This document shows, in pieces, positions 1 to 64,000 of a stretch of 64,000 nt of DNA (the first letter of the stretch is position 1; every line of letters begins with the position of its first letter). The stretch is taken from the NCBI RefSeq assembly GCF_023015765.1, contig NZ_JALKAL010000004.1:62001-126000 (forward strand), read 5' to 3'. The notes beneath the pieces are model-generated. The model was not told the origin of the DNA. It made no database searches and saw only the letters and a program-made list of their open reading frames with translations. Both the position numbers and the translations under genes were made by a program. The stretch is from Ornithinimicrobium sp. F0845. Lineage in GTDB: Bacteria > Actinomycetota > Actinomycetes > Actinomycetales > Dermatophilaceae.

Positions 1-638
1 ACGAGGCAGCAGTCACGCACCGTGAGTGGGCTGGACACCATCCGGGACGACAGGACGTCGTCGACGGTCAGGTCGTCCTGCACGAACGCCACCGGGTTCA
101 GCTTGGCCCACTGGCGCGCCGCGACGGCGACCTCGGCCAACTGCTCCCGGGTGGTGCCGAACTCGTGCATATGGCGTGCGGCCGCCAGGGCGTAGGATGA
201 CGCCGGCATGCGCGGACCGTAGGGGGCCTCCCAGGACCGGGTGAGCGCAGCTCCGGAGGCCACGAGCCCGCCGCCGTGGGAGCGCTGAGTGGAGCCGTAG
301 ACGATGAGCGCGACCTCGCACAGGCCGGCTTCGATCGCGGCGGCCGCGTGCCAGAGGTGTCCCACGAAGGAGGACCCGCCGGTGGCGGTCCCGTCGGCGA
401 ATCGAGGGCGGATGCCCAGGTACTCGGCGGTCGTGATAACCGGCTGGGCGAAGAAGGCTGAGTGGGTGAACAGCCCGTCGACGTCGCTCTTGCTGAGGCC
501 GGCGTCGGCGAGGGCGCGCACGGTGGCCTGGCCGATGAGGTCCAGCGAGGAGATCCCCGGACCCACCTCTCCCAGGCTCGACTCGGCGACCCCGACGATG
601 GCGGCGCGGCCCCGCAGCGAGCGTTCCGCGGCGCTCAT
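1..638 (-). CDS. Thiolase-like (SCP2/lipid-transfer type) protein, partial
   Basis: The first 212 residues are visible and the gene runs off the left edge, so the C-terminal half and stop are missing. The sequence reads as the N-terminal half of a thiolase fold (RAAIVGVAES, then TATGGSSFVGH at 84-94). Where true thiolases carry the nucleophilic Cys, this protein has Gly/Ser only. That is the situation in Ltp2-type proteins of actinobacterial steroid degradation, which act with a DUF35 partner as retro-aldolases. The ATG at 638 overlaps the stop of the upstream DUF35 gene (ATGA), so the two are translationally coupled and probably form a complex. Family is clear; thiolase versus aldolase activity is inference. 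Confidence 0.82.
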   Translation of the reverse strand, partial: MSAAERSLRGRAAIVGVAESSLGEVGPGISSLDLIGQATVRALADAGLSKSDVDGLFTHSAFFAQPVITTAEYLGIRPRFADGTATGGSSFVGHLWHAAAAIEAGLCEVALIVYGSTQRSHGGGLVASGAALTRSWEAPYGPRMPASSYALAAARHMHEFGTTREQLAEVAVAARQWAKLNPVAFVQDDLTVDDVLSSRMVSSPLTVRDCCL

Positions 639-1045
639 CGGCCGGCCTCCACGGCGAAGACGGGTAGGGGCGGCTCGGCCTCCGACGACCGGAACGAGAC
701 TGTCACTGAGTCATCGATGGCGACCGGACGGTCGTCACCAGTGGTGACGGTGCTCATCATCCGGAAGCCCTCGTCGAGGTCGATGAGCGCCACGGTGTAC
801 GGCTCCTTCCCTCGAGGGGCGATGACCGTGGCGGAGTAGACGGTCCCGCGACCGCCCGAGGGCAGCCAGTCCAGATCGTCACTCCCGCAGGAGGGACACA
901 GCACCCTGGGCGGGAACACCGCCTGCCGACAGCTCGCGCAGCTCTGGTAGGCGAGTACGCCCTCGGCGGCGTACCGATCGAACACGGTGCCAGGCGCCGT
1001 CTCCGGCGACAGTGACTCCACATCGGTGTGGACGTTGTCGGTCAC
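635..1045 (-). CDS. DUF35 / OB-fold Zn-ribbon acyl-CoA-associated protein
   Basis: This 136-residue protein has a rubredoxin-like zinc ribbon (CASC near 36-39 and CPSC near 50-53) followed by an OB-fold, the architecture of DUF35 proteins. Such proteins bind CoA thioesters and partner with thiolase-like enzymes, for example ChsH2 with Ltp2 in steroid side-chain degradation. Here it sits directly upstream of, and overlaps by 4 bases, a thiolase-like gene that lacks a Cys nucleophile, which supports a two-subunit enzyme. It is divergent from the CoA-transferase operon, and the shared intergenic region carries the GTATAC motif seen at two other promoters of the island. It has no enzymatic signature of its own. 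Confidence 0.85.
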   Translation of the reverse strand: MTDNVHTDVESLSPETAPGTVFDRYAAEGVLAYQSCASCRQAVFPPRVLCPSCGSDDLDWLPSGGRGTVYSATVIAPRGKEPYTVALIDLDEGFRMMSTVTTGDDRPVAIDDSVTVSFRSSEAEPPLPVFAVEAGR

Positions 1046-1093
1046 ACATCCTCCTCGGGTGCTGGACCAGCCGGGCTAGACTGATGCATTCAC

Positions 1094-1107
1094 TTTAGTA
1101 TACATTT
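1094..1107. promoter_or_regulatory. Candidate GntR operator TTTAGTATACATTT
   Basis: The site lies in the 112-base divergent intergenic region between the DUF35 gene and the CoA-transferase gene. The same 14 bases occur as an exact reverse complement at 15625-15638 upstream of the GntR gene, and the 9-base core GTATACATT recurs at 18129-18137. The surroundings are AT-rich in otherwise GC-rich DNA, as expected of a promoter. Binding by the GntR protein is inferred from the distribution. Confidence 0.55.
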
Positions 1108-1157
1108 AGAAATACAGTCGTCGTCAACACTGTGACTACCCGTCACTAGGAGCCAGG

Positions 1158-2366
1158 ATGCCCGACCCCTCTGCCGAAGTCGCCGAGCAGGCGCACCGCG
1201 TCGGACCGCTGGCCGGGGTGCGGGTGCTGGACCTGACGCGCGTGGTGATGGGGCCACTGTGCACCCAGCTCCTCGCCGACCAGGGGGCCGACGTCATACT
1301 CGTGGAGGCCACCGGCGGGGACACGAACCGGGTCATGGGGCCGGGTCCGCACCCCGAGCTGTCCGGGATCGCCCTGAACCTGCTGCGGAACAAGCGCTCC
1401 ATCGACGTGGATCTCAAGTCGCCGGACGGGGCAGCCGCCGTCCGGGCCCTTATCCCGACCTGCGACGTCGTCGTGAGCACCATGCGCCCCCAGGCCCTGG
1501 TCAAGCTCGGCCTCGACTACGAGACCGTGCGCCAACTCAAGCCGGACATCATCTACTGCCAGGCGCAGGGCTTCCCGCTGGCCAGTGACCGCGCGTCCGA
1601 GCCCGCGTATGACGACATCATCCAGGCGGCAAGCGGCGTGTCGGACGTGATGGAGCGCATCTACGGCCAGCCCGGCCTGATCCCCACGATCTTCGCCGAC
1701 AAGGTGTGCGGGTTGGTGATGGCCGAGGCCGTGACTGCGGCGCTCTTCCACCACGCCCGGACCGGTGAGGGCCAGCACATCGAGGTTCCCATGGTGCAGG
1801 CGATGAGCGCCTTCATGCTCGCCGAGCACGGGAGTGGGGCGATCGCCGAGCCACCGACCCCCGCGGCGGGTCAACCGGCCAGCGGCTACCCACGGATCCT
1901 GTCCAAGGAGCGCCGGCCGCACCGCACGAAGGACGGCTGGATCCACCTTTTCCCCTACTTGCCGAAGCACTACGTCGACCTGTTCACCGAGGCGGGTGTG
2001 GAAGGGGCGGCGGACGATCCGCGCTACATCGATCAGCGAGCGACGCTCGTCAACTCTGAGTCCCTCTACCGGGACATCCGGGCGATCTGCCCCTCGCGCA
2101 CGACGGAGGAGTGGCTGGATTACTGCCGCACCGCCGGGATCCCGGCCACCCGGGTCGCTACCATCCAGGACCTCGTGGACGAGCTCCCGCTCCAGCATCA
2201 CCCGGCCGTCGGCCGCTACCGGGTCACGCCGCACTTGGCGAACTTCAGTTTGACTCCGCCCACTGTCCGCCGGCCGGCACCCTTGATCGGCGAACACACC
2301 GAGGAGGTGCTGGACGAGGTCTCCACCTCGCCGCAAGCCTCTCAGCCAGCGACGCGACAGGAGTGA
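1158..2366 (+). CDS. CaiB/BaiF-type class III CoA-transferase
   Basis: This 402-residue protein moves CoA between carboxylic acids through an enzyme-bound aspartyl-CoA/anhydride mechanism. It has the N-terminal LAGVRVLDLTRVVMGP signature, the Asp expected as catalytic residue at 181 (FADKVCGL), and the GEGQHIEVPM segment typical of the family. Length is normal. It starts a plus-strand operon that continues 2 bases later with two acyl-CoA dehydrogenase genes and an enoyl-CoA hydratase gene, so it likely activates the acid that these enzymes oxidise. The AGGAGCC ribosome site is well placed. The acid substrate cannot be read from the sequence. Confidence 0.92.
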   Translation: MPDPSAEVAEQAHRVGPLAGVRVLDLTRVVMGPLCTQLLADQGADVILVEATGGDTNRVMGPGPHPELSGIALNLLRNKRSIDVDLKSPDGAAAVRALIPTCDVVVSTMRPQALVKLGLDYETVRQLKPDIIYCQAQGFPLASDRASEPAYDDIIQAASGVSDVMERIYGQPGLIPTIFADKVCGLVMAEAVTAALFHHARTGEGQHIEVPMVQAMSAFMLAEHGSGAIAEPPTPAAGQPASGYPRILSKERRPHRTKDGWIHLFPYLPKHYVDLFTEAGVEGAADDPRYIDQRATLVNSESLYRDIRAICPSRTTEEWLDYCRTAGIPATRVATIQDLVDELPLQHHPAVGRYRVTPHLANFSLTPPTVRRPAPLIGEHTEEVLDEVSTSPQASQPATRQE

Positions 2367-2368
2367 TC

Positions 2369-3499
2369 ATGCACCTCGACGCCACCGACCTGAGCGAGTC
2401 CGAACTCCGGCTCCAGCAGGAGGTCAGGGAGTTCCTCGCCGAACGGCTCCCACCAGGGTCGTATGACGTGGGGCTGGGGATGACCGGCGCCTCCGACCCC
2501 GAGTTCTCCCGGGATCTGGGGGCACGCGGATGGCTGGGGATGTCGCTTCCACCGGAGTACGGCGGGGGTGGGCGCAGCGCCGTCGAGCGCCTGGTGGTCG
2601 TCGAGGAGCTGCTCGCGGTCGGCGCGCCGGTGGCCTACCACTGGATCGGTGACCGACAGTCGGGGCCGAACATCGCGGCCAACGGCACGGAGGAGCAGAA
2701 GCGGGCCCTGCTCCCGGGGATCGCCAGCGGGGAGCTCTCCTTCTCCATCGGCATGTCCGAGCCCGATTCCGGCTCGGACCTGGCCAGCCTGCGCACCCGT
2801 GCCGAGCGCGTTCCCGGGGGATGGCGCGTCAACGGGACCAAGATCTGGACGACGGGAGCCGCGCAGGCCACGCACATCCTCGCCCTGTTCCGCACCTCCG
2901 ACGACCGGCACCACGGGCTTACTCAGTTCATCGTCGAGCGTGACCTGGAAGGGCTGACCGTGTCCCCTATCCCGTTCATCGACGGGACGCGGGAGTTCTG
3001 CGAGCTGGCGTTCGAGGACGTCTTCATCCCGGACGAAATGGTGCTGGGCGAGGTCGGCGCCGGGTGGGGGCAGAACACGGCCGAGCTCGCGCTCGAACGA
3101 GGTGGAGTGGACCGCTGGATGTCCATGATGCCGGTGCTCGACCACTGGGCGCGCGGCGGCTGGGGTCAGCTCGGGGCGGCCGCCACGGCGGACGCCGGTG
3201 AGATCGCGGCGCGATGCTGGGCCTTCCGCGGGGTTTCTCTTGCCATCGCTCGCATGGTCGACGCGGGCAAGTCGCCGTCCATCGAGGCCGCACTGGCCAA
3301 GGAGATGGCGACCCGGTTCGAGCAGGACTGCGTGGAGATCGTCACGCGTCACTACGGGCGAACCCCAGACCTGACCAGCGACGACCCATACGAGTCGGTC
3401 CTGGCCCGCGCCATCCTCGTCTCCCCGTCGTGGTCCATCCGGGGCGGGACGGTCGAGATCCTCCGCAACATCGTCAGCAAAGGACTGGCCCGAGCATGA
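2369..3499 (+). CDS. Acyl-CoA dehydrogenase, FAD-binding subunit
   Basis: Residues 1-376 show the three-part acyl-CoA dehydrogenase fold, with the flavin-contacting SEPDSGSDLASL segment and the NGTKIWTTGA strand. I chose the ATG at 2369, 2 bases after the CoA-transferase stop and preceded by ACAGGAG; the open frame continues upstream without a better start. The stop overlaps the next dehydrogenase gene by 4 bases (ATGA). Actinobacteria often encode heteromeric acyl-CoA dehydrogenases as such adjacent pairs (for example the FadE28/FadE29 type), where one subunit binds FAD and both shape the active site. This one looks like the FAD-binding member. Substrate unknown. Confidence 0.9.
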   Translation: MHLDATDLSESELRLQQEVREFLAERLPPGSYDVGLGMTGASDPEFSRDLGARGWLGMSLPPEYGGGGRSAVERLVVVEELLAVGAPVAYHWIGDRQSGPNIAANGTEEQKRALLPGIASGELSFSIGMSEPDSGSDLASLRTRAERVPGGWRVNGTKIWTTGAAQATHILALFRTSDDRHHGLTQFIVERDLEGLTVSPIPFIDGTREFCELAFEDVFIPDEMVLGEVGAGWGQNTAELALERGGVDRWMSMMPVLDHWARGGWGQLGAAATADAGEIAARCWAFRGVSLAIARMVDAGKSPSIEAALAKEMATRFEQDCVEIVTRHYGRTPDLTSDDPYESVLARAILVSPSWSIRGGTVEILRNIVSKGLARA

Positions 3500-4551
3500 C
3501 TTCTCAGGACGTCGACCCCAGTTTCGCGCCGCTGATGGCGCAGTTCTTCCGCGAGCAGTCCCCGCCCGAGCGGGTCTCCGCCGCTGAGCAGCAGGACCTC
3601 GACGAGTCGCTGTGGGCACAGGTGACCGAGATGGGCCTGCCGCTGATCGGTATCGACGAGACCCTCGGCGGCTCAGGCGGAAGCCTCGCCGAGTTGCTCG
3701 TCGTCCTTGAGGCCGCGGGCCGCGCCAGCGCCCCGGTCCCGCTCGCCGAGACCGCCACGGCGTCCTGGGCGCTGGCGCACACGGGTGCCCACGTCTCCGG
3801 GGATCTGCTCACCGTGGCGCCAGGCGACCCACGCGACACGCTCACGGTCACCGACGGGGTCGCGACCGGTGTCGTGCACGGCGTGCCATGGGCCCGCGTG
3901 GCGACACACACGGTGACAGTGGTCGCGAGCGGCCAAGGCCCGGTGCTGGTGGCGATCCCTCTGGCGTCCGCCACCGTGCGCGCGGGCTATGACCTCGCGC
4001 GGCAGCCGAAGGACATGGTCAGCATCGACGCCGTCCCGGTGGCGGTGTCGCCCTGGCCTGGGACACCGAACGAGCTGACGGCCCGGCTCACGCTGCTGCG
4101 GGGCGCGCTGATGGCCGGTGCGCTCGAGGAGGTCGCCGACCTCACGCGGCAGTATGTCAGCGAGCGCGTCCAGTTCGGTCGCCCGGTCGGGCGGTTCCAG
4201 GCCGTCCAAGAACATGTCGTCCGCCTCGAGCAGCAGGCAACGCTCGCGCTGCTGGCCGTCAACCGCGCAGCCGCCGCGGCCGAGGTCAACCCCTCGGCCC
4301 TCGAGGTGAAGCTGATGAAGCTCGCCACGAATGAGGGCGCGCGGCTCGCCGTCCGGGCCGCGCACCAGGCCCACGGGGCCATCGGGATGACCCAGGAGTA
4401 CCGGTTGCAGCTGCTCACACGCCGTCTGAACAGCTGGCTCGGCGAGGCCGGCACGAGCAGCACTCTCGCCTCCGAGATCGGGGCGGTGGCCACCGAGCGC
4501 GGGATCGCGCCATTGATCACCTCCAGCGCCGGAACGATGGAGCAGGCATGA
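3496..4551 (+). CDS. Acyl-CoA dehydrogenase, second (short) subunit
   Basis: This 351-residue protein keeps the N-terminal helical domain and the C-terminal domain (YVSERVQFGRPVGRFQAVQE and QAHGAIGMTQEYRLQL), but its middle domain is degenerate and lacks the usual SEP-x-GSD flavin segment. That is the pattern of the non-FAD-binding partner in heteromeric actinobacterial dehydrogenases. The ATG at 3496 overlaps the stop of the preceding subunit (ATGA), and its own stop overlaps the following crotonase gene in the same way. The pair probably makes one alpha/beta enzyme that desaturates the acyl-CoA produced by the upstream CoA-transferase. Confidence 0.87.
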   Translation: MTSQDVDPSFAPLMAQFFREQSPPERVSAAEQQDLDESLWAQVTEMGLPLIGIDETLGGSGGSLAELLVVLEAAGRASAPVPLAETATASWALAHTGAHVSGDLLTVAPGDPRDTLTVTDGVATGVVHGVPWARVATHTVTVVASGQGPVLVAIPLASATVRAGYDLARQPKDMVSIDAVPVAVSPWPGTPNELTARLTLLRGALMAGALEEVADLTRQYVSERVQFGRPVGRFQAVQEHVVRLEQQATLALLAVNRAAAAAEVNPSALEVKLMKLATNEGARLAVRAAHQAHGAIGMTQEYRLQLLTRRLNSWLGEAGTSSTLASEIGAVATERGIAPLITSSAGTMEQA

Positions 4552-5312
4552 GTGACGACGTCCTCGTCGAGCACCACGACCACGTCGCGCTCGTCAGCAT
4601 CAACCGACCGCCGGCCAACTACTTCAACTTCCCGCTGATCGCCGAGCTGGCCGCGACCTTTACCGAGCTCGCCGACGGCGGCGCCAGGGCGATCGTGCTC
4701 GCCGCGGAGGGCAAGCACTTCTGCGCCGGGGCGGACTTCGCCCAGGGTGAGATGACACAGGACCGCTCCGCGACCTCGGCGAAGCTCTACCGGGAGGCGA
4801 TCAAGCTCTTCCGCGTCCCCGTCCCAGTAGTCGCCGCCGTGCAGGGGTCCGCCGTCGGTGGTGGCCTCGGGCTGGCGTGCGCGGCGGACTTCCGGGTGGC
4901 CTCCTCGGCGTCGCGCTTCCACGCCAACTTCTCGATGCTCGGCTTCCACCAGGGCTTCGCTCTCAGCGAGTCGCTCCCGGCGATCGTGGGTCAGCAGCAC
5001 GCCCTGGACATGCTTTACACGAGTCGCCGCCTCGACGGGGTCGCCGCGCACCGCATCGGGCTGGCGGACCGACTTGTCGAGCCCGGGCAGGAACGGACCG
5101 GCGCCCTGGACTACGCGCACGAGATCGCCAGGGCGGCTCCCCTCGCGGTGCGGTCCATGAAGGCCACCCTCCGCGGCGGGCTCGCCGACCGGGTCGAGTC
5201 GGTTCTGGACCGAGAGCTGAGCGAGCAGGACTGGTTGTGGCAGACGGAGGACAGCAAGGCGGCCATCGAGGCCAACCTCCGCCGGGAGCAGCCGACCTTC
5301 CACGGGCGCTGA
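4548..5312 (+). CDS. Enoyl-CoA hydratase/isomerase family protein
   Basis: This 254-residue crotonase-fold protein would hydrate the enoyl-CoA made by the preceding dehydrogenase pair. The two oxyanion-hole segments are visible: HFCAGADF at about 62-69 and QGSAVGGGLGLACAADF around 100-116. The start overlaps the upstream stop by 4 bases, so this is the last gene of the four-gene operon CoA-transferase, dehydrogenase alpha, dehydrogenase beta, hydratase. It faces a convergent flavoprotein gene 28 bases downstream, and I see no strong terminator between them. Crotonases vary widely in reaction, so hydration is the likely but not certain activity. Confidence 0.88.
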   Translation: MSDDVLVEHHDHVALVSINRPPANYFNFPLIAELAATFTELADGGARAIVLAAEGKHFCAGADFAQGEMTQDRSATSAKLYREAIKLFRVPVPVVAAVQGSAVGGGLGLACAADFRVASSASRFHANFSMLGFHQGFALSESLPAIVGQQHALDMLYTSRRLDGVAAHRIGLADRLVEPGQERTGALDYAHEIARAAPLAVRSMKATLRGGLADRVESVLDRELSEQDWLWQTEDSKAAIEANLRREQPTFHGR

Positions 5313-5340
5313 CGCCGGGAGCTCGCCTCCGCCGTCTCGA

Positions 5341-7260
<1,920 letters not shown>

Positions 7261-7264
<4 letters not shown>

Positions 7265-8064
7265 CCCTGCACCCACTCCCCCGTGAACGCCGGTGTCGTC
7301 TTCTCCGCGAACGCCTCGCGGGCGGTACGCGCGTCGGCGGTGGCGTAGTTCACGGCCTGCGCCCGCACCTCGGCGGCGAGGGCGGCATCGAAGGTGGACA
7401 GCGTCCCCTCGTTGAGCAGCGCCTTGTTGAGCGCCTGCGCGATGGGCGGCCCGTCGGCGAGCCGGCCCGCGAGGTCGGCGACGGCGGTGTCAAGCTCCTG
7501 CGGCGCACAGACCGTGGTGACCAGACCCAGCTCCCTGGCCTCCTCCGCCGAGACGAAGTCGCCCAGCAGCGCGAGACGCTTGGCCTGCTGCAGACCGACC
7601 AGGTGCGGCAGCAGCCACGACCCGCCGAAGTCCACGGACAACCCGCGGCGCACGAAGATCTCCGAGAACCGGGACCGGTCCGAGGCGACGACGAAGTCGC
7701 AGCACAGCGCGAGGTTCCACCCTGCGCCGACCGCCGCGCCGTCAACGCGGGCGATGACAGGCTTGGGGAAGCCGAACAGCGCCGCGGCCGTCCTGGCGAT
7801 TCTGCTGACCCGGGTGACCGGGTGGCCCACCGGCGCGGACGAGATGTCCGCGCCGGCGCAGAACGCATCTCCGGCCCCGGTGAGGACAACGACCCTCACG
7901 GCGGGATCGACCTCGGCGGTGCGCAGGATGTCGAAGAGCACGTCCCAGGACGCCGGATCCATGGCGTTCTTCCGCTCCGGCCGGTTCAGGGTGATCGTCA
8001 GGACCCGCCCCGACTCCCGCGCGAGCACGCTGCCCTCGCCCCAGGTCTGATAGTCGGCACCCAT
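7261..8064 (-). CDS. Enoyl-CoA hydratase/isomerase family protein
   Basis: This 267-residue crotonase-fold protein has FCAGADISS and DGAAVGAGWNLALCCDFVVAS forming the oxyanion hole. In RRGLSVDFGGSWLLPHLVG the position that often carries the first catalytic Glu reads Asp/Phe, so an isomerase or ring-cleaving hydrolase is as possible as a hydratase. The gene follows a dehydrogenase gene with abutting ends (stop at 8065 next to ATG at 8064) and overlaps the next crotonase by 4 bases. Two adjacent divergent crotonases suggest sequential steps rather than redundancy. Confidence 0.87.
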
Positions 8065-9105
8065 CTAGTCGTCCTCCTCGTTGTATGCCGCCCGCTGGGC
8101 GGACTCCACGGCGTCGAGACCTGCTGCGCGGGCGACCTGGTAGCGGCCCCCGTGAGCCTGCTCCAGCGCCTTGCCCCTCTTGAGCCACAGCTGCAGGTCG
8201 TGCTCGAAGGTGAAGCCGATGCCTCCGTGGACCTGCAACGCCACCTTGTTGGCGACGAACTCCGCCTCCACGGCGCAGATCCTGGCCAGTCGTGCGGAGG
8301 CGAGGTACTCCGGGTCCGCGGCCGCGACCCGCCAGGTCGCGGCTCGGGCGGCCGTGGTGGCCAGCTCCACCTTGGAGTACGCGTCGGCCAGCAGGTGCTT
8401 GACGCCCTGGAACGATCCGATGAGCCTGCCGAACTGCTGGCGTTCCTTGGCGTAGGCGACCGTGGCGCTCACCAGGTGGTTCGCGATGCCGTTGAGCACG
8501 ACCGCCGAGCCCACCAGCTCCCGGGCGACCACCTGGTCGCGCAATTCTGCGGATGCAGGGAGAAGCTCTCCCTGCGTCCGGGGCGTGACCTGGAACATCC
8601 GTCGGGACGGGTCCTCGACGTGCACCCTCTCGAGGTCGACCTCGCCGGCCTCGTGGACCCAGAGCTCACCGTCCCGGGCCAGCACGATCAGGTCGCTCAC
8701 GTGTGCGTCGGGCACCAGTCCGCCCTCGGACAGGGCGACCGTGACCCGGGACTCGCCGGAGGCGATGGCCGGGAGCCAGCGGCGCCGCTGATCCTCGCTG
8801 CCGCAGGCGCCGATCGCGAACGGACCCACGAAGACCGCCTCGAGGAGGGCGTCGGGCACGGCCTGCCGCCCCGCCTCCTCCAGCACGGGCAGTAGGTCGC
8901 ACTCGCTCCCCCCGATCCCGTCATACTCGTCCGGGACCAGGATCGCGGGAGCTCCGAGATCGGCCAACCCGCGCCACAACGCCGGGTCGCGACCCGAGTC
9001 GTCCGTCCACGACAGTCGCTGCGCACCCGGTGCGCAGCGCTTGGCGAACAGGTCCGCGGCCGACTCGCCGAAGGCATGCTGCTCTGGGGAGAAGGCGTAC
9101 CTCAT
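8065..9105 (-). CDS. Acyl-CoA dehydrogenase, short partner subunit
   Basis: This 346-residue protein has the C-terminal dehydrogenase signature QVHGGIGFTFEHDLQLWLKR and the YAKERQQFGRLIGSFQGVKH segment, but a weak middle domain in place of the flavin strand. Its ATG at 9105 overlaps the stop of the upstream full-length dehydrogenase (ATGA). The arrangement mirrors the plus-strand pair at 2.4-4.6 kb, so the island carries two probable heteromeric dehydrogenases. The upstream open frame is an extension without a ribosome site. It likely forms the beta subunit with the 9102-10262 product. Confidence 0.88.
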   Translation of the reverse strand: MRYAFSPEQHAFGESAADLFAKRCAPGAQRLSWTDDSGRDPALWRGLADLGAPAILVPDEYDGIGGSECDLLPVLEEAGRQAVPDALLEAVFVGPFAIGACGSEDQRRRWLPAIASGESRVTVALSEGGLVPDAHVSDLIVLARDGELWVHEAGEVDLERVHVEDPSRRMFQVTPRTQGELLPASAELRDQVVARELVGSAVVLNGIANHLVSATVAYAKERQQFGRLIGSFQGVKHLLADAYSKVELATTAARAATWRVAAADPEYLASARLARICAVEAEFVANKVALQVHGGIGFTFEHDLQLWLKRGKALEQAHGGRYQVARAAGLDAVESAQRAAYNEEDD

Positions 9106-10262
9106 GGTCGGGGCTCCCTCGGCAGTCCGAGCGCGGTCTCGCTGATGATGTTCTTCTGGATCTCGGTGGTCCCCGCGTAGATCTCTCCGGCCCGGGCGTG
9201 CCAGTACTCTCGCTGCGTTGAGGGCAACGGCGCCTCGGGGGGACCGGTGGGGATCTGCTCGGCCCGCGCGCCCAGGATGTTGCGCTCCTCCTCCACGATC
9301 CCGGTGAGGATCTCCGAGAGCCGCAGTTTCAAGATGCTGGGCAGGGCACCCTCGTCGCGGCCCCGGGACATGATGTCGGTCAGCTCGTAGGTGGCCTGCT
9401 CGTAGGCGAAGGCCCAGGCGCGGTGGGACCCGAGGCGCTCGAGGGACCCGGTGTCCGGGTCGGCCCCCACGCGCCGGGCGATCTCGTCGACGGTGTGGAG
9501 CATCCTGGTGTGCGTGCCCCGGCCCATGCCCCGCTCGAGCTTCAGCGACGTCTGGGCGATCCGCCACCCCTCGTTGAGCGGGCCGACGACATTGGCCAGG
9601 GGGACGGCCGCCTCGGTGAGGAACACCTCGGCGAAGCCCGCGTGCCCGTGGAGCTGTCGCAGCGGGCGGACCTCGACACCCTCGGTGTCCAGGTCGAGGA
9701 TGACGAAGCTGATGCCGCGGTGCTTGGGCGCGTCGCGGTCGGTCCGGACGAGCGCGAACATCTTGGTGGCGATCACACCGAAGGACGTCCAAGTCTTCTG
9801 CCCATTGAGGACGAGTTGGTCGCCCTCAATCCTGCCCGTCGTGCGGAGCCCGGCCAGGTCGCTGCCGGCGTCCGGCTCGGAGAAGCCCTGGCACCAGATG
9901 TCGGAGTTGTCGAGAATGCCGGGGAGCCAGGCTTCCTGCTGCGCCGGCGTCCCGTGTGCCATGACGGTCGGCCCGCCGTGGAGCAGACCCATCTTGTTGA
10001 CCCGCTCCGGCAGATTCAGCCGGGCATACTCCTCGTCATAGATGAGCTGGTGCCAGTGGTCCAGCCCGAGCCCGCCGAACTCCTTCGGCCACCCGGGCGC
10101 GGAGTAGCCAGCGGCGAAGAGTCTGGCCTCCCACTCGAGGTGCTGCGCGAGTCCCTCTTCGGTGTAATAGGGCTGGAACCGACCCGTGGGCTGGTTGCTC
10201 TCGAGCCAGGCACGGACCTCGGCCCGGAATGCGAGCAGGTCGTCGCTGAACGTGAGGTCCAT
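9102..10262 (-). CDS. Acyl-CoA dehydrogenase, FAD-binding subunit
   Basis: This 386-residue acyl-CoA dehydrogenase has the complete middle domain: QGFSEPDAGSDLAGL at about 130-145 and NGQKTWTSFG after it. The C-terminal end carries YAGTTEIQKNIISE, the usual FAD-contact segment. The start at 10262 overlaps the TctA stop (TAATG), so it is translated within the same operon as the transporter. Together with the short 8065-9105 subunit it probably forms a heteromeric enzyme. Its location right after tctCBA suggests that the imported acid, once activated, is oxidised here. Confidence 0.9.
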   Translation of the reverse strand: MDLTFSDDLLAFRAEVRAWLESNQPTGRFQPYYTEEGLAQHLEWEARLFAAGYSAPGWPKEFGGLGLDHWHQLIYDEEYARLNLPERVNKMGLLHGGPTVMAHGTPAQQEAWLPGILDNSDIWCQGFSEPDAGSDLAGLRTTGRIEGDQLVLNGQKTWTSFGVIATKMFALVRTDRDAPKHRGISFVILDLDTEGVEVRPLRQLHGHAGFAEVFLTEAAVPLANVVGPLNEGWRIAQTSLKLERGMGRGTHTRMLHTVDEIARRVGADPDTGSLERLGSHRAWAFAYEQATYELTDIMSRGRDEGALPSILKLRLSEILTGIVEEERNILGARAEQIPTGPPEAPLPSTQREYWHARAGEIYAGTTEIQKNIISETALGLPREPRP

Positions 10263-11788
10263 TAGTCCTCTCCCGCCAATTCCTTGGCCTGGTCGATGAT
10301 GGAGTGCTTCTTGTCCTTGCGAACCGCTCCCCAGATGGAGGAGGCGATGAACAGCAGGACGAACACGGACAGCACGGCGGAGATCGGTCGGGTCGCGAAG
10401 ATCGCCATGGACCCGTCGGAGAGCAGCATCGACTGGCGGAAGGACTCCTCTAGGATCGCGCCCAACACGAAGGCCAGCACGAGTGGCGCCGGCTCGAAGC
10501 CGAACTTGCGCATGAAGTAGCCGAGCACGCCCATGATCAGCATCACCCACATGTCGAAGGTGCTGTTGTTCAGCGTGTACACACCCACGAGGGTGATGAG
10601 CATCGCGATGCCGCCGATGATGCCGATCCGGACCCGCAGCAGCTGCACGAAGAAGCCGACCATCGGCCAGTTAAGCATCAGCAGGATGAGGTTGCCGATC
10701 AGCATCGAGGCGATCACCCCCCAGAAGAGTTCCGGGTGCGCGGTGATCAGCTGAGGCCCCGGCGTGATGTTCTGCGCCATCAGCGCCCCCAGGATCAGGG
10801 CGAGGACGGCGTTGGAGGGCAGTCCGAGGGTCAGCAGCGGGATGAAGGCCGAGATGGAGGAAGCGTTGTTGGCGGTCTCGGGTCCGGCGACGCCCTCGAT
10901 CGCTCCCTTGCCGAACTCCTCCGGGTGCTTGGAACGGCGCTTCTCGATGCCGTAGGACGCGATAGAGGACAGCACACCGCCTCCGCCGGGCAGCACGCCG
11001 ATCGGGAAGCCGAGGAGCGACCCGCGGGTGATCGGTCCCCGGGAGGCCTTCCAGTCCTCGCGGGAGAAGGTCAGCCGACCGACCTCGCCGATCTTGCCGT
11101 GCGACTGGCCGCTCCGCTCCAGGACGTAGAGGATCTCGCTCACGCCGAACAGACCCATCGCGACGGCGACCAGGTCGATGCCGGAGAACAGCCCCGGCAG
11201 GCCGAGGGTGAAGCGGGTCGTGCCGGCGATGGGGTCGGTGCCCACCACGGCGAGGAGGAGTCCGATCGCCGCGGCGATCACGCTCTTGAGGGTCGACTTG
11301 GTGCCGAGGTAGGTCACCATCACGATGCCCAGCACGGTGAGGGTCACGTACTCCGGCGGGCCGAACCGCACGGCGAAGCCCGCGAGGCTCGGAGCTATCA
11401 GGATGAGACCGATGATGGCGACAGTCCCGCCGATGAATGACCCCACGGCCGAGATTGCCAGGGCGGGGCCGGCCCGGCCCGCCTTGGTCATCTCATAGCC
11501 GTCGATCGCGGTGACTGCGCTCGCCGCCTCTCCCGGGATCCGGAGGAGGACCGAGGTGATTGTCCCCCCGTACATCGACCCGTAGTAGACGCCCGCCAAC
11601 ATGACGATCGCCGAGGTCGGCTCCATGCTGTAGGTGAACGGCAGGAGGAGCGCGATGGTCGCGGTGGGCCCGAGCCCGGGCAGCACGCCGATGACGGTGC
11701 CGATCATGACACCCAGGAGGACGTACAGCAGGTTGGCGGGTGTCAGGATGACGCCGAAGCCATCCACCAGGTTCGTGAGGCTGTCCAT
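10262..11788 (-). CDS. tctA: Tripartite tricarboxylate transporter large permease TctA
   Basis: This 508-residue integral membrane protein has about 12 hydrophobic segments and the conserved TctA N-terminus ([20 protein letters not shown], then [20 protein letters not shown]). I start at the ATG at 11788 with GGAGGT 8 bases upstream, 2 bases after the tctB stop; an earlier in-frame start lacks a ribosome site. It is the large channel subunit of a TTT-family secondary importer for carboxylates. With TctB and the TctC lipoprotein upstream, the three genes make a complete system. The substrate is probably the acid degraded by the flanking enzymes rather than citrate, but this is inference. Confidence 0.94.
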
Positions 11789-11790
11789 CG

Positions 11791-12288
11791 TCAGCGACCT
11801 CCCCACAGCTGGGCAATCACATCATCGGGGAAGCGCGCGCCCAGGAGCTGCACGAACAGCAGGTAGGTGACCACCGTGGCGCCCACCGCAAGGGCCGCCG
11901 ACATGAACCAGGTCTCGCGGGCCAGGAACCGGAACCAGATCAGGAGCAGCACCAGTCCACTCAGCACCAGCCCGAACCTGGAGAACATGAGGATGAACAG
12001 TGACAGGGTCGCCACACCGATGGTGGGGCGCAGTAGGCGGCCGGCAAACTCCTCGATGTCCTCCCCATCTCCGCCGATCACCATCCCGACCACGCAGCAG
12101 CCGATCAGGATCACCGCGACGATAATCGGCCAGAGGCCGGGTCCCGGGGTCGACAGCGTGCCGACGCCGAGATCGATCGCACCCAGGAGGAAGTAGAGGC
12201 CGATGAGAGCGCCAACAACGTAAGGAACTCGTTGAAAGATCTTGTCCTTAACGCTGTGGGTCGCCACGGCGGTCTGCTCAGAGTTCAT
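11791..12288 (-). CDS. tctB: Tripartite tricarboxylate transporter small membrane subunit TctB
   Basis: This 165-residue protein has four to five membrane segments (for example VPYVVGALIGLYFLLGAIDL and the VVTYLLFVQLLGARFP end), the size and layout of the small TctB subunit. It lies between tctC and tctA. The 63-base gap to tctC holds a strong 13-bp hairpin, while the gap to tctA is 2 bases. TctB subunits are poorly conserved in sequence, so the call rests on topology and position as well as on the C-terminal motif. Confidence 0.9.
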   Translation of the reverse strand: MNSEQTAVATHSVKDKIFQRVPYVVGALIGLYFLLGAIDLGVGTLSTPGPGLWPIIVAVILIGCCVVGMVIGGDGEDIEEFAGRLLRPTIGVATLSLFILMFSRFGLVLSGLVLLLIWFRFLARETWFMSAALAVGATVVTYLLFVQLLGARFPDDVIAQLWGGR

Positions 12289-12307
12289 GAGTGCTCCTCG
12301 GGGGGTA

Positions 12308-12341
12308 GAGCTGGCCGCTGAAGGGAACCAGCGGCCAGCTC
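12308..12341 (-). terminator. Hairpin between tctC and tctB
   Basis: A perfect 13-bp inverted repeat (12308-12320 with 12329-12341, arms GAGCTGGCCGCTG) closes an 8-base loop just after the tctC stop. There is no T-run after it in the direction of transcription, so it is more likely an mRNA-stabilising or attenuating hairpin than a full terminator. It would raise the binding-protein level over the membrane subunits. An equivalent structure follows the dctP gene. Confidence 0.7.
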
Positions 12342-12351
12342 CGGTTGCCTG

Positions 12352-13338
12352 TCAGCCCAGTAGTTCCGTCAGGATGGGGCCGAGTGTCTCCTGCTCGTCG
12401 ACCATCATCGCCTGCAGCTCCTCGGCGCCCATGAACTCGTCGAGGAGGCGGACCTCACCGATCACCTCGATTGTTGCCGGGTCCTGGAGGGCCTTCTCCA
12501 GCGATCCTTCCAGCGTCGCGAGGACGTCGTCCGGGACCTCGGCAGGGGCCACGAGGATGAAGTAGGAGTTGCCGTAGATCAGGCTCTCGAAGCCCGACTC
12601 AGCCAGCGTGGGGACATCGGGCGCCCAGCCGAGTCGGTTGGGCGCACCTGTTGCCAGAACCGCGAATTCGCCAGCGTCCACCTGAGCCATGGTGGTCTGT
12701 GCGTTGGAACAGAAGCAGGCGTCGACATTGTCACCGAGCAGCGCCGTCACGGCTGGAGCCTCGCCCTGGAAGGGCACGGGAGTGAACTCGACGTCGTACT
12801 CGTCGGCCATCCGGATGAGCTCGACGTGCTGCGGTGAACTCGCACCCGCCGTACCCACCTTGATCCCGCCCGGGGTGGCCTTGGCCGCCTCGATCAGGTG
12901 GTCGATGGTGCTGTAACCGGAGTCGGACGGCACGACGATGAGGCCGGGACCGAAGGTGCCCACGCCGATAGCCTGGACGTCCTCGAGGTCGTAGCCGACG
13001 TCCTCGATGAGCGGCACCCGGCCCGCAGCGGAGGCGGTGGTCATCCCGATGGTGTAACCGTCCGGCTCGGACCGGACAACGTCGGCCGTCCCGACGGAGC
13101 CGGAGGCGCCCTCCTTGTTCTCCACCACGAAGGTTGTACCGAGGTCCTTCTCCATAAACGCCGCGATCGCGCGGCCGCCGACGTCGGTGGGACCTCCCGC
13201 GGCATAACTGATGATCATGTTGACGTCATCTGACGGGAACTCGTCGGACGACGACGCGCCCCCGGAGTCACCGCAGGCGGTCACGACGAGAAGCGACGCG
13301 CCGGCAGCAAATGCAGCAAGAACTCTGCTCTTGGTCAT
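12352..13338 (-). CDS. tctC: TctC-type substrate-binding lipoprotein
   Basis: This 328-residue secreted receptor has a lipoprotein signal ending in a lipobox (LLVVTAC, Cys at about 22), then the Bug/TctC solute-binding fold, including MIISYAAGGPTDVGGRAIA and VENKEGASGSVGTADV near the ligand pocket. It captures the substrate outside the membrane for TctAB. It is placed between the acyl-CoA synthetase gene (15 bases upstream) and tctB, so import and activation are encoded together. The ligand pocket cannot be interpreted from sequence alone. Confidence 0.94.
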   Translation of the reverse strand: MTKSRVLAAFAAGASLLVVTACGDSGGASSSDEFPSDDVNMIISYAAGGPTDVGGRAIAAFMEKDLGTTFVVENKEGASGSVGTADVVRSEPDGYTIGMTTASAAGRVPLIEDVGYDLEDVQAIGVGTFGPGLIVVPSDSGYSTIDHLIEAAKATPGGIKVGTAGASSPQHVELIRMADEYDVEFTPVPFQGEAPAVTALLGDNVDACFCSNAQTTMAQVDAGEFAVLATGAPNRLGWAPDVPTLAESGFESLIYGNSYFILVAPAEVPDDVLATLEGSLEKALQDPATIEVIGEVRLLDEFMGAEELQAMMVDEQETLGPILTELLG

Positions 13339-13353
13339 GCGATTTCCAATCTC

Positions 13354-15576
13354 TCAACTTCTTTGAGGGGAGGTGACCACGGCGCGAAGCGGCGGCCCCG
13401 GCTCCGGAGTTGGCTCCGGACCTGGTGTGTGGGTGCTGATCAGGGCATCGAGTGCGTAGGCGCCCTGTCCGCGGGGCAAGACGACGAAGGGGTTCACGTC
13501 GATGCTCTCGATCGTGTCGGCGTGCGCGGCGGCGAAAACCGAGAGGTTGCTGAGGGCGCGGGCCAGGGCCTCGGTGTCCGCCGGCTCGGTCCCGCGGGCC
13601 CCGTCGAGGAGTTCGAAGCCGCGCACCTCGCGGATCATCTCCGCGGCCGTCGAGACATCGAAGGGTGCCAGACGCAGCGTGACGTCCTGGAGCACCTCGA
13701 CGAAGACGCCGCCGAGGCCGAAGGCCACGGTCATCCCCAGCGACGGGTCGTTCTTCACCCCCAGGATGGTCTCGACCCCGCCACTGACCATCGGGGTCAC
13801 CAGGACCCCGGACAGGCGCGCCTGCGGCACCGCAGCCTGCGCCGAGGCGATGATCTGCCCGTAGGCAGCCTCGACCTGCGCGGCGTCCGCGAGACCGAGC
13901 CGGACACCGCCCACCTCACTCTTGTGCGCGATGTCGGGCGAGACGATCTTCAGCACCACCGGGTAGCCCAGCTCCTCGGCCGCGGACACCGCGTCCGTCG
14001 CCGACTGCACGACACGATCGGGCACGGTCGGGACGCCGGCGTCACTGAGGATCGCCTTGGCCCGGTCCTCCGTCAGCTCCCCGGTCAGCGGGGCCGACGA
14101 GGCGGGCAGGGGGTGGAACTCCTCAGGCATCGGCGCGCTCATGGCCGCACCCAGCCTGGCCAGCCGCCCAGCCGTCTCCACCATGTTGCGCAGGTCCTCG
14201 TAGTGGGGCATGCCCAGCGTGTTGAGCGCGCGGGCGGTCTCGGGACTGGTGAGCGAGGACACCATGATGTGCGCCTTCGGGTGGGCCTCGCGCACCGTCC
14301 GCAACGAGTTGACGACGGTGGTGGCCCACGGCTCCATCAGGCCCAGGTAGGTGAGGAAGACGAGCACCGTGTCGTAGTCCGTGCCGTCGATAACCGTGTT
14401 GAGGAAGGCGGGGAACAGTGCCGGGTCGTTGGTGACCTGAGCCGTCGTGTCGATCGGGTTGGTGACCCCCGCCGGCGGCCAGATCCTCTTGAGCTCCTGC
14501 TGCACCTCGACCGGCAACGGAGGGACCTGCAGACCGGCCTCCTCAGCGGCGTCGGCCATCAAGATGCCGGCGCCGCCGGAGCCCGTGAATACCGCGACCT
14601 GACCGCCCCGCGGCAGCCCGCCCAGCGCGAGGGCGTGGCTGAGGTCCATCAGCTCGGAGACCGAGGTGACCCGGCACACGTCATACTGCCGGAACAGAGC
14701 GTCGTAGGCGTCGTCCGAGCCGACGAGGGACGCCGTGTGCGAGCTCGCCGCAGCGGCGCCGACGTCGGAGACCCCGGCCTTGAGCATGATGACCGGCTTG
14801 CGTCGCTGACGCGCCGAGGCCAGGGCCGCCTGGAGCCGGCGACCGTCCTTGCATCCCTCCATGTAGACGGCGATGGCTGACACGTCGTCCTGCTCGGCGA
14901 AGTAGGCGATCGAGTCGGCGACGTCGACGTCGCACTCGTTGCCGGTCGTGATCCACGGGGTGAACTCGAAGCCCCGGTTCGCGGCCAGTGCGACACAGTG
15001 CCCGCCCAGGGCGCCGCTCTGGCTCACCAGCGCGATGCGCGGCACGTCAGCGATGACATGGTCACGGGGGATCATGACGGCCGCGGCGAAGGTCGGGAGA
15101 GCCCCGGTGACCATGTTCGCGGCGCCGATGCAGTTCGGTCCGATGATGCGCATACCGCTCGTCGCGGCGATCCGGGTGAGCTCAACCTGCTGCCGCTCAC
15201 CCTCCTCGCCAGCCTCGGCGAAACCGGCGCTGAACAGGACGACGGCCTTGACGCCCGCGTCCGCGCACCCGCGCACCGCCTCCATCACGGCCGGCCCGGG
15301 GACCGCGACGACGGCGAGGTCGGGAACCTCCGGGAGCGCCTCGAGCGACGGGTAGGCCCGCACGCCCTGCACCTCGTCGAAGTTCGGGTTGATCGGGTAG
15401 ATCGCACCGTCGAACCCGTGGCTCTTCATGTGGTGGATCGGCCGGCCGCCGATCTTCAACTGGTGGGACGACGCCCCGATGACCGCCACGGAACGCGGCG
15501 CGAAGACAGCCTCGAAGCCGTGCAGGCGAGGCGTCCCCGCCACGGGGTACGCGTCCTGTGTAGCGTCATTGCTCAT
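13354..15576 (-). CDS. NDP-forming acyl-CoA synthetase (acetate-CoA ligase family)
   Basis: This 740-residue fusion has an N-terminal CoA-binding domain (RSVAVIGASSHQLKIGG), succinyl-CoA-synthetase-like ligase domains with the phospho-His segment SSHTASLVGSDDA, and a C-terminal ATP-grasp domain (YPVVLKIVSPDIAHKSEVGG). Such enzymes make an acyl-CoA from a free acid with ATP going to ADP and phosphate. The ATG at 15576 (GGAG upstream) is preferred over a GTG at 15624, which would place the operator-like repeat inside the gene. It is the first gene of the operon reaching down to about 5.3 kb and is divergent from the GntR regulator. It probably activates the acid imported by TctCBA. Confidence 0.9.
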   Translation of the reverse strand: MSNDATQDAYPVAGTPRLHGFEAVFAPRSVAVIGASSHQLKIGGRPIHHMKSHGFDGAIYPINPNFDEVQGVRAYPSLEALPEVPDLAVVAVPGPAVMEAVRGCADAGVKAVVLFSAGFAEAGEEGERQQVELTRIAATSGMRIIGPNCIGAANMVTGALPTFAAAVMIPRDHVIADVPRIALVSQSGALGGHCVALAANRGFEFTPWITTGNECDVDVADSIAYFAEQDDVSAIAVYMEGCKDGRRLQAALASARQRRKPVIMLKAGVSDVGAAAASSHTASLVGSDDAYDALFRQYDVCRVTSVSELMDLSHALALGGLPRGGQVAVFTGSGGAGILMADAAEEAGLQVPPLPVEVQQELKRIWPPAGVTNPIDTTAQVTNDPALFPAFLNTVIDGTDYDTVLVFLTYLGLMEPWATTVVNSLRTVREAHPKAHIMVSSLTSPETARALNTLGMPHYEDLRNMVETAGRLARLGAAMSAPMPEEFHPLPASSAPLTGELTEDRAKAILSDAGVPTVPDRVVQSATDAVSAAEELGYPVVLKIVSPDIAHKSEVGGVRLGLADAAQVEAAYGQIIASAQAAVPQARLSGVLVTPMVSGGVETILGVKNDPSLGMTVAFGLGGVFVEVLQDVTLRLAPFDVSTAAEMIREVRGFELLDGARGTEPADTEALARALSNLSVFAAAHADTIESIDVNPFVVLPRGQGAYALDALISTHTPGPEPTPEPGPPLRAVVTSPQRS

Positions 15577-15600
15577 GCTCACTGCTCCAGCTGTCGGGCG

Positions 15601-15638
15601 TTGTGCATACTGAAGGTCATGCACAAATGTATACTAAA
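15601..15638. promoter_or_regulatory. Regulatory region with inverted repeat and GTATAC operator
   Basis: An inverted repeat TTGTGCAT (15601-15608) / ATGCACAA (15619-15626) is followed at 15625-15638 by AAATGTATACTAAA, the exact reverse complement of the site at 1094-1107. The segments TGCATACTGAA (15604) and TGTATACTAAA (15628) also form an imperfect direct repeat 24 bases apart. The region separates the acyl-CoA synthetase operon from the GntR gene and probably controls both. The binding protein is inferred. Confidence 0.6.
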
Positions 15639-15715
15639 GATCTCGGATGTCAACAGCCCAGTTCGGCCCGTCGGGTACGTTGCTGTTGCCTGACAACAGG
15701 AGACGAGGAAGTGCG

Positions 15716-16387
15716 ATGACCGTCGGCGAAGCCACAGAGCAGACTGGCACCTCCAGCGTGGAGCGGTGCCTGGTCGAGGTGCGCAACATGATCTTGACCG
15801 GCGAGCTCCTGCCCGGCGAGAAGGTGCACCAGGCGGACCTGGCGGCCCAGCTCTCAGTCAGCCGCATCCCGCTGCGCGAGGCGCTGTCCCGACTCCAGGC
15901 CGAGGGGGTGCTGACCCACCGACCGAACTCTGGCTACCAGGTCTCCCGCTTCAGCAGCGAGGATCTGACCGAGCTCTACCTGATGCGCCGCCTCCTCGAG
16001 ACCGAGCTCCTGCGGAGCGCCCCGCTCGGGCCGCAGCAGGCCGATCACCTGCACGAGATCAACGAGCGGCTGCGCAAAGTGGACGCTGCGACAGAGCCCG
16101 AGACCTACCAGGCCATCAACCACGACTTCCACTTCCACCTCTTCGACGCCTCCCCACTGCGCCTGGTCCGCGAGGAGGTGGACCGCCTCTGGTACCGCTC
16201 TGGCTTCTACCGGTCGCTCTACCTGCACGAGGCACCGACCGCCCTGCAGGTCCTGCACGAGCACGGTCTCATCATCGACGCCGTGCGTGACGAGGACGTC
16301 GAGGAGCTGATCCGGGTGACCGACGAGCACCGCAAGGGCACCGAGCGCCTCGCGATCGAACGTCTCGGCCGATCACGCCGCCGCTGA
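15716..16387 (+). CDS. GntR-family regulator with FCD ligand-binding domain
   Basis: This 223-residue regulator has a winged-helix DNA-binding domain (ADLAAQLSVSRIPLREALSR, then the wing THRPNSGYQVSRF) and an alpha-helical FCD domain with a metal/ligand-binding segment including DFHFHLF. The ATG at 15716 has AGGAGACGAGG upstream; an in-frame ATG at 15647 would add 23 residues but lacks a ribosome site. It sits in the middle of the CoA-catabolic island, divergent from the acyl-CoA synthetase/TctCBA operon, and converges on the MFS gene with a 15-base overlap. It is the best candidate to bind the GTATAC motif found at three island promoters. The effector is presumably an acid or acyl-CoA intermediate. 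Confidence 0.9.
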   Translation: MTVGEATEQTGTSSVERCLVEVRNMILTGELLPGEKVHQADLAAQLSVSRIPLREALSRLQAEGVLTHRPNSGYQVSRFSSEDLTELYLMRRLLETELLRSAPLGPQQADHLHEINERLRKVDAATEPETYQAINHDFHFHLFDASPLRLVREEVDRLWYRSGFYRSLYLHEAPTALQVLHEHGLIIDAVRDEDVEELIRVTDEHRKGTERLAIERLGRSRRR

Positions 16388-17638
16388 GTCGGCGGCACCA
16401 GGCTCGACCCCATCGGACGGTTCGCGCAGGACTGCCGGCCGGCACGCCCAGGCCGCGCCGAGCACGAGCACTGCGGTGACCGCGAGCGCAGCCCCGACGG
16501 ACAGGACGTCAGCGAGCACGCCGTTCAGGCCGGCGGCGAGCGGCCTGGACCCCATGAATCCCAGGAGCCACAGCGCCATAACCCTGCCGCGGAAGGCGCT
16601 CGGGACGCGCGCGTACAGTTCGGTTCCCAGCGCCGTGAGCGCGAGGGTCATGCCCATCCCAGCCAGCCCGAAGGCGAGCACCGCCAGCCAGGTCGCGGTG
16701 GCGAAGATCAGGACGAGCGCGCCCGCCGCCAGACACAGCAGCCCGAGGCTGGCCAGTCGCTCGCTCCCCAGACGGCGGGTGAGGAGCGACTGCGGGAAGA
16801 AGGCCACGAAGGCACCCAGCCCGAACGCCGAGGCGAACGTGCCCACCAGGTCGGCACCCCCACCGACCTGGCCCGCCAGGCTCGGCGCCAGGGTGATCGC
16901 CGGGTCGGCACCTATGCCGATCGCCGTGACTCCCAGGAGCACGGCGGCGATCGCCGGCCGCCTGGCGACGTAGGCGAGACCGGCGCGGATCGAGGTGTCG
17001 TTAGCCGCGCCGCGCGGGTGGTCGCCGGAGGGTAGGGTCGCGACCACGACACCGAAGACGACGTGGAGCACTGTGCTCACAGCGAAGGCCCAGGTCAGCC
17101 CGACGGTCACCGCCATGACTCCCCCGACGGCCGGACCGAAGGCGCGGCCGATCGCGAACGAGAAGTTGTCCAGCGCGACCGCCTTCGGCGTCTCCCCGGC
17201 GCGCACCAAGGAGGGCAACATCGCCTGCATGGCGGGGCCGCCGACTGTGAAACCCACGCCCACCGTGGCAACGGCCGCCATGACCGCCCAGGTCGGCGGC
17301 GACTCACCACCCACCCACAGCAGGAGCCAGATGGTGAGGGTGCCGGCGATGCAGAGCAGCCGACCGGTGAGCAGTTGGAGTTTGCGGTTCGCCCGGTCCG
17401 CGACGGCGCCGCTGACCGCGACCAGGAGCACCTGCGGGGCGAACAGCATGACGCTCACCAGGCCGACCAGCAGCGGGGAGCCGGTGCTGTCGAAGATCAG
17501 GATCACTGTGGCGATGTTGAAGATCCAGATGCCGACGTTCGCCAGCAGCTTGCCCACGAAGAATGGACCGAAGACCCGGTCCACGGCGATCTGGAGCAGG
17601 CTGCGGGGCACCGGCGCGCCCGCAGCACCCACGGGCAT
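16373..17638 (-). CDS. MFS transporter (12 TM, EntS/DHA3-like)
   Basis: This 421-residue membrane protein has about 12 hydrophobic segments and the MFS loop DRANRKLQLLTGRL between the second and third helices. RNA-level linkage to the upstream MaoC gene is shown by the TGATG overlap at 17638, which fixes the start. Subfamily resemblance is to DHA3/EntS-type permeases, mostly exporters. In this island it may export an excess intermediate or take up a related acid. The 3' end overlaps the GntR 3' end by 15 bases. Confidence 0.85.
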   Translation of the reverse strand: MPVGAAGAPVPRSLLQIAVDRVFGPFFVGKLLANVGIWIFNIATVILIFDSTGSPLLVGLVSVMLFAPQVLLVAVSGAVADRANRKLQLLTGRLLCIAGTLTIWLLLWVGGESPPTWAVMAAVATVGVGFTVGGPAMQAMLPSLVRAGETPKAVALDNFSFAIGRAFGPAVGGVMAVTVGLTWAFAVSTVLHVVFGVVVATLPSGDHPRGAANDTSIRAGLAYVARRPAIAAVLLGVTAIGIGADPAITLAPSLAGQVGGGADLVGTFASAFGLGAFVAFFPQSLLTRRLGSERLASLGLLCLAAGALVLIFATATWLAVLAFGLAGMGMTLALTALGTELYARVPSAFRGRVMALWLLGFMGSRPLAAGLNGVLADVLSVGAALAVTAVLVLGAAWACRPAVLREPSDGVEPGAADSAAA

Positions 17639-18090
17639 CAGAAGTAGTAGCGCGTCACCGGTTCTGCGACGCAGACCGGCTTGTCCACGCCCTCCGCGAC
17701 CACCGTCGCGCGCCACGTGACCTGCACGCCGCCGGACACCTCCCGTGCCTCGTGGACCGAGGTGGTGACACGCAGGCGGCTGCCCACCGGGGCGGGGGCC
17801 GGGAAGCGCACCTTGTCGAGCCCGTAGTTCAGGGCCATCCGGTGACCGCTGACCTGGAAGGTCTCCTTCATGAGGGGGACCAGCAGGGAGAGGGTCAGGT
17901 AGCCGTGGATGATGGTCCCGCTGAACGGCCCTTCCTTCGCCCGCTCGACGTCGACGTGGATCCACTGGTGGTCACCGGTGGCACTGGCGAACTCGTTCAC
18001 CCGGTCCTGGTCGACGGTGAGCCAGGAGCTCGTGCCGAGCTCCTCCCCCACGGCATCGAGCAGGGACTGCGCGCTGTCGAAAGTCTTCAT
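17638..18090 (-). CDS. MaoC-like (R)-enoyl-CoA hydratase
   Basis: This 150-residue hot-dog-fold protein carries the hydratase-2 motif ATGDHQWIHVD at about 37-47 with the catalytic Asp/His pair, followed by GTIIHGYLTLSLL. It would hydrate trans-2-enoyl-CoA to the (R)-3-hydroxyacyl-CoA. It is divergent from the TesB thioesterase and SDR genes, and the 87-base intergenic region has a copy of the GTATACATT motif. Single-domain MaoC proteins usually dimerise. The substrate is presumably an intermediate of the island pathway. Confidence 0.9.
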   Translation of the reverse strand: MKTFDSAQSLLDAVGEELGTSSWLTVDQDRVNEFASATGDHQWIHVDVERAKEGPFSGTIIHGYLTLSLLVPLMKETFQVSGHRMALNYGLDKVRFPAPAPVGSRLRVTTSVHEAREVSGGVQVTWRATVVAEGVDKPVCVAEPVTRYYF

Positions 18091-18127
18091 GCTGTCATCC
18101 GCTCTGAGTAGGCTGTCGCTGATTATG

Positions 18128-18146
18128 TGTATACATTAACGTATGC
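18128..18146. promoter_or_regulatory. Candidate GntR operator in maoC/tesB intergenic region
   Basis: The core TGTATACATT (18128-18137) matches the sites at 1098 and 15628. It contains the palindrome TGTATACA and is followed by GTATGC at 18141, which resembles an inverted second half-site. It lies between divergent genes of the same island, the same placement as the other two copies. The assignment to the GntR protein is inference. Confidence 0.5.
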
Positions 18147-18177
18147 TCATGGCCCACGACAGTGAGGAAGGAGTGGG

Positions 18178-19041
18178 ATGGACGTCTCGACGGTGGTCCA
18201 GGACCTCCGGCTCGACCAGGCCGGCCCCGACGCCTTCCGGGGCCACGCGCCCCGGCCGCACCCGGTGAGCACCCGGGTGTTCGGCGGCCAGGTCCTGGCG
18301 CAGGCGCTGCTGGCAGCGGGCCGGACCCTTCCTGAAGGACGACTGCCGCAGAGCCTGCACGCCTACTTCATTCGACCGGGCGACTTCACCCGGCCGCTTG
18401 ACTTCTCGGTCGTCCGGCACCGGGACGGCGGTGCCCTGTCAGCGCGCAGCGTCGTGGTGTCCCAGGAGGGCGAGACGATCCTCGAGCTCATGATGACCGG
18501 CGGGCCCGGTTGGCCGGAGACCACCAGTCACGATCCGATGCCGCAGGCCCCCGGGCCGGAGGGACTCTCCCCCGTCCAGGAGCAGCTCGCCCCGTACGCC
18601 GACGAGTGGGAAGGCTGGTTCGTGCGCCCCCGTCCTTTCGACCTGCACTACCCCGGCATCCCCCCGCGCCTGGCCGCCGACGGCGGGCAGGACCCAGGTC
18701 CCCGTAGCCAGGTCTGGGTGCGGGCCCGCGGTGACGTCCCGGACGACCCGCTGATGCAGCGCTGCCTGCTCGCCTACGCCAGCGACCAGACGATCCTCGA
18801 CCCGGTCCTGACCGCGCGGTGGGGCACCGTCATGCCGGGGGCCCAGAACGTGGCGTCGCTGGATCACTCCATGTGGTTCCACGCCGAGCCCGACGTCTCG
18901 GAGTGGCTGCTCTTCGACCAGTTCTCCTCGGCCGGGACGGCGCGGACCGGTCTGGCCCGCGGGCACGTCTACCGACAGGACGGCCGCCTCGTCTGCACCG
19001 TGACCCAGGAAGGTCTCATCAGGAGCAGCGCCCTGCGATAG
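18178..19041 (+). CDS. Acyl-CoA thioesterase II (TesB-like)
   Basis: This 287-residue protein has the double hot-dog TesB layout: N-terminal VFGGQVLAQALLAAGRTLP, middle LHAYFIRPGDFTRPLDFSV, and C-terminal ASLDHSMWFHAEPDVSEWLL, where the Asp/His-containing part contributes to catalysis. It hydrolyses acyl-CoA to free acid and CoA, often as an overflow valve in beta-oxidation. The start at 18178 has GAGGAAGGAG upstream. It begins a short plus-strand operon with two SDR genes and is divergent from maoC across a GTATAC-motif promoter. Confidence 0.9.
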   Translation: MDVSTVVQDLRLDQAGPDAFRGHAPRPHPVSTRVFGGQVLAQALLAAGRTLPEGRLPQSLHAYFIRPGDFTRPLDFSVVRHRDGGALSARSVVVSQEGETILELMMTGGPGWPETTSHDPMPQAPGPEGLSPVQEQLAPYADEWEGWFVRPRPFDLHYPGIPPRLAADGGQDPGPRSQVWVRARGDVPDDPLMQRCLLAYASDQTILDPVLTARWGTVMPGAQNVASLDHSMWFHAEPDVSEWLLFDQFSSAGTARTGLARGHVYRQDGRLVCTVTQEGLIRSSALR

Positions 19042-19080
19042 CGCTCCCGGCCCACGGGCGCGCGGAAGAAAGAGGTGGAG

Positions 19081-19848
19081 ATGGTCAGCGACGACATGGC
19101 ACGGGTAGCCGTGGTCACCGGATCGAGCACGGGGATCGGAGCGGCGATCGCGAAACGACTGTCCCGGGAGGGCTTCGCCGTCGCGGTCGTCGCCCGGGCC
19201 GAGGAGCGCACCAGCGCGACGGTCGGGTGGATCCGGGACAACGGTGGCACCGCTCACGGCTTCGCCGCCGATCTGTCCAGGCCGGAGGAGATCGAGGACC
19301 TGTTCACGCAGTTCGACGCGCGGTTCGAGCGGCTCGACGCACTGGTCAACAACGCCGGCATGGCCTCCATAGCCGACTCGACCTCGGTGCCGTTGCGGCA
19401 CTGGAACCGAGTGCTGACCCTGAACCTGACCGCCCCGTTCGTGGCCGCCCAGTGCGCCCATCCCCGGATGACCCGCCACGGGGGCGGCGTCATCGTCAAC
19501 ATCGGCTCCGTCTACTCAGGGATGTCCGTAAGTCGACGTGCGGCCTATGTCACCAGCAAGCACGGCCTCATCGGTCTGACCAAGACCCTCGCCACCGAGT
19601 GGGCCCCCGACGGGGTGCGCGTGGTGGCCGTCGCCCCCGGCTACACCGAGACCGACCACGTCCGCGTCGCCATGGAGGACGGTGGCTTCGACGCGGCCGC
19701 GGTGGTCCGCCGGACACCGATGGGGCGCCTGGCCCACGTCGACGAGGTCGCCGACGCCGTCTCGTTCGTGTGCTCCGAGCGCGCGAGCTTCGTCACCGGC
19801 AGCACCCTCTATGTCGACGGGGGCTGGACAGGCTACGGCGGCGTCTGA
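19081..19848 (+). CDS. Short-chain dehydrogenase/reductase
   Basis: This 255-residue classical SDR has the Rossmann TGSSTGIG motif, the NNAG motif, the catalytic Ser in NIGSVYSG and the YVTSK (YxxxK) pair. The end of the protein (ASFVTGSTLYVDGGW) is typical of FabG-like enzymes. The ATG at 19081 is preceded by AAGAAAGAGG; a GTG 6 bases upstream is less likely. In a beta-oxidation setting it would oxidise a 3-hydroxyacyl-CoA or a ring alcohol with NAD(P). It sits 39 bases after tesB in the same direction. Confidence 0.88.
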   Translation: MVSDDMARVAVVTGSSTGIGAAIAKRLSREGFAVAVVARAEERTSATVGWIRDNGGTAHGFAADLSRPEEIEDLFTQFDARFERLDALVNNAGMASIADSTSVPLRHWNRVLTLNLTAPFVAAQCAHPRMTRHGGGVIVNIGSVYSGMSVSRRAAYVTSKHGLIGLTKTLATEWAPDGVRVVAVAPGYTETDHVRVAMEDGGFDAAAVVRRTPMGRLAHVDEVADAVSFVCSERASFVTGSTLYVDGGWTGYGGV

Positions 19849-19887
19849 CCCGAGAACCGAGCAGAACCACACCCAAAGGAGAGGGAC

Positions 19888-20646
19888 ATGGTACAGACAG
19901 AGCGGGTCGCGATCGTGACCGGAGCCGCACGCGGTATCGGCGCGGCCGTGGCCGGGCGCCTGGCCCGGAACGGCGTCGCGGTGGCCGCGCTGGACCGCGA
20001 CGGCGACGGCGCGGCCGCCGTGGCCGCGGAGATTTCGTCCGCGGGCGGCACGGCCCTCGGCGTCCACGTCGACGTCGCGGACGAGACCTCGGTGCAGGGC
20101 GCCGTCTCCCGGGTCGTCGAGGAGTTGGGCAACCCGACGATCCTGGTCAACAACGCCGGCGTCCTGCGGGACAACCTGCTGTTCCGGATGAGCCTCGAGG
20201 ACTGGGAGACCGTCATGGCGGTCCACCTCCGCGGTAGCTTCCTGATGACCCGCGCGGTGCAGGAGCACATGGTGGCAGCGACGTGGGGACGGGTCATCTC
20301 GCTGTCGTCGACCTCTGCCCTTGGCAACCGCGGCCAGTCGAACTACGCGACCGCCAAGGCGGGGCTGCAGGGTCTGACCAAGACCCTGGCGCTGGAGCTG
20401 GGCAAGTTCGGCGTCACCGCCAACGCGATCGCGCCTGGCTTCATCCAGACCGACATGACGCGCGCCACGGCCCAGCGGCTGGGCCTAGAGTTCGAGGAGT
20501 TCATCGCCGCCTCCCAGGCTCAGATCCCGGTCGGCCGGGTCGGCCAGCCCGAGGACGTGGCCGCCCTGGCCGCCTTCCTGGCCAGCGAGGAGGCCGGTTT
20601 CATCTCCGGCCAGGTCATCTACGTCGCCGGTGGCCCGGTGGACTGA
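19888..20646 (+). CDS. Short-chain dehydrogenase/reductase (FabG-like)
   Basis: This 252-residue SDR has TGAARGIG at the nucleotide-binding turn, NNAGVLRDNLLF, the catalytic Ser segment SLSSTSALGN and YATAK (YxxxK). The NNAG-VLRDN wording is characteristic of FabG/3-oxoacyl reductases and of related 3-hydroxyacyl-CoA dehydrogenases such as FadB-type SDRs. It follows the first SDR by 39 bases with its own AAAGGAGAG ribosome site. Its TGA directly abuts the TAG of the convergent alcohol dehydrogenase, leaving no intergenic space. Confidence 0.88.
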   Translation: MVQTERVAIVTGAARGIGAAVAGRLARNGVAVAALDRDGDGAAAVAAEISSAGGTALGVHVDVADETSVQGAVSRVVEELGNPTILVNNAGVLRDNLLFRMSLEDWETVMAVHLRGSFLMTRAVQEHMVAATWGRVISLSSTSALGNRGQSNYATAKAGLQGLTKTLALELGKFGVTANAIAPGFIQTDMTRATAQRLGLEFEEFIAASQAQIPVGRVGQPEDVAALAAFLASEEAGFISGQVIYVAGGPVD

Positions 20647-21762
20647 CTAGCCGTCCGCCGGGAAGAGCATCACCTGGCGCACGGCCTTCCCGTCGGCCAG
20701 CGCGTCCATCGCGCTGTTGAGGTCCTCGAGCCCGATCACCGAGGAGATCAGTTCCTGCACCGGCAACCGGCCGCGCCGCCACAGGTCGATGAAGACGGGG
20801 ATGTCTCGCTCGGGCACCGCCGAGCCGAGATAGCTGCCGATGATGGTCCGCCCCTCGGCCACCAGGCCCAGCGGGGAGATCGAGGAGCGAGCCTCGGGCG
20901 ACGGCAGACCCACGGTCACGGTCACCCCACCCGGAGCCGTGGCCGCGACGGCCGCCTCGAAGGCCCTGGCCGAGCCCGCGGCCTCGATCACCACGTCGGC
21001 CCGCGTGCCCGCCTCAGCGAACTCGGCGGGGGTGAACACCTGGTCGGCTCCCAGCCGGGTCGCGGTGTCGAGCTTGTCGCGGAGCCCGTCGACCCCGATG
21101 ACCGTGCATCCCTCGAGCCCGACGGCGGTGATCAGCGCCGCCATCCCGACCCCGCCGAGCCCGACCACGGCGACGGTCTGGCCCGACTCAGGGCGTGCGG
21201 CGTTGATGAGCGCCCCGCCGCCGGTGAGGACCGCGCAGCCAAGGACCGCCGCCACCTCCGGCGGCACGTCATCGTCCACCGGGACCACGGACCGGCGGTC
21301 GACGACACAGTGCGTCGCGAAGCCGGAGACACCGAGGTGATGCTTAATCTCCTCGCCCGCTCGTGAGAGCCGGCCACCGCCCGCCAGGAGCTCGCCGGCG
21401 TTGTTCGAGGTGCTCCCCGCCACGCAGGGGACCCGCCCACCGGTCTGGCAGGGCGCACAATCGCCGCAGCGGGGTAGGAAGGTCATGATGACCCGCTGGC
21501 CTGGCCCGATGTCCGAAACGTCCGCGCCGACTGCCTCCACGACACCCGAGGCCTCATGACCGAGCAGCATCGGGACCGGTCGCACCCGGTTCCCGTCCAC
21601 GACCGAGAGGTCGGAGTGGCACACGCCAGCGGCCTGGACCCGCACCAGGAGCTCGGAGTCACGCGGGGGAGCGAGATCCAGGTCCGACACCGTCATCGGT
21701 TGCGACTCGGCATACGGTCGCGGGCGCCCGATCTCCTCGAGCACCGCGCCTCTGATCCTCAT
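20647..21762 (-). CDS. Zinc-dependent alcohol dehydrogenase (medium-chain)
   Basis: This 371-residue MDR enzyme has catalytic-zinc ligands in AAGVCHSDLS and LLGHEASGVVEAVG, and structural-zinc cysteines starting with PRCGDCAPCQTG. The NAD-binding VAVVGLGGVGMAAL segment is present. The insertion after the GHEA motif resembles the class III/NDMA-dependent actinobacterial type. Start at 21762 by ATGA overlap with the upstream thioesterase gene. It probably oxidises an alcohol or hydroxyacyl intermediate to the aldehyde or ketone. Confidence 0.9.
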   Translation of the reverse strand: MRIRGAVLEEIGRPRPYAESQPMTVSDLDLAPPRDSELLVRVQAAGVCHSDLSVVDGNRVRPVPMLLGHEASGVVEAVGADVSDIGPGQRVIMTFLPRCGDCAPCQTGGRVPCVAGSTSNNAGELLAGGGRLSRAGEEIKHHLGVSGFATHCVVDRRSVVPVDDDVPPEVAAVLGCAVLTGGGALINAARPESGQTVAVVGLGGVGMAALITAVGLEGCTVIGVDGLRDKLDTATRLGADQVFTPAEFAEAGTRADVVIEAAGSARAFEAAVAATAPGGVTVTVGLPSPEARSSISPLGLVAEGRTIIGSYLGSAVPERDIPVFIDLWRRGRLPVQELISSVIGLEDLNSAMDALADGKAVRQVMLFPADG

Positions 21763-22235
21763 GCCTGCTCCGTGCTCTGGGACGTGCCGTCCGTCGCGAG
21801 CAAGGTGGTCAGCGCTGCACGGATCTGGGGCGGGATCGGCACGCTCCGCCTGGCCTTCGCATCGACGTAGACATGCACCCACCGCCCCAGCGCTGCGAGC
21901 ACCGGCTCGGTCTCGTCCCGGAACAGCCCCAAGGCATAGGTGACGCTGCTCGTCCCCAGCCGCTCCACGCGCAGGCCCACGATCACGGGATCCGGGAATC
22001 CCACCTCGGCCAGGAACCGGCACGACGACTCGGCCACGACGCCCTGGATCTGCGCATCCGCCGGCGAACCGCCGACGCGCTCGGCGAGCCAGCCGTTGAT
22101 CACCGTGTCGAAGAGCTGGTAGTACACCGCGTTGTTGAGGTGTCCGTACATGTCGTTGTCCGCCCACCTGGTCGGCACCTGAGCGCGCACAGGGAAGCTG
22201 TCGAGTCGGTTGTCGGACGTGCCGTCAGCTGTCAC
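21759..22235 (-). CDS. 4-hydroxybenzoyl-CoA thioesterase-family (hot-dog) protein
   Basis: This 158-residue single hot-dog protein has the 4HBT signature TRWADNDMYGHLNNAVYYQ with the catalytic Asp in its N-terminal part. Such enzymes release acids from aryl- or acyl-CoA. It is the first gene of a two-gene operon with the zinc alcohol dehydrogenase and overlaps it by 4 bases. It is the last recognisable member of the CoA-catabolic island on this side. Substrate unknown. Confidence 0.88.
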   Translation of the reverse strand: MTADGTSDNRLDSFPVRAQVPTRWADNDMYGHLNNAVYYQLFDTVINGWLAERVGGSPADAQIQGVVAESSCRFLAEVGFPDPVIVGLRVERLGTSSVTYALGLFRDETEPVLAALGRWVHVYVDAKARRSVPIPPQIRAALTTLLATDGTSQSTEQA

Positions 22236-22271
22236 GACCGAAACCCTAGCGAGGCAGTTCTCTGCGGGTGC

Positions 22272-23318
22272 CTACTTCCCCAGCTCCTGCACGATCGACC
22301 GCTCGTTGTCGGTCGCTGTCAGGTGCGCGAGAGCCCCGTTCACCAGCGGCAGGTAGGGCGGGACGTGCCCGCACTCCACGTCGAAGACGATCGGCACATC
22401 GAGGTCGCCGAGCGCGTCGAGCACCGCCTCACGCTGGGTGAACTCACCGGAGGCAGGCGCCTCCGTGCGCCCGATGAGGATCGCGTTCGCGTGCCCGAAC
22501 CACCCCGCCAGCCGCAGCCCGTGCAAGCGGCGGCACACCTCCCACGCCGGCGCCTCGGCCGCCTCGAGATACACGATCAGCCCCTCCTCGGCATACTGCC
22601 GACCGAACCCCGGCACGTCACCGCACGGCGTCCCGGCGAGGTTGGCCACCGTCTCCAGGCAGCCACCGATCAGCCGTCCTGACACCTCCACCTCGTCGTC
22701 GTCCGCCACCTCCCAGGCGCCCCGCCCCTCCAGGGAGTATGTCGTGGGGCCGGGGTCCGCCTCCCAGTCGTCAAAGGCGCCGGTCCGGTAGACACCGCTC
22801 TGCTCCTGCCGGACCGGGCCCGTGGCCGAGGCCAGGTCGGTCCAGTGCGCGAGGCCCGGCGCCGCGGCATACGGGGTGTCCATCAGGTTGGCACCGTGCA
22901 GGCTTGCCCAGCCGGCGCGGACGGTCAGCGGCACCAGCAGCGTGCTCAGGTCGCTGAAGCCGACCAGCCAGGTCGGCTCGGCCTCCGCGATCAGGTCCCA
23001 GTCGAGGAGGTCGACCAGGTCGATGCCGGTCTCTCCGCCCCACGGCGGCACGACCGCCCGGATCCCCGGATCGGTCAGCATCCGCTGCAGCTCATCCGCC
23101 CGCTCCACCGCGGGGGCGCTCACGTGCGAGTCGTCGCCGTCCATGCACTCGCCGACGACCACGTCGTAGCCGCGGTCCCGCAGCCACCCGACGGCGAATT
23201 CCAGGCGCGGTCGCAGGGCGGCGGGCACGCCGCTGGACGGGCTGGTCACGCCGATACGGTCGCCGGGCTGCAGGGGTGCGGGGAAGCGGAGCATGCCAGC
23301 ATTCAAGCGCACCGGCAT
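22272..23318 (-). CDS. LD-carboxypeptidase-like protein (peptidase S66 family)
   Basis: This 348-residue protein matches the S66 family: the N-terminal PGDRIGVTSPSSGVP, the nucleophile Ser122 in VGFSDLS, and the late VECGHVPPYLP with the catalytic His. S66 enzymes are Ser-Glu-His peptidases that cut L,D bonds in murein peptides or clear microcin-like peptides (MccF). The ATG at 23318 has GCAGGAGA upstream; longer frames lack a ribosome site. It is separated from the catabolic island and is probably cell-wall recycling or self-protection. Confidence 0.87.
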   Translation of the reverse strand: MPVRLNAGMLRFPAPLQPGDRIGVTSPSSGVPAALRPRLEFAVGWLRDRGYDVVVGECMDGDDSHVSAPAVERADELQRMLTDPGIRAVVPPWGGETGIDLVDLLDWDLIAEAEPTWLVGFSDLSTLLVPLTVRAGWASLHGANLMDTPYAAAPGLAHWTDLASATGPVRQEQSGVYRTGAFDDWEADPGPTTYSLEGRGAWEVADDDEVEVSGRLIGGCLETVANLAGTPCGDVPGFGRQYAEEGLIVYLEAAEAPAWEVCRRLHGLRLAGWFGHANAILIGRTEAPASGEFTQREAVLDALGDLDVPIVFDVECGHVPPYLPLVNGALAHLTATDNERSIVQELGK

Positions 23319-23383
23319 ATTCTCCTGCGGAACCGCTGCCTCGACCGGGCCGTCGCACGAGGACCTGACACGGGGAGGACACG

Positions 23384-24028
23384 ATGACGCTGCTGCTGGC
23401 CGAGGAGCTGGTGCTGCTCTGCATGGATGACGAGGCCGGCCACTGCGAGGTGGCCTCGGACGACATGGCCCGCGGGGTGGCCCTCGCGCTCGTCTTCGAG
23501 CTGACGCTGAGCGGGGCACTCGCGGTCGAGGGCGAGAAGTTTGCTCTGCAGCGCACCACCGGCACGGGCGACCAGCTGCTGGATCTTGCCGCGCAGGGCG
23601 CGACCGCCCTGACGCCGGTGGCCGCCGTGGAGAAGCTGGCCGCCGAGGACCTACTCGAGGCGATCCTGACCCGCCTGGTCGCCCGAGGTGTGCTCAGGGA
23701 CGCCGAGGTGTGGGCGCCTGGCGTGCACCTGCCCAAGGACCCGCACCCGGAGGCCGCCGTGCGGCAGCGGCTGCGCGAGGTGCTGGTCGAGGGGCGGGAC
23801 GCCACCGATCATGACGCTGCGCTCGTCGCGCTGCTCCACCACCTGGACATCGTCGGGATGGCCGTGTCCGAGGAGCCCACCGACGTCACGGCCGCCCGCG
23901 CAGCCGAGGTCGCGTCCCGGTCCCGTCCGATGAGGAGTTACCAGGACGGGGCGCAGTCCCGAAAGTCCTGGTGGAACGGGATGGACCTGCTGGACCTCGT
24001 GGTCCAGGGGCTCAACATCTTCAACTGA
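23384..24028 (+). CDS. GPP34 (GOLPH3-like) family protein
   Basis: This 214-residue all-helical protein begins MTLLLAEELVLLCMDDE and continues ARGVALALVFELTLSGAL, the pattern of the GPP34 domain shared with eukaryotic Golgi phosphoprotein 3. Bacterial members occur widely in actinobacteria and have no settled function; phosphoinositide or membrane binding is suggested from the eukaryotic relatives. GGGGAGGAC precedes the start. It is divergent from the LD-carboxypeptidase gene and convergent with dctM. Confidence 0.85.
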   Translation: MTLLLAEELVLLCMDDEAGHCEVASDDMARGVALALVFELTLSGALAVEGEKFALQRTTGTGDQLLDLAAQGATALTPVAAVEKLAAEDLLEAILTRLVARGVLRDAEVWAPGVHLPKDPHPEAAVRQRLREVLVEGRDATDHDAALVALLHHLDIVGMAVSEEPTDVTAARAAEVASRSRPMRSYQDGAQSRKSWWNGMDLLDLVVQGLNIFN

Positions 24029-24030
24029 AC

Positions 24031-24046
24031 GGGTGGCCCGCCACCC
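24031..24046. terminator. Short hairpin between GPP34 gene and dctM
   Basis: GGGTGG (24031-24036) and CCACCC (24041-24046) pair around a CCCG loop in the 18-base gap between the convergent GPP34 and dctM genes. The stem is short and has no T-run, so it is a weak bidirectional terminator candidate. Confidence 0.4.
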
Positions 24047-25309
24047 TCACAGGCCGGGGAGCCAGATCAGGCTGGGGAAGAGCACGAGCAGGATCACCAC
24101 GGTGATCAGCGGGATCATGAAGGGCATCAGTCCTCGGAAGACCTCCCGCACCGGGATCTTGGTGACTGAGCTCAGCACGAACGCCACCGGCCCCACCGGA
24201 GGTGTCAGCAGACCGATCATGAGGGTGAGGACCACGATCACACCGAAGTGGATCGGGTCGATGCCGAAGGACTTGGCCACGGGGAGCAGGATCGGCACGC
24301 TGAGGACCAGCGCCGACGTCGGCTCCATGATCGCCCCCAGGACGATCAGCAGTGCGACGGCCAGGAACAGGAAGACCGTCGGACTGTCCGTGAGGTCCGT
24401 CATCCACTGCGCGATGGTGCCCGGGACCCGCTCCTTGGCCAGGATCCACCCGAGCAGCGAGGTCGCGCCGATGATGATCATGATCGCCGCCGACGTCACG
24501 GCCGCGTTGCGCAGCACGGGCGCCAGGTCACGGATCGTCAGGGTGCGGTAGGCAAACCCGAGGATCAGCATGTAGACGCAGCCCACGGCTGCGGCCTCGG
24601 TCGGGGTGAACGCGCCGGTCAGGATGCCGCCGATCACCACGACGGGAGTCAGCAGCCCGGCGATGGCCCGTTTGCCGGTCTCCAGCACCGCCTGCCAGCG
24701 GAAGGCCCGTGTCTTCAGGAAGGTCTGTCGCCGACTCCACAACCACACACAGACCACCAGGCCGAAGGCGATCAGGAAGGCGGGCAGAACCGAGGCCGCG
24801 AACAGCGCACCGGTCGAGACACCCGCGACCGAGGCGAAGACCACCGCAGGGATGCTCGGCGGCATCACCGGCGAGATCAGGCTGGACGCGCCGGTGAGGC
24901 CGACGGCGAACCGAGTTGGGTAGCCCTCTCGCTGCATCGCGGGGACCTGGACCGTCCCGAGGCCGGCTGCGTCGGCCAGGGCGGATCCGCTCATCCAGGA
25001 GAAGCCGACGCTGGAGCCGATATTGACGTAGGCCAGACCACCCCGGACCCGCCCGAACAGGGCCAGGGCGAAGTCGAAGAGTCGGTCGGCGATGCCGGCG
25101 TGGTTGGCGATCACACCCAGCAGGACGAAGAGAGGGACGGCCAGCAGCGGCCAGCTGTCCACGCCGTTGATGGCCGTGCGCAGCCCCAGCTCCAGTGAGG
25201 ATCCGGTGGCGACCAGATACACCACTGACGGTCCGAGGATCGCGAAGGCGACGGGCACCCGGAGCAGCAGCAGGGCCAGCACGGTGACGCCGAGCAGGAT
25301 CATGGCCAT
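24047..25309 (-). CDS. dctM: TRAP transporter large permease DctM
   Basis: This 420-residue membrane protein with about 12 hydrophobic segments has DctM features: MAMILLGVTVLALLLLRVPV at the start, SSVGFSWMSGSALADAAGLG, and the conserved MIGLLTPPVGPVAFVLSS near the end. It is the ion-coupled channel subunit of a TRAP importer for organic acids. AAGGAG is placed before the ATG, which follows the dctQ stop by 1 base. The operon order aldehyde dehydrogenase, ThDP enzyme, dctP, dctQ, dctM indicates that the imported acid is metabolised by the upstream enzymes. Confidence 0.95.
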   Translation of the reverse strand: MAMILLGVTVLALLLLRVPVAFAILGPSVVYLVATGSSLELGLRTAINGVDSWPLLAVPLFVLLGVIANHAGIADRLFDFALALFGRVRGGLAYVNIGSSVGFSWMSGSALADAAGLGTVQVPAMQREGYPTRFAVGLTGASSLISPVMPPSIPAVVFASVAGVSTGALFAASVLPAFLIAFGLVVCVWLWSRRQTFLKTRAFRWQAVLETGKRAIAGLLTPVVVIGGILTGAFTPTEAAAVGCVYMLILGFAYRTLTIRDLAPVLRNAAVTSAAIMIIIGATSLLGWILAKERVPGTIAQWMTDLTDSPTVFLFLAVALLIVLGAIMEPTSALVLSVPILLPVAKSFGIDPIHFGVIVVLTLMIGLLTPPVGPVAFVLSSVTKIPVREVFRGLMPFMIPLITVVILLVLFPSLIWLPGL

Positions 25310-25310
25310 C

Positions 25311-25862
25311 TCAGAGAACTCCTTCCGGGTACTGCCCCTCTAGCTGGCTCTCGACGTCGGCCTCGACCCCACGGCCAAAGGCCGCGAACCACGTGGCGGT
25401 CAGCGCGACGAGGATCAGCCCGGCGACCGGCCCGGCATACACGAGAACCAGTGGCACACCGGCGGCGGGCGACGAGCCGAGGAAGGGGGCGTTGAGCAGA
25501 CCCCAGCCGGCCCAGACCAGACCCCAGCAGGACACCGCGATGAGAATGTCGGTGATGCGGGTCATGATGCGTTCACCGCGGGGGGTCAACCACTGCTCGA
25601 TGACGTCCATCCCGAGGTGTCCGTTGGTCCGCAGCAGGTGTGCGGCCAGGACGAACGTGAGCCACACCATGGCGTACTTCGCGATCTCCCCGGTCCACAC
25701 CCAGCTCGCGCCCCCGGCGATCCGCTGGACGACCTGGATCATGACGAGCACCAGGATCACGCCGAGACACACGGCACCCACCGCCTGCTCGGCGAGGTCG
25801 AGGATGCGCACGAGTCTGCGCGGGATACTCCTGGTGCCGGGTCCCTGGACGGGCGCGGTCAT
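25311..25862 (-). CDS. dctQ: TRAP transporter small permease DctQ
   Basis: This 183-residue protein has four membrane segments and the DctQ pattern, including VQRIAGGASWVWTGEIAKYA and HLLRTNGHLGMDVIEQWL. It is the small membrane subunit that pairs with DctM. The ATG at 25862 is the first plausible start; the upstream frame is read-through of the intergenic hairpin region. A strong inverted repeat (25904-25940) separates it from dctP. Confidence 0.92.
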   Translation of the reverse strand: MTAPVQGPGTRSIPRRLVRILDLAEQAVGAVCLGVILVLVMIQVVQRIAGGASWVWTGEIAKYAMVWLTFVLAAHLLRTNGHLGMDVIEQWLTPRGERIMTRITDILIAVSCWGLVWAGWGLLNAPFLGSSPAAGVPLVLVYAGPVAGLILVALTATWFAAFGRGVEADVESQLEGQYPEGVL

Positions 25863-25903
25863 GCGTGACTCCTCACGGCAGTATGTCGGGCGGTGGCGTG
25901 ACT

Positions 25904-25940
25904 CCGCCGCGGGAGGCCTCGTGTGACCCTCCCGCGGCGG
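25904..25940 (-). terminator. Strong hairpin between dctP and dctQ
   Basis: A perfect 13-bp GC-rich inverted repeat (25904-25916 with 25928-25940, arms CCGCCGCGGGAGG) surrounds an 11-base loop between dctP and dctQ. There is no T-run, so partial termination or 3'-end protection of the dctP message is more likely than a full stop. It matches in size and position the hairpin after tctC at 12308-12341. Confidence 0.72.
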
Positions 25941-25947
25941 GATGCTG

Positions 25948-26976
25948 TCAGGCCTGGTCGCGGATCGTCTGGTAGAGCTCGAGCTTGTCACCCTCGAGCT
26001 CGGTGGTGAAGAACTCCTCGGCCTTGGCGCGGAATGCGTCGACGTCCGGCTCGACGATCTCCATGGTGCCCTCGTCACCCCACTGCTGGACCAGCTCGTT
26101 CTCCGCATCCTCGATGCAGCCGCGGTTGGTGTCGCGGACCTCCTCGAAGGTTGACTGCAGCACCTCCTGCTGGTCCTCGTTGAGGGACTGCCACTTCTCC
26201 TCGTTGACCACGATCATGTGGATGCCGACCATGTGGCCGGTGAGGTTCAGGTGGGACTGGACCTCGGGGAGCGCCAGTGAGTCGATGGTCGGGATCGGGT
26301 TCTCCTGGCCGTCCACGACGCCCTGCTGCAGCGAGATGTAGACCTCCTCGAAGGCGACCGACGTCGGGGAGGCGCCCAGGGCCTCCGCGTTCTGCAGGAA
26401 TTGCGGGGTGTCCGGGAAGCGCATCCGCAGACCCTCGAAGTCACTCGGCGTCGTGAGCGGCGTGTTCGAGGTGAAGTGGCGCATCCCGAAGTACCACGGC
26501 GTGAGGATCCGGGCTCCGCTTCCCTCGATGATCTGCTCGCCCAGCTCCGCGCCGGCCTCGGACTCGAAGAACCCGAATAGGTGGTCGGCATCGTCGAACG
26601 CGTAGGCGGCGTCGAGGATGCCGACGGGCTCGAACGTCTGGGAGATCTCGGACGGTCCCTGGATGTCGATGTCGATGTCCCCGGACACGACCGAGGCGAA
26701 GCGCTCGGCGTGCCCACCGAGGCTGGAGTCGGGGAAGATCTCGATCTCGAGCCCGACATCGGCCGACTCGACCTGCTCCTTGACCAGCTCGGCACCACAG
26801 GTCTGGTGCGGGTGGTTGGTGGCGTAGCTGTGCGCGAAGGAGAGGCTCACGGTCTCTCCGCCGGCATCGCCGCCGTCGGTCTGTGAGTTGTCGTCGCCGT
26901 CGCCGGAGCAGGCTGTCAGGGTCAGCGCCAGGATGCTGAGCCCGGCGATGCCGCGCAGGTGCGTGGAACACTTCAT
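25948..26976 (-). CDS. dctP: TRAP transporter substrate-binding lipoprotein DctP
   Basis: This 342-residue secreted receptor has a lipobox (LALTLTAC), then the TRAP-type (DctP) binding fold with SFAHSYATNHPHQTCG near the N-terminus and the family segment FEGLRMRFPDTPQFLQNAEA. The conserved Arg of FEGLRMR is the residue that normally binds the ligand carboxylate, so an organic acid substrate is likely. GAGGAG precedes the ATG at 26976. The gene follows the ThDP enzyme by 65 bases. Confidence 0.94.
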   Translation of the reverse strand: MKCSTHLRGIAGLSILALTLTACSGDGDDNSQTDGGDAGGETVSLSFAHSYATNHPHQTCGAELVKEQVESADVGLEIEIFPDSSLGGHAERFASVVSGDIDIDIQGPSEISQTFEPVGILDAAYAFDDADHLFGFFESEAGAELGEQIIEGSGARILTPWYFGMRHFTSNTPLTTPSDFEGLRMRFPDTPQFLQNAEALGASPTSVAFEEVYISLQQGVVDGQENPIPTIDSLALPEVQSHLNLTGHMVGIHMIVVNEEKWQSLNEDQQEVLQSTFEEVRDTNRGCIEDAENELVQQWGDEGTMEIVEPDVDAFRAKAEEFFTTELEGDKLELYQTIRDQA

Positions 26977-27041
26977 TGTGGTGCACTCCTCTTTCGGTGG
27001 GCGGTGGTGGCGGGGCTGGGAGTCAGCCACGCCCCTGCGGT

Positions 27042-28832
27042 TCAGGCGAAGTCGCCTCGGTAGATGTCCTTGATGTTCCAGTGGCCCGGGGTGGGCACCG
27101 GCTCGTTGACCATCGGCACGTCGATGACCGCCGGTCGGCGGTTCTCCAGTGCCTTCTGGAGGTGTTTCTGCAGGTCGTCCGGGTGCTCGACGCGGTAGCC
27201 GTCCAGGCCGCACGCGGCTCCCAGTGCGGCGAAGTCCGGCGAGTAGGGCTGGCCATCACGACCCGTGAAGTCACAGCCGTAGCTGCGGCCGTAGCTGGAT
27301 GACTGCAGGTCGGAGATGGTGCCGTGGGAGGCGTTGTTCATCACTACGAAGATCACCGGCAACGCCTGCTCGGCCGCCGTCGGCAGGGCCGCGAGCTGCG
27401 CACTCAGCCCGCCGTCACCGATCAGCGCGACCACCGGACGGTCCGGCGAGGCGACCTGCACCCCGAGGGCGGCGGCAGGCCCGAAGCCCATCGTGGACGA
27501 GCCGCCGGGGGTGATGAAACGGCCCTCGGCGGGCAGCTCATAGCACTGGGCGATGCCGTTCTTGTTCCAGCCCACGTCCGTCACGAGCACGGTATTGGCG
27601 GGGACCGTCGCGCGTAGGTCGGCCAGGATGCGCTGGGGCCGCAGCGGCATCTGGTCCGAGTCGGCCGCACTGCTGATCCGGGAGAACACCTCGGCCCGGC
27701 TGGTGGCGATCTGCTCACGTAGCTCCGGGCGGTCCCGCCCCTCGGGCGCCACGTCGGTCAGGGCTGCGGCCACGGCCTGGAGCGCCTCCGTCGCGTCGCC
27801 CACGACCCCGAACTCCACGGGATAGTTGCGGCCGATCTCCGCCGGGTCGAGGTCGATCTGGATGAGCCGGCTCGGCGGGAAGGCCCAGGTCGACTCGCCG
27901 TCCCAGGAGCTGGCGTCGGTCTCGGCGAACCGGGTGCCCACCGCGAGGACCAGGTCCGCCTCCCGAGTGAGCCGGTTGGTCAGCTCCGCACCCCAGAAGC
28001 CCGGCATCCCTGCCACCAACGGATGGTTGTCGGCGATGGCGCCCTTGGCCATGAGGGAATGGACGATGGGGATGTCGAGGTGCTCTGCCACCGCGACAGC
28101 CGCCGCCCGGCCCTCGGGTGAGCCCACGCCGCCACCGATATAGAGCACCGGGGACTCGGCCTCGGCGAGCGCCTCGGCGATCCGGCGGCCGACCCCTTCG
28201 GCAAGGCCCTGTGCGGGCGGTCTCGGCGGCAGCACCGGCTGCTCGCCGCTGCCCTCACGGGAGAACATGTCCATCGGGACGCTCACCAGCGTCGCGCCCG
28301 GCCGGCCGGTGGTGGCGGTCCAGAAGGCCCGCTCGACAAAGCGGCCCAGATCCTCGACGCGGTGGACGGTCCACGCCCGCTTGACGAACGGGCGGTAGAT
28401 GGCGGCCTGGTCCCCGTCGTTGTGGAGGTTGACCTCCTGGTGCGGGTGTCGCCCCCGGTAGTAGGAGGGGATGTCACCACTGATCACGACCAGCGGCACC
28501 GAGTCCATCGCGGCGCTGGCCACGCCGGTCACCGCGTTCATCATCCCGGGGCCGACGTGGGTCAGCACCACACCAGGCTTGCCGGACTCCCGGGCGTAGC
28601 CGTCGGCGGCGTGCGCCGCCGTCTGCTCGTGGCGGAAGGTGATGAACTCGATGGAGCTGTCGGCGAGCGCGTCCAGGAAGGCGATATTGGTGTGGCCGCA
28701 CAGCCCGAAGATGTACTCCACCCCGTAGCCCTCGAGCTGGCGCACGAGCTGGTGGGCCGCGGTCGTCCCACCGGAGTGGGCGGAGTCGTCGGTCACGGAC
28801 TGGGACGCGTTCTGGCTGAGGTCAACGGTCAT
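27042..28832 (-). CDS. ThDP-dependent enzyme (acetolactate synthase/decarboxylase-like)
   Basis: This 596-residue protein has the full three-domain layout of ThDP enzymes: the N-terminal Pyr domain with catalytic Glu69 (FRHEQTAAHAADGYARES), a middle domain, and a C-terminal PP domain with the GDGG...NN cofactor-binding motif (VALIGDGGLSAQ to VMNNASHG). It resembles IlvB but stands alone without a small subunit and lies in an operon with an aldehyde dehydrogenase and a TRAP importer. I infer decarboxylation or carboligation of a 2-oxo acid, with the aldehyde passed to the neighbour. Start at 28832 by ATGA overlap and GGGAGA. Exact reaction unknown. Confidence 0.88.
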   Translation of the reverse strand: MTVDLSQNASQSVTDDSAHSGGTTAAHQLVRQLEGYGVEYIFGLCGHTNIAFLDALADSSIEFITFRHEQTAAHAADGYARESGKPGVVLTHVGPGMMNAVTGVASAAMDSVPLVVISGDIPSYYRGRHPHQEVNLHNDGDQAAIYRPFVKRAWTVHRVEDLGRFVERAFWTATTGRPGATLVSVPMDMFSREGSGEQPVLPPRPPAQGLAEGVGRRIAEALAEAESPVLYIGGGVGSPEGRAAAVAVAEHLDIPIVHSLMAKGAIADNHPLVAGMPGFWGAELTNRLTREADLVLAVGTRFAETDASSWDGESTWAFPPSRLIQIDLDPAEIGRNYPVEFGVVGDATEALQAVAAALTDVAPEGRDRPELREQIATSRAEVFSRISSAADSDQMPLRPQRILADLRATVPANTVLVTDVGWNKNGIAQCYELPAEGRFITPGGSSTMGFGPAAALGVQVASPDRPVVALIGDGGLSAQLAALPTAAEQALPVIFVVMNNASHGTISDLQSSSYGRSYGCDFTGRDGQPYSPDFAALGAACGLDGYRVEHPDDLQKHLQKALENRRPAVIDVPMVNEPVPTPGHWNIKDIYRGDFA

Positions 28833-30352
28833 GGGGTCTCCCGCTCGGTCCGATTCGGTGCGCTGCTGATCTCCGACTCGCTCCACAGGCTGATGCCACG
28901 AAGGTGGAGGGTGGAGGTGGTCATGAAGTCCTCGATCATGAAGGCGGGCGACTCACGGCCGATACCGGAGTCCTTGACCCCGCCGAAGGGGATGTGATCG
29001 AGGCGGTGATTGGACGGGCCGTTGATCACGAGCGCGCCGACCTCCAGGCGGCGCCACAGGTCGAAGATGGTGCCCACGTCGTGGGTGAACAGGCCGGCCT
29101 GCAACCCGTAGCGGCTGGCGTTGCACTCCTCGACGACCTGGTCGAGGTCGTCGTAGCCGAGGACGACGACTGCCGGGCCGAAGATCTCCTCCCGCACCAC
29201 CTTGGCACTCGCCGGCGGCTTCAGGACCACGGCCGGGGTGACCGTCGCGTTGGACCGGACTCCCCCGGTGGGGACGGTGCCTCCCTCTGCCACCGCCTCC
29301 TCGACCCAGCTGGCGACCCGACTCGCGGCCTGGTCGTCCACCATGGAGCCGACCTCGGTGGCGGGATCCAGCGGATCCCCGACCACCAGGTTGTTGACGT
29401 GACCCGTGAAGGCCGTCACGAACTCGTCGAAGCGGGAGCTGTGCACATAGACCCGCTGCACCGAAATGCATGACTGACCCGAGTTGCTGTAGCCGGTGCG
29501 GGCGCACGCCGCCGCAGCCTTGGCGACGTCGGCGTCCGCATGAACGATCGTGGCCGCGTTGCCGCCCAGCTCGAGCACGGTCCGCTTCGGTCCGGCGGCG
29601 CGCGCCACGGCGGCACCCGCGGCTGCTGACCCGGTGAAGGCGACCGCGCCGATGCCCGGTGCCGCACACAGCTGGGCCCCGATGTCAGCACCGCCGTGCA
29701 GCAGCTGGATCGCCTCCGCCGGCACACCGGCCTCCAAGGCGATCTCGACCACGATTGCGGTCGAGGCAGGCGCCTGCGGCGGCGACTTGATGATCGTTGA
29801 GTTGCCGCCGGCGAAGGACGCGGCGAGCTTGTGCGCGAGCAGGTTGGCCGGTGCGTTGAACGGCGTGATCGCCAGGACCACGCCCACCGGCGTGCTGCGC
29901 GTCAGGACCGTGCTCCCGCGACCGAGCGGCCACCCCTCGGCCGGGAGCACGCTGCCCCCGAGGCGACGGGTCTCGGCAGCCGCGATCCGGAAGGTCGCCG
30001 CCACCCGCAGAGCCTCACCACGCCCGTCCCGCACCGGCTTGCCCAGTTCGAGCGCGAGGCGCTCGGCGATCTCGTCCGACCGCTGATCGGTGAGGTCCGC
30101 GGCGCGCTCCAGGATGTCGGCGCGGTCTGACGGCGACAGGGTCGCCACCGAGCCCCGGCCTGCGATCGCCGCTTTCACCGCCACCTCGACGAGAGCGGCG
30201 TCCGCCTGGGAAGCGATACTCACGACGTGGCGGTGGTAGGGGCCCTGCCGCTCGGCGGCCTCCGCGGTCTCCTGCCAGGCACCCTCGATGAAGCAGGGCA
30301 CCGTGAAGGGCGTGTCACGGGACACGACCCCAGCCTGGTGGGAAACAGCCAT
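28829..30352 (-). CDS. NAD(P)-dependent aldehyde dehydrogenase
   Basis: This 507-residue ALDH has the catalytic Cys in YSNSGQSCISVQRVYV, the general-base Glu in LELGGNAA, and the N-terminal ITPFNAPANLLAHK nucleotide site. It resembles the glyceraldehyde-3-phosphate/lactaldehyde/succinic-semialdehyde branch. The ATG at 30352 is spaced correctly from AGAGGA; an ATG 6 bases upstream would overlap it. It is first in the ALDH-ThDP-TRAP operon and divergent from the IclR regulator across a region holding a GGACC repeat. It probably oxidises the aldehyde made by the ThDP enzyme. Confidence 0.93.
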   Translation of the reverse strand: MAVSHQAGVVSRDTPFTVPCFIEGAWQETAEAAERQGPYHRHVVSIASQADAALVEVAVKAAIAGRGSVATLSPSDRADILERAADLTDQRSDEIAERLALELGKPVRDGRGEALRVAATFRIAAAETRRLGGSVLPAEGWPLGRGSTVLTRSTPVGVVLAITPFNAPANLLAHKLAASFAGGNSTIIKSPPQAPASTAIVVEIALEAGVPAEAIQLLHGGADIGAQLCAAPGIGAVAFTGSAAAGAAVARAAGPKRTVLELGGNAATIVHADADVAKAAAACARTGYSNSGQSCISVQRVYVHSSRFDEFVTAFTGHVNNLVVGDPLDPATEVGSMVDDQAASRVASWVEEAVAEGGTVPTGGVRSNATVTPAVVLKPPASAKVVREEIFGPAVVVLGYDDLDQVVEECNASRYGLQAGLFTHDVGTIFDLWRRLEVGALVINGPSNHRLDHIPFGGVKDSGIGRESPAFMIEDFMTTSTLHLRGISLWSESEISSAPNRTERETP

Positions 30353-30384
30353 GTGCATCCTCTCAATCCACTGCGCGGTATCTC

Positions 30385-30413
30385 TGGACCATTGTGCGGA
30401 CCGATGCTAACGT
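30385..30413. promoter_or_regulatory. iclR promoter with GGACC direct repeat (candidate autoregulatory operator)
   Basis: A sigma-70-like arrangement TGGACC (30385-30390), 17 bases, TAACGT (30408-30413) reads toward the IclR gene. GGACC repeats at 30386-30390 and 30398-30402 sit on the -35 box and spacer. The reverse complement of 30385-30402 matches 33593-33610 at 14 of 18 positions. The location between divergent genes would allow control of both the ALDH operon and iclR. Confidence 0.5.
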
Positions 30414-30454
30414 AACCATTGCCAGCCGAATACGCAAGGGGTGAATCTGATCCG

Positions 30455-31288
30455 ATGAGCGAGAACCCAGAGTCGGTCAATGCAGAGTCCGTCAATGAGA
30501 GCGTCGTCGATCTCGAGGTCGACGAACGTGCCACTCACCAGACGGTGCGCAGCGTCACCAGGGCGCTTGACATCATGGGACAGTTCACCGACGGCTCGAC
30601 CCGGGCGCGCAGCATCGCCGACATCGTGGAGGCCAGTGGGCTAGCCAAGACCACCGTGATCCGGCTGCTCTACACGTTGGAGTCGGAGGGACTCCTGGCC
30701 TCCACGAGCCGCGGCTACATCCCCGGCCCCAGCCTGTGGCGCTGGGCCCGTGCCGCCAACCAGGCGTGGGAGCTGCCGCCGCAGGCCCGGGCAGTGATGA
30801 AGCAGCTCGTCGAGCGCGAGAAGGAGACCGTCAACCTCTTCATTCGTCGTGGCCGCACCCGGATCTGCGTCGCGCAGGAGGAGAGTCCGTTGCCGCTGCG
30901 CCACGTCGTGCACATCGGTGACCAGCTCCCCCTTGTCTCCGGCGCATCCTCCAAGGTGCTCCTGAGCCAGGTCAGCGCAGACAACGTGCAGCACGTGTAT
31001 GTCGGGGCGCACGCCAGCGCACCGCCGCTGGACGTCCTGGTGGCCGACCTGGAGATGGTGCGGGCGCAGGGTTTCGCCGTCAGCCACGGCGAGCGTGAGG
31101 AAGGAATCTCCGCGGTCGGGGCTCCGGTCCGTGCCGAATCGGGCGAGGTCGTGGCCGCGCTGACCTACAGCGGCCCGACGCTGCGCTTCCCCGAGGAGCG
31201 CATCCCGGGGCTCGCCAACGCCCTCATGGCCGCGGCGGCCACCCTCAGCACGCTCGGCATCGACCATCCGCTGCGGTCGATCAACTAG
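30455..31288 (+). CDS. IclR-family transcriptional regulator
   Basis: This 277-residue regulator has an N-terminal winged helix (SIADIVEASGLAKTTVIRLLYTLESEGLL) and a C-terminal IclR effector domain (LVSGASSKVLLSQ, then FAVSHGEREEGISAVGAPVR, the conserved ligand loop). I start at ATG 30455 with AAGGGG upstream; a TTG 36 bases earlier is possible. It lies between the ALDH/ThDP/TRAP operon and the CoA-transferase/lyase operon, so it likely senses the substrate of both. Matching GGTCC-type sites occur at its own promoter and at the PQQ dehydrogenase and ThuA promoters. Confidence 0.92.
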   Translation: MSENPESVNAESVNESVVDLEVDERATHQTVRSVTRALDIMGQFTDGSTRARSIADIVEASGLAKTTVIRLLYTLESEGLLASTSRGYIPGPSLWRWARAANQAWELPPQARAVMKQLVEREKETVNLFIRRGRTRICVAQEESPLPLRHVVHIGDQLPLVSGASSKVLLSQVSADNVQHVYVGAHASAPPLDVLVADLEMVRAQGFAVSHGEREEGISAVGAPVRAESGEVVAALTYSGPTLRFPEERIPGLANALMAAAATLSTLGIDHPLRSIN

Positions 31289-31303
31289 CCACCTGCCCCA
31301 CGT

Positions 31304-31330
31304 CCGGGGGCGGCCAGCGGCCGCCCCCGG
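31304..31330. terminator. GC-rich hairpin after iclR
   Basis: A perfect 12-bp stem (31304-31315 with 31319-31330, arms CCGGGGGCGGCC) with a 3-base loop follows the IclR stop by 16 bases. It lacks a T-run, as many actinobacterial terminators do. It lies upstream of the next operon and probably isolates it from iclR read-through. Confidence 0.65.
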
Positions 31331-31368
31331 CCACGCCCACCCGCAACCATCCCGGAGGTCCATCGCTC

Positions 31369-32592
31369 ATGGCTCGCCCGCTGGACGGCATACGCGTCCT
31401 CGACCTGACCAACGTCCTCGCCGGACCGTACTGCACCTACCACCTGAGCCTGCTGGGCGCGGAGGTGGTGAAGGTCGAGCAGCCGCATCGTGGTGACCTG
31501 GCCCGGGCCCTGGGCGCCGACGCCGACCTGAACAGCCAAGGACTCGGCGCCTCCTTCCTCGCGCAGAACGCCGGCAAGAAGTCGGTGGAGCTGGACCTCA
31601 AGGACCCGGCCGACAAGAAACTCTTCCAGGACCTGGCCGCCCGCGCCGACGTCGTGGTCGAGAACTTCCGTCCGGGGGTGATGAAGCGACTTGGGTTGGG
31701 GGCCGACCAGCTCAGGGAGGTGAACCCGAGCCTGGTCTACTGCTCCGTCTCCGGGTTCGGCCAGGACGGGCCGCTCAGCCAGCGGCCGGCCTACGACCAG
31801 ATCATCCAGGGGCTCTCGGGGATCATGAGCATCACCGGCACCCCAGAGACGGCACCCCTTCGGGTGGGTTTCCCGATCGCGGACTCGGTGGGCGGACTCA
31901 TGGCCGCGCTGGCGATCTGCGGGTCGCTGGTGGCGCGCGACGCGGACGGGAAGCGAGTCGGCGCCACGCTCGACGTCTCGATGCTCGAGACCTCGCTGTC
32001 GGCCATGGGGTGGGCGGTCAGCAACTACCTCGGCGCGGGGGTCGAGCCCGGACCGATCGGCAACCAGAACTTCACCGCAGCACCCTCAGGCACCTTCGAG
32101 GCGGCGGACGGCCCGCTCAACATCGCGGCGAACCAGGAGCAGCAGTTCCTGTCCCTGTGCGAGGCGATCGGCCGCCCGGAACTGGTCCAGGACCCACGCT
32201 TCAGTCAGCGCGAGGCGCGCAAGGCACACCGCGATGAGCTGAACGCCGAGGTGAACGCCGGTCTGGCGAAGAGGACGGCGCTGGAGTGGGAGGAGCTCCT
32301 CAACGGGTTGGGAGTCCCGGCGGCACGCATCCTGAGCGTGCCCTCCGCCCTGGCCCTGCCACAACTGGCGGAGCGCGGCTTCCTGCACGAGCTCGAGTTC
32401 CCGGGCGACCCCGACCGGGCGCTCAAGGTGATGGGCAACGGCGTCCTCTTCGACGGCGAGAGCCTGGGTCCGCGGTCGCGCCCCCCACTGCTCGGCGAAC
32501 ACAACGAGAGCCTGCTGGCGTGGGCCGGCGCCGAGGGCGTCAACCCGGCGCCCGTGGTCGAGGCGGTCTCCTCAGGGGATGCGACCCGATGA
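31369..32592 (+). CDS. CaiB/BaiF-type class III CoA-transferase
   Basis: This 407-residue protein carries the family N-terminus GIRVLDLTNVLAGPYCTYHL, ENFRPGVMKRLGLG, and a candidate catalytic Asp172 in FPIADSVGGL. It is only distantly similar to the CoA-transferase at 1.2 kb. GGAGG precedes the ATG. Its stop overlaps the start of a citrate-synthase-like lyase gene (ATGA). In known systems this pairing makes the CoA ester of a hydroxy-di- or tricarboxylic acid, which the lyase then cleaves. CoA donor unknown. Confidence 0.92.
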   Translation: MARPLDGIRVLDLTNVLAGPYCTYHLSLLGAEVVKVEQPHRGDLARALGADADLNSQGLGASFLAQNAGKKSVELDLKDPADKKLFQDLAARADVVVENFRPGVMKRLGLGADQLREVNPSLVYCSVSGFGQDGPLSQRPAYDQIIQGLSGIMSITGTPETAPLRVGFPIADSVGGLMAALAICGSLVARDADGKRVGATLDVSMLETSLSAMGWAVSNYLGAGVEPGPIGNQNFTAAPSGTFEAADGPLNIAANQEQQFLSLCEAIGRPELVQDPRFSQREARKAHRDELNAEVNAGLAKRTALEWEELLNGLGVPAARILSVPSALALPQLAERGFLHELEFPGDPDRALKVMGNGVLFDGESLGPRSRPPLLGEHNESLLAWAGAEGVNPAPVVEAVSSGDATR

Positions 32593-33401
32593 CCGCCATC
32601 GACCCGACCGGGCAGGTCGCGGACTGGTGGGCCACGGACATCAGCAACATCGCGCCCGGGGTGATCGAGCTGCGCGGCAACGCGATCGCCGAGCTGCTGC
32701 GTGAGCGGGGGTTCACCGAGGTCATCTGGTTGCTGACCTCCGGCGGCTTCCCAACACCCGGCCAGCGCCGACTCCTCGAGGCGGCGCTCGTCGCATCGGT
32801 CGACCACGGACCCCAGGCGCCGTCGATCGCCTCCGCCCGGATGGCGGCCACCTGTGGCGTCGGCCTCAACAACGCCATCGCGAACGGCGTGAACGTCCTC
32901 GGGGACGTCCACGGCGGTGCCGGCCAGCAGTGCGTCGAGCTGCTCAACGCGATCGTCGCCGAGGGCGCCGACAGCGAGGAGGCACTGCGTGCGGTGACAC
33001 GTCGTGTGGTCACGCAGTGGCAGCAGGAGCGCTCCCGGTTCCTTCCCGGCTTCGGTCACCGTTTCCACCCGGTCGACCCGCGCCGGGAGCCCATCCTGGA
33101 CCTGTTGCACGAGGCCCGGGCGGCAGGGGACATCGCCGGTCGGCACGTGGACGCGGGCCTGGCGGTCGAGGCCGTTCTCAACGAGGGCCGCTCCCGGCCG
33201 GTGCCGATCAACGTCGACGGGGTGACCGCGATGATCTACGGCGAGCTGGGCGTCCCGCCGGAGCTGGCCAGGGGACTGTTCGTGCTCGGCCGCTCCGTCG
33301 GCATCCTGGCGCACGCCTGGGAGCAGACCCAGCAGGGTGGTCGCATCAAGGGTCCGGTGCCGCCGAGCATCCTGCCGACCTACACCGGCGCCAGGGCCTG
33401 A
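32589..33401 (+). CDS. Citrate synthase-like / citryl-CoA lyase family protein
   Basis: This 270-residue protein is a short member of the citrate synthase superfamily (normal citrate synthase is about 430). The active-site layout is visible: GVGLNNAIANGVNVLGDVHGG with a His in the middle, FGHRFHPVDPR (His/Arg), and NVDGVTAMIYGELGVPPE with Asp. Short forms like this are annotated citryl-CoA lyase and cleave, rather than make, 3-hydroxy-3-carboxyacyl-CoA compounds, releasing acetyl-CoA and a 2-oxo acid. Its coupling (ATGA overlap) to a CoA-transferase supports the lyase direction. The acid it acts on is unknown. Confidence 0.85.
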   Translation: MTAIDPTGQVADWWATDISNIAPGVIELRGNAIAELLRERGFTEVIWLLTSGGFPTPGQRRLLEAALVASVDHGPQAPSIASARMAATCGVGLNNAIANGVNVLGDVHGGAGQQCVELLNAIVAEGADSEEALRAVTRRVVTQWQQERSRFLPGFGHRFHPVDPRREPILDLLHEARAAGDIAGRHVDAGLAVEAVLNEGRSRPVPINVDGVTAMIYGELGVPPELARGLFVLGRSVGILAHAWEQTQQGGRIKGPVPPSILPTYTGARA

Positions 33402-33541
33402 GCCCGCGCGCCTAGCTCTTCCCCCTCCCGGTTCCCATCCGCGGGTTACCCCTGCGCCGACGCCAGTCATCGTCGGGCAACGGCTGCCACGGGACCGCGA
33501 TGAGGTTGCCGGATCGCTCCTGGCCAATTCGTCCTGAGGTC
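33402..33541. other. Intergenic stretch with no confident gene
   Basis: The minus strand reads an open frame ending at 33412 with an Arg-rich tail (DDDWRRRRGNPRMGTGRGKS), but no ribosome site or start codon is close and the frame continues antisense into the PQQ gene. It may be a remnant or chance. I see no RNA gene here. Confidence 0.4.
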
Positions 33542-33610
33542 TTGCCGCCTGTGCGCTCTGTCGTTATGGTCGAGTCACCAGTCGGTCCTAGTGGTCCGCT
33601 AGGTGGTCCA
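33542..33610 (+). promoter_or_regulatory. Promoter of PQQ dehydrogenase gene with downstream GGTCC operators
   Basis: TTGCCG (33542-33547) and TATGGT (33565-33570) are spaced by 17 bases, a good sigma-70-like promoter; the predicted start is near 33577. Just downstream are three GGTCC boxes at 33584, 33593 and 33605. Bases 33593-33610 match the reverse complement of the iclR promoter site at 14 of 18 positions. A repressor bound here would block transcription. IclR binding is inferred. Confidence 0.6.
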
Positions 33611-33675
33611 GTCGATCGGCCAGGGACACGAAAGACGGACACCCGCCCGTCGTTGCAACCGAAGGAGACACCGGC

Positions 33676-36363
33676 ATGCTCGCACCTCTCACCAAGAGAG
33701 TGGCCGCTGCTGCACTGGGGACAGTGCTGGCAGCGTCGCTCGCAGCTCTTCCAGGGACTGGGGTAGCCGCCCCACCACCCACGGAGACCCCACCGGACGG
33801 ACTGACCGCGGTGGACCCGACCTGGGCTGACATGCCCACCGTCGGTGGCAATCTGGGCAACCAGCACTACTCGGGCCTGACCCAGATCAAGAAGCAGAAC
33901 CTCAAGAAGCTGGGCCCTGCCTGGCGGACACACCTCTCGGCCGTTGAGCCGGCCACCGACGACACCGGGCAGCAGACCACCCCCATCGTGATCGACGGGA
34001 TCATCTACACCGACACGCCCAGCGGTGGCGTCATCGCCGTGGACGGCAAGACCGGGGAGGCCGAGTGGAAGTGGGAGCCCGAGAACTTCGGCACCTCCGG
34101 CACGCGTCGTGGCGTCTCCGCGGGCGAGGGGCTGGTCTACACCCTCGCCAGCGGCAACCGTGCCGTCGCCCTCGACCAGGACACCGGCGAGGAGGTGTGG
34201 GTCGTCACGGTTGAGGGCCCGAACGGAGAGGACCTCGGTCGCGTCGACCGCGTCGCCACGGTCTACCACGACGGGATCGTCTACGTCCACGCGGCCAACG
34301 GCAGTCGCGCTGCTGTTGTCGCGCTCGACTCCACCGACGGCTCCCACCTCTGGCACTTCTTCGGCGGCCCGAACCGGGGCACCATCTTCACCGACGTCAA
34401 CGGCAACTCCGTCGACGCGGGCGCGACCTGGGGCCCGGTGCTGCCGGACGGCACGGACTGCGCCCTCGAGGGCGGTGCCACACCGTGGATGCACGGGGCG
34501 GTGGATCCCGACCTCGGCATGTACTACATGACTTTCGGCAACGCCCGGAGCTGCAACACCTCGCAGGACGGTTCACAGCGACCGGGTGACAACCTGTGGT
34601 CCAGCACCCTGGTCGCCGTCGACATGACCACCGGCGACTACAAGTGGCACTACCAGTCCATCCGCCATGACGTCTGGGACATGGACAACGTCCACCCGCC
34701 GACACTGGCTGACATCGAGGTCGATGGCCAGACACGCCAGGTCATCTTCTACGGCACCAAGTCCGGCCACCAGTTCGTGATCGACCGCACGAACGGCGAG
34801 TCAGTCCTCCCGGTGATCCAGAAGGAGATGATCACCGACTCGCGGCAGCACCATGCCGAGACCCAGCCGTTCCCCGAGAACAGGCTGCTGCCTGAGTGCC
34901 TCGTGTGGGAGAAGCTCGACCCCGACAACATCCCGGGCGACCCCTGGCGGGCCGTCCCGAACTACAACGGCTACCAGCCCGACGCAGAGGGCAACCTGGT
35001 CTTCAACCCCGACAGCTACGTCCAGGCGGACGAGCCGTTCCTTACCTACCCCGACGGCCAGGACCACCGTCAGGGCTGCATGTACGACCCCCAGTGGGAT
35101 CTGCCGATCCTCTCCACCACAAGCCAGAACGGTGGAGGCGACTGGTCGAACCAGTCCTACAGCCACAGCACGAACATGGTCTACTTCCCCTACGGGACCA
35201 ACCCCGTCGCGCACTGGAACGGTGCGTCGGCCAACGGTCAGCGCGCGATCGGTCAGTACCAGACGGGTGGCATCCTCGCCTATGACGCGTCCACGGGCGA
35301 GAAGACCTGGACCAACCACCTGGGCACCGACATGTCCCACGGCCAGGGTCCGATGACCACGGCCAGTGACCTGCTGTTCGTCGGTCAGATCGACGGCCGG
35401 CTGCTCGCGATGGACGCCACCAACGGTGAGGTCCTGTGGGAGTTCCAGACTGGATCGGGCATCTCGGCGGCGCCGATCACCTACGAGATCGACGGCGAGC
35501 AGTATGTCGCGGTGCTGGCTGCGGGATCCACCAACCCCTACGGCGGCACGGTCACTCAGGGAGACTCCCTGTGGGCGTTCAAGCTCGGCGGGGACTACAC
35601 GACCGAGTCGGGCAGCCAGGAAGGCCCCAACACCGCTCCGCTGAGCATTCGACGGCCGGTGCAGGGTTCGGCGGTCGAGGGTTCTGAGGTTGACAACACA
35701 GTCCTCCTCGCACGCTCCAACCGGCTGGACTCGGCCGCCTCGCAGGACAGCACCTCACAGCGCGGGATGGACCCCACGCATCTGCGGGTGGAGGTCGGCA
35801 GCACCGTGACCTTCCTGAACCCGGGAGCGGAGACCTTCCCGAACTTCCCGAACGAGCTCGAGCACTGCGCGACGCAGTTCTTCGAGGGCGAGTTCAACGT
35901 CCGGCTGCAGCCGGGGGAGTCCTACCAGCACACGTTCGACCGGGCTGGGGACTACTTCTTCAACGACTGCACCGACCCTCGTCCGGTCGGCAAGATCGAG
36001 GTGTACCTGACGCCTGAGGACAGCCCGGGGTCCCTGAGCTTCCCGTCCTCGACCCTGCGCCTCGGGTCTGGCACGGGCCAGTTCACCGGAGTCCACGGGA
36101 AGGTGACCGCCTTCATGGATGTCCCGGCGGGCTACACCTACGACGGAGAGGCCCAGTTGCTGACCCCGCTGTCGCAGACGCCGGTCACCCCGACGAAGGC
36201 GCACCTGGCCGGCAAGCGGCTCCTCGTCCAGTTCGACAAGGCGGCGTTGGACAACAACATCCCGGAGGGCGACGACGTGGAGCTCACCCTCACCGCCAAC
36301 TTCTTGCATGACGGTGAGCAGAAGCAACTGACTGCGACGACCGAGGTGACGGTCATCAAGTAG
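33676..36363 (+). CDS. Secreted PQQ-dependent (quinoprotein) dehydrogenase with cupredoxin-like C-terminus
   Basis: This 895-residue protein starts with a signal peptide (1 to about 31), then an eight-bladed propeller of the methanol/ethanol quinoprotein family. The diagnostic segment GDNLWSSTLVAVD leads into HDVWDMD at 331-337, which holds the expected active-site Asp. Tryptophan-docking repeats such as DASTGEKTWTNHLG recur. From about 697 to 777 there is a plastocyanin-like domain with a His-Cys (ELEHC) and a later NDC; the usual second His and Met ligands are not obvious. A C-terminal beta domain follows. It would oxidise an alcohol outside the cell and pass electrons through the copper-type domain. 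No pqq synthesis genes lie nearby. Confidence 0.85.
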   Translation: MLAPLTKRVAAAALGTVLAASLAALPGTGVAAPPPTETPPDGLTAVDPTWADMPTVGGNLGNQHYSGLTQIKKQNLKKLGPAWRTHLSAVEPATDDTGQQTTPIVIDGIIYTDTPSGGVIAVDGKTGEAEWKWEPENFGTSGTRRGVSAGEGLVYTLASGNRAVALDQDTGEEVWVVTVEGPNGEDLGRVDRVATVYHDGIVYVHAANGSRAAVVALDSTDGSHLWHFFGGPNRGTIFTDVNGNSVDAGATWGPVLPDGTDCALEGGATPWMHGAVDPDLGMYYMTFGNARSCNTSQDGSQRPGDNLWSSTLVAVDMTTGDYKWHYQSIRHDVWDMDNVHPPTLADIEVDGQTRQVIFYGTKSGHQFVIDRTNGESVLPVIQKEMITDSRQHHAETQPFPENRLLPECLVWEKLDPDNIPGDPWRAVPNYNGYQPDAEGNLVFNPDSYVQADEPFLTYPDGQDHRQGCMYDPQWDLPILSTTSQNGGGDWSNQSYSHSTNMVYFPYGTNPVAHWNGASANGQRAIGQYQTGGILAYDASTGEKTWTNHLGTDMSHGQGPMTTASDLLFVGQIDGRLLAMDATNGEVLWEFQTGSGISAAPITYEIDGEQYVAVLAAGSTNPYGGTVTQGDSLWAFKLGGDYTTESGSQEGPNTAPLSIRRPVQGSAVEGSEVDNTVLLARSNRLDSAASQDSTSQRGMDPTHLRVEVGSTVTFLNPGAETFPNFPNELEHCATQFFEGEFNVRLQPGESYQHTFDRAGDYFFNDCTDPRPVGKIEVYLTPEDSPGSLSFPSSTLRLGSGTGQFTGVHGKVTAFMDVPAGYTYDGEAQLLTPLSQTPVTPTKAHLAGKRLLVQFDKAALDNNIPEGDDVELTLTANFLHDGEQKQLTATTEVTVIK

Positions 36364-36423
36364 CAGGAGGGACCGGGCCTCACGTCTCCAGACAGGCATG
36401 TGAGGCGGAGTGCGTAGAAGTGG

Positions 36424-36459
36424 TGAGGGCGTCCACCCCGCAAGGGGTGGGCGCCCTCA
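36424..36459 (+). terminator. Hairpin terminator after PQQ dehydrogenase gene
   Basis: A 16-bp stem (36424-36439 with 36444-36459, one G-T pair) capped by a GCAA tetraloop lies 60 bases after the stop. GNRA loops are unusually stable. A short TTG run follows. This is a good rho-independent-type terminator for the PQQ gene. Confidence 0.75.
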
Positions 36460-36753
36460 TCGCGTTGTCGCATCCCTGATCGCACGGTCTCGCATCACCA
36501 CCTGCGTCCTCGCCACCCGCCGACAGCGGACCGGCACGGGTAGTGATCGACGGCGCCCACCGGCATACTGACGTGCACGCCGGCGACACCCACGCACCGG
36601 CACCGACACCAAAGCGCTGCACCGTGTCCCAAGGCCTGTGCCGACCCAGGCTCAGCCACGACCTCCCTGACGGGCCGACTGAGGGGTCGGGGTGCTCCAT
36701 GAGGGTCAACGCCGGAGCGCGAACCGCCAGGAAGTTCGGGGGGCGCGGACACA
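36460..36753. other. Non-coding gap between convergent PQQ and ThuA genes
   Basis: I find no convincing gene here on either strand; the open frames are antisense extensions without ribosome sites. It contains one copy of the recurrent GGCATACTG motif (36562-36570). The two genes end on either side with separate hairpins. Confidence 0.5.
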
Positions 36754-36794
36754 ACAAGGGCGGGACGCCGCATCACGCAGCGTCCCGCCCTTGT
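36754..36794 (-). terminator. Hairpin terminator of ThuA-like gene
   Basis: A perfect 15-bp stem (36754-36768 with 36780-36794) with an 11-base loop lies 14 bases beyond the ThuA-like stop. On the minus strand it is followed by a TTGTTGTG tail, suiting rho-independent termination. Confidence 0.78.
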
Positions 36795-36808
36795 GGCTGG
36801 GAGAACGG

Positions 36809-37780
36809 TCAGGACTTGCAGAACTGCTTCATGCCGATGGCGCTGAGCACACCGTTCACGACGTGCTCCTGGAAGTGCTCCTGGCCCACGAAGTCGGCAT
36901 CGGTCCACGTGGCCGGGTCGTGGCCGAGGGTGGTCAGCCAGGACCGTCCGCCGTCGTAGTAGTGGCACCAGCTGACCGGGTGGCTGTCTCCATGACCCGG
37001 GTGGCCGGTGTCACGGCCCGTGTCGCTGGTCTCGGCGTCGACCTTCGCGAGGAAGTTGACGTAGCTGGGGAAGGGCACGAGGTTGTACCACTCGTCCTTG
37101 TACTCCCACTCCTTCGGGAGGCCCTTGGTGGAGACGTCCTTCTTGTTGAGAACCTCGACCGTGCCCTCGCGGTTCGGGCCGTGGTCGTAGAAGTTCGCAC
37201 CACCGAGCAGGCCCTCGTACCACGGCCAGTGGTACTCGGCACCGAACGCGTTGTGGATGCCGACGAAGCCACCGCCGCGCCGCACGAACTGCTTGAGCGA
37301 GGTCTGTGCGGTGTCGTCGTAGGCGTCCCGGTTCGCACTCAGAGCGATGAAGCCGTTGTAGCTGTTGAGCCGCGTGATCGCGGTGGGGTCTTCCGTCCAG
37401 TCGACCTGCACGCCCTCGGCCTCAAGCCACTCCTTGAGACTCGACTGGGCAACGTTGGTGTCGTTCAGCGGCGGGTTCATCCCCGGGTCGAGACGGTCAC
37501 CCAGATGAGCGTGCCGCGGACCCGGCGTGTAGCTGTAGATGAGGACGCGTGCCGTCTCACCCTCTTCCCACCCGTTGCCCCAGTCGTTGTAGAGCTTGGG
37601 ATCGGTTCCTCGATCGACGCCGTAGTCCGTGATGCCGTCCGTGTAGATGGCCTTCGTGACTCCGTTGGGCGAGCCATCGCCGGGCTTGCCGAGACCACCC
37701 GCAGCCAGCACCGTGCCGCCGGTTGCGCCCAGGGCCAGGGCAGCAAGGACGGCCGGGATCTTGAGTCCTCTGAACTTCAT
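36809..37780 (-). CDS. Secreted ThuA-like domain protein
   Basis: This 323-residue protein has a signal peptide (KIPAVLAALALGATGGTVLA) and a ThuA-like class I glutamine-amidotransferase-type fold, recognisable by RVLIYSYTPGPRHAH and FVRRGGGFVGIHNAFGAEYHWPWY, which contain the histidines typical of the family. ThuA proteins were first linked to trehalose use; related domains occur in secreted sugar-processing proteins, but their chemistry is not settled. The mature protein ends in Cys-containing SWCHYYDGGRSW and FCKS. It has its own promoter with an inverted-repeat operator resembling the IclR-type sites, which ties it to the neighbouring PQQ dehydrogenase. Confidence 0.82.
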   Translation of the reverse strand: MKFRGLKIPAVLAALALGATGGTVLAAGGLGKPGDGSPNGVTKAIYTDGITDYGVDRGTDPKLYNDWGNGWEEGETARVLIYSYTPGPRHAHLGDRLDPGMNPPLNDTNVAQSSLKEWLEAEGVQVDWTEDPTAITRLNSYNGFIALSANRDAYDDTAQTSLKQFVRRGGGFVGIHNAFGAEYHWPWYEGLLGGANFYDHGPNREGTVEVLNKKDVSTKGLPKEWEYKDEWYNLVPFPSYVNFLAKVDAETSDTGRDTGHPGHGDSHPVSWCHYYDGGRSWLTTLGHDPATWTDADFVGQEHFQEHVVNGVLSAIGMKQFCKS

Positions 37781-37803
37781 TGGTCACTCCTCGAATCCAC
37801 CAG

Positions 37804-37862
37804 GTGGACCATTTAGTCCACTTGTCAGTCCGGACGCTAGCAGCGGTGCAGACACCTGGCAA
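37804..37862 (-). promoter_or_regulatory. Promoter and inverted-repeat operator of ThuA-like gene
   Basis: On the minus strand TTGCCA (37862-37857), a 17-base spacer and TAGCGT (37839-37834) form a near-consensus promoter. Downstream of the predicted start lies a perfect inverted repeat GTGGAC-N6-GTCCAC (37804-37821), which contains the ATGGTCCA also seen in the iclR promoter site. The placement just after the start suggests repression. Confidence 0.62.
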
Positions 37863-37986
37863 GGGTCAATCTGCGAGATGTGTGCTCACCGGTTTGACGC
37901 CACGGGTTTCGACAACGAGGGCGCAGGCGGCCACCAGCACGTGCCGATGAGTCGGCCCGCACGTGAGGTCCCGTGGAGGGGACGGG

Positions 37987-38024
37987 TGCCTAGAACGGCA
38001 GGGCGGATGCCTAGAACGGCGGGG
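37987..38024. repeat. 21-bp tandem duplication at 3' end of SDR gene
   Basis: TGCCTAGAACGGC is repeated at 37987 and 38008 (16 of 17 bases identical including flanks). The second copy contains the stop codon of the SDR gene, so the end of the gene has been duplicated just beyond itself. Confidence 0.6.
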
Positions 38025-38784
38025 TGAACCGCCCGTCGATCGCGGTCCAGCCACCGTCGACCAGGAGCTGACTGCCGGTCACGAAGCTAGCGGCGTCGCT
38101 GGCCAGGTAGGCCACCGCCCCGACCAGCTCCTCGGGCCGTGCCCACCGACCGAGAGCCGACTTCTCGGCATACGCCCGGCCCCACGCCTCGTCGGCCCGG
38201 ATCTGCTCGGTCAGCGGGGTCTCCACCACACCCGGCGCGACAGCGTTGACCCGCACCCCCTGCGGTCCCAGCTCGGCCGCCAGCGCGCGGAGGAGCTGCA
38301 CCATGCCGGCCTTCGTCGCGGCATACACCCCTTGCCCGGGCTCGACCGCGAGCGCCCGGATCGAGCTCAGCGCGATGATCGACCCGCTCCCCCGCGCGGC
38401 CATCCCGGGCGCGATCGCCCGGACCGCGTTGAAGGTGCCGCGCAGGTTCAGCCCCACGACCCGGTCGAACTCCTCGGCCGAGTAGTCCAGCACCGGCTTC
38501 CGCACGTTGGTCGCCGCCGTCAGCACCAGCACGTCCACGTCACCCAGGTCGGCCGCCGCCCGGGTCAGGTCGTCGGGGTCCAACACGTCCGCGCGGCCCG
38601 AGGCGGCCGGGGAGTATGTCGAGGCGCGGGCCGCAGCAGCGGCTGCCACCTCCTCGTTCGCGTCCAGGCAGGTCACCCGAGCACCCTGGGCCGCCAGGCC
38701 CTCCACGAGCTCGGCCCCGATGCCGCCGCAGCCGATCACCACCGCATGCTTGCCGTCGAGCCGGAACATCGTGCTGTAGTCCAT
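38011..38784 (-). CDS. Short-chain dehydrogenase/reductase
   Basis: This 257-residue SDR has the nucleotide-binding variant VIGCGGIGAEL in place of TGxxxGxG, the SSIRAL catalytic Ser segment, YAATK (YxxxK), and the usual ASFVTGSQLLVDGGW end. I start at the ATG at 38784; the ribosome site is weak, so a leaderless or nearby start is possible. It is divergent from a zinc alcohol dehydrogenase gene 133 bases away, and both may act on the same alcohol or sugar. Substrate unknown. Confidence 0.82.
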   Translation of the reverse strand: MDYSTMFRLDGKHAVVIGCGGIGAELVEGLAAQGARVTCLDANEEVAAAAAARASTYSPAASGRADVLDPDDLTRAAADLGDVDVLVLTAATNVRKPVLDYSAEEFDRVVGLNLRGTFNAVRAIAPGMAARGSGSIIALSSIRALAVEPGQGVYAATKAGMVQLLRALAAELGPQGVRVNAVAPGVVETPLTEQIRADEAWGRAYAEKSALGRWARPEELVGAVAYLASDAASFVTGSQLLVDGGWTAIDGRFTPPF

Positions 38785-38917
38785 AGGGGGACCATAGTGC
38801 GCATCGGTGCGAGCGGATCGCCGGCGGTGCGAGGTCGGAGACCTGACACCGCAGGCGTGTTGCTCGCACCGAGCGCCAGCCATACTGTGCCGGGACTGCG
38901 GAGCGGAGGAGGTCACG

Positions 38918-39961
38918 GTGCGAGCTGTGCGGTTCGACGACTTCGGAGAGCGGCCCTACCTTGCCGAGGTCCCCGTACCTGAGGCGCCCACCGGCGGGGT
39001 CGTGGTCCGGGTGGAGGCCACCGGACTGTGCCGCTCGGACTGGCACGGCTGGGCGGGGCACGACAGCGACATCACCGTGTTGCCCCACACTCCCGGCCAC
39101 GAGTTCGCGGGAGTGGTCCACGCGGTGGGTGCCGGGGTGGATCGGGTCCGGGTCGGGCAGCGGGTCACCTTCCCCTTCGCCCTGGGCTGCGGGGAGTGTG
39201 CAGTATGCCGTGCGGGCGCCTCCCACGTCTGCCCTCGGCAGTGGCAGCCGGGGGTCAACGGGCCGGGGTCGTTCGCCGAGTTCGTCGCCCTGCCCGTGGC
39301 CGACTTCAACGTGGTGCCGCTGCCGGACGCGATCAGCTTCGCCGTGGCGGCGGGGCTGGGGTGCCGGTTCGCGACGGCCTATCGGGCGCTGGTCGACGTG
39401 GGGCGGGTCCAGGCCCGGGAGACGGTGGCGGTGTTCGGGTGCGGCGGCGTGGGGCTGGCCGCGGTGATGGTCGCCCGGTCGCGGGGCGCCCGGGTCATCG
39501 CCGTCGACGTGAACCGCGACGCTCTCGACCTGGCCGCTGAGGTGGGCGCCGGCACGGTCGTGGATCCCGCCGACGGAGACGTGGTCGAGCAGGTCCGGGA
39601 CGCGACCGACGGCGGCGCGGACGTCGCTGTCGACGCGCTCGGCAGCCTCGCGACCGCACGGGCGGCTACCGAGAGCCTGAGGATTCGCGGTCGCCACGTG
39701 CAGGTCGGGCTGCTGCCGCCCGCCGTGGTCGACGGTCGGGCCACGGTGCCGATGCACACCGTGATCGCCCGGGAGCTGCAGGTGCTGGGCAGCCACGGGA
39801 TGCCGGCGCGGGACTACCCTCGGATGCTGGACGACATCGCCGCACGCCGGCTGGCGCCCGAGAAGCTCCTCGGCCGGAGGATCGGACTGTCCGACGCATC
39901 GGCGGCACTGGTCGCCATGGGCGACGCGACGGCTCCGGGCGTCACGATCATCGAGCCGTGA
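38918..39961 (+). CDS. Zinc-dependent alcohol dehydrogenase (MDR)
   Basis: This 347-residue MDR protein has catalytic zinc ligands in EATGLCRSDWHGW and PHTPGHEFAG, structural-zinc cysteines in LGCGECAVCRAG...HVC, and the VFGCGGVGLAAV nucleotide site. I choose the GTG at 38918 because GGAGGAGG lies 7 bases upstream; an upstream in-frame start adds 37 unusual residues. The gene carries one of the CAGTATGCC motifs (39201). It stands opposite purU with an AT-rich gap between them. Confidence 0.85.
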   Translation: MRAVRFDDFGERPYLAEVPVPEAPTGGVVVRVEATGLCRSDWHGWAGHDSDITVLPHTPGHEFAGVVHAVGAGVDRVRVGQRVTFPFALGCGECAVCRAGASHVCPRQWQPGVNGPGSFAEFVALPVADFNVVPLPDAISFAVAAGLGCRFATAYRALVDVGRVQARETVAVFGCGGVGLAAVMVARSRGARVIAVDVNRDALDLAAEVGAGTVVDPADGDVVEQVRDATDGGADVAVDALGSLATARAATESLRIRGRHVQVGLLPPAVVDGRATVPMHTVIARELQVLGSHGMPARDYPRMLDDIAARRLAPEKLLGRRIGLSDASAALVAMGDATAPGVTIIEP

Positions 39962-40017
39962 CCGAGGTCAAGCACCGCTGGGCAGACGCATGACCCGCGG
40001 GCGGCGAGTCGTGGCAA

Positions 40018-40083
40018 GTCAATTGACAGATCCACACAACATGGTGAATTTTGTGCAGAAAGTTAACGTGTTTCAACGATCTG
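40018..40083 (+). promoter_or_regulatory. AT-rich patch with consensus -35 between ADH and purU
   Basis: Between convergent genes is a locally AT-rich stretch with the 10-base palindrome GTCAATTGAC (40018) and a consensus TTGACA (40023-40028). AATTTT lies 18 bases downstream as a weak -10. A transcript starting here would run antisense into purU. No gene is visible. Confidence 0.3.
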
Positions 40084-40113
40084 ACGAGGCTGAGTGAGCA
40101 CTTCTCCCGTGCG

Positions 40114-40998
40114 TCAGTCGAAGACGACCGTCCGCCGGCCCCGCAGGACGACACGCTGCTCGGCGTGCCAGCGCACCGCACGCGCCATCGCCATCGCCTC
40201 GAGCTCCTGGCCGACGGACGCCAGTTCGCCGGGGCTCATCCGGTGGTCGACCCGCCGGAAGTCCTGCTCGATGATCGGACCCTCGTCCAGGTCGGCCGTC
40301 ACGTAGTGCGCGGTCGCCCCGATCACCTTGACCCCGCGGTCGTGGGCCTGGGTGTAGGGCTTGGCGCCCTTGAAGCTCGGCAGCAGGGAGTGGTGGATGT
40401 TGATGATCCGGCCGGGCAGCTCCGCGCACAACTGCGAGGACAGCACCTGCATGTAGCGCGCCAGGACCACCGTGTCGACCTCGTGCTCCTCGATGAGCTC
40501 GCGCAGCCGCCCCTCGGCCTCCGGCTTGGTGTCGGGCGTGACCGGCACGTGGTGGAACGGGATGCCGTGCCACTCGGCCAGGGCCCGGAAGTCCTCGTGG
40601 TTGGAGACGATCACCGGGATCTCGACGTTCATCAGCCCGGTCCGGGTGCGGAACAGCAGGTCGTTGAGAACGTGGCCCTGGCGGCTCACCATCACCAGGA
40701 TCCGGTGCCGACGGGACAGGTCGAGGAACCGCCACTGCATGCCGAACCGCAGTGCGACCGGCTCGAAGCCTGCCTCCAGCTCCTGGACGGGAAGGGGCTC
40801 GCCCTCGCGCCGCAGGTGCATCCGCAGGTGGAACTCACCCGTGCTCGGGTCGCCGAACTGCTGGCTGTCCAGCACGGTGAGGTGCTGCTCCAGCATCGCG
40901 CCGGCCACCGCATGGACGATGCCGCGCCGGTCCTCGCAGGACACGGTCAGCACGAACTCGCGGCCCGGCTCGAGCGCCGGCTGGTGCACCTCGGTCAC
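40114..40998 (-). CDS. purU: Formyltetrahydrofolate deformylase
   Basis: This 294-residue protein has an N-terminal ACT domain (VLTVSCEDRRGIVHAVAGAML) and a C-terminal formyltransferase-type domain with the hydrolytic residues in INIHHSLLPSFKGAKPY and the late DEGPIIEQDF. It hydrolyses 10-formyl-THF to formate and THF, balancing one-carbon pools. The start is a GTG at 40998; length is close to the 280-residue E. coli enzyme. A housekeeping gene, not obviously linked to its neighbours. Confidence 0.95.
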   Translation of the reverse strand: MTEVHQPALEPGREFVLTVSCEDRRGIVHAVAGAMLEQHLTVLDSQQFGDPSTGEFHLRMHLRREGEPLPVQELEAGFEPVALRFGMQWRFLDLSRRHRILVMVSRQGHVLNDLLFRTRTGLMNVEIPVIVSNHEDFRALAEWHGIPFHHVPVTPDTKPEAEGRLRELIEEHEVDTVVLARYMQVLSSQLCAELPGRIINIHHSLLPSFKGAKPYTQAHDRGVKVIGATAHYVTADLDEGPIIEQDFRRVDHRMSPGELASVGQELEAMAMARAVRWHAEQRVVLRGRRTVVFD

Positions 40999-41035
40999 GA
41001 GCAGGGAGTCTATGCCGCTGCCCCGCCCGTGACGC

Positions 41036-41158
41036 CTACTCGGGGTCTATACCCCAGCAGGTGATACAGGCTGGCTCCTCGACCTCGTCAGCGGCGCTGG
41101 CCGCGGCGGAGCCGAGGAGTGCGAGTGCCGCGACTGCCATCACAGTGAGAACCTTCAT
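41036..41158 (-). CDS. Small secreted peptide (40 aa) with terminal CxxC
   Basis: ATG at 41158 with GGAG 7 bases upstream opens a 40-codon gene ending at TAG 41036-41038. The product has a classic signal peptide (MKVLTVMAVAALALLGSAAA, cleavage after ASAA expected) and a mature part of about 17 residues, DEVEEPACITCWGIDPE. The two Cys form a CxxC. It is divergent from a TrmB/LuxR-like regulator, and its promoter has a good -10 (TAGCGT) but no -35, with GTCCG direct repeats at the -40 to -50 position. I infer a regulator-dependent signalling or effector peptide; the product does not match anything I recognise. Confidence 0.68.
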   Translation of the reverse strand: MKVLTVMAVAALALLGSAAASAADEVEEPACITCWGIDPE

Positions 41159-41200
41159 GGGAGTGCTCCTATCGTGGTCGATACAGTGCTCATAGTTCGG

Positions 41201-41245
41201 ACGCTAGCCGCGCCACGGGCCGCGTGGGGAAGTCCGAGTTGTCCG
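41201..41245 (-). promoter_or_regulatory. Candidate activator-dependent promoter of the small peptide gene
   Basis: On the minus strand TAGCGT (41206-41201) forms the -10. GTCCG repeats at 41232-41236 and 41241-41245 lie where an activator would replace a missing -35. The stretch GCTAGCGTCCG-ACT is 14 of 15 bases identical to the ThuA promoter. Confidence 0.45.
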
Positions 41246-41306
41246 GAACGGGTCATGACAGCAATTGCCGTCTCCGACCGCGTTCCTCAGGAGGTGGGAG
41301 GGCACC

Positions 41307-42365
41307 ATGGACGCAGAGTGTTCCGAGCTGACGCACGCGCTGGCAGAGGTGCTCACCGATGCGGGCGAGGACCCAACGGGGGCCGGGGTGTATGCCGTGC
41401 TCCTCACCCAGGGTCCTCGTGAGGCCGCGGACATCGCGGCCGCGCTCGGCACCACCCCGGAGGCGCTCGCGCCCGTCACCTCCCGGCTCATCGAGCTCGG
41501 ACTGGTGCGCTGCGACCACGTCCGGGAGGAGCTGCTCGTCGCCGTCTCGCTCGACGCCCCGGTCAACCGGATCGTCGCCGCCGCCGAGGCCAGCGCCGCC
41601 ACCTCGATCGATCGGGTCGCCCGCATGCGCGCGTCCTCCTCCGAGGCCGCCCGGTTGCTGCGCCAGGTCCAGACCCTGAGCAACCAGGAGCCGGAGTCCC
41701 AGACCCTGGACAGCGCCAGCGAGGTCGTCACCTTCCTGCACCAGATGAACGCCGAGTGCACCACGGAGGTGCTGGCGCTCATCGACCACAACCCGTCGCC
41801 GACTGCGCTGCGCCAGTCCCGCGACCAGGACCTCGCCCTCCTGGAGAAGGGCGTCCGGGTCCGCAGCATCTATCTGAGCTCAGCGCGCGGCCAGCCCGAG
41901 CTGATGGCCTACCTGCGCTGGCTGGAGGAGCACGGCGCCCAGGTGGCCCTGGCCCCTGTGGTGCCGGTCCGCACCCTCGTCTTCGACAACCGCACGGCTC
42001 TGGTCGCCCGCGACCCCGAGGACCGGTCGGCGGGCGCCGTGGTGGTGCGCAGCCCGGGGCTGGTCATGGCCCTCACGTGGCTCTTCGAGTTCCGCTGGCA
42101 GCAGGCCGAGACCCTCGGTGCGCCCGCCACCCCCACCGACGGTCCGTCCGCGGTCGAGCTCGAGCTGCTGCGCCACTTCGCCCAGGGGCGCAAGGACGCC
42201 GCCATCGCCCGCCGAATGGACGTCTCCGTGCGCACCATCCGCCGCACCGTGACCCAGCTCAGCGAGCGCCTGGGCGTCTCCAGCCGCTTCGAGCTGGGCG
42301 CCCGCGCCGCCGAGATGGGCTGGATCACGCTGCCCCCGACGCCGATGGTCACTGACACCGACTGA
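41307..42365 (+). CDS. Transcriptional regulator with TrmB-like N-terminus and LuxR-type C-terminal HTH
   Basis: This 352-residue protein has an N-terminal winged helix (LLTQGPREAADIAAALGTTPEAL, TrmB-like), a central sensor-like domain ending YLRWLEEHGAQVALAPV, and a C-terminal LuxR HTH (VELELLRHFAQGRKDAAIARR, then MDVSVRTIRRTVTQLSERLG). CAGGAGG precedes the ATG at 41307. It is divergent from the small secreted peptide and points at the RiPP operon from the far side. It could respond to the peptide. No receiver domain is present. Confidence 0.86.
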   Translation: MDAECSELTHALAEVLTDAGEDPTGAGVYAVLLTQGPREAADIAAALGTTPEALAPVTSRLIELGLVRCDHVREELLVAVSLDAPVNRIVAAAEASAATSIDRVARMRASSSEAARLLRQVQTLSNQEPESQTLDSASEVVTFLHQMNAECTTEVLALIDHNPSPTALRQSRDQDLALLEKGVRVRSIYLSSARGQPELMAYLRWLEEHGAQVALAPVVPVRTLVFDNRTALVARDPEDRSAGAVVVRSPGLVMALTWLFEFRWQQAETLGAPATPTDGPSAVELELLRHFAQGRKDAAIARRMDVSVRTIRRTVTQLSERLGVSSRFELGARAAEMGWITLPPTPMVTDTD

Positions 42366-42406
42366 GCAGTATGCCGTGGCGCCAGCTCGACGCCCGCGTC
42401 ACCGGC

Positions 42407-42625
42407 TCAGTCCCGGTCCGGCGGCGCCTCGAGGTCGTCGAGCAGACCCTCCAGGTCGCTGGGCACCACCGCGGCGCGGGCGCGGGCGACGCGCTCCTGA
42501 TACTCCTGCGCGGTGAGCCGCCCCATGCCCTGGTGCCGCATCAGCGAGCGCACCACCTGCTCGCGCTCCCGCGTGCCGATCCTCAGCTCGGTCATCCGTC
42601 CTGCCCCTCTCGTCGTCCCACTCAC
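42407..42625 (-). CDS. DUF1707 (SHOCT-like) small protein
   Basis: This 72-residue protein has the DUF1707 pattern: ELRIGTREREQVVRSLMRHQG, then GRLTAQEYQERVARARAA. These domains occur in actinobacterial membrane-associated and stress proteins, of unknown function. Start at 42625 overlaps the ABC permease stop (ATGA); an internal ATG at 42595 with AGGACG is possible. It is the last gene of the RiPP operon. It has no TM segment, so any role is probably regulatory. Confidence 0.8.
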   Translation of the reverse strand: MSGTTRGAGRMTELRIGTREREQVVRSLMRHQGMGRLTAQEYQERVARARAAVVPSDLEGLLDDLEAPPDRD

Positions 42626-43509
42626 AGCACATCACGCCGGCGGAAGGCTCGCACGGCGAGGGTCAGCGCCACCACCGTCCACAGCAGGATGACCAGGACC
42701 GCGACCCATCCCTGCGTCACCGCGCCGACCCCGGGCAACCCCTGGCCACTCGTCACACCACTGGAGTCAAGTGCCGCGGCCAGCGATCCCACATTAGGCG
42801 TCAGCAGCACCGAGCGGACGGCATCGACCGCCGGGAGAGCCCCGGCCAGCCCACCGATGAGCAGCATCTCCACAGCCACCAGCCACGCGATGCCCACCAC
42901 CGAGGCGGTCATCAGGTTGCGCAGCAGTATGCCGAGGGCGAAGCCGAGCGTGGCGTAGCCCGTGGACATCAGCCACACCCCGCCCGCACCCGCTACCAGA
43001 TTCTCCGGCGCGATCGCCAGCGGGCCACCCTCGAGCATGGTCAGCGCGGCGCCGCTGACCAGGCCCAGCAGCACGGTCAGCACGGCCGTCACCGCGAGGA
43101 TGACCAGCAGCGCCGCGTAGCGGGAGAGCAGGAAGCTCACCCGGTGCGGGCACCTGGCCAGCAACGTGCCCAGGGTGCCGGAGCGATAGTCGGCGGCGGC
43201 CACGAGCGCCCCCAGCACCACGAAGACCGGGATGCCGTAGCCGGGGACCGACGCTGCGACATACGTCCCGGCCAGTTCCGGCGTGAGCGAGGTGACCATG
43301 TTGGCCGCCTGGGTGGGGTCCAGCTCGGCGCCCATCGCGCGGTAGACGGTGAACTGCACGACGTAGGCGAACACCAGGATCTGCAGGAGCCACACGCCGA
43401 CCGCGATGCGCACCCCGGGCCGCCGGCCGAGGGCGGACAGCTCTGCGCGGAGATAGCGCGCTGCGGGTGATCTCTCGGCGACCAGCGGGGGTGCGGTGAC
43501 GGCACTCAT
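42622..43509 (-). CDS. ABC-2 type transporter permease
   Basis: This 295-residue protein has six membrane segments, for example IAVGVWLLQILVFAYVVQFT and WVAVLVILLWTVVALTLAV, in the ABC-2 permease layout. It overlaps the upstream ATPase gene by 4 bases and the DUF1707 gene by 4. With the ATPase it makes a two-component exporter that could export the mature RiPP or give self-immunity. No substrate signature is visible. Confidence 0.9.
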   Translation of the reverse strand: MSAVTAPPLVAERSPAARYLRAELSALGRRPGVRIAVGVWLLQILVFAYVVQFTVYRAMGAELDPTQAANMVTSLTPELAGTYVAASVPGYGIPVFVVLGALVAAADYRSGTLGTLLARCPHRVSFLLSRYAALLVILAVTAVLTVLLGLVSGAALTMLEGGPLAIAPENLVAGAGGVWLMSTGYATLGFALGILLRNLMTASVVGIAWLVAVEMLLIGGLAGALPAVDAVRSVLLTPNVGSLAAALDSSGVTSGQGLPGVGAVTQGWVAVLVILLWTVVALTLAVRAFRRRDVL

Positions 43510-44447
43510 CGGACGGCTCCTCTCACGACGTGCTCGGGCCCGGCGTCCGGCTCACCGGTCAGGGACAGGTAGGCCGCCTCCAGGGACTCCCCCCGGGAGA
43601 TCGAGCCGACCTCGATCCCGGCCTCGACCAGCGCCCGGACGACGGGGGTGGTGCTGCCTTCGACCGACCGCGCGTGCACCGCCCCGCCACCGGCGTTGAC
43701 GTCGGTGACGCCCTCGGCCAGCTCCAGCACCCGCACGGCACTGTCCACGTCGGCGACCTCGATCACCAGGGTGGTGCCACCACCCCTCCCGCGGCGTAGC
43801 TCGGCCGGGGTCCCCTCCGACACGACCACGCCCTCGTGGAGGATGGCGACCCGGTCGCAGACCTGCTCGAGCTCGGCGAGCAGGTGGCTGGACAGGAGCA
43901 CGGTGCGCCCCTCGTCGCGCACCCGGGCGAGCAGCTCACGCACGTGCACCATGGCCTGCGGGTCCAACCCGTTGACGGGTTCGTCGAGGATGAGCAGGGG
44001 TGGGTCACCCAGCAGGGCCCCGGCGATGCCGAGACGCTGCTTCATGCCCAGGGAGTAGCCGGAGAAGCGGCTGTCCGCGCGCTCGCTCAACCCGACCGTC
44101 TCCAGGACCCGCTCGACGTCGGAGCGCGGATGACCGAGATACCGGGCCAGCAGCAGCAGGTTGTCGCGGCCGCTCAGGTGCGGATAGTAGGCGGGCGCCT
44201 CGATGAGCGACCCGACCAGCCGGCCGGTGGCGGTCCCGCCCGCGGGACGCCCCAACACGGTCGCGTGGCCCCCGCTCGGGGCGACCAGCCCCACGAGGAT
44301 GCGCATCAGGGTGGTCTTGCCGGCCCCGTTGCGACCCACCAGGCCGTAGACCTGCCCCGCGTCGATGGTCAGGTCGACGTCCCGCAGGGCGGTGACACCG
44401 CCCGGGTAGGCCTTGGACACGTCGGTGCACTGGACCGCGACAGTCAT
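43506..44447 (-). CDS. ABC transporter ATP-binding protein
   Basis: This 313-residue ATPase has Walker A (GRNGAGKTT), the signature YSLGMKQRLGIA, Walker B (LLILDEPVNGLD) and the H-loop (LLSSHLLAELEQ). It belongs to the CcmA/bacitracin-exporter branch. The ATG at 44447 has GGAGGACC upstream and overlaps the BAAT stop. With the permease at 42622-43509 it forms the export/immunity unit of the RiPP cluster. Confidence 0.93.
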   Translation of the reverse strand: MTVAVQCTDVSKAYPGGVTALRDVDLTIDAGQVYGLVGRNGAGKTTLMRILVGLVAPSGGHATVLGRPAGGTATGRLVGSLIEAPAYYPHLSGRDNLLLLARYLGHPRSDVERVLETVGLSERADSRFSGYSLGMKQRLGIAGALLGDPPLLILDEPVNGLDPQAMVHVRELLARVRDEGRTVLLSSHLLAELEQVCDRVAILHEGVVVSEGTPAELRRGRGGGTTLVIEVADVDSAVRVLELAEGVTDVNAGGGAVHARSVEGSTTPVVRALVEAGIEVGSISRGESLEAAYLSLTGEPDAGPEHVVRGAVR

Positions 44448-45820
44448 CGGGTCCTCCTTCCTGCACCGCCGGAGACGCCGGCGGGTGCTGGGTCGAGGTG
44501 TTCGGATGGATCGGTTGGGTCGCCGAAGCGCGTCCGCCAGCGGTCCAGGAAGTCCAGCTGCCGCACCCAGGCGTCGAGTGCGGCAGCGGCGTGCTGAGCG
44601 GGCTCCCCGCCGAAGTCGATGGCGAAGAAGGACGTCGGACGCATCCCTGTGGACGGCGGCAGCCCGGGGATCCCCATCGGGAAGGCCACGAAGTGCCCGA
44701 CCCCGGCATAGCGCACGTCCTCGGCGATCTCGGCGCGACCGTGCTCGTGCAGGCGCGCCAGAATCAGGTCGGCGAACTCCGCGGACGGCCAGAGCTGGTC
44801 CGCCTCGCCGCTGACCAGCAGGATGGGTCCGGTGCAGCGCTCCACCGGGATCCCGGCCCGGCGCACCCGGTCCGGGTGCCGCAGGTCCTCGCGGAAGGAG
44901 GCAACCTGCCGCATCGGCCGACGGCGCAGCATCCCCCAGGCGGTGCCGATCCAGTCGCGCACGCCGAGGGTCGAGGCGTTGAACGGCAGCGGGTCGGCGC
45001 CGCGCACCCAGGCGGCCTGGGTGAAGTCGGAGAAGTTGGCGGTCAGCCCCGGTTGCCGCAGTGCCGAGGGGGCCACCGCGATGACCGCACCGACCCTGGG
45101 GTTGTCGCTGGCCAGCTGCAGCGCCAGCTCGGCCCCCCGTGAGATCCCCACCACGGCGACCTCCCACCCGCTCACGTCGGGCCGGGCGAGCAGCCACGCG
45201 ACGGCGCCGTCGATGTCGTCGAGGTCGATCCCGACCAGCGTCGGCGGGCGGTCCTCGACCCCGAAGTAGGCCAGGGCGAGGACCACGTAGCCCTCGTCAG
45301 CCAGCAACGAGGCCGCGTGGTCGAGGCTGCCGCCGTCGGACCCGCCCAGCAGCAGCACGCCGGGATACGCCCGTTCGTCACGTGGCCGGTGCACCAACCC
45401 GACGAGTCCGGGACCGGCCACCGGCTCCTCCACGACCTCGCGACCGAAGTGCCGCTCGACCCGGTCCACCACGGCTACCTCTCCGGTCGCTGCGAGCTCG
45501 ACGGCGAACCGGTAGTGCAACGGGGTCGGACGCCGCTTGCGGAACAGCGCGGTCCCGTCCGCGGTCACCGACCACAGCGGCCCCGTGGGGTCGACACCGG
45601 CGTAGGAGCTCCCCGGCAGCGGGGCATCCCGTGCCAGGTCGACGATCCCCCGCTCGTCGGCGCGGAACCTCGAGCGGGAGGACCACTCCTGCAGCCCGCC
45701 GTCGGTCGTCGTCACGACCAGATCCGCCCGGGAGCGGGGCGGTAGCCCGTCGATCCGCACCGAGAGGTTGTCGTCGACCCTGGTCCGGCGCGGCGCCACC
45801 TGCAGGACGACGTCGCTCAC
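44444..45820 (-). CDS. Acyl-CoA thioesterase/BAAT-type alpha/beta hydrolase
   Basis: This 458-residue protein has an N-terminal BAAT-like beta domain (about 5-120) and a C-terminal alpha/beta-hydrolase domain with nucleophile Ser227 (VGISRGAEL), a later Asp (SGEADQLWPSAEF) and His (YAGVGHFVAFP). BAAT enzymes transfer or hydrolyse acyl groups. The start is a GTG at 45820 overlapping the upstream gene (GTGA). A BAAT-like hydrolase is an unusual member of a RiPP operon. It may acylate, deacylate or protect the product, or act in immunity. Function is unknown. Confidence 0.85.
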   Translation of the reverse strand: MSDVVLQVAPRRTRVDDNLSVRIDGLPPRSRADLVVTTTDGGLQEWSSRSRFRADERGIVDLARDAPLPGSSYAGVDPTGPLWSVTADGTALFRKRRPTPLHYRFAVELAATGEVAVVDRVERHFGREVVEEPVAGPGLVGLVHRPRDERAYPGVLLLGGSDGGSLDHAASLLADEGYVVLALAYFGVEDRPPTLVGIDLDDIDGAVAWLLARPDVSGWEVAVVGISRGAELALQLASDNPRVGAVIAVAPSALRQPGLTANFSDFTQAAWVRGADPLPFNASTLGVRDWIGTAWGMLRRRPMRQVASFREDLRHPDRVRRAGIPVERCTGPILLVSGEADQLWPSAEFADLILARLHEHGRAEIAEDVRYAGVGHFVAFPMGIPGLPPSTGMRPTSFFAIDFGGEPAQHAAAALDAWVRQLDFLDRWRTRFGDPTDPSEHLDPAPAGVSGGAGRRTR

Positions 45821-46965
45821 CACGGTACCTCCCCGGTGACCAGCAAGGTGACGCCGACCCACACGGTCCACAGCGTCACCACGCTCAGCAGGAGCACCAC
45901 GACGACGCCGTAGACCGGCACGACCCAACGGGCTGCGCCGTCGGCGACCGGGGCCGGGCGACGCCGCAGCACGGCCGTCCAGTAGGCCCGGCTCTCGTCC
46001 GCGACGTCCCAGACGCCCAGCGCATGACTCAGCGCCTTCTGCCCGTCCAGCCCCAGGACCGGGGCCAGGTTGACCAGCTGCGCCATCCCGCCCAGGACGA
46101 GCACCACCACGCACGTCTCCGCGACCGGGTGGCCGGCCGGCACCAGGAGCCAGGTCACGAAGACCGGCAGCAGCACGACCAGCCCGCCCAGGACCCCGGA
46201 GAGGGACACCACGACCCGCTGCCACCGGTGCGGCACCAGATAGATGTCCTCGACCTTGGTGTAGATCGTGATCAGCGGGAACCGCCAGGAGATGCCCATC
46301 TCGCGGCAGCGGCCGCCGTACCGGACGCAGGTCAGCGCGTGGGTGAACTCGTGCACGAGCAGGGAGAGCAGCACGACCACGACCCCCACGGCGACGGTGA
46401 CCGGAGCGCTGGCCCAGCTCGCGACATACCCCTCCCACAGCAGCGGCAAGCGCAGGCCGACGGTGAGCAGCATGAGCAGCACGAGTGCCGTCGCGACGGC
46501 CGCGGTCACCGGGTGCAGCAGCCACGCCGCCCGGCCCTGCAGCCAGCCGATCACCGGACCGGGGTCGATCAGCGGCACACGAACGCGCGTCACCCTGGGA
46601 GGCGTGACCCGGCCGGCCTGGTTCTGCTGGCGCAGCTGCTCGTATGCCGTGCGGCCGGCTTCCGCGTCCTCCCCCGGTGGCACGAGGAGCCGGCGGGCGT
46701 AGAGCAGTCCCATCAGCTGCTGCCAGGAGGCGTCGCCGAGGTCCTTGCCGAACGCGCCCCGGTAGTCCCGCTCGACGTCGCCGAAGGTGCGGGTGCCGTC
46801 CAGCCGGGTCAGCACGAAGGCCTCCCGGGGCGAGACCTGGAAGTAGCCGTCCGAGCGCACGTCGCGCACGACGTGCACCGTCTGGCCCAGCCTGCGGACC
46901 GGCGGCCCGACGGTGACCTCCGCGCCGAGGACCGGCGTGGGGTGCGGAGCCAGGGTGGAGGTCAT
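45817..46965 (-). CDS. RiPP-cluster M50-like membrane metalloprotease with N-terminal PqqD/RRE-like domain
   Basis: This 382-residue protein begins with a soluble PqqD/RRE-like region (about 20-100, SPREAFVLTRLDGTRTFGDV), then several membrane helices with HEFTH at 205-209 and NLAPVLGLDGQKAL later, together the zinc motifs of site-2-type M50 proteases. Proteins of this build are common in RiPP operons and are suspected leader peptidases or membrane maturases. It overlaps the upstream LanB C-terminal gene (TGATG) and the BAAT gene downstream. The RRE-like N-terminus suggests it binds the precursor leader. Confidence 0.82.
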   Translation of the reverse strand: MTSTLAPHPTPVLGAEVTVGPPVRRLGQTVHVVRDVRSDGYFQVSPREAFVLTRLDGTRTFGDVERDYRGAFGKDLGDASWQQLMGLLYARRLLVPPGEDAEAGRTAYEQLRQQNQAGRVTPPRVTRVRVPLIDPGPVIGWLQGRAAWLLHPVTAAVATALVLLMLLTVGLRLPLLWEGYVASWASAPVTVAVGVVVVLLSLLVHEFTHALTCVRYGGRCREMGISWRFPLITIYTKVEDIYLVPHRWQRVVVSLSGVLGGLVVLLPVFVTWLLVPAGHPVAETCVVVLVLGGMAQLVNLAPVLGLDGQKALSHALGVWDVADESRAYWTAVLRRRPAPVADGAARWVVPVYGVVVVLLLSVVTLWTVWVGVTLLVTGEVPW

Positions 46966-48044
46966 CAGGCCACGTCCGAGCGGAGGCTCTCCAGGTAGCG
47001 GGCCAGCAGGTGGGAGAGGTAGACCTCCTCGACGATGCTGACCCCGAGCCGGTTGTTCGTCATGTGGATGAACGGCACCAGCATCGTGCGGAGGGTGACC
47101 TCCGGGTCGGTCGTGACCACCCGGTCGCCCTCCAGCACGCGCTCGGGGAAGATCAGGTCCCCGGCCCGTGTCGCCGCCAGGACCTGGTCCCGCACCCGCG
47201 CCATGTGCACGGCCCAGTCGCCGAGGAACCCGGGCAGGCTCTCGGGCCGGCCCGCCTCGATCGCGCCACGCACGGCCGTGAGCCGCTCCGCCAGCGGGCC
47301 GGCCATCTCCTGGTAGTTGGTCTCGAACCCGTCCCGGGTGGGTGAGTCCTTGGCCAGCATGGTGGTCTCCCACATCGTCTGGTAACCCTCGTGGAAGCGG
47401 GTCCCGTCCTCGGGCCGCGGGAGGAAGGTCAGGGTGCTGACCGCCATCAGCTGCAGGGCCAGCCCGAACATCACGTTGCGCACGTGCAGGTTGGTGGTGG
47501 CCACCAGCCGCAGCACGGTGTCGCTGGACTGCTCGAAGTGCTGCTCGGCGAGCCGCACCCCGTGGGGACCGCCGTACTTGACGTACTCCGGCTCGTAGGG
47601 GTACTCGGCGACGGTGTTGCTCTCCTGCATCGGCATCGCGCCGTCGGCGCCGTACTTCTCCTCCCAGTCGGCCTCGGAGTACTCCATGAGGAACATGTCC
47701 TTGTACAGCGTGCCGAGCACCGTCGGGTCGCTCTTGTAGAGCGACGGCCGGGTCTTGATGAAGGTCTCCGCGGCGTGCTGTGCGCGGGCCAGGACGACCG
47801 CGCGGTCGTCGGGGTCGCGGGGGTGCAGGCGGAGCCGGATGTGCGGCCCCTCCATCCAGTAGCGGATGAAGAACCAGCCGTCGATCAGGCCCTCCTCGCG
47901 CAGGGTGTCGACCAGTGGCTGGACGCACTCCTCCAGCAGCGGGTTGGAGTTGCTGCTGTAGAAGATGTGCAGCGCGACCCAGTCCTGCGCCACGGGTGGC
48001 TCCGGGAGTGTCGCCGGGGGCAGGGGGGCGGTTGACGTGGTCAT
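46965..48044 (-). CDS. Thiopeptide-type bacteriocin biosynthesis domain protein (split LanB elimination part)
   Basis: This 359-residue protein matches the SpaB_C/thiopeptide-type domain: VALHIFYSSNSNPLLEECV, FFIRYWMEGPHIRLRLHPRD near the N-terminus, and GWFF. In split LanB systems this part removes glutamate from glutamylated Ser/Thr to give dehydroalanine/dehydrobutyrine. Related proteins of similar size instead form the pyridine ring of thiopeptides ([4+2] cyclase). Only one such protein is present here, so the elimination role is preferred. Start by ATGA overlap with the LanB N-terminal gene. Confidence 0.85.
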   Translation of the reverse strand: MTTSTAPLPPATLPEPPVAQDWVALHIFYSSNSNPLLEECVQPLVDTLREEGLIDGWFFIRYWMEGPHIRLRLHPRDPDDRAVVLARAQHAAETFIKTRPSLYKSDPTVLGTLYKDMFLMEYSEADWEEKYGADGAMPMQESNTVAEYPYEPEYVKYGGPHGVRLAEQHFEQSSDTVLRLVATTNLHVRNVMFGLALQLMAVSTLTFLPRPEDGTRFHEGYQTMWETTMLAKDSPTRDGFETNYQEMAGPLAERLTAVRGAIEAGRPESLPGFLGDWAVHMARVRDQVLAATRAGDLIFPERVLEGDRVVTTDPEVTLRTMLVPFIHMTNNRLGVSIVEEVYLSHLLARYLESLRSDVA

Positions 48045-50872
48045 GAGCGGGACCCTTCCGTGATGATCAGCTCGAAGGTCTGTTCTGAGACGTAGGAGCC
48101 GTGCTCGGTGGTCAGCCACAGGGCGTCCGGCCCCGGGAGCATCTCGTTGAACACGATCCGGGCGGTGTCCTGGCGCAGCATGTCGTCGAGCAGCTGCAGG
48201 CAGGACTCACTGGTGAAGTCGACATACTGAGGCTTGCCGCGGCTGGCGCTCATCGTGGCACCGTCGGTGCCGGGCCTGGTCTGTTCGGGGCTGTCCGGCT
48301 GGTCGTCCGGCTCCTCGGCGGCGCCGGCCGACAGGGTGGCGAAGACGTAGCGCGGCAGCCCGTGCTCGGCGCGGAAGCGCTGCCACTCCAGGTACCACCG
48401 GGCGGCCGAGTCGAAGTCCCGGCGGTGCGGCAGCTTGGCGGGGTTGGCCTTCCAGGTCTCGCGGACCAGGACGACGTCGCCGTAGCGCACCCGGGGATGT
48501 GAGCTGATCACCTGCTCGCCCAGCGGGGCGTCGGTCCCGCTCCACAGGTCGAGCTGGGCCATCTTGTTGAGCGAGAAGAGGAGCAGCACGCGCTGGATGT
48601 CGGACAGCGCGAACGGCAGCAGGAAACCGAGGTAGACCGGGATGACGCGCTGTCCGAGCCGCGGACAGAACAGCACCAGCTCCTCGGTGTCCGGGTCGTG
48701 GCGCACCTCCAGGTCGGAGACGTAGATCCGGTGTGCCTCCGACCGGCTCGTCACCTCGCCGGGGCAGACGATCTCATAGGGCGTCACGGCCGGGTGCAGG
48801 TTGAGGTTCGTGGTGTCCACCCCACCGGTGATCTCGGCGAACACCGCGCCGTCGGGCTGCTGCTCCAGCAGGTGCGCCCGCAGGTCCTCGACCAGACCCG
48901 AGCCCGGCTGCTCGTCCTGCGCCAGGGCGTGCAGGAAGCGGGAGAACATCAGGGACAGACCGGTGTAGGACTTGTTCAGGACGACGCCGGGCCGCTCCCC
49001 GCCGCTGAACTGGGCGAAGAAGCTGCGTGGGTCGGGGTCACCGGACCCGACGGGCAGCTCGGCGACGATGTCGTCGAAGAACTCGTCGGTCAGCACCAGC
49101 TCCTGGTGCACGTCCTCGAGGGCGGAGAAGGCCCGCCGCATGCCCCGGATCAGCGCCAGCCGCGCACGGTGCAGGGCGTCGACCTCCTCCAGGTCCAGCC
49201 AGTTGGGCGGCGGCGCGGGGAGACCGTCGTCGTCGGTGAGGGGCGGTCCGCTCGTGGTCTTCATGAACTCGTCGAAGATGTCGAGGTGGAAGTCCTGGAC
49301 CAGCTTGACCAGGTCGTAACAGACCCCGCCACGACCGAACCGCACCGTGAAGAACCCGTTGAGCAGGTAGCGCTGCGGCGCGAGCGCGTCGAACACCGGC
49401 AGGATGCTCGCGACCCGGCCGAGCGCCGGGGCCAGGTCCTGCTCCCACCGGGAGCGGGCGGCCAGGACCTCGTGGCCCTCGGGGGTGGCGTCCTCGTAGA
49501 TGAGGGTCTGCGGCACCGAACCGTCCGGGGCGCCCAGCGAGGTCATCAGCTCCTCGAGCTCGGCGCGGGTGTCCCGGAGCAGGTCGCGGCGATCGTGCGC
49601 GCAGGCGCCGGCAAACCGCTCCACGAGTCCGCTGACCCGGTCGAGTCGTCCGGCGACGTCGTCGGCCCACGGGCGGCCGATCCCCCGCAGTCCGGTCGTG
49701 AAGGCACGGATCGGGTCGTCGGCGTGCAGGTCGACCTGCAGCTGTGGTGTCGTGACCAGGTCCAGGCGGACCACGGAGGTGAGGAACCGGTCGATGTCCT
49801 CCCGGGAGGCGCCCTCGAGCCGCTCGTGCATCGCCTCCGCCACCTGGCCCAGCGTGGTGCCCGGTGCGGCGGTGAGCACCTCGATCAGCTGGGCCAGCAG
49901 CTGGCCGGCCGCCAGGTAGAACACGTTCTCCTGCATCGAGTCCAGGTTGACGGCACCGGCGTCCGCCCGGCTGGTGACCCGGCGGCGGCGCAGGTAGCGC
50001 AGCCGCTCTGAGCGGACCTCCCACCCGGTCACCAGCTCCAGCGGCAGGTCCTGGCTGTGGTCCGGGTGCGCCCGCAGGGCCTCCACCACCCGCGGGACGA
50101 CCGCCACGTTGAGCCGGGTGCTGCCCACGACGCGGCTCAGGTCACCGGAGCCGGCGATGAGCTCCTGGGTCTCCTCCGACAGCCGGCCGTGGGCCACGGT
50201 CGTCAGGGTGCTGAACGGGCTGGTCTTGCAGGCGGTGCGGTAGACGTAGTGCAGCAGGGAGCGTGCCTGCTTGCGGGACCTCTTGGTCTCCCGTCCGGAG
50301 GAGACGCTGTGGGCGTAGTCCCCCAGCCGCGCGTCCAGCAGCGGCGAGGCCAGCGTGAGGCCCTGCCGGAACACCTCGGTCTCGGCCAGGTCGAGCAGGT
50401 GCTGACGGGCCTCCGTGACGTCCTCGGCCAGCTGGGCGTCACCGCGAGACACGGCCTCGTGCAGGTCGGCGCAGTCGGTGAGCCACCGTCCCACGGCCGC
50501 CTGCAGCTCGGCGCCGTGCACCGCCACCGCCTCGAGGGCGGCCTCCGGGTCGCGCGGGAGCCGCTGGTTGTGCACGTCGCGACGCAGCTTCAGCAGCGCC
50601 TGGCGGTTCGTGTGGTCGGGGTTGCCCCCGATGGCCGCCTCCAGCAGCAACCCGATCCGCTCCCCGGCGGCGGCGAGCCGGGACTCGGTGGCCAGGACCT
50701 CCCGGGCCCAGGCCTGGGCGCGCGGGCTGGCGAGCCCGGACACCACGTCATACGGCAGCCCACCGGACCGGGAGACGAAGTGCGGGTTGAAGGTGCAGTC
50801 TCGGGCGGGGGCGGACGGGTCACCGCGGCGCTGCGCGGGCCGGGTCTCTGGTCGGACATCCAGCTCGGTCAT
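48041..50872 (-). CDS. Lantibiotic dehydratase N-terminal (glutamylation) protein
   Basis: This 943-residue protein has the LanB dehydratase core. KTSPFST at 216-222 is the classic signature. The rest matches the tRNA-dependent Ser/Thr glutamylation domain. It does not end in the SpaB_C domain, which is encoded by the next gene, so this is a split LanB as in goadsporin and thiopeptide clusters. It uses glutamyl-tRNA to activate core Ser/Thr. The ATG at 50872 overlaps the SagB-type dehydrogenase stop (ATGA). With cores of up to 18 Ser and 4 Thr the load on this enzyme would be exceptional. Confidence 0.9.
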   Translation of the reverse strand: MTELDVRPETRPAQRRGDPSAPARDCTFNPHFVSRSGGLPYDVVSGLASPRAQAWAREVLATESRLAAAGERIGLLLEAAIGGNPDHTNRQALLKLRRDVHNQRLPRDPEAALEAVAVHGAELQAAVGRWLTDCADLHEAVSRGDAQLAEDVTEARQHLLDLAETEVFRQGLTLASPLLDARLGDYAHSVSSGRETKRSRKQARSLLHYVYRTACKTSPFSTLTTVAHGRLSEETQELIAGSGDLSRVVGSTRLNVAVVPRVVEALRAHPDHSQDLPLELVTGWEVRSERLRYLRRRRVTSRADAGAVNLDSMQENVFYLAAGQLLAQLIEVLTAAPGTTLGQVAEAMHERLEGASREDIDRFLTSVVRLDLVTTPQLQVDLHADDPIRAFTTGLRGIGRPWADDVAGRLDRVSGLVERFAGACAHDRRDLLRDTRAELEELMTSLGAPDGSVPQTLIYEDATPEGHEVLAARSRWEQDLAPALGRVASILPVFDALAPQRYLLNGFFTVRFGRGGVCYDLVKLVQDFHLDIFDEFMKTTSGPPLTDDDGLPAPPPNWLDLEEVDALHRARLALIRGMRRAFSALEDVHQELVLTDEFFDDIVAELPVGSGDPDPRSFFAQFSGGERPGVVLNKSYTGLSLMFSRFLHALAQDEQPGSGLVEDLRAHLLEQQPDGAVFAEITGGVDTTNLNLHPAVTPYEIVCPGEVTSRSEAHRIYVSDLEVRHDPDTEELVLFCPRLGQRVIPVYLGFLLPFALSDIQRVLLLFSLNKMAQLDLWSGTDAPLGEQVISSHPRVRYGDVVLVRETWKANPAKLPHRRDFDSAARWYLEWQRFRAEHGLPRYVFATLSAGAAEEPDDQPDSPEQTRPGTDGATMSASRGKPQYVDFTSESCLQLLDDMLRQDTARIVFNEMLPGPDALWLTTEHGSYVSEQTFELIITEGSRS

Positions 50873-52485
50873 CGGGCGTTCTCCTCTGCCAGGCGCAGGT
50901 GCAGCTCGGCACCCACGGTGTCTTCGTGACCGACCATCAGGATGAGCATCGGCCACTCCGCCGTGGCGTCGTCGGCCTCCAAGGAGGCGGTGCCGAACGC
51001 CTCCCCGTAGGAGGTGTTGTCAAAGCCGAGGGCGGCCCCACAGCCGAGGCCGCGGGCGGCGGCGGCCAGGTAGCCGTACTGCGTCGCGGCGCCGATCGCG
51101 GCGTTCTGCAGCCGCAGGCCCCGGGGCCCGTAGTGGTCGATGATCTGGCCGGGCCGGGCTGTCAGCACGATGACCGCGGCGATCCGCGCCATGTCGTAGT
51201 TGCGCAGGAAGTAGTTGCCCTGCAGGAAGAGCTCCAGGCCCGCCTCGAGGGTCTGCGCCAGCTCCCCGGTGGAGCGGTCGTAGCGGTAGATCCCCTGGGC
51301 GACGTCGGCGACGTTGGTCGCGCAGACCCAGGTGCGGACCAGGCCGTCGGGCAGCTCACCGGTGACGCCGAAACCGTCGTTGGCCGCGTTGACCGCGTCC
51401 AGGACGTTGCGCAGGTCCCCCTGGCTGATCGGCGGGTCCGCGGTGAAGCGCCCGAAGCTGCTGCGCCGCCGCAGCAGGGCCTCGCGCAGCGGCATCTCGC
51501 CCAGGGGCTGTGCGGGCAGCACCACCCGCGGAGCGGAGTCAGCGACCCCGCGACCCGGGTCCTTAGGAGGTGGTGGTGGCACCTGCCAGGGGTTGTCGGC
51601 AGCGGCGGCGGCCAGGATCTCGGACTGGATGTCGTCGATCACCTCGAAGCTGCGTGGCGCCCGTGACTTCTCGTGCGCCTCGTGCCGCGTGGTCCGGCTG
51701 TGGCGTCCGCTGCCCCCCGTGGTGCCGCCCATCGGCACCGGCACGACGCTGACCGTGCTCTCGGCGTAGCCGTCCAGGCCCAGCAGGTCGTTCAGCTCGT
51801 GCTCGTCGAACCACAGGTTCGCACGCAGCGGCAGACCCTGGTTGCGGCACCACAGCTCCCAGGTCGCCAGGACGGTGCCGATGTCCATCGCGGTCACGTG
51901 CGGGGAGAAGCTGTTGTACTTGAACGCGTTCTGCCAGAACTTGATGGACAGCAGCAGGTAGCTGCCGGCGCCCGTGGCGTGCGGTCCCAGCGAGTCCTGG
52001 ATCCGCCCGACGTAGTTGCCGGTGGCCAGTCGGCTGAGCGAGTGCCGGGCGCTGTTCCAGTTGTAGATGCCCGGGACCAGTCCCTGCTCGCCGCTGGTCA
52101 CCAGGTAGATTTCGAGCGGATAGAGGCCGCCGCCGGAGGCCGTCCCCCGCGACCAGACCGCCCGGTCGTACCACGGCATCGCGGGCACGTCGTCGTTGCG
52201 GTGGACCGCCGCACGGCGGCCCGACAGGCCGTAGGAGTGCCAGAGCATGCTGCCGAGCGAGGCCAGGTCGAAGTCGCCGCTCCGCTCCCGTCCCGGGCAG
52301 CCGAGCGCATAGCCGAGTGTGCGGTCCACGGCCGGGGCGTGCCGCGGCAGCGCGATCGACTGGGTGCCGGGATACACCTTGTAGCGGCGCGGTTGGTCGT
52401 CCCAGGGCACGTCATACTCCAACGGGGCCATCGGGACGCGGCCACGGCGCAGGATGTCGTGCATGTAGGTGGCGGTTGCGGTCAT
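50869..52485 (-). CDS. SagB-type azoline dehydrogenase, two nitroreductase domains
   Basis: This 538-residue flavoprotein has two SagB/ThcOx-like nitroreductase domains (about 90-260 and 330-530), joined by a proline-rich linker (WQVPPPPPKDPGRG). These FMN enzymes oxidise thiazolines/oxazolines to thiazoles/oxazoles. The first half has TASGGGLYPLEIYLVTSGE and the second LRNVLDAVNAANDGFGV. I use the ATG at 52485 with GAAGGAG; a TGATG-coupled ATG at 52536 is an alternative. Duplicated SagB halves occur in several actinobacterial LAP clusters. Its presence indicates aromatic azoles in the product. Confidence 0.9.
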   Translation of the reverse strand: MTATATYMHDILRRGRVPMAPLEYDVPWDDQPRRYKVYPGTQSIALPRHAPAVDRTLGYALGCPGRERSGDFDLASLGSMLWHSYGLSGRRAAVHRNDDVPAMPWYDRAVWSRGTASGGGLYPLEIYLVTSGEQGLVPGIYNWNSARHSLSRLATGNYVGRIQDSLGPHATGAGSYLLLSIKFWQNAFKYNSFSPHVTAMDIGTVLATWELWCRNQGLPLRANLWFDEHELNDLLGLDGYAESTVSVVPVPMGGTTGGSGRHSRTTRHEAHEKSRAPRSFEVIDDIQSEILAAAAADNPWQVPPPPPKDPGRGVADSAPRVVLPAQPLGEMPLREALLRRRSSFGRFTADPPISQGDLRNVLDAVNAANDGFGVTGELPDGLVRTWVCATNVADVAQGIYRYDRSTGELAQTLEAGLELFLQGNYFLRNYDMARIAAVIVLTARPGQIIDHYGPRGLRLQNAAIGAATQYGYLAAAARGLGCGAALGFDNTSYGEAFGTASLEADDATAEWPMLILMVGHEDTVGAELHLRLAEENAR

Positions 52486-52535
52486 CGTGGACTCCTTCTC
52501 CAGGGTCGCGGTGCGCTGCGGTGCTGGCGGGTGCA

Positions 52536-54452
52536 TCACGGGAACGGGTGGGGGTGCATGTTGAGGTCGTCGGCGGTGAGCTCGGTGTCCCGCCAGCCCG
52601 CGGCCACCGGGGCGACCCGCAGGCGGCGCATCGACAGGGCCCGCTGCATGGTCCAGCCGAAGTCGATCGGGATGAGCCCGGGCACGATGGTGGAGACGGT
52701 CGTCAGGCCGACCGCGCGCTGCTCGGGTGAGGTCTGGTCAGCCACCAGCACGTCGTGCCCGCGAGCGGTGATGGCGTCGACGACAGCCTGCAGGTCGTCG
52801 GTGAGGTCACCGGTGCGGGGACGCTCACGCTCCCACCCGGCATACAGGTCCTCGAGGGGTTGGGGCGCGCGGTCCTGCTTCAGCAGGAAGTCCGCGTGCC
52901 GGGCCATCTCCGGGACGCCGTAGAGCAGGGCGTGGTGCTTGAGCTCCTGGACGACGAGGTAGTCCTCCTGCATCTCCCGGACCAGGTCGATGTGCTCGGC
53001 GACCCGCTCGGGGAAGCTGGGGACGTAGGAGGCGATCTCACACAGGGCCGCGCGGACGGCGTCCTCGGGGTCCAGCCCTGCACCGGCGGCGAAGGAGAGG
53101 GTGCCGAGTCCGCCGTCGCGGCGGACGGCGACCCCCGTCACGCAGGGCACCGGCAGGTCTATCCGGTTGTCGAACATCCGCACGTCGTAGCCCATGAGGG
53201 AGAGGCGGTCGATCATCATCCGGATCTGCGGTGACCGGCAGGTCGAGGTGTCGATCTCCGGCAACGGGGCCTTGCCGTACCAGGCGTTGAGGAAGGCGTC
53301 GCGCTCGAGCAGCTCCAGCAGCCCGTAGAGGGTGGCCTCCTCGCGGCTGCCGCCGGTGGCGCACCCGTTGGAGCACTCCTGGATGAAGTTGGTCGCCGGG
53401 TCGTTGATCAGGTAGTAGACGAAGGCGTGCGGCACCAGCACCTGGCGGTCGTCGCGCAGGCTGTGCGCCCAGACCCACGGGATCGGCAGGTCGTCGCGGA
53501 ACCGGGTGAACCGGGGCCCGATGAGCTCGTAGAAGACGTCGGGGTAGAGCTCCACGGCGCGCGGGTCGAGGGCGTGGTCCCGGACGTTGTCGTAGGTGTC
53601 CACGACGGCCGGGCGGATCCGCCTCTCCCGGAGCCCCGAGTGGCGCTCCAGCCCCTCGAGTATGCCGAGGATCTGGCTGTCGGCGAAGTTGTCGGCGTGC
53701 CCGCTCCAGAAGAACTCGTGCAGATGGTAGTCGCCGCGGATCCGCGTGTAGCCGGTGACGGGCGCGGTGGTGGTCGAGTCGTAGGCCCGGCCGGCGACCG
53801 TGCCGAGCATCCCGCAGATCGGGTTGGCGTAGGTGTCGGGGTCGAGGGGGTAGTCGTGGATCCTCCGCACGCGGGTCGCGTCCGGGGTCGGCTTGGGCTG
53901 GGGGGTCAGCACCAGGGCCGCGGCCTGGGCGGTGTCGTCCTCCCGCAGGTCGCACAGCGGACAGTCCGCGTCGGCGGTCAGCGGGTAGCGCGTCACCGCC
54001 CCGACGTCGAGCCGCACGTGGAAGACCTGGGTGAGGCCGGCCTCAGTGGTGGGCCACTCGGCACCCGCCAGGCTCTCCAGGGTCGACTCCACCAGCGACC
54101 GGCCGAACCCGGCCAGGAACGGGGCCGCACCGGCCGCCTCCATGGGGTCACCGAGCTCCAGGGCATTGCGCTCGTCCTCGCCGCGCAGCAGCTGCCAGCG
54201 CCGTTCCAGGCAGTGGAAGCACCCGCCGGTGCCGGGCACCGGTGCGGTGAAGGGGACCAGGAGCACCGAGCTGGCCCGGACGAGCGCCACGACGTCGGGG
54301 GTCTGTGCCCCAAGGCGCGCGCCCCGCTCCCGTCCCACGTCGGGTGGGAGCACGTTGACGGTGCCCAGCGTGTCGAAACTGACGCGTCGGCCGCCGATCA
54401 GGGCGCCGGTCGCCTCCGCGGGTGCGGCCTCGGAGGTGGCTATGGCGGACAT
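52536..54452 (-). CDS. YcaO cyclodehydratase of azole-forming RiPP
   Basis: This 638-residue protein has an N-terminal leader-binding/ThiF-like part with a zinc site (C78, C81, C164, C167: CFHC and CPLC), then a YcaO domain with the ATP-binding motifs (SNGCATG, LLELLERDAF). The protein ends in HPHPFP, the PxPxP C-terminus typical of azoline-forming YcaO enzymes. It uses ATP to cyclise Cys/Ser/Thr side chains onto the backbone. Start at ATG 54452 with GAAGGGA; a longer His/Ser/Pro-rich extension is not credible. It lies downstream of the four precursors behind a hairpin. Confidence 0.92.
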   Translation of the reverse strand: MSAIATSEAAPAEATGALIGGRRVSFDTLGTVNVLPPDVGRERGARLGAQTPDVVALVRASSVLLVPFTAPVPGTGGCFHCLERRWQLLRGEDERNALELGDPMEAAGAAPFLAGFGRSLVESTLESLAGAEWPTTEAGLTQVFHVRLDVGAVTRYPLTADADCPLCDLREDDTAQAAALVLTPQPKPTPDATRVRRIHDYPLDPDTYANPICGMLGTVAGRAYDSTTTAPVTGYTRIRGDYHLHEFFWSGHADNFADSQILGILEGLERHSGLRERRIRPAVVDTYDNVRDHALDPRAVELYPDVFYELIGPRFTRFRDDLPIPWVWAHSLRDDRQVLVPHAFVYYLINDPATNFIQECSNGCATGGSREEATLYGLLELLERDAFLNAWYGKAPLPEIDTSTCRSPQIRMMIDRLSLMGYDVRMFDNRIDLPVPCVTGVAVRRDGGLGTLSFAAGAGLDPEDAVRAALCEIASYVPSFPERVAEHIDLVREMQEDYLVVQELKHHALLYGVPEMARHADFLLKQDRAPQPLEDLYAGWERERPRTGDLTDDLQAVVDAITARGHDVLVADQTSPEQRAVGLTTVSTIVPGLIPIDFGWTMQRALSMRRLRVAPVAAGWRDTELTADDLNMHPHPFP

Positions 54453-54572
54453 GTGGTTCCCTTCGCTGGTCTGAACGGGTGGTGAGGTGCTCTGTGGGTG
54501 CGGTGCGCTGGTGGGAGCTGCGGTGGTGGAGAGGTGATGGGGAGTGCGGTGGTGGGAGCTGTGGTGGTGCGA

Positions 54573-54606
54573 CTCCCCGGCGGTGTTCCCGGACACCGCC
54601 GGGGAG
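54573..54606 (-). terminator. Hairpin between precursors and YcaO gene
   Basis: A perfect 14-bp stem (54573-54586 with 54593-54606, arms CTCCCCGGCGGTGT) with a 6-base loop lies 17 bases after the last precursor stop. RiPP precursors are commonly followed by such attenuators so that peptide is made in large excess over the enzymes. No T-run follows. Confidence 0.75.
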
Positions 54607-54623
54607 CGATCAACCGGTGCGGC

Positions 54624-54821
54624 TCAAGCGCAGCTGCTGGTCGAGCCGCAGCTGCACGACGTGCTCGTCGTGCTGCCGCAGCTGGAGCTGGACGTGGAGC
54701 AGCAGCTGGAGGTGCTGCACGAACTCCACACCGCCATGTCCTCCGCGACCTCGGTGAGCTCAAGGACCTCGAAGGTCTCGCACTCCAGGGCCGCGATCTC
54801 GGTGGTCAGCTGGGTGTTCAT
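54624..54821 (-). CDS. RiPP precursor peptide 1 (Ser/Thr/Cys-rich core)
   Basis: A 65-residue peptide with an acidic leader (1 to about 30) sharing ETFEVLELTEVAEDM with two sister genes, then a core starting VWSSCSTSSCC that ends TSSCA. Nearly every core residue is Ser, Thr or Cys. A Cys in the leader (position 14, ALECETF) is unique among the four. The ATG at 54821 has GAGGAGGAG upstream. Substrate of the YcaO/LanB/SagB set. Confidence 0.9.
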   Translation of the reverse strand: MNTQLTTEIAALECETFEVLELTEVAEDMAVWSSCSTSSCCSTSSSSCGSTTSTSCSCGSTSSCA

Positions 54822-54861
54822 CGGTACTCCTCCTCTCGGGACGGTCGGTGAACAGGGCTGC

Positions 54862-55071
54862 TCACGCGCAGCTGCTCGTGGAGCCGCAGGAGCAGCTCGT
54901 GCACCCGCAGCAGCTCGACGTGGAGCAGCTGCAGCAGGACGTCGTGGAGCAGGCACAGGACGAGGTGCTGGTGGCACCGTCCATGTCCTGCGAGGCGTCG
55001 GCGATGTCGATGACCTCGAAGGTCTCGACCTCGAGCTCCTTGAGCTCACGCCCCAGGCTGTTGATGGACAT
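54862..55071 (-). CDS. RiPP precursor peptide 2 (diverged)
   Basis: This 69-residue peptide has the leader segment VETFEVIDIADASQDM, related to the other three but with a different end. Its core begins DGATSTSSCACST and is the richest in Cys (11 Cys), ending STSSCA. The aromatic Trp at the start of the other cores is absent. AAGGAG precedes the ATG at 55071. This copy may make a different product. Confidence 0.9.
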   Translation of the reverse strand: MSINSLGRELKELEVETFEVIDIADASQDMDGATSTSSCACSTTSCCSCSTSSCCGCTSCSCGSTSSCA

Positions 55072-55095
55072 ACTGGTTCTCCTTCACATATGTGG

Positions 55096-55151
55096 CCCGG
55101 CGTGGTCCACGCCGGGGTCAAGCGCAGAACGGACCCGGGTCGGGGACCCGG
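55096..55151. repeat. Two hairpins between precursors 2 and 3
   Basis: Hairpin 55096-55116 (8-bp stem CCCGGCGT, GGTCC loop) and hairpin 55135-55151 (7-bp stem CCGGGTC, GGG loop) lie in the 90-base gap between precursor 3 and precursor 2. They may set relative precursor levels or protect processed messages. Confidence 0.5.
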
Positions 55152-55161
55152 ATCCGTGACA

Positions 55162-55347
55162 TCAGGCGCAGCTCGCGCAGCTGCAGGAGCAGGTGCTGCT
55201 GCAGCTGGAGCTGGACGTGGAACAGCAGCTCGAGGTGCTGCACGAGCTCCAGGCCGCCATGTCTTCGGCAACCTCGGCGAGCTCGAGGACCTCGAAGGTC
55301 TCGGCCTCCAGCCGCGCCAGCTCCTCACTCGGGAAACGCGTGGTCAT
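55162..55347 (-). CDS. RiPP precursor peptide 3
   Basis: A 61-residue peptide: leader with LEAETFEVLELAEVAEDM and a core from AWSSCSTSSCC to SCSCASCA. Core and leader are close to precursors 1 and 4, with a shorter C-terminus. CGGAGACAGC precedes the ATG at 55347. It ends 90 bases before precursor 2. Confidence 0.9.
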   Translation of the reverse strand: MTTRFPSEELARLEAETFEVLELAEVAEDMAAWSSCSTSSCCSTSSSSCSSTCSCSCASCA

Positions 55348-55377
55348 GCTGTCTCCGTTTCTCTTCGTGCGGACGGT

Positions 55378-55575
55378 TTAGGCGCAGCTGCTGGTCGAGG
55401 CACAGCTGCAGGAGCAGCTGGACGTGCTGCCGCAGCTGGAACTGGACGTGGAGCAGCAGCTCGAGGTGGAGCAGGAGCTCCAGGCCGCCATGTCCTCGGC
55501 AACCTCCGTGAGTTCGAGGACCTCGAAGGTCTCGGCCTCCAACGACGCGATCTCGGTAGTCAGATAGGGGTCCAT
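55378..55575 (-). CDS. RiPP precursor peptide 4
   Basis: A 65-residue peptide with leader MDPYLTTEIASLEAETFEVL and on to EDM, then a 34-residue core (W32-A65) in which 30 residues are Ser (18), Cys (8) or Thr (4). The remaining residues are Trp, Gly and two Ala. GGAGGTG precedes the ATG at 55575, 7 bases after the ThiF-like gene, so it is translated in the same operon. Predicted sites allow up to 8 thiazoles plus many oxazoles or dehydroalanines. Confidence 0.92.
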   Translation of the reverse strand: MDPYLTTEIASLEAETFEVLELTEVAEDMAAWSSCSTSSCCSTSSSSCGSTSSCSCSCASTSSCA

Positions 55576-55582
55576 GGTGTGT

Positions 55583-57784
55583 TCACCTCCTCCCGGGGTG
55601 GGTCGGTCCGTCGTCAGACGCCAGAGGAGCGTCCTCACCAGAGGGTCCGGAGGCTGTGGTCAAGAGGACCCGAGCGGTCCGGATGCCGCCCTGTGCAAGA
55701 TCGGGAAGGCCGGTGTCCACCACCAGGACGTCGGTGCCAGCGCCGAGCGCGGCCATCATCGACGTCACCGGCTGGCGGTCGGCCGTGGCGGGGCGACTGC
55801 GGCCCGACAGCGGCAGCCCCCGTGGGTCGAGGTCGGCCAACGGACCCACCTCCGTGGTCGCCGGACCGTCGGTCTGGACCCGGCCCACCAGCGACACGAG
55901 CGCGTCGATCACGGCCAGTTCGAGCGACGCCCCGGTGGCCAGGGCGACGACCGGCTCACCGTCGCGCTCGGCGAAGGCGATGACCGTGCCGCCACAGCCG
56001 GGCAGGGACACGTCGACCAGGACGGGTTCCAGACCGAGCGTGCCGCAGGTGTCGACGAGGAAGCGCAGCACCGTGCCCGGCTCGGCCTCCTGCACCTCAA
56101 GGGTGTCCAGCGGAGAGCCGTCGCGCAGGGCCGTGAGGACCGCCCGGAAGGTGATGGCCGAGAAGAGGCCGGCGATGGCTGCGTCCGCGGGGCTGGCTCC
56201 GGCGCCGGCGCCCACCGTGCTGCGCAGCACCCACTGGTCGTCGTTGGCCGCGGAGAACGGGTAGGCGGCGGCGACCGGGATCCGGCGCCGGTCCCCCGAC
56301 ACCAGGCTGGTCGCCCACACGCCCGCGCCGCCAGCGTCCTTCCCACCGCCCGCGTCGTTCGCCGCGCCCGTGCCGGCCGCGTCCTTCCCACGGCCGGGCA
56401 CCACCCCGCTCCACACGTCGAGCGCGCTGGCGGGGACATCCACCTGCTCGAGGAGGTCGCGAGCCGTCTCGGGACCCCAGGTGTCGACATACTGCAGAGC
56501 GGCCTCGCAGAGCGCACGGAAGCGGGCCTGGAGCGGGGTGCGCGTGTGATAGCCGGTGATGGTCCGCCGGGCGGGGGCCGAGCCGTCCCGGCCGGCGAGG
56601 CCACCGACCTCGACGCGCCCCACCTTGAGCGGGGACTGGTCGATCTCGAGGTCCGTGAACTGGCGGAAGACCCCGGTGTGGTGGCGCACCAGGTCGAGGT
56701 AGCCGTCAGCCTGCTCGTGCAGCGCCTGCGACTCCACCTCGGCCTCCGGGTCCAGGAAGACGTCCAGCTCCGCGCGTAGCTCCTCGCCGGGCGCCGACTC
56801 GACGCGGCCGGCGGCCCGCGGGTCGCTGGGGTGTCCCAGCAACGGCTCCTTCACGATGTCGAGGGTCTCGACGTTCTGCACGACGACGGCGTCCCGGGTC
56901 TCGGGGTCGAGGCACCCGGTCAGCAGGCGGAAGACCTCGAAGCCGATCAGCGTGCCCAGCATCGAGGCGTGCTGGGCGACCGGAACGGGGCGGGCGGCCG
57001 AGGGCGCTCCGGCGAGGCGGCGCCAGAAGTCGGCGCTCTCGTCTGCGTCCAGGCCGGCCGCGAGGCGGGCGATGAGGGAGTCCACGCCGGCAGCGCCCCC
57101 GGTGTCCAGGAGGGGACCGACGAAGACGCGGCCCCCGACGGTGACTGCGGGGATGACGGGGACGCCCGCCTCCGCCGCCACCCGCGCCAGGCTCCGCACC
57201 CCGTCCAGGCCGATGGCATCGCCGAGGGCGACGACCACGTCTGCGGAGAGGTCCCCGGCCTGCGTCGGCAGGTGGTCGGTGAGCGTCGCGGACTCCAGCC
57301 CGTTGTCGGCCAGGATGCGCGCGGTCGACTCGGCGAGCGGCCCGGACCCCAGGATCAGCACCGTGGCGGCACGGAACTGCTCGAAGCGCCGCACGGGGGC
57401 GTCGACGTAGTGCCGGATGAACTCGATCTGGTGGGCGAACGGGTGCTCCAGCACGGCCTCGCCCAGCTCCTCGGGGACGCTGTCCCGGGCGAAGTCTCGC
57501 TCCAGCAGCACCTTGACCAGCGAGGTCAGCATCTGCTGCTGCGCCTCCGGCAGCGAGCTGCGGAGGTCTCCGACGGTGAGCGAGCCGTCCAGGTGCGGGG
57601 CCAGGACGGACAGCCACCGGTAGATGCTGCTGCCCCGCATGACGAAGGCGTCGTCCGCGTGCCGGATGAAGACGCCCTGGCCGGTGTCGGCATACAGGAC
57701 GTCCCGGCGCAGCAGCGGCCGGACGTCGTCCAGCACGCCCGTGGTGTCCTCGTCCTGGATGGTCTGCGACGTGTGCGTCGACAT
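55583..57784 (-). CDS. ThiF-like/leader-binding cyclodehydratase partner (F- or Ocin-ThiF-type) with long C-terminal domain
   Basis: This 733-residue protein has an N-terminal winged-helix leader-recognition region (LLRRDVLYADTGQGVFIRHADD, SIYRWLSVLAPHLDGSLT), then a ThiF-like fold (ATVLILGSGPLAESTARILADNGL). The C-terminal third (TPLQARFRALCEAALQYVDTWG through GGTVIAFAERDGEPVVAL) resembles a degenerate YcaO-like domain and contains a Gly/Asp-rich low-complexity part near 475-490 (AGTGAANDAGGGKDAG). Such proteins deliver the leader to the YcaO enzyme. Start at ATG 57784 with GGAAGGA. First gene of the operon, directly before precursor 4. Confidence 0.85.
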   Translation of the reverse strand: MSTHTSQTIQDEDTTGVLDDVRPLLRRDVLYADTGQGVFIRHADDAFVMRGSSIYRWLSVLAPHLDGSLTVGDLRSSLPEAQQQMLTSLVKVLLERDFARDSVPEELGEAVLEHPFAHQIEFIRHYVDAPVRRFEQFRAATVLILGSGPLAESTARILADNGLESATLTDHLPTQAGDLSADVVVALGDAIGLDGVRSLARVAAEAGVPVIPAVTVGGRVFVGPLLDTGGAAGVDSLIARLAAGLDADESADFWRRLAGAPSAARPVPVAQHASMLGTLIGFEVFRLLTGCLDPETRDAVVVQNVETLDIVKEPLLGHPSDPRAAGRVESAPGEELRAELDVFLDPEAEVESQALHEQADGYLDLVRHHTGVFRQFTDLEIDQSPLKVGRVEVGGLAGRDGSAPARRTITGYHTRTPLQARFRALCEAALQYVDTWGPETARDLLEQVDVPASALDVWSGVVPGRGKDAAGTGAANDAGGGKDAGGAGVWATSLVSGDRRRIPVAAAYPFSAANDDQWVLRSTVGAGAGASPADAAIAGLFSAITFRAVLTALRDGSPLDTLEVQEAEPGTVLRFLVDTCGTLGLEPVLVDVSLPGCGGTVIAFAERDGEPVVALATGASLELAVIDALVSLVGRVQTDGPATTEVGPLADLDPRGLPLSGRSRPATADRQPVTSMMAALGAGTDVLVVDTGLPDLAQGGIRTARVLLTTASGPSGEDAPLASDDGPTHPGRR

Positions 57785-57802
57785 GGCGTCCTTCCCAAGA
57801 GC

Positions 57803-57874
57803 CGATCCCGTGGGACCCACCTGATTGGTCGGCCCGTGGGATCGACAGTAGGAACGGCGCGTGGCCCCGGGCAA
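57803..57874 (-). promoter_or_regulatory. Promoter and repeat operator of the RiPP operon
   Basis: On the minus strand TTGCCC (57874-57869) and TACTGT (57850-57845) are spaced by 18 bases, a plausible promoter for the RiPP operon. Direct repeats CCCGTGGGA at 57807 and 57833 and an inverted repeat CGATCCC (57803) / GGGATCG (57838) overlap and follow the predicted start. They look like a repressor site. No cognate regulator is identified. Confidence 0.55.
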
Positions 57875-57957
57875 CGGATTCCGGGGTCCACAACGTGCCG
57901 TGTCACTGTTGGGACAGGGTGCCGCCGCGGCGGCCGTGGAGAGCTCAGTTGGTCGTG

Positions 57958-58017
57958 CCGCCTCCGGATGTAGGCGGTGACGCCGCCTCCGGATGTAGGC
58001 GGTCGCGCCGCCTCCGG
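57958..58017. repeat. 25-bp tandem repeat next to P1-peptidase stop
   Basis: The unit CCGCCTCCGGATGTAGGCGG recurs with a 25-base period at 57958, 57983 and, in part, 58008, i.e. about 2.4 copies. Each unit forms a CCGCCT/AGGCGG hairpin. The last copy ends at the stop codon of the downstream P1-peptidase gene. Possibly a 3'-end or terminator duplication. Confidence 0.75.
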
Positions 58018-58018
58018 C

Positions 58019-59146
58019 TCAGTCAGTCGTGACCGCGCTCGGGAACGCCTCGGTGTAGGACCGCCACGTGCCAGCCTGCGTCTGACAGCCCTCGGCGGCG
58101 AGGACCGCCCGGACGATGGCCCGGGTCACGGTCCGCGCCGCCACGGTGAGCAGGCCGTGGAAGGCGATCGGGTCCGGCGCCGGCCGCGTGCCGGTCGCGA
58201 CGGTGAACAGGGTGTCGCCGTCGAACATCGTGTGCACCGGGTCGATCGCCCGGGCCATCCCGTCGTGCCCGATGCCAGCGACCTTGGTGGCCTGCGCCTT
58301 GGTCAGCGTCGCGTCGGTCGCGATCACCCCGATCGTGGTGGCCAGCACCTTGGGCACCAACCCGGCCGGTTCGATCCGGGCCGCCCGCGCGCGGGCGGCC
58401 TCCAGCTCCGCGGGGTCCGGTCGGCGGAGTCCGTATGCCGTGCGCTCGCCCAGGACGTCGAGGTCACCCTCGAGCAGGGCCCGGGCTCCGACCAGCTCGC
58501 CGGTGCGCAGGTCCAGCACGTGACCACCGGGATTGGCGACGACCAGGGCGGCGACCGTCGTGCCGTCGGGCAGGACCGCGCTGGCCGAGCCGACGCCGCC
58601 CTTGAGTCCACCGCACTCCGCGCCGGTCCCCGCACCGACGCAGCCCAGCTCGGGGGCGTCGCCCGAGGCGGCAGCGGCAGCCGCCGCCCCGAACGAGGCG
58701 TCCGGGGTCGCGGCGAAGTCACCACCCCTCCCCAGGTCGAAGATCACCGCCGCGGGCACGATCGGGACCACCTGCCCGGGCTCGGGGCCGGCGGGGAAAC
58801 CGGTCCCCTCGTCATACAGATGACGCATGACGCCGTCCGCGGCGGCCAGGCCGAAGGCGCTCCCCCCGCTGAGCACCACGGCATGGACGCGATCCACCTG
58901 GTTGAGCGGGTCGAGCAGGTCGGTCTCACGCGTGCCCGGTCCACCGCCGCGCACATCGACGCCGCCGACCGCACCCTCCGGCGGCGCCAGCACCACCGTC
59001 GTGCCGGTCAGCCAGCCGTCACCGCGGCGATCGTGCTGTCCCACGCGGATGCCGGGGACGTCCACGATCGAGTTGGTCGGCCCCGGCCGGACCTGGGGGT
59101 CCAGCGCCCACACCGGGTCGGGGTCCGTCGTGCCGTCGCCAGCCAT
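58019..59146 (-). CDS. P1-family (DmpA/NylC-like) N-terminal-nucleophile hydrolase
   Basis: This 375-residue protein has the P1/S58 aminopeptidase layout: TNSIVDVPGIRVGQHDR at the N-terminus, VLSGGSAFGLAAADGV, and GGLKGGVGSASAVLPDG around the probable autoprocessing site, where a Ser/Thr becomes the N-terminal nucleophile. Family members include DmpA aminopeptidase and the nylon-oligomer hydrolase NylC. The ATG at 59146 has AGGAGTG upstream; a GTG at 59155 overlapping the upstream stop is an alternative. Substrate unknown; peptide or amide hydrolysis is expected. Confidence 0.87.
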   Translation of the reverse strand: MAGDGTTDPDPVWALDPQVRPGPTNSIVDVPGIRVGQHDRRGDGWLTGTTVVLAPPEGAVGGVDVRGGGPGTRETDLLDPLNQVDRVHAVVLSGGSAFGLAAADGVMRHLYDEGTGFPAGPEPGQVVPIVPAAVIFDLGRGGDFAATPDASFGAAAAAAASGDAPELGCVGAGTGAECGGLKGGVGSASAVLPDGTTVAALVVANPGGHVLDLRTGELVGARALLEGDLDVLGERTAYGLRRPDPAELEAARARAARIEPAGLVPKVLATTIGVIATDATLTKAQATKVAGIGHDGMARAIDPVHTMFDGDTLFTVATGTRPAPDPIAFHGLLTVAARTVTRAIVRAVLAAEGCQTQAGTWRSYTEAFPSAVTTD

Positions 59147-59151
59147 CCCAT

Positions 59152-60132
59152 TCACTCCTGCACCACGGCCAGCTCCTGGGCCACAGCCTGGCGGAAGACC
59201 TGCTCCGGCTGCGCCCCCACCAGCGCGACCGTGTTGACCAGGAAGGTCGGCGTGGACCGCACGCCGAGGGAGTCCCCCTCGGCCATGTCGGCCTCCATGG
59301 CCGCACGCAGCTCCGCGGAGTCCAGGTCGGCCTCGAACTGCGCCAGGTCGGGTACGCCGATCTCCTCGGCGAGGCCGAGCAGCTTCTCGCGCGGCATGTC
59401 CGGGTGGCCGCTGGCGGGCGCCGCGGCGAAGACCGCGTCGTGGTACTCCCAGTACAGCCCCTGCTCCCCCGCCGCCCGGGCCGCGAGCGCCGTCGCCTCG
59501 GAGTCCTCGCCGAACAGGATGCGGTCGCGGAACTCCAGGCGCACCGTGCCGTCGTCGATCAGGTCCTGCAGGGCCGGCTGGACGTCCCGGCCCCACGACG
59601 CGCAGAACGGGCAGCGGTAGTCGGCGTACTCGATGATCACCACCGGTGCGTCCACGTCACCCTTGGCGAGGGGGTCATCGGCCTCCCGGCGCGGCAGGTC
59701 GAGCAGGAACTGGCGCTGCTCGTCGGAGATCGTGGGCTCCGCGGCCTCCTGCTCGGCCGGGGCCGTCTCGTCCGGGGCCGCGGCATCGCTCGTGGCCTCG
59801 GTCGGGTCGGCGGCCTCGGTCGCCGGCTCAGCCGGCTCCCCCTGCTCGCTCTCCCCCTGCCCGGCCTCGTCCTGCCCTGTCTCGTCCTGCCCGGCCTCGT
59901 CCTCGGAGTCCTGCGTGGCCACGGGCGCAGCGTCGGCGGGGCCGTCGTCCTGCGTCATCGCGGTGTAGATGAGGAAGCCGCCGACCAGCGCGACGACGAT
60001 CGTGGCGACCGCCCACATGATGCTGGCGGTGCTGCTCCTGGGCCGGGCCGACTGCCCGGACTGCTGCGGGATGGGTGCGATGGGGGCGCTGGACGGGTTC
60101 CCCTCCGGCCCCTGCCCCGAGGGTGTGCTCAC
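59152..60132 (-). CDS. DsbA-like membrane-anchored thioredoxin
   Basis: This 326-residue protein has an N-terminal proline-rich cytoplasmic tail, one membrane helix (about 38-60, IMWAVATIVVALVGGFLIYT), an acidic Gln/Glu-rich linker (65-135) and a DsbA-type domain with CPFC at 174-177. Such proteins act outside the membrane on disulfides. The start is a GTG at 60132, the first credible one; weak ribosome site, so the start is uncertain. It is placed before the P1 peptidase gene and may belong to the same operon. CPFC suggests oxidase or disulfide-exchange activity. Confidence 0.85.
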   Translation of the reverse strand: MSTPSGQGPEGNPSSAPIAPIPQQSGQSARPRSSTASIMWAVATIVVALVGGFLIYTAMTQDDGPADAAPVATQDSEDEAGQDETGQDEAGQGESEQGEPAEPATEAADPTEATSDAAAPDETAPAEQEAAEPTISDEQRQFLLDLPRREADDPLAKGDVDAPVVIIEYADYRCPFCASWGRDVQPALQDLIDDGTVRLEFRDRILFGEDSEATALAARAAGEQGLYWEYHDAVFAAAPASGHPDMPREKLLGLAEEIGVPDLAQFEADLDSAELRAAMEADMAEGDSLGVRSTPTFLVNTVALVGAQPEQVFRQAVAQELAVVQE

Positions 60133-60298
60133 CCGGCCACCATAGCCAGGGCAGTATGCCGTGCTGTCACCCGGCCCGGTATCCCGCACCTCCTCAGCGG
60201 AGCGGGGTCTGACCTCTCGCGCTCGTGGGTCATCCTGGTGCACCAGAGCGACCCTCAGCTTCCCCACGCCGCTACGGCACCCGGCCGGCCGGGGCCCT

Positions 60299-61489
60299 TC
60301 AGCTCGTCAGGAACCGCCGCGCCGTCTCGGCATAGACCCGGGCGGCCTGGATGATCTCCTGCACCTCGACATACTCATCGGCCTGGTGGGCGATCCACTT
60401 GCCGCCGGGTCCGTAGACCACCGTCGGGATGCCCGCGTCCCGGGTCAGGATCGTGCCGTCCGTCGCGCCCGGCACCCCGCCGTAGACCGCCGGCTGACCG
60501 GTCACCGCCTCATGCGCGGCGGCGAGCGCCACGATGGCCGGGTGGTCGACCGGAGTGTCGACCGCCGGCCGATCGTCGACGACCTCCACGCTGGCGACGA
60601 CACCGGTCGGCTCGCCGCAGGTCCCGGCCAGCGCGGTGATCGCGCCGATGAGCTCCACGTGGTCGACGCCCGGGATCGTCCGGATGTCCAGGCACACCAC
60701 GGCACGCGCCGGGATGACGTTGATCTGGTCGGTGTCGCCGCCGAGGACGACGGTCGGGGTGAGGTAGTTCTGTCCCAGGTGCTCGTGCTCGCCGTGGCGT
60801 TGCAGGAGCTCGTCCTGCAGGTCGGCCACGGCGCGGATGAGGTCGGCGGCCACGGGCAGCGGGTTGCGCGCGTGCTGCGGCATCGCGCCGTGCGCCATCG
60901 CGCCCTCGAAGCGCACGAGCAGCCGCACCGCTCCCTTGGAGACGGCACAGATCTCCCCGGCCTCGGGCTCGCAGCAGATCGCGGCGTCGACCTCCGCGGC
61001 CAGCGGGGTCCGCGCGAAGGCCTTCGCGCCCAGCATCAGGCCCTCCTCGTCGACCAGGGCGCCGAGCACCAGGCGGCCCGGGAACGGACCGGCGTCGCAC
61101 AGCGCCCTGGCCGCGTAGATCATCGCGGCGACGCCCGCCTTCATGTCGGCGCTGCCCCGCCCCCGGAGCCGGCCGTCCACGATGTCGCCGGCATAGGGGT
61201 CGAAGCTCCACGCCGTGAGGTCGCCCTCGGTGACCACGTCGGTGTGCCCCTCGAGCATCAGGGTCGGCCCCGGACCTCCGCCCCCCTCGATGACCGCCAC
61301 GACGTTGGGACGACCCGGCGCCACCTCGGTCACCACCGGGTCCCAGCCGAACTGCCGCATCCGCTCCTCCACGAGCAGCGCCGCGGGCAGCTCGGCCGTC
61401 CCGGCCTCGGGGTCGTTGACCGACCGGATCCGGACCAGCTCCTGGGTGAAGGCCACCACACCGGCCTCGTCAACGGTCAGCTCGGTCAC
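60299..61489 (-). CDS. M20-family metallopeptidase (ArgE/DapE-type)
   Basis: This 396-residue peptidase has the M20 zinc ligands: LEGHTDVV, RGRGSADMKAG, the general-base LVDEEG, CCEPEAG and a late WIAHQADEY. It hydrolyses an N-acyl or dipeptide amide. I use the GTG at 61489 with CAGGAGGAACGA, preferred over the upstream ATG at 61543 inside the ABC gene. It overlaps the stop of the ABC ATPase by 20 bases, so it is coupled to the peptide transporter and probably cleaves imported peptides. Confidence 0.92.
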   Translation of the reverse strand: MTELTVDEAGVVAFTQELVRIRSVNDPEAGTAELPAALLVEERMRQFGWDPVVTEVAPGRPNVVAVIEGGGGPGPTLMLEGHTDVVTEGDLTAWSFDPYAGDIVDGRLRGRGSADMKAGVAAMIYAARALCDAGPFPGRLVLGALVDEEGLMLGAKAFARTPLAAEVDAAICCEPEAGEICAVSKGAVRLLVRFEGAMAHGAMPQHARNPLPVAADLIRAVADLQDELLQRHGEHEHLGQNYLTPTVVLGGDTDQINVIPARAVVCLDIRTIPGVDHVELIGAITALAGTCGEPTGVVASVEVVDDRPAVDTPVDHPAIVALAAAHEAVTGQPAVYGGVPGATDGTILTRDAGIPTVVYGPGGKWIAHQADEYVEVQEIIQAARVYAETARRFLTS

Positions 61490-62534
61490 TCGTTCCTCCT
61501 GTGTCGGGTTCCCCTGGCTGGTGTCTGTGCTGGTCGCGGGCATGGTCCTCGGTCGCCGCGTGGCCGCCGTCGGCCCGCGCCCCCTCCTCGGCGAGCCGTT
61601 GCGCCGAGTCCTCGTCCGTGGCCCCCTCGGCGACCAGCGCAGCCCGGGTGCGGGCGGCCAGCTCGGCGGCGGACCGTCCGGCGAGCGCCTCGCTCAACCG
61701 CGGGACGGACGCCAGCAGCTGCCGGGTGTAGGGATGCTGCGGGTCGGTGTAGACCTGCTCGGTCGGCCCCACCTCGACGATCTCCCCGGCGCGCATCACG
61801 GCGATCCGGTCGCACACGTGCCGCACCACCGACAGGTCGTGCGAGACGAACACGAGCGTCAGGTCGAAGCCCTCGACCACCTCGTCGATCAGGTTGAGCA
61901 CCTGGGCGCGGACCGAGACGTCCAGGGCGCTGACCGGCTCGTCGGCGACCAGGATGTGCGGGTCCGGCGCGAGGGCCCTCGCGACCGAGATCCGTTGCCG
62001 TTGACCGCCGCTGAACTGGTGCGGGAAGCGCCGGGCGGCGTCGGTCGACAGACCCACCCGCTCCAGCAACTCGTCCACCCTGCTTCCTCGTGGGATGCCC
62101 TGTGCGACAAGAGGCTCGGCGATGATCTCGCGAATTCGCATGCGCGGGTCGAGGGAGCTCATCGGGTCCTGGAAGACCAGCTGCAACCGCCTCCGCAGCC
62201 ACCCCAGCTGCCGCGGCGACCGGTCGTGGATCGGCTGCCCCTCGATGAGGACCTCACCGGAGGTCGGCCGGTCCAGGCCGCTGATCATCCGCAGCAGCGT
62301 TGACTTGCCCGACCCGGACTCCCCGACCAGACCGAACCGCTCACCAGCCAGTATGTCGAGGCTCACGTCCCGCACCGCGTGCACCACGGCCGGTGGCCGG
62401 GTGAGCGAGGTGCGGGGCCGGCGGAACTCCCGGTTCACCGCGCGCAGGCTGATGGCCACCTCCCGACCGGGCGCGTCGTGCGGCGCGGTTCGACCTCCGT
62501 CCAGCGCGTCCTGTGGCGTGCCGTCGTCACTCAT
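61470..62534 (-). CDS. Oligopeptide-type ABC transporter ATP-binding protein (second)
   Basis: This 354-residue OppF-type ATPase has Walker A (GESGSGKST), the signature FSGGQRQRISV, Walker B (ILVADEPVSALD) and a C-terminal oligopeptide-transporter tail (YTDPQHPYTRQLLASVP). The tail after about 300 is acidic and low-complexity, rich in Glu/Asp/His. ATG at 62534 overlaps the upstream ATPase by 8 bases. It probably imports peptides together with the neighbouring OppD-like ATPase and permease. Confidence 0.93.
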   Translation of the reverse strand: MSDDGTPQDALDGGRTAPHDAPGREVAISLRAVNREFRRPRTSLTRPPAVVHAVRDVSLDILAGERFGLVGESGSGKSTLLRMISGLDRPTSGEVLIEGQPIHDRSPRQLGWLRRRLQLVFQDPMSSLDPRMRIREIIAEPLVAQGIPRGSRVDELLERVGLSTDAARRFPHQFSGGQRQRISVARALAPDPHILVADEPVSALDVSVRAQVLNLIDEVVEGFDLTLVFVSHDLSVVRHVCDRIAVMRAGEIVEVGPTEQVYTDPQHPYTRQLLASVPRLSEALAGRSAAELAARTRAALVAEGATDEDSAQRLAEEGARADGGHAATEDHARDQHRHQPGEPDTGGTSDRADR

Positions 62535-63585
62535 CGCTCTCACCCCCGACCGGGTGGAAGCAGGCGTAGCCCGCCGCGCGCTCGCCCGCCGAATGGTCGC
62601 CGCGCGGCGTCCAGGGCGGCAGCGTCTCGCAGACCGAGGTGGCGAAGTCGCACCGGTTGCGGAAGACGCACCCGTCGGGGAAGCGGCCGGCGGCGGGGAC
62701 GTTGCCGCGGATCGTGTCGAGCGGCTCGCGCTGGCCCCGAGCCCTGGCACGGTCCAGGTCGCTGGCCGCGACCAGCCCCTGGGTGTAGCGGTGCTGCGGG
62801 TCACCCAGCACCTGGGTGACCGGACCCGCCTCGACGATGCGCCCGCCATACATCACGAGCACCCGCTCACAGACCGTGGCGACGACCGCGAGGTCGTGGG
62901 TGATGAACAGCATCGCGGCGTCACGCTCCTCGACGCCGGTGACGATGAGGTCGAGCACGAGGGCCTGCACCGTGACGTCCAGGGCGGTCGTCGGCTCGTC
63001 GCAGACCAGCAGAAGCGGGTCGTTGGCCAGCGCGATCGCCGCGACCACGCGCTGACGCTGCCCGCCCGAGAGCTGGTGCGGATAGGACCTGGCCACCGCG
63101 TCGGCGTCGGGCAGCCCGACCTGGGCAAGCAGCTCGACGGCCCGGCGTGCCGCCGCGGTGCGCGAGGCCGTGCCGTGCAGGGTCATGACCTCGGCGACCT
63201 GCTTGCCGACCTTCATCGTGGGGTTGAGCGCGGTCATCGGCTCCTGGAAGACCATCGCCATCCGGTCTCCGCGCAGGTGGCTCATCCGGCGCTCGGAGGC
63301 ACCGAGCAGCTCCTTCTCCTGGCCCGCCAGGTGCACCTGGCCGGTCGCGGTCAACCCCTCCGCGAGCAGACCCATGACCGCCAGCGCGGTGAGCGACTTG
63401 CCGGAGCCGGACTCGCCGATCAGGCCGACCCGTTCGCCCCGCTGGATCGAGAAGGTGACGTCGTGCAGCAGCTGGGTCGACCCCGCGTGCACGTCGAGCC
63501 CGGCCACGGTCAGGACGGTCTCGGCGCTGCCCGACGCGCTCGGCCCGGGTTGGGGGGCGCCGCCCGCCCCTGAGTGCGTGCTCAT
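62527..63585 (-). CDS. Oligopeptide-type ABC transporter ATP-binding protein (first)
   Basis: This 352-residue OppD-type ATPase has GESGSGKSLTALAVMG (Walker A), LSGGQRQRVVAA and LLLVCDEPTTALD (Walker B). The C-terminal Cys-rich segment (PDGCVFRNRCDFATSVC) is the usual OppD/DppD iron-sulfur-like motif. It overlaps the permease gene by 4 bases. With the second ATPase and the partial permease it forms a peptide/nickel-family importer. Confidence 0.93.
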   Translation of the reverse strand: MSTHSGAGGAPQPGPSASGSAETVLTVAGLDVHAGSTQLLHDVTFSIQRGERVGLIGESGSGKSLTALAVMGLLAEGLTATGQVHLAGQEKELLGASERRMSHLRGDRMAMVFQEPMTALNPTMKVGKQVAEVMTLHGTASRTAAARRAVELLAQVGLPDADAVARSYPHQLSGGQRQRVVAAIALANDPLLLVCDEPTTALDVTVQALVLDLIVTGVEERDAAMLFITHDLAVVATVCERVLVMYGGRIVEAGPVTQVLGDPQHRYTQGLVAASDLDRARARGQREPLDTIRGNVPAAGRFPDGCVFRNRCDFATSVCETLPPWTPRGDHSAGERAAGYACFHPVGGESDE

Positions 63586-64000
63586 CGGCCCTCCAGCTTC
63601 GGGTCGAGGTAGTCGCGCAGGCCGTCGCCGAACAGGTTGAAGCCGAGCACCGCGAGCGCGATGGCCGCGCCGGGGATGATCGCCAGGTGGGGCGCGCGGT
63701 GCAGGACGTTCTGGGACTCCAGCAGCATCCGGCCCCAGGACGGCTCGCCGGTGGGGGTGCCCAGTCCCAGGTACGACAGGGCCGCCTCGGCCAGGATCGC
63801 GATGGCGAAGGAGACCGACGCCTGCACGATGACCAGCCCGACCACGTTCGGCAGGACGTGCTGCCAGGCGATCGCGAACGGGCCGCGACCGGCGACCCGG
63901 GCGGCCGCGACATACTCGGTGTTGACCACCTGCAGGGCCCCGGACCGGACGATCCGCGCGAAGGCGGGGATGGTGGCGATGCCGATCGCGACCATCGCCA
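63582..64000 (-). CDS. Peptide-type ABC transporter permease, C-terminal part (cut by window)
   Basis: Only the last 137 or so residues are visible; the 5' end lies beyond the right edge. They include the DppC/OppC-type EAA loop region (EYVAAARVAGRGPFAIAWQH), ALSYLGLGTPTGEPSWGRML and the end FNLFGDGLRDYLDPKLEGR, diagnostic for this family. The visible ATG at 63995 is almost certainly internal. It is coupled to the ATPase gene by ATGA overlap. Confidence 0.9.
   Translation of the reverse strand, partial: AMVAIGIATIPAFARIVRSGALQVVNTEYVAAARVAGRGPFAIAWQHVLPNVVGLVIVQASVSFAIAILAEAALSYLGLGTPTGEPSWGRMLLESQNVLHRAPHLAIIPGAAIALAVLGFNLFGDGLRDYLDPKLEGR

Follow-up and report, generated by a model that had tools for sequence, protein, structure and literature searches.

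The 64,000-nucleotide stretch analyzed here (the window) carries a gene cluster on its minus strand. From position 57790 down to 42622, the order is F, four precursor genes, YcaO, SagB, LanB-N, LanB-C, an M50 protease, a BAAT-like gene, an ABC ATPase, and a permease. The features are given below; the coordinates of the precursor open reading frames (ORFs) include the stop codons, and L040 is the corresponding locus of a same-genus relative.

55583..57790, minus strand: F protein with an N-terminal leader-binding RRE, a ThiF-like middle, and a weak YcaO-like C-terminus (start codon chosen)
55378-55575, minus strand: precursor P1, 65 aa (core dN 0 and dS 0.85 versus L040; no match to TIGR03892)
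55162-55347, minus strand: precursor P2, 61 aa (TIGR03892, 20.0 bits, under the cutoff of 25)
54862-55071, minus strand: precursor P3, 69 aa (TIGR03892, 39.4 bits, over the cutoff of 25)
54624-54821, minus strand: precursor P4, 65 aa (86% identity to P1; no match to TIGR03892)
52536..54452, minus strand: fused E1-like/YcaO azoline-forming cyclodehydratase, ending in PHPFP (PxPxP)
50869..52539, minus strand: SagB-type dehydrogenase, a double nitroreductase (azoline to azole; TIGR03605, 126 bits, and PF00881, 66.5 bits, two stretches each)
48041..50872, minus strand: LanB-N, predicted tRNA-Glu-dependent Ser/Thr glutamylation (PF04738, 124 bits)
46965..48044, minus strand: LanB-C, predicted glutamate elimination (PF14028, 170 bits)
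45817..46965, minus strand: M50 intramembrane metalloprotease (HEFTH), candidate leader peptidase
44444..45760, minus strand: BAAT/acyl-CoA-thioesterase-like alpha/beta hydrolase or acyltransferase (PF08840, 98 bits; PF04775, 65 bits; start arbitrary)
43506..44447, minus strand: ABC transporter ATPase (TIGR03740, 144 bits, in a shorter stretch, 43506-44219)
42622..43509, minus strand: ABC-2 permease (PF12679, 33 bits)
41265..42365, plus strand: TrmB/LuxR-type regulator, possible cluster regulator (PF00196, 26 bits, over the cutoff; PF01978, 23 bits, under it)

All four precursors have the leader motif ETFEV, and GGAG is present no more than 30 bases upstream of each ORF (GGAGG for P1 and P4). 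With the core boundary placed 14 residues past the FE of the leader, the cores are 28 to 36 residues long and 26 to 32 of these residues are Ser, Thr, or Cys (S/T/C; 30/33, 26/28, 32/36, and 30/33 in the four ORFs), forming contiguous S/T/C sequence without Ile. The preliminary description had reported four consecutive small genes with a shared leader and nearly pure S/T/C cores, all of which we recovered on the minus strand, except that the cores span 28 to 36 and not 29 to 38 residues. Similarly, the ORF that it had numbered as precursor 4 (55378-55575, our P1) has the reported 18 Ser, 8 Cys, and 4 Thr residues, in a core of 33 rather than 34 residues. The 8 Cys of this core are potential thiazoles; 7 Ser/Thr residues immediately precede a Cys, and 15 are located elsewhere. 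When ORFs read from stop to stop and no shorter than 50 aa were screened for a tail in which at least 80% of the last 28 residues were S/T/C, with at least 5 Cys, exactly 4 of the 692 ORFs in the window were returned, and these were the four precursors. No ORF with such a tail was found in 20 Markov-resampled windows.

The YcaO, split LanB, and SagB genes that had been noted beside the precursors were matched by domain profiles. In a longer frame (52536-54596), the YcaO protein scored 308.7 bits against TIGR03604, 69.9 bits against TIGR03882, and 269 bits against PF02624; its PxPxP C-terminus is a mark of azoline-forming YcaO proteins. The F protein, also read in a longer frame (55583-57874), scored 80 bits against TIGR03693 and 39 bits against PF02624, and its N-terminus matched the PbtF structure 8t19 (E = 6.3e-10). 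The YcaO-like tail of F does not have the PxPxP end of a full YcaO and may be a degenerate copy. The relatives of LanB-N in the PDB were 6ec7 (“lantibiotic dehydratase domain protein,” 101.7 bits) and 9jhq (“goadsporin biosynthetic protein,” 47.4 bits). The M50 protease scored 103.8 bits against the daptide_HExxH model NF041824, below the cutoff of 300, and 32.8 bits against PF02163; in daptide clusters, an RRE is described as being fused to an intramembrane protease (PMC10036551). The likeness to the daptide protease model supports, short of proof, a putative role of the M50 protease in leader removal. In the ten cluster genes scanned, we found no LanC-type cyclase, no DUF4135 LanM-type dehydratase, and no acetyltransferase (GodH) over the cutoff; one of the ten is the BAAT-like hydrolase/acyltransferase gene.

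To describe the spread of the family, we built a profile from the four window precursors and searched 394 genomes of the class. The profile matched 19 genomes at an E value of ≤0.01 and 14 at ≤1e-4, and a LanB-C gene was matched at ≤1e-80 in 19 of the 394. All 14 genomes with a precursor at ≤1e-4 fall within the 19 LanB-C genomes, the remaining 5 of which had no precursor match at that threshold, while the five weaker precursor matches were in genomes with no LanB-C match. A scan with a LanB-C alignment of one genome per species (84,980 species) yielded 346 candidate stretches, of which 312 were relatives, and the locus counts given here cover the best 80 of these 312, for which the locus-finding patterns included HMTNNRL. 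The best 80 come from Streptomyces, Micromonospora, Nocardiopsis, Modestobacter, Kribbella, Jiangella, Salinispora, Actinomadura, Cellulomonas, and others; the closest named relative of the window is a Modestobacter. The order F-YcaO-SagB-LanB-N-LanB-C-M50 was found in 68 of the 80 loci, and the other 12, all of them short stretches, miss one to three of the six genes. Using a precursor filter that required a leader-like motif, two or more Cys, and a tail of at least 50% S/T/C, we detected S/T/C precursors in 67 of the 80 loci; of the 13 loci without a precursor under this filter, 9 are short and 4 are full length (L110, L117, L123, and L124).

The position of the precursors divides the family. 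They lie upstream of LanB-C, as in the window, in 31 of the 80 loci (type A) and downstream in 36 (type B), with none in 13. In a tree of LanB-C proteins, one fully supported branch has on one side all 33 type A rows (including the window and L040) plus 4 unassigned rows and on the other side all 36 type B rows plus 9 unassigned rows. A homologue of the regulator is located ~2 kb from a precursor in nine of the 80 loci, all nine of type B. Two YcaO matches were present in 35 of the 80 loci; first copies end in PxPxP in 73 of 74 cases and second copies in 34 of 35. The BAAT-like gene lies inside the cluster in the window, in L040, and in just 3 of the 80 loci (L053, L054, and L062), and we therefore rejected it as a family-wide enzyme. 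When the neighbors were compared across 26 sequences (24 of the 80 loci, the window, and L040) for a resistance or tailoring gene in common, the only group in at least four sequences that had a window member was a frame antisense to the precursors; further groups were common to 4 to 13 other loci and had no member in the window. In one genome of the window's family (G850; L046 and L047), F, YcaO, SagB, and LanB-N are found at one place, and LanB-C, M50, and ABC lie more than 1 Mb away together with two precursors and a second YcaO; in G767 (L045), a two-YcaO set lies in one piece.

The kind of LanB-C present bears on the architecture of the product, as thiopeptides require an extra LanB-C-like enzyme, the pyridine synthase. 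The pyridine synthase model NF045556 matched 10 places in 8 of the 394 genomes, and we took 8 of these 10 regions for comparison. All eight contain two LanB-C genes, and in all eight a profile of the family's LanB-C ranked the partner enzyme (95 to 123 bits) above the gene at the NF045556 place (25 to 89 bits). An H-N-R motif near the C-terminus, whose residues are catalytic in LanB-type enzymes, was present, over whole frames, in 7 of the 8 partners and in none of the 8 pyridine synthases; it was also present in all 17 aligned family proteins. The exact sequence HMTNNRL was found in 74 of the 80 loci, a frequency that is partly built in because the locus-finding patterns include it. In a midpoint-rooted tree, which carried a long-branch warning, the LanB-C proteins formed three separate groups. 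Against NF045556, the window LanB-C scored 99.7 bits, with the cutoff at 325. Thus, the window LanB-C looks like the elimination type and not like a pyridine synthase, the partner role being assigned from position and motif; the roles compared are those of TbtB, TbtC, and GodG.

Formally, the cluster could still encode a true thiopeptide, with LanB-C acting as the pyridine synthase to link two dehydroalanines, in which case elimination would fall to another protein or to the long LanB-N. The window LanB-C in fact matches TbtD, a pyridine synthase, better than any other solved structure (26 bits; with the profile, 45 bits for TbtD and 32 bits for the lantibiotic dehydratase 5ehk), and LanB-N is 943 aa long, compared with 861 aa for 6ec7 and 867 aa for 9jhq. 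Moreover, the NCBIfam leader models TIGR03892 and NF033400, both named “thiazolylpeptide-type bacteriocin,” already name part of the family. Of the window precursors, only P3 exceeds the TIGR03892 cutoff, with P1, P2, and P4 under the cutoffs, and 12 of 16 family precursors match each model at an E value of ≤0.01; public annotation gives this label to four precursors of a similar cluster found on a plasmid of Actinomyces oris, with cores such as TCSSSSSSSSSCSSTSSCATA. However, a single LanB-C gene was found in all 80 loci by tblastn and profile (19 of the loci being shorter than 20 kb), and PF14028 matched just once in the genome of the window at an E value of ≤0.001, at the cluster LanB-C itself, whereas all eight thiopeptide regions have two LanB-C genes. 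LanB-N gave no PF14028 match, the partner-enzyme motif is the one kept in the family, and NF045556 was matched at ≤1e-60 in just 1 of the 19 class genomes with the family LanB-C (G547), on other contigs. That genome, a Nocardiopsis (L060/L147/L150), carries the cluster and two separate pyridine synthase regions. We regard a thiopeptide as an unlikely product and its macrocycle as improbable, and the thiopeptide suggested by the name of the leader models is not supported by the enzymes. Since the LanB-C is single and resembles the elimination type, no [4+2] step is predicted, and the product should be linear.

LanB enzymes and many Ser, Thr, and Cys residues would also suit a lanthipeptide-like product, in which the Cys residues, instead of forming azoles, would make thioether links to dehydro residues. 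We think this very improbable, given that the ten genes scanned did not include a LanC-type cyclase and that F, YcaO, and SagB occur together in 68 of the 80 related loci, the remainder being short stretches.

The precursors might instead be remnants of a cluster that has decayed or fallen silent in this strain. P4, which resembles a copy of P1, had no partner in L040, where three precursors were found, and YcaO at an E value of ≤1e-60 is missing from all but one of the 21 further genomes listed for the genus, both of which could be expected of such remnants. We used L040, whose YcaO is 91% identical to that of the window, as the reference for a coding test. In P1, P2, and P3, core dN ranged from 0 to 0.046 and core dS from 0.68 to 0.92; changes at codon positions 1, 2, and 3 numbered 0, 0, and 11 in P1, 2, 1, and 9 in P2, and 0, 0, and 11 in P3, leaving one amino acid change in the P2 core and none in those of P1 and P3. 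Because core dN is far below dS in P1 to P3, the window precursors are real genes. The enzyme frames that were read contain no internal stop, and in the single same-genus relative the gene order from F to the BAAT-like gene is preserved. Relic status is accordingly a reading to which we give very little credence. Finally, a metal-binding Cys-rich protein was set aside on the basis of the conserved leader and the YcaO/LanB neighbors.

Constraint on the cores extends across the family. Among the 131 precursors of the 67 loci, 124 cores were at least 80% S/T/C and 19 were 100% S/T/C, with a median of 0.95, these composition figures being conditioned on the precursor filter. The core CSSSTSTSSCSSCSTSSCCSCTSSSCSSTS (30/30 S/T/C) is identical in 12 loci, although the corresponding DNA differs at 17 third-codon positions, with all first and second positions invariant. 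Ser sites with both AGY and TCN codons were observed in five of nine identical-core sets (4/15, 2/9, 1/15, 5/10, and 3/14 sites) and in none of the other four. Because a switch between AGY and TCN needs two base changes and passes through Thr or Cys if made in single steps, serine itself seems to be kept at these sites. Core patterns are also conserved at each position from one species to another, which speaks for a defined sequence and against a loosely defined polymer.

We consider it highly probable that the cluster directs synthesis of a goadsporin-like RiPP from four co-encoded precursors with nearly pure Ser/Thr/Cys cores, and the best reading of the product is a linear azole/dehydroalanine peptide; the YcaO, split LanB, and SagB genes lend support to the azole/dehydroalanine peptide predicted in the preliminary description. 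The genes, their families, synteny, core conservation, and the kind of LanB-C resembled were computed, and onto these we place a pathway of which we infer every chemical step, as well as how many residues are modified, where the leader is cleaved, and what the product does. The RRE of the F protein would bind the ETFEV leader, the fused YcaO enzyme would convert Cys and perhaps some Ser/Thr residues to azolines, and SagB would oxidize the azolines to azoles. LanB-N would then glutamylate Ser/Thr residues, from which LanB-C would eliminate glutamate to give dehydroalanine or dehydrobutyrine; after the leader had been cut off by the M50 protease, the product, predicted to be linear in the absence of a [4+2] step, would be exported by the ABC transporter. 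Since the enzyme kinds are those of goadsporin, the goadsporin reaction order is the best guess. In that system, GodD and GodE are described as installing the azoles, whereas GodF is described as glutamylating the peptide only when it bears azoles and, together with a GodG-type enzyme, as producing dehydroalanine (Dha) by elimination (PMC5303826). A bolder proposal, which we put forward tentatively and think more doubtful than not, is that azoles and dehydroamino acids follow one another almost without a break in the product, leaving scarcely an unmodified residue over 21 to 36 positions, and that the S/T/C order is a conserved code.

Goadsporin is the closest point of comparison. It shares with the window cluster a YcaO protein, a SagB-type dehydrogenase, and a LanB split in two, with no [4+2] enzyme in the accounts cited (PMC5303826, PMC4603692), and it combines azoles and Dha in one linear peptide, as predicted for the window; the goadsporin protein 9jhq is also related to the window LanB-N. 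In contrast, goadsporin has one precursor rather than four with cores of 28 to 36 nearly pure S/T/C residues, the F protein and M50 protease are features of the window, and the goadsporin enzymes are reported to use spaced X1-S/T/C-X2 sites (PMC5303826), whereas the S/T/C residues of the window cores are contiguous. The earlier remark that the cores are denser in modifiable residues than goadsporin was borne out, with 26 to 32 S/T/C residues in 28 to 36 positions compared with six azoles and two Dha residues in a 19-residue core (PMC5303826).

The coryneazolisins, predicted in 2015 in Corynebacterium and uncharacterized at that time, are alike by description, having stretches of only C/S/T, YcaO proteins, LanB-like dehydratases, and no [4+2] enzyme in that account (PMC4603692). 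They differ in having two YcaO (D) proteins, a discrete one alongside a fusion, where the window has one full YcaO and the weak YcaO-like tail of F, and in having a core of 10 C/S/T residues, Ile, and 5 to 7 C/S/T residues (PMC4603692), where the window cores have no Ile. Dehydrazoles such as carnazolamide similarly unite dehydration and azoles in one hypermodified peptide, with azole-dependent dehydration, but in their case the dehydratase is described as a LanM-type DUF4135 enzyme and the leader as nitrile-hydratase-like (PMC10676384), neither of which was seen in the window cluster. Thiopeptides of the thiomuracin type share the F protein, YcaO, SagB-like dehydrogenase, LanB-N, and a LanB-C resembling the partner of the pyridine synthase; they differ in the pyridine synthase itself, which we did not find here. 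We found no isolated product of the family in the open-access literature, a search that may miss descriptions in subscription journals. The cluster is not the singular find that the preliminary description might have suggested, because precursors are present in 67 of the 80 relatives fetched (from 312 in one scan), NCBI models exist, and coryneazolisins were predicted in 2015. We regard the family as a widespread, uncharacterized variant of goadsporin-like azole/Dha peptides and not as a new class.

If this reading is right, many actinobacteria, including Streptomyces and Micromonospora, have in common an undescribed, heavily modified type of peptide, with cores of up to 30/30 modifiable residues and a protein sequence identical across a dozen loci despite DNA variation. 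Such cores would test the limit of YcaO and LanB modification where nearly every residue is a substrate, as well as how the enzymes choose between a ring and a double bond, and the database label of thiazolylpeptide bacteriocin would be in doubt, with the enzymes pointing to a linear product. Under the bolder and more doubtful proposal of an almost fully modified core, the wide actinobacterial spread and the tightly kept sequences would suit a common signal or developmental factor better than an antibiotic particular to one strain, although the groups shared among other loci may include a resistance gene.

S/T/C precursors are also carried on plasmids. On a Streptomyces plasmid (L152, ~5217-5468), a “hypothetical protein” is annotated antisense to a clear S/T/C precursor that is missing from the listed genes, the PLSDB gene table being incomplete. 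The Actinomyces oris plasmid, which is from the human mouth, carries its relative of the cluster (L153, 12216-13287) with four precursors and two YcaO genes, and two of the four precursors contain runs of nine serines.
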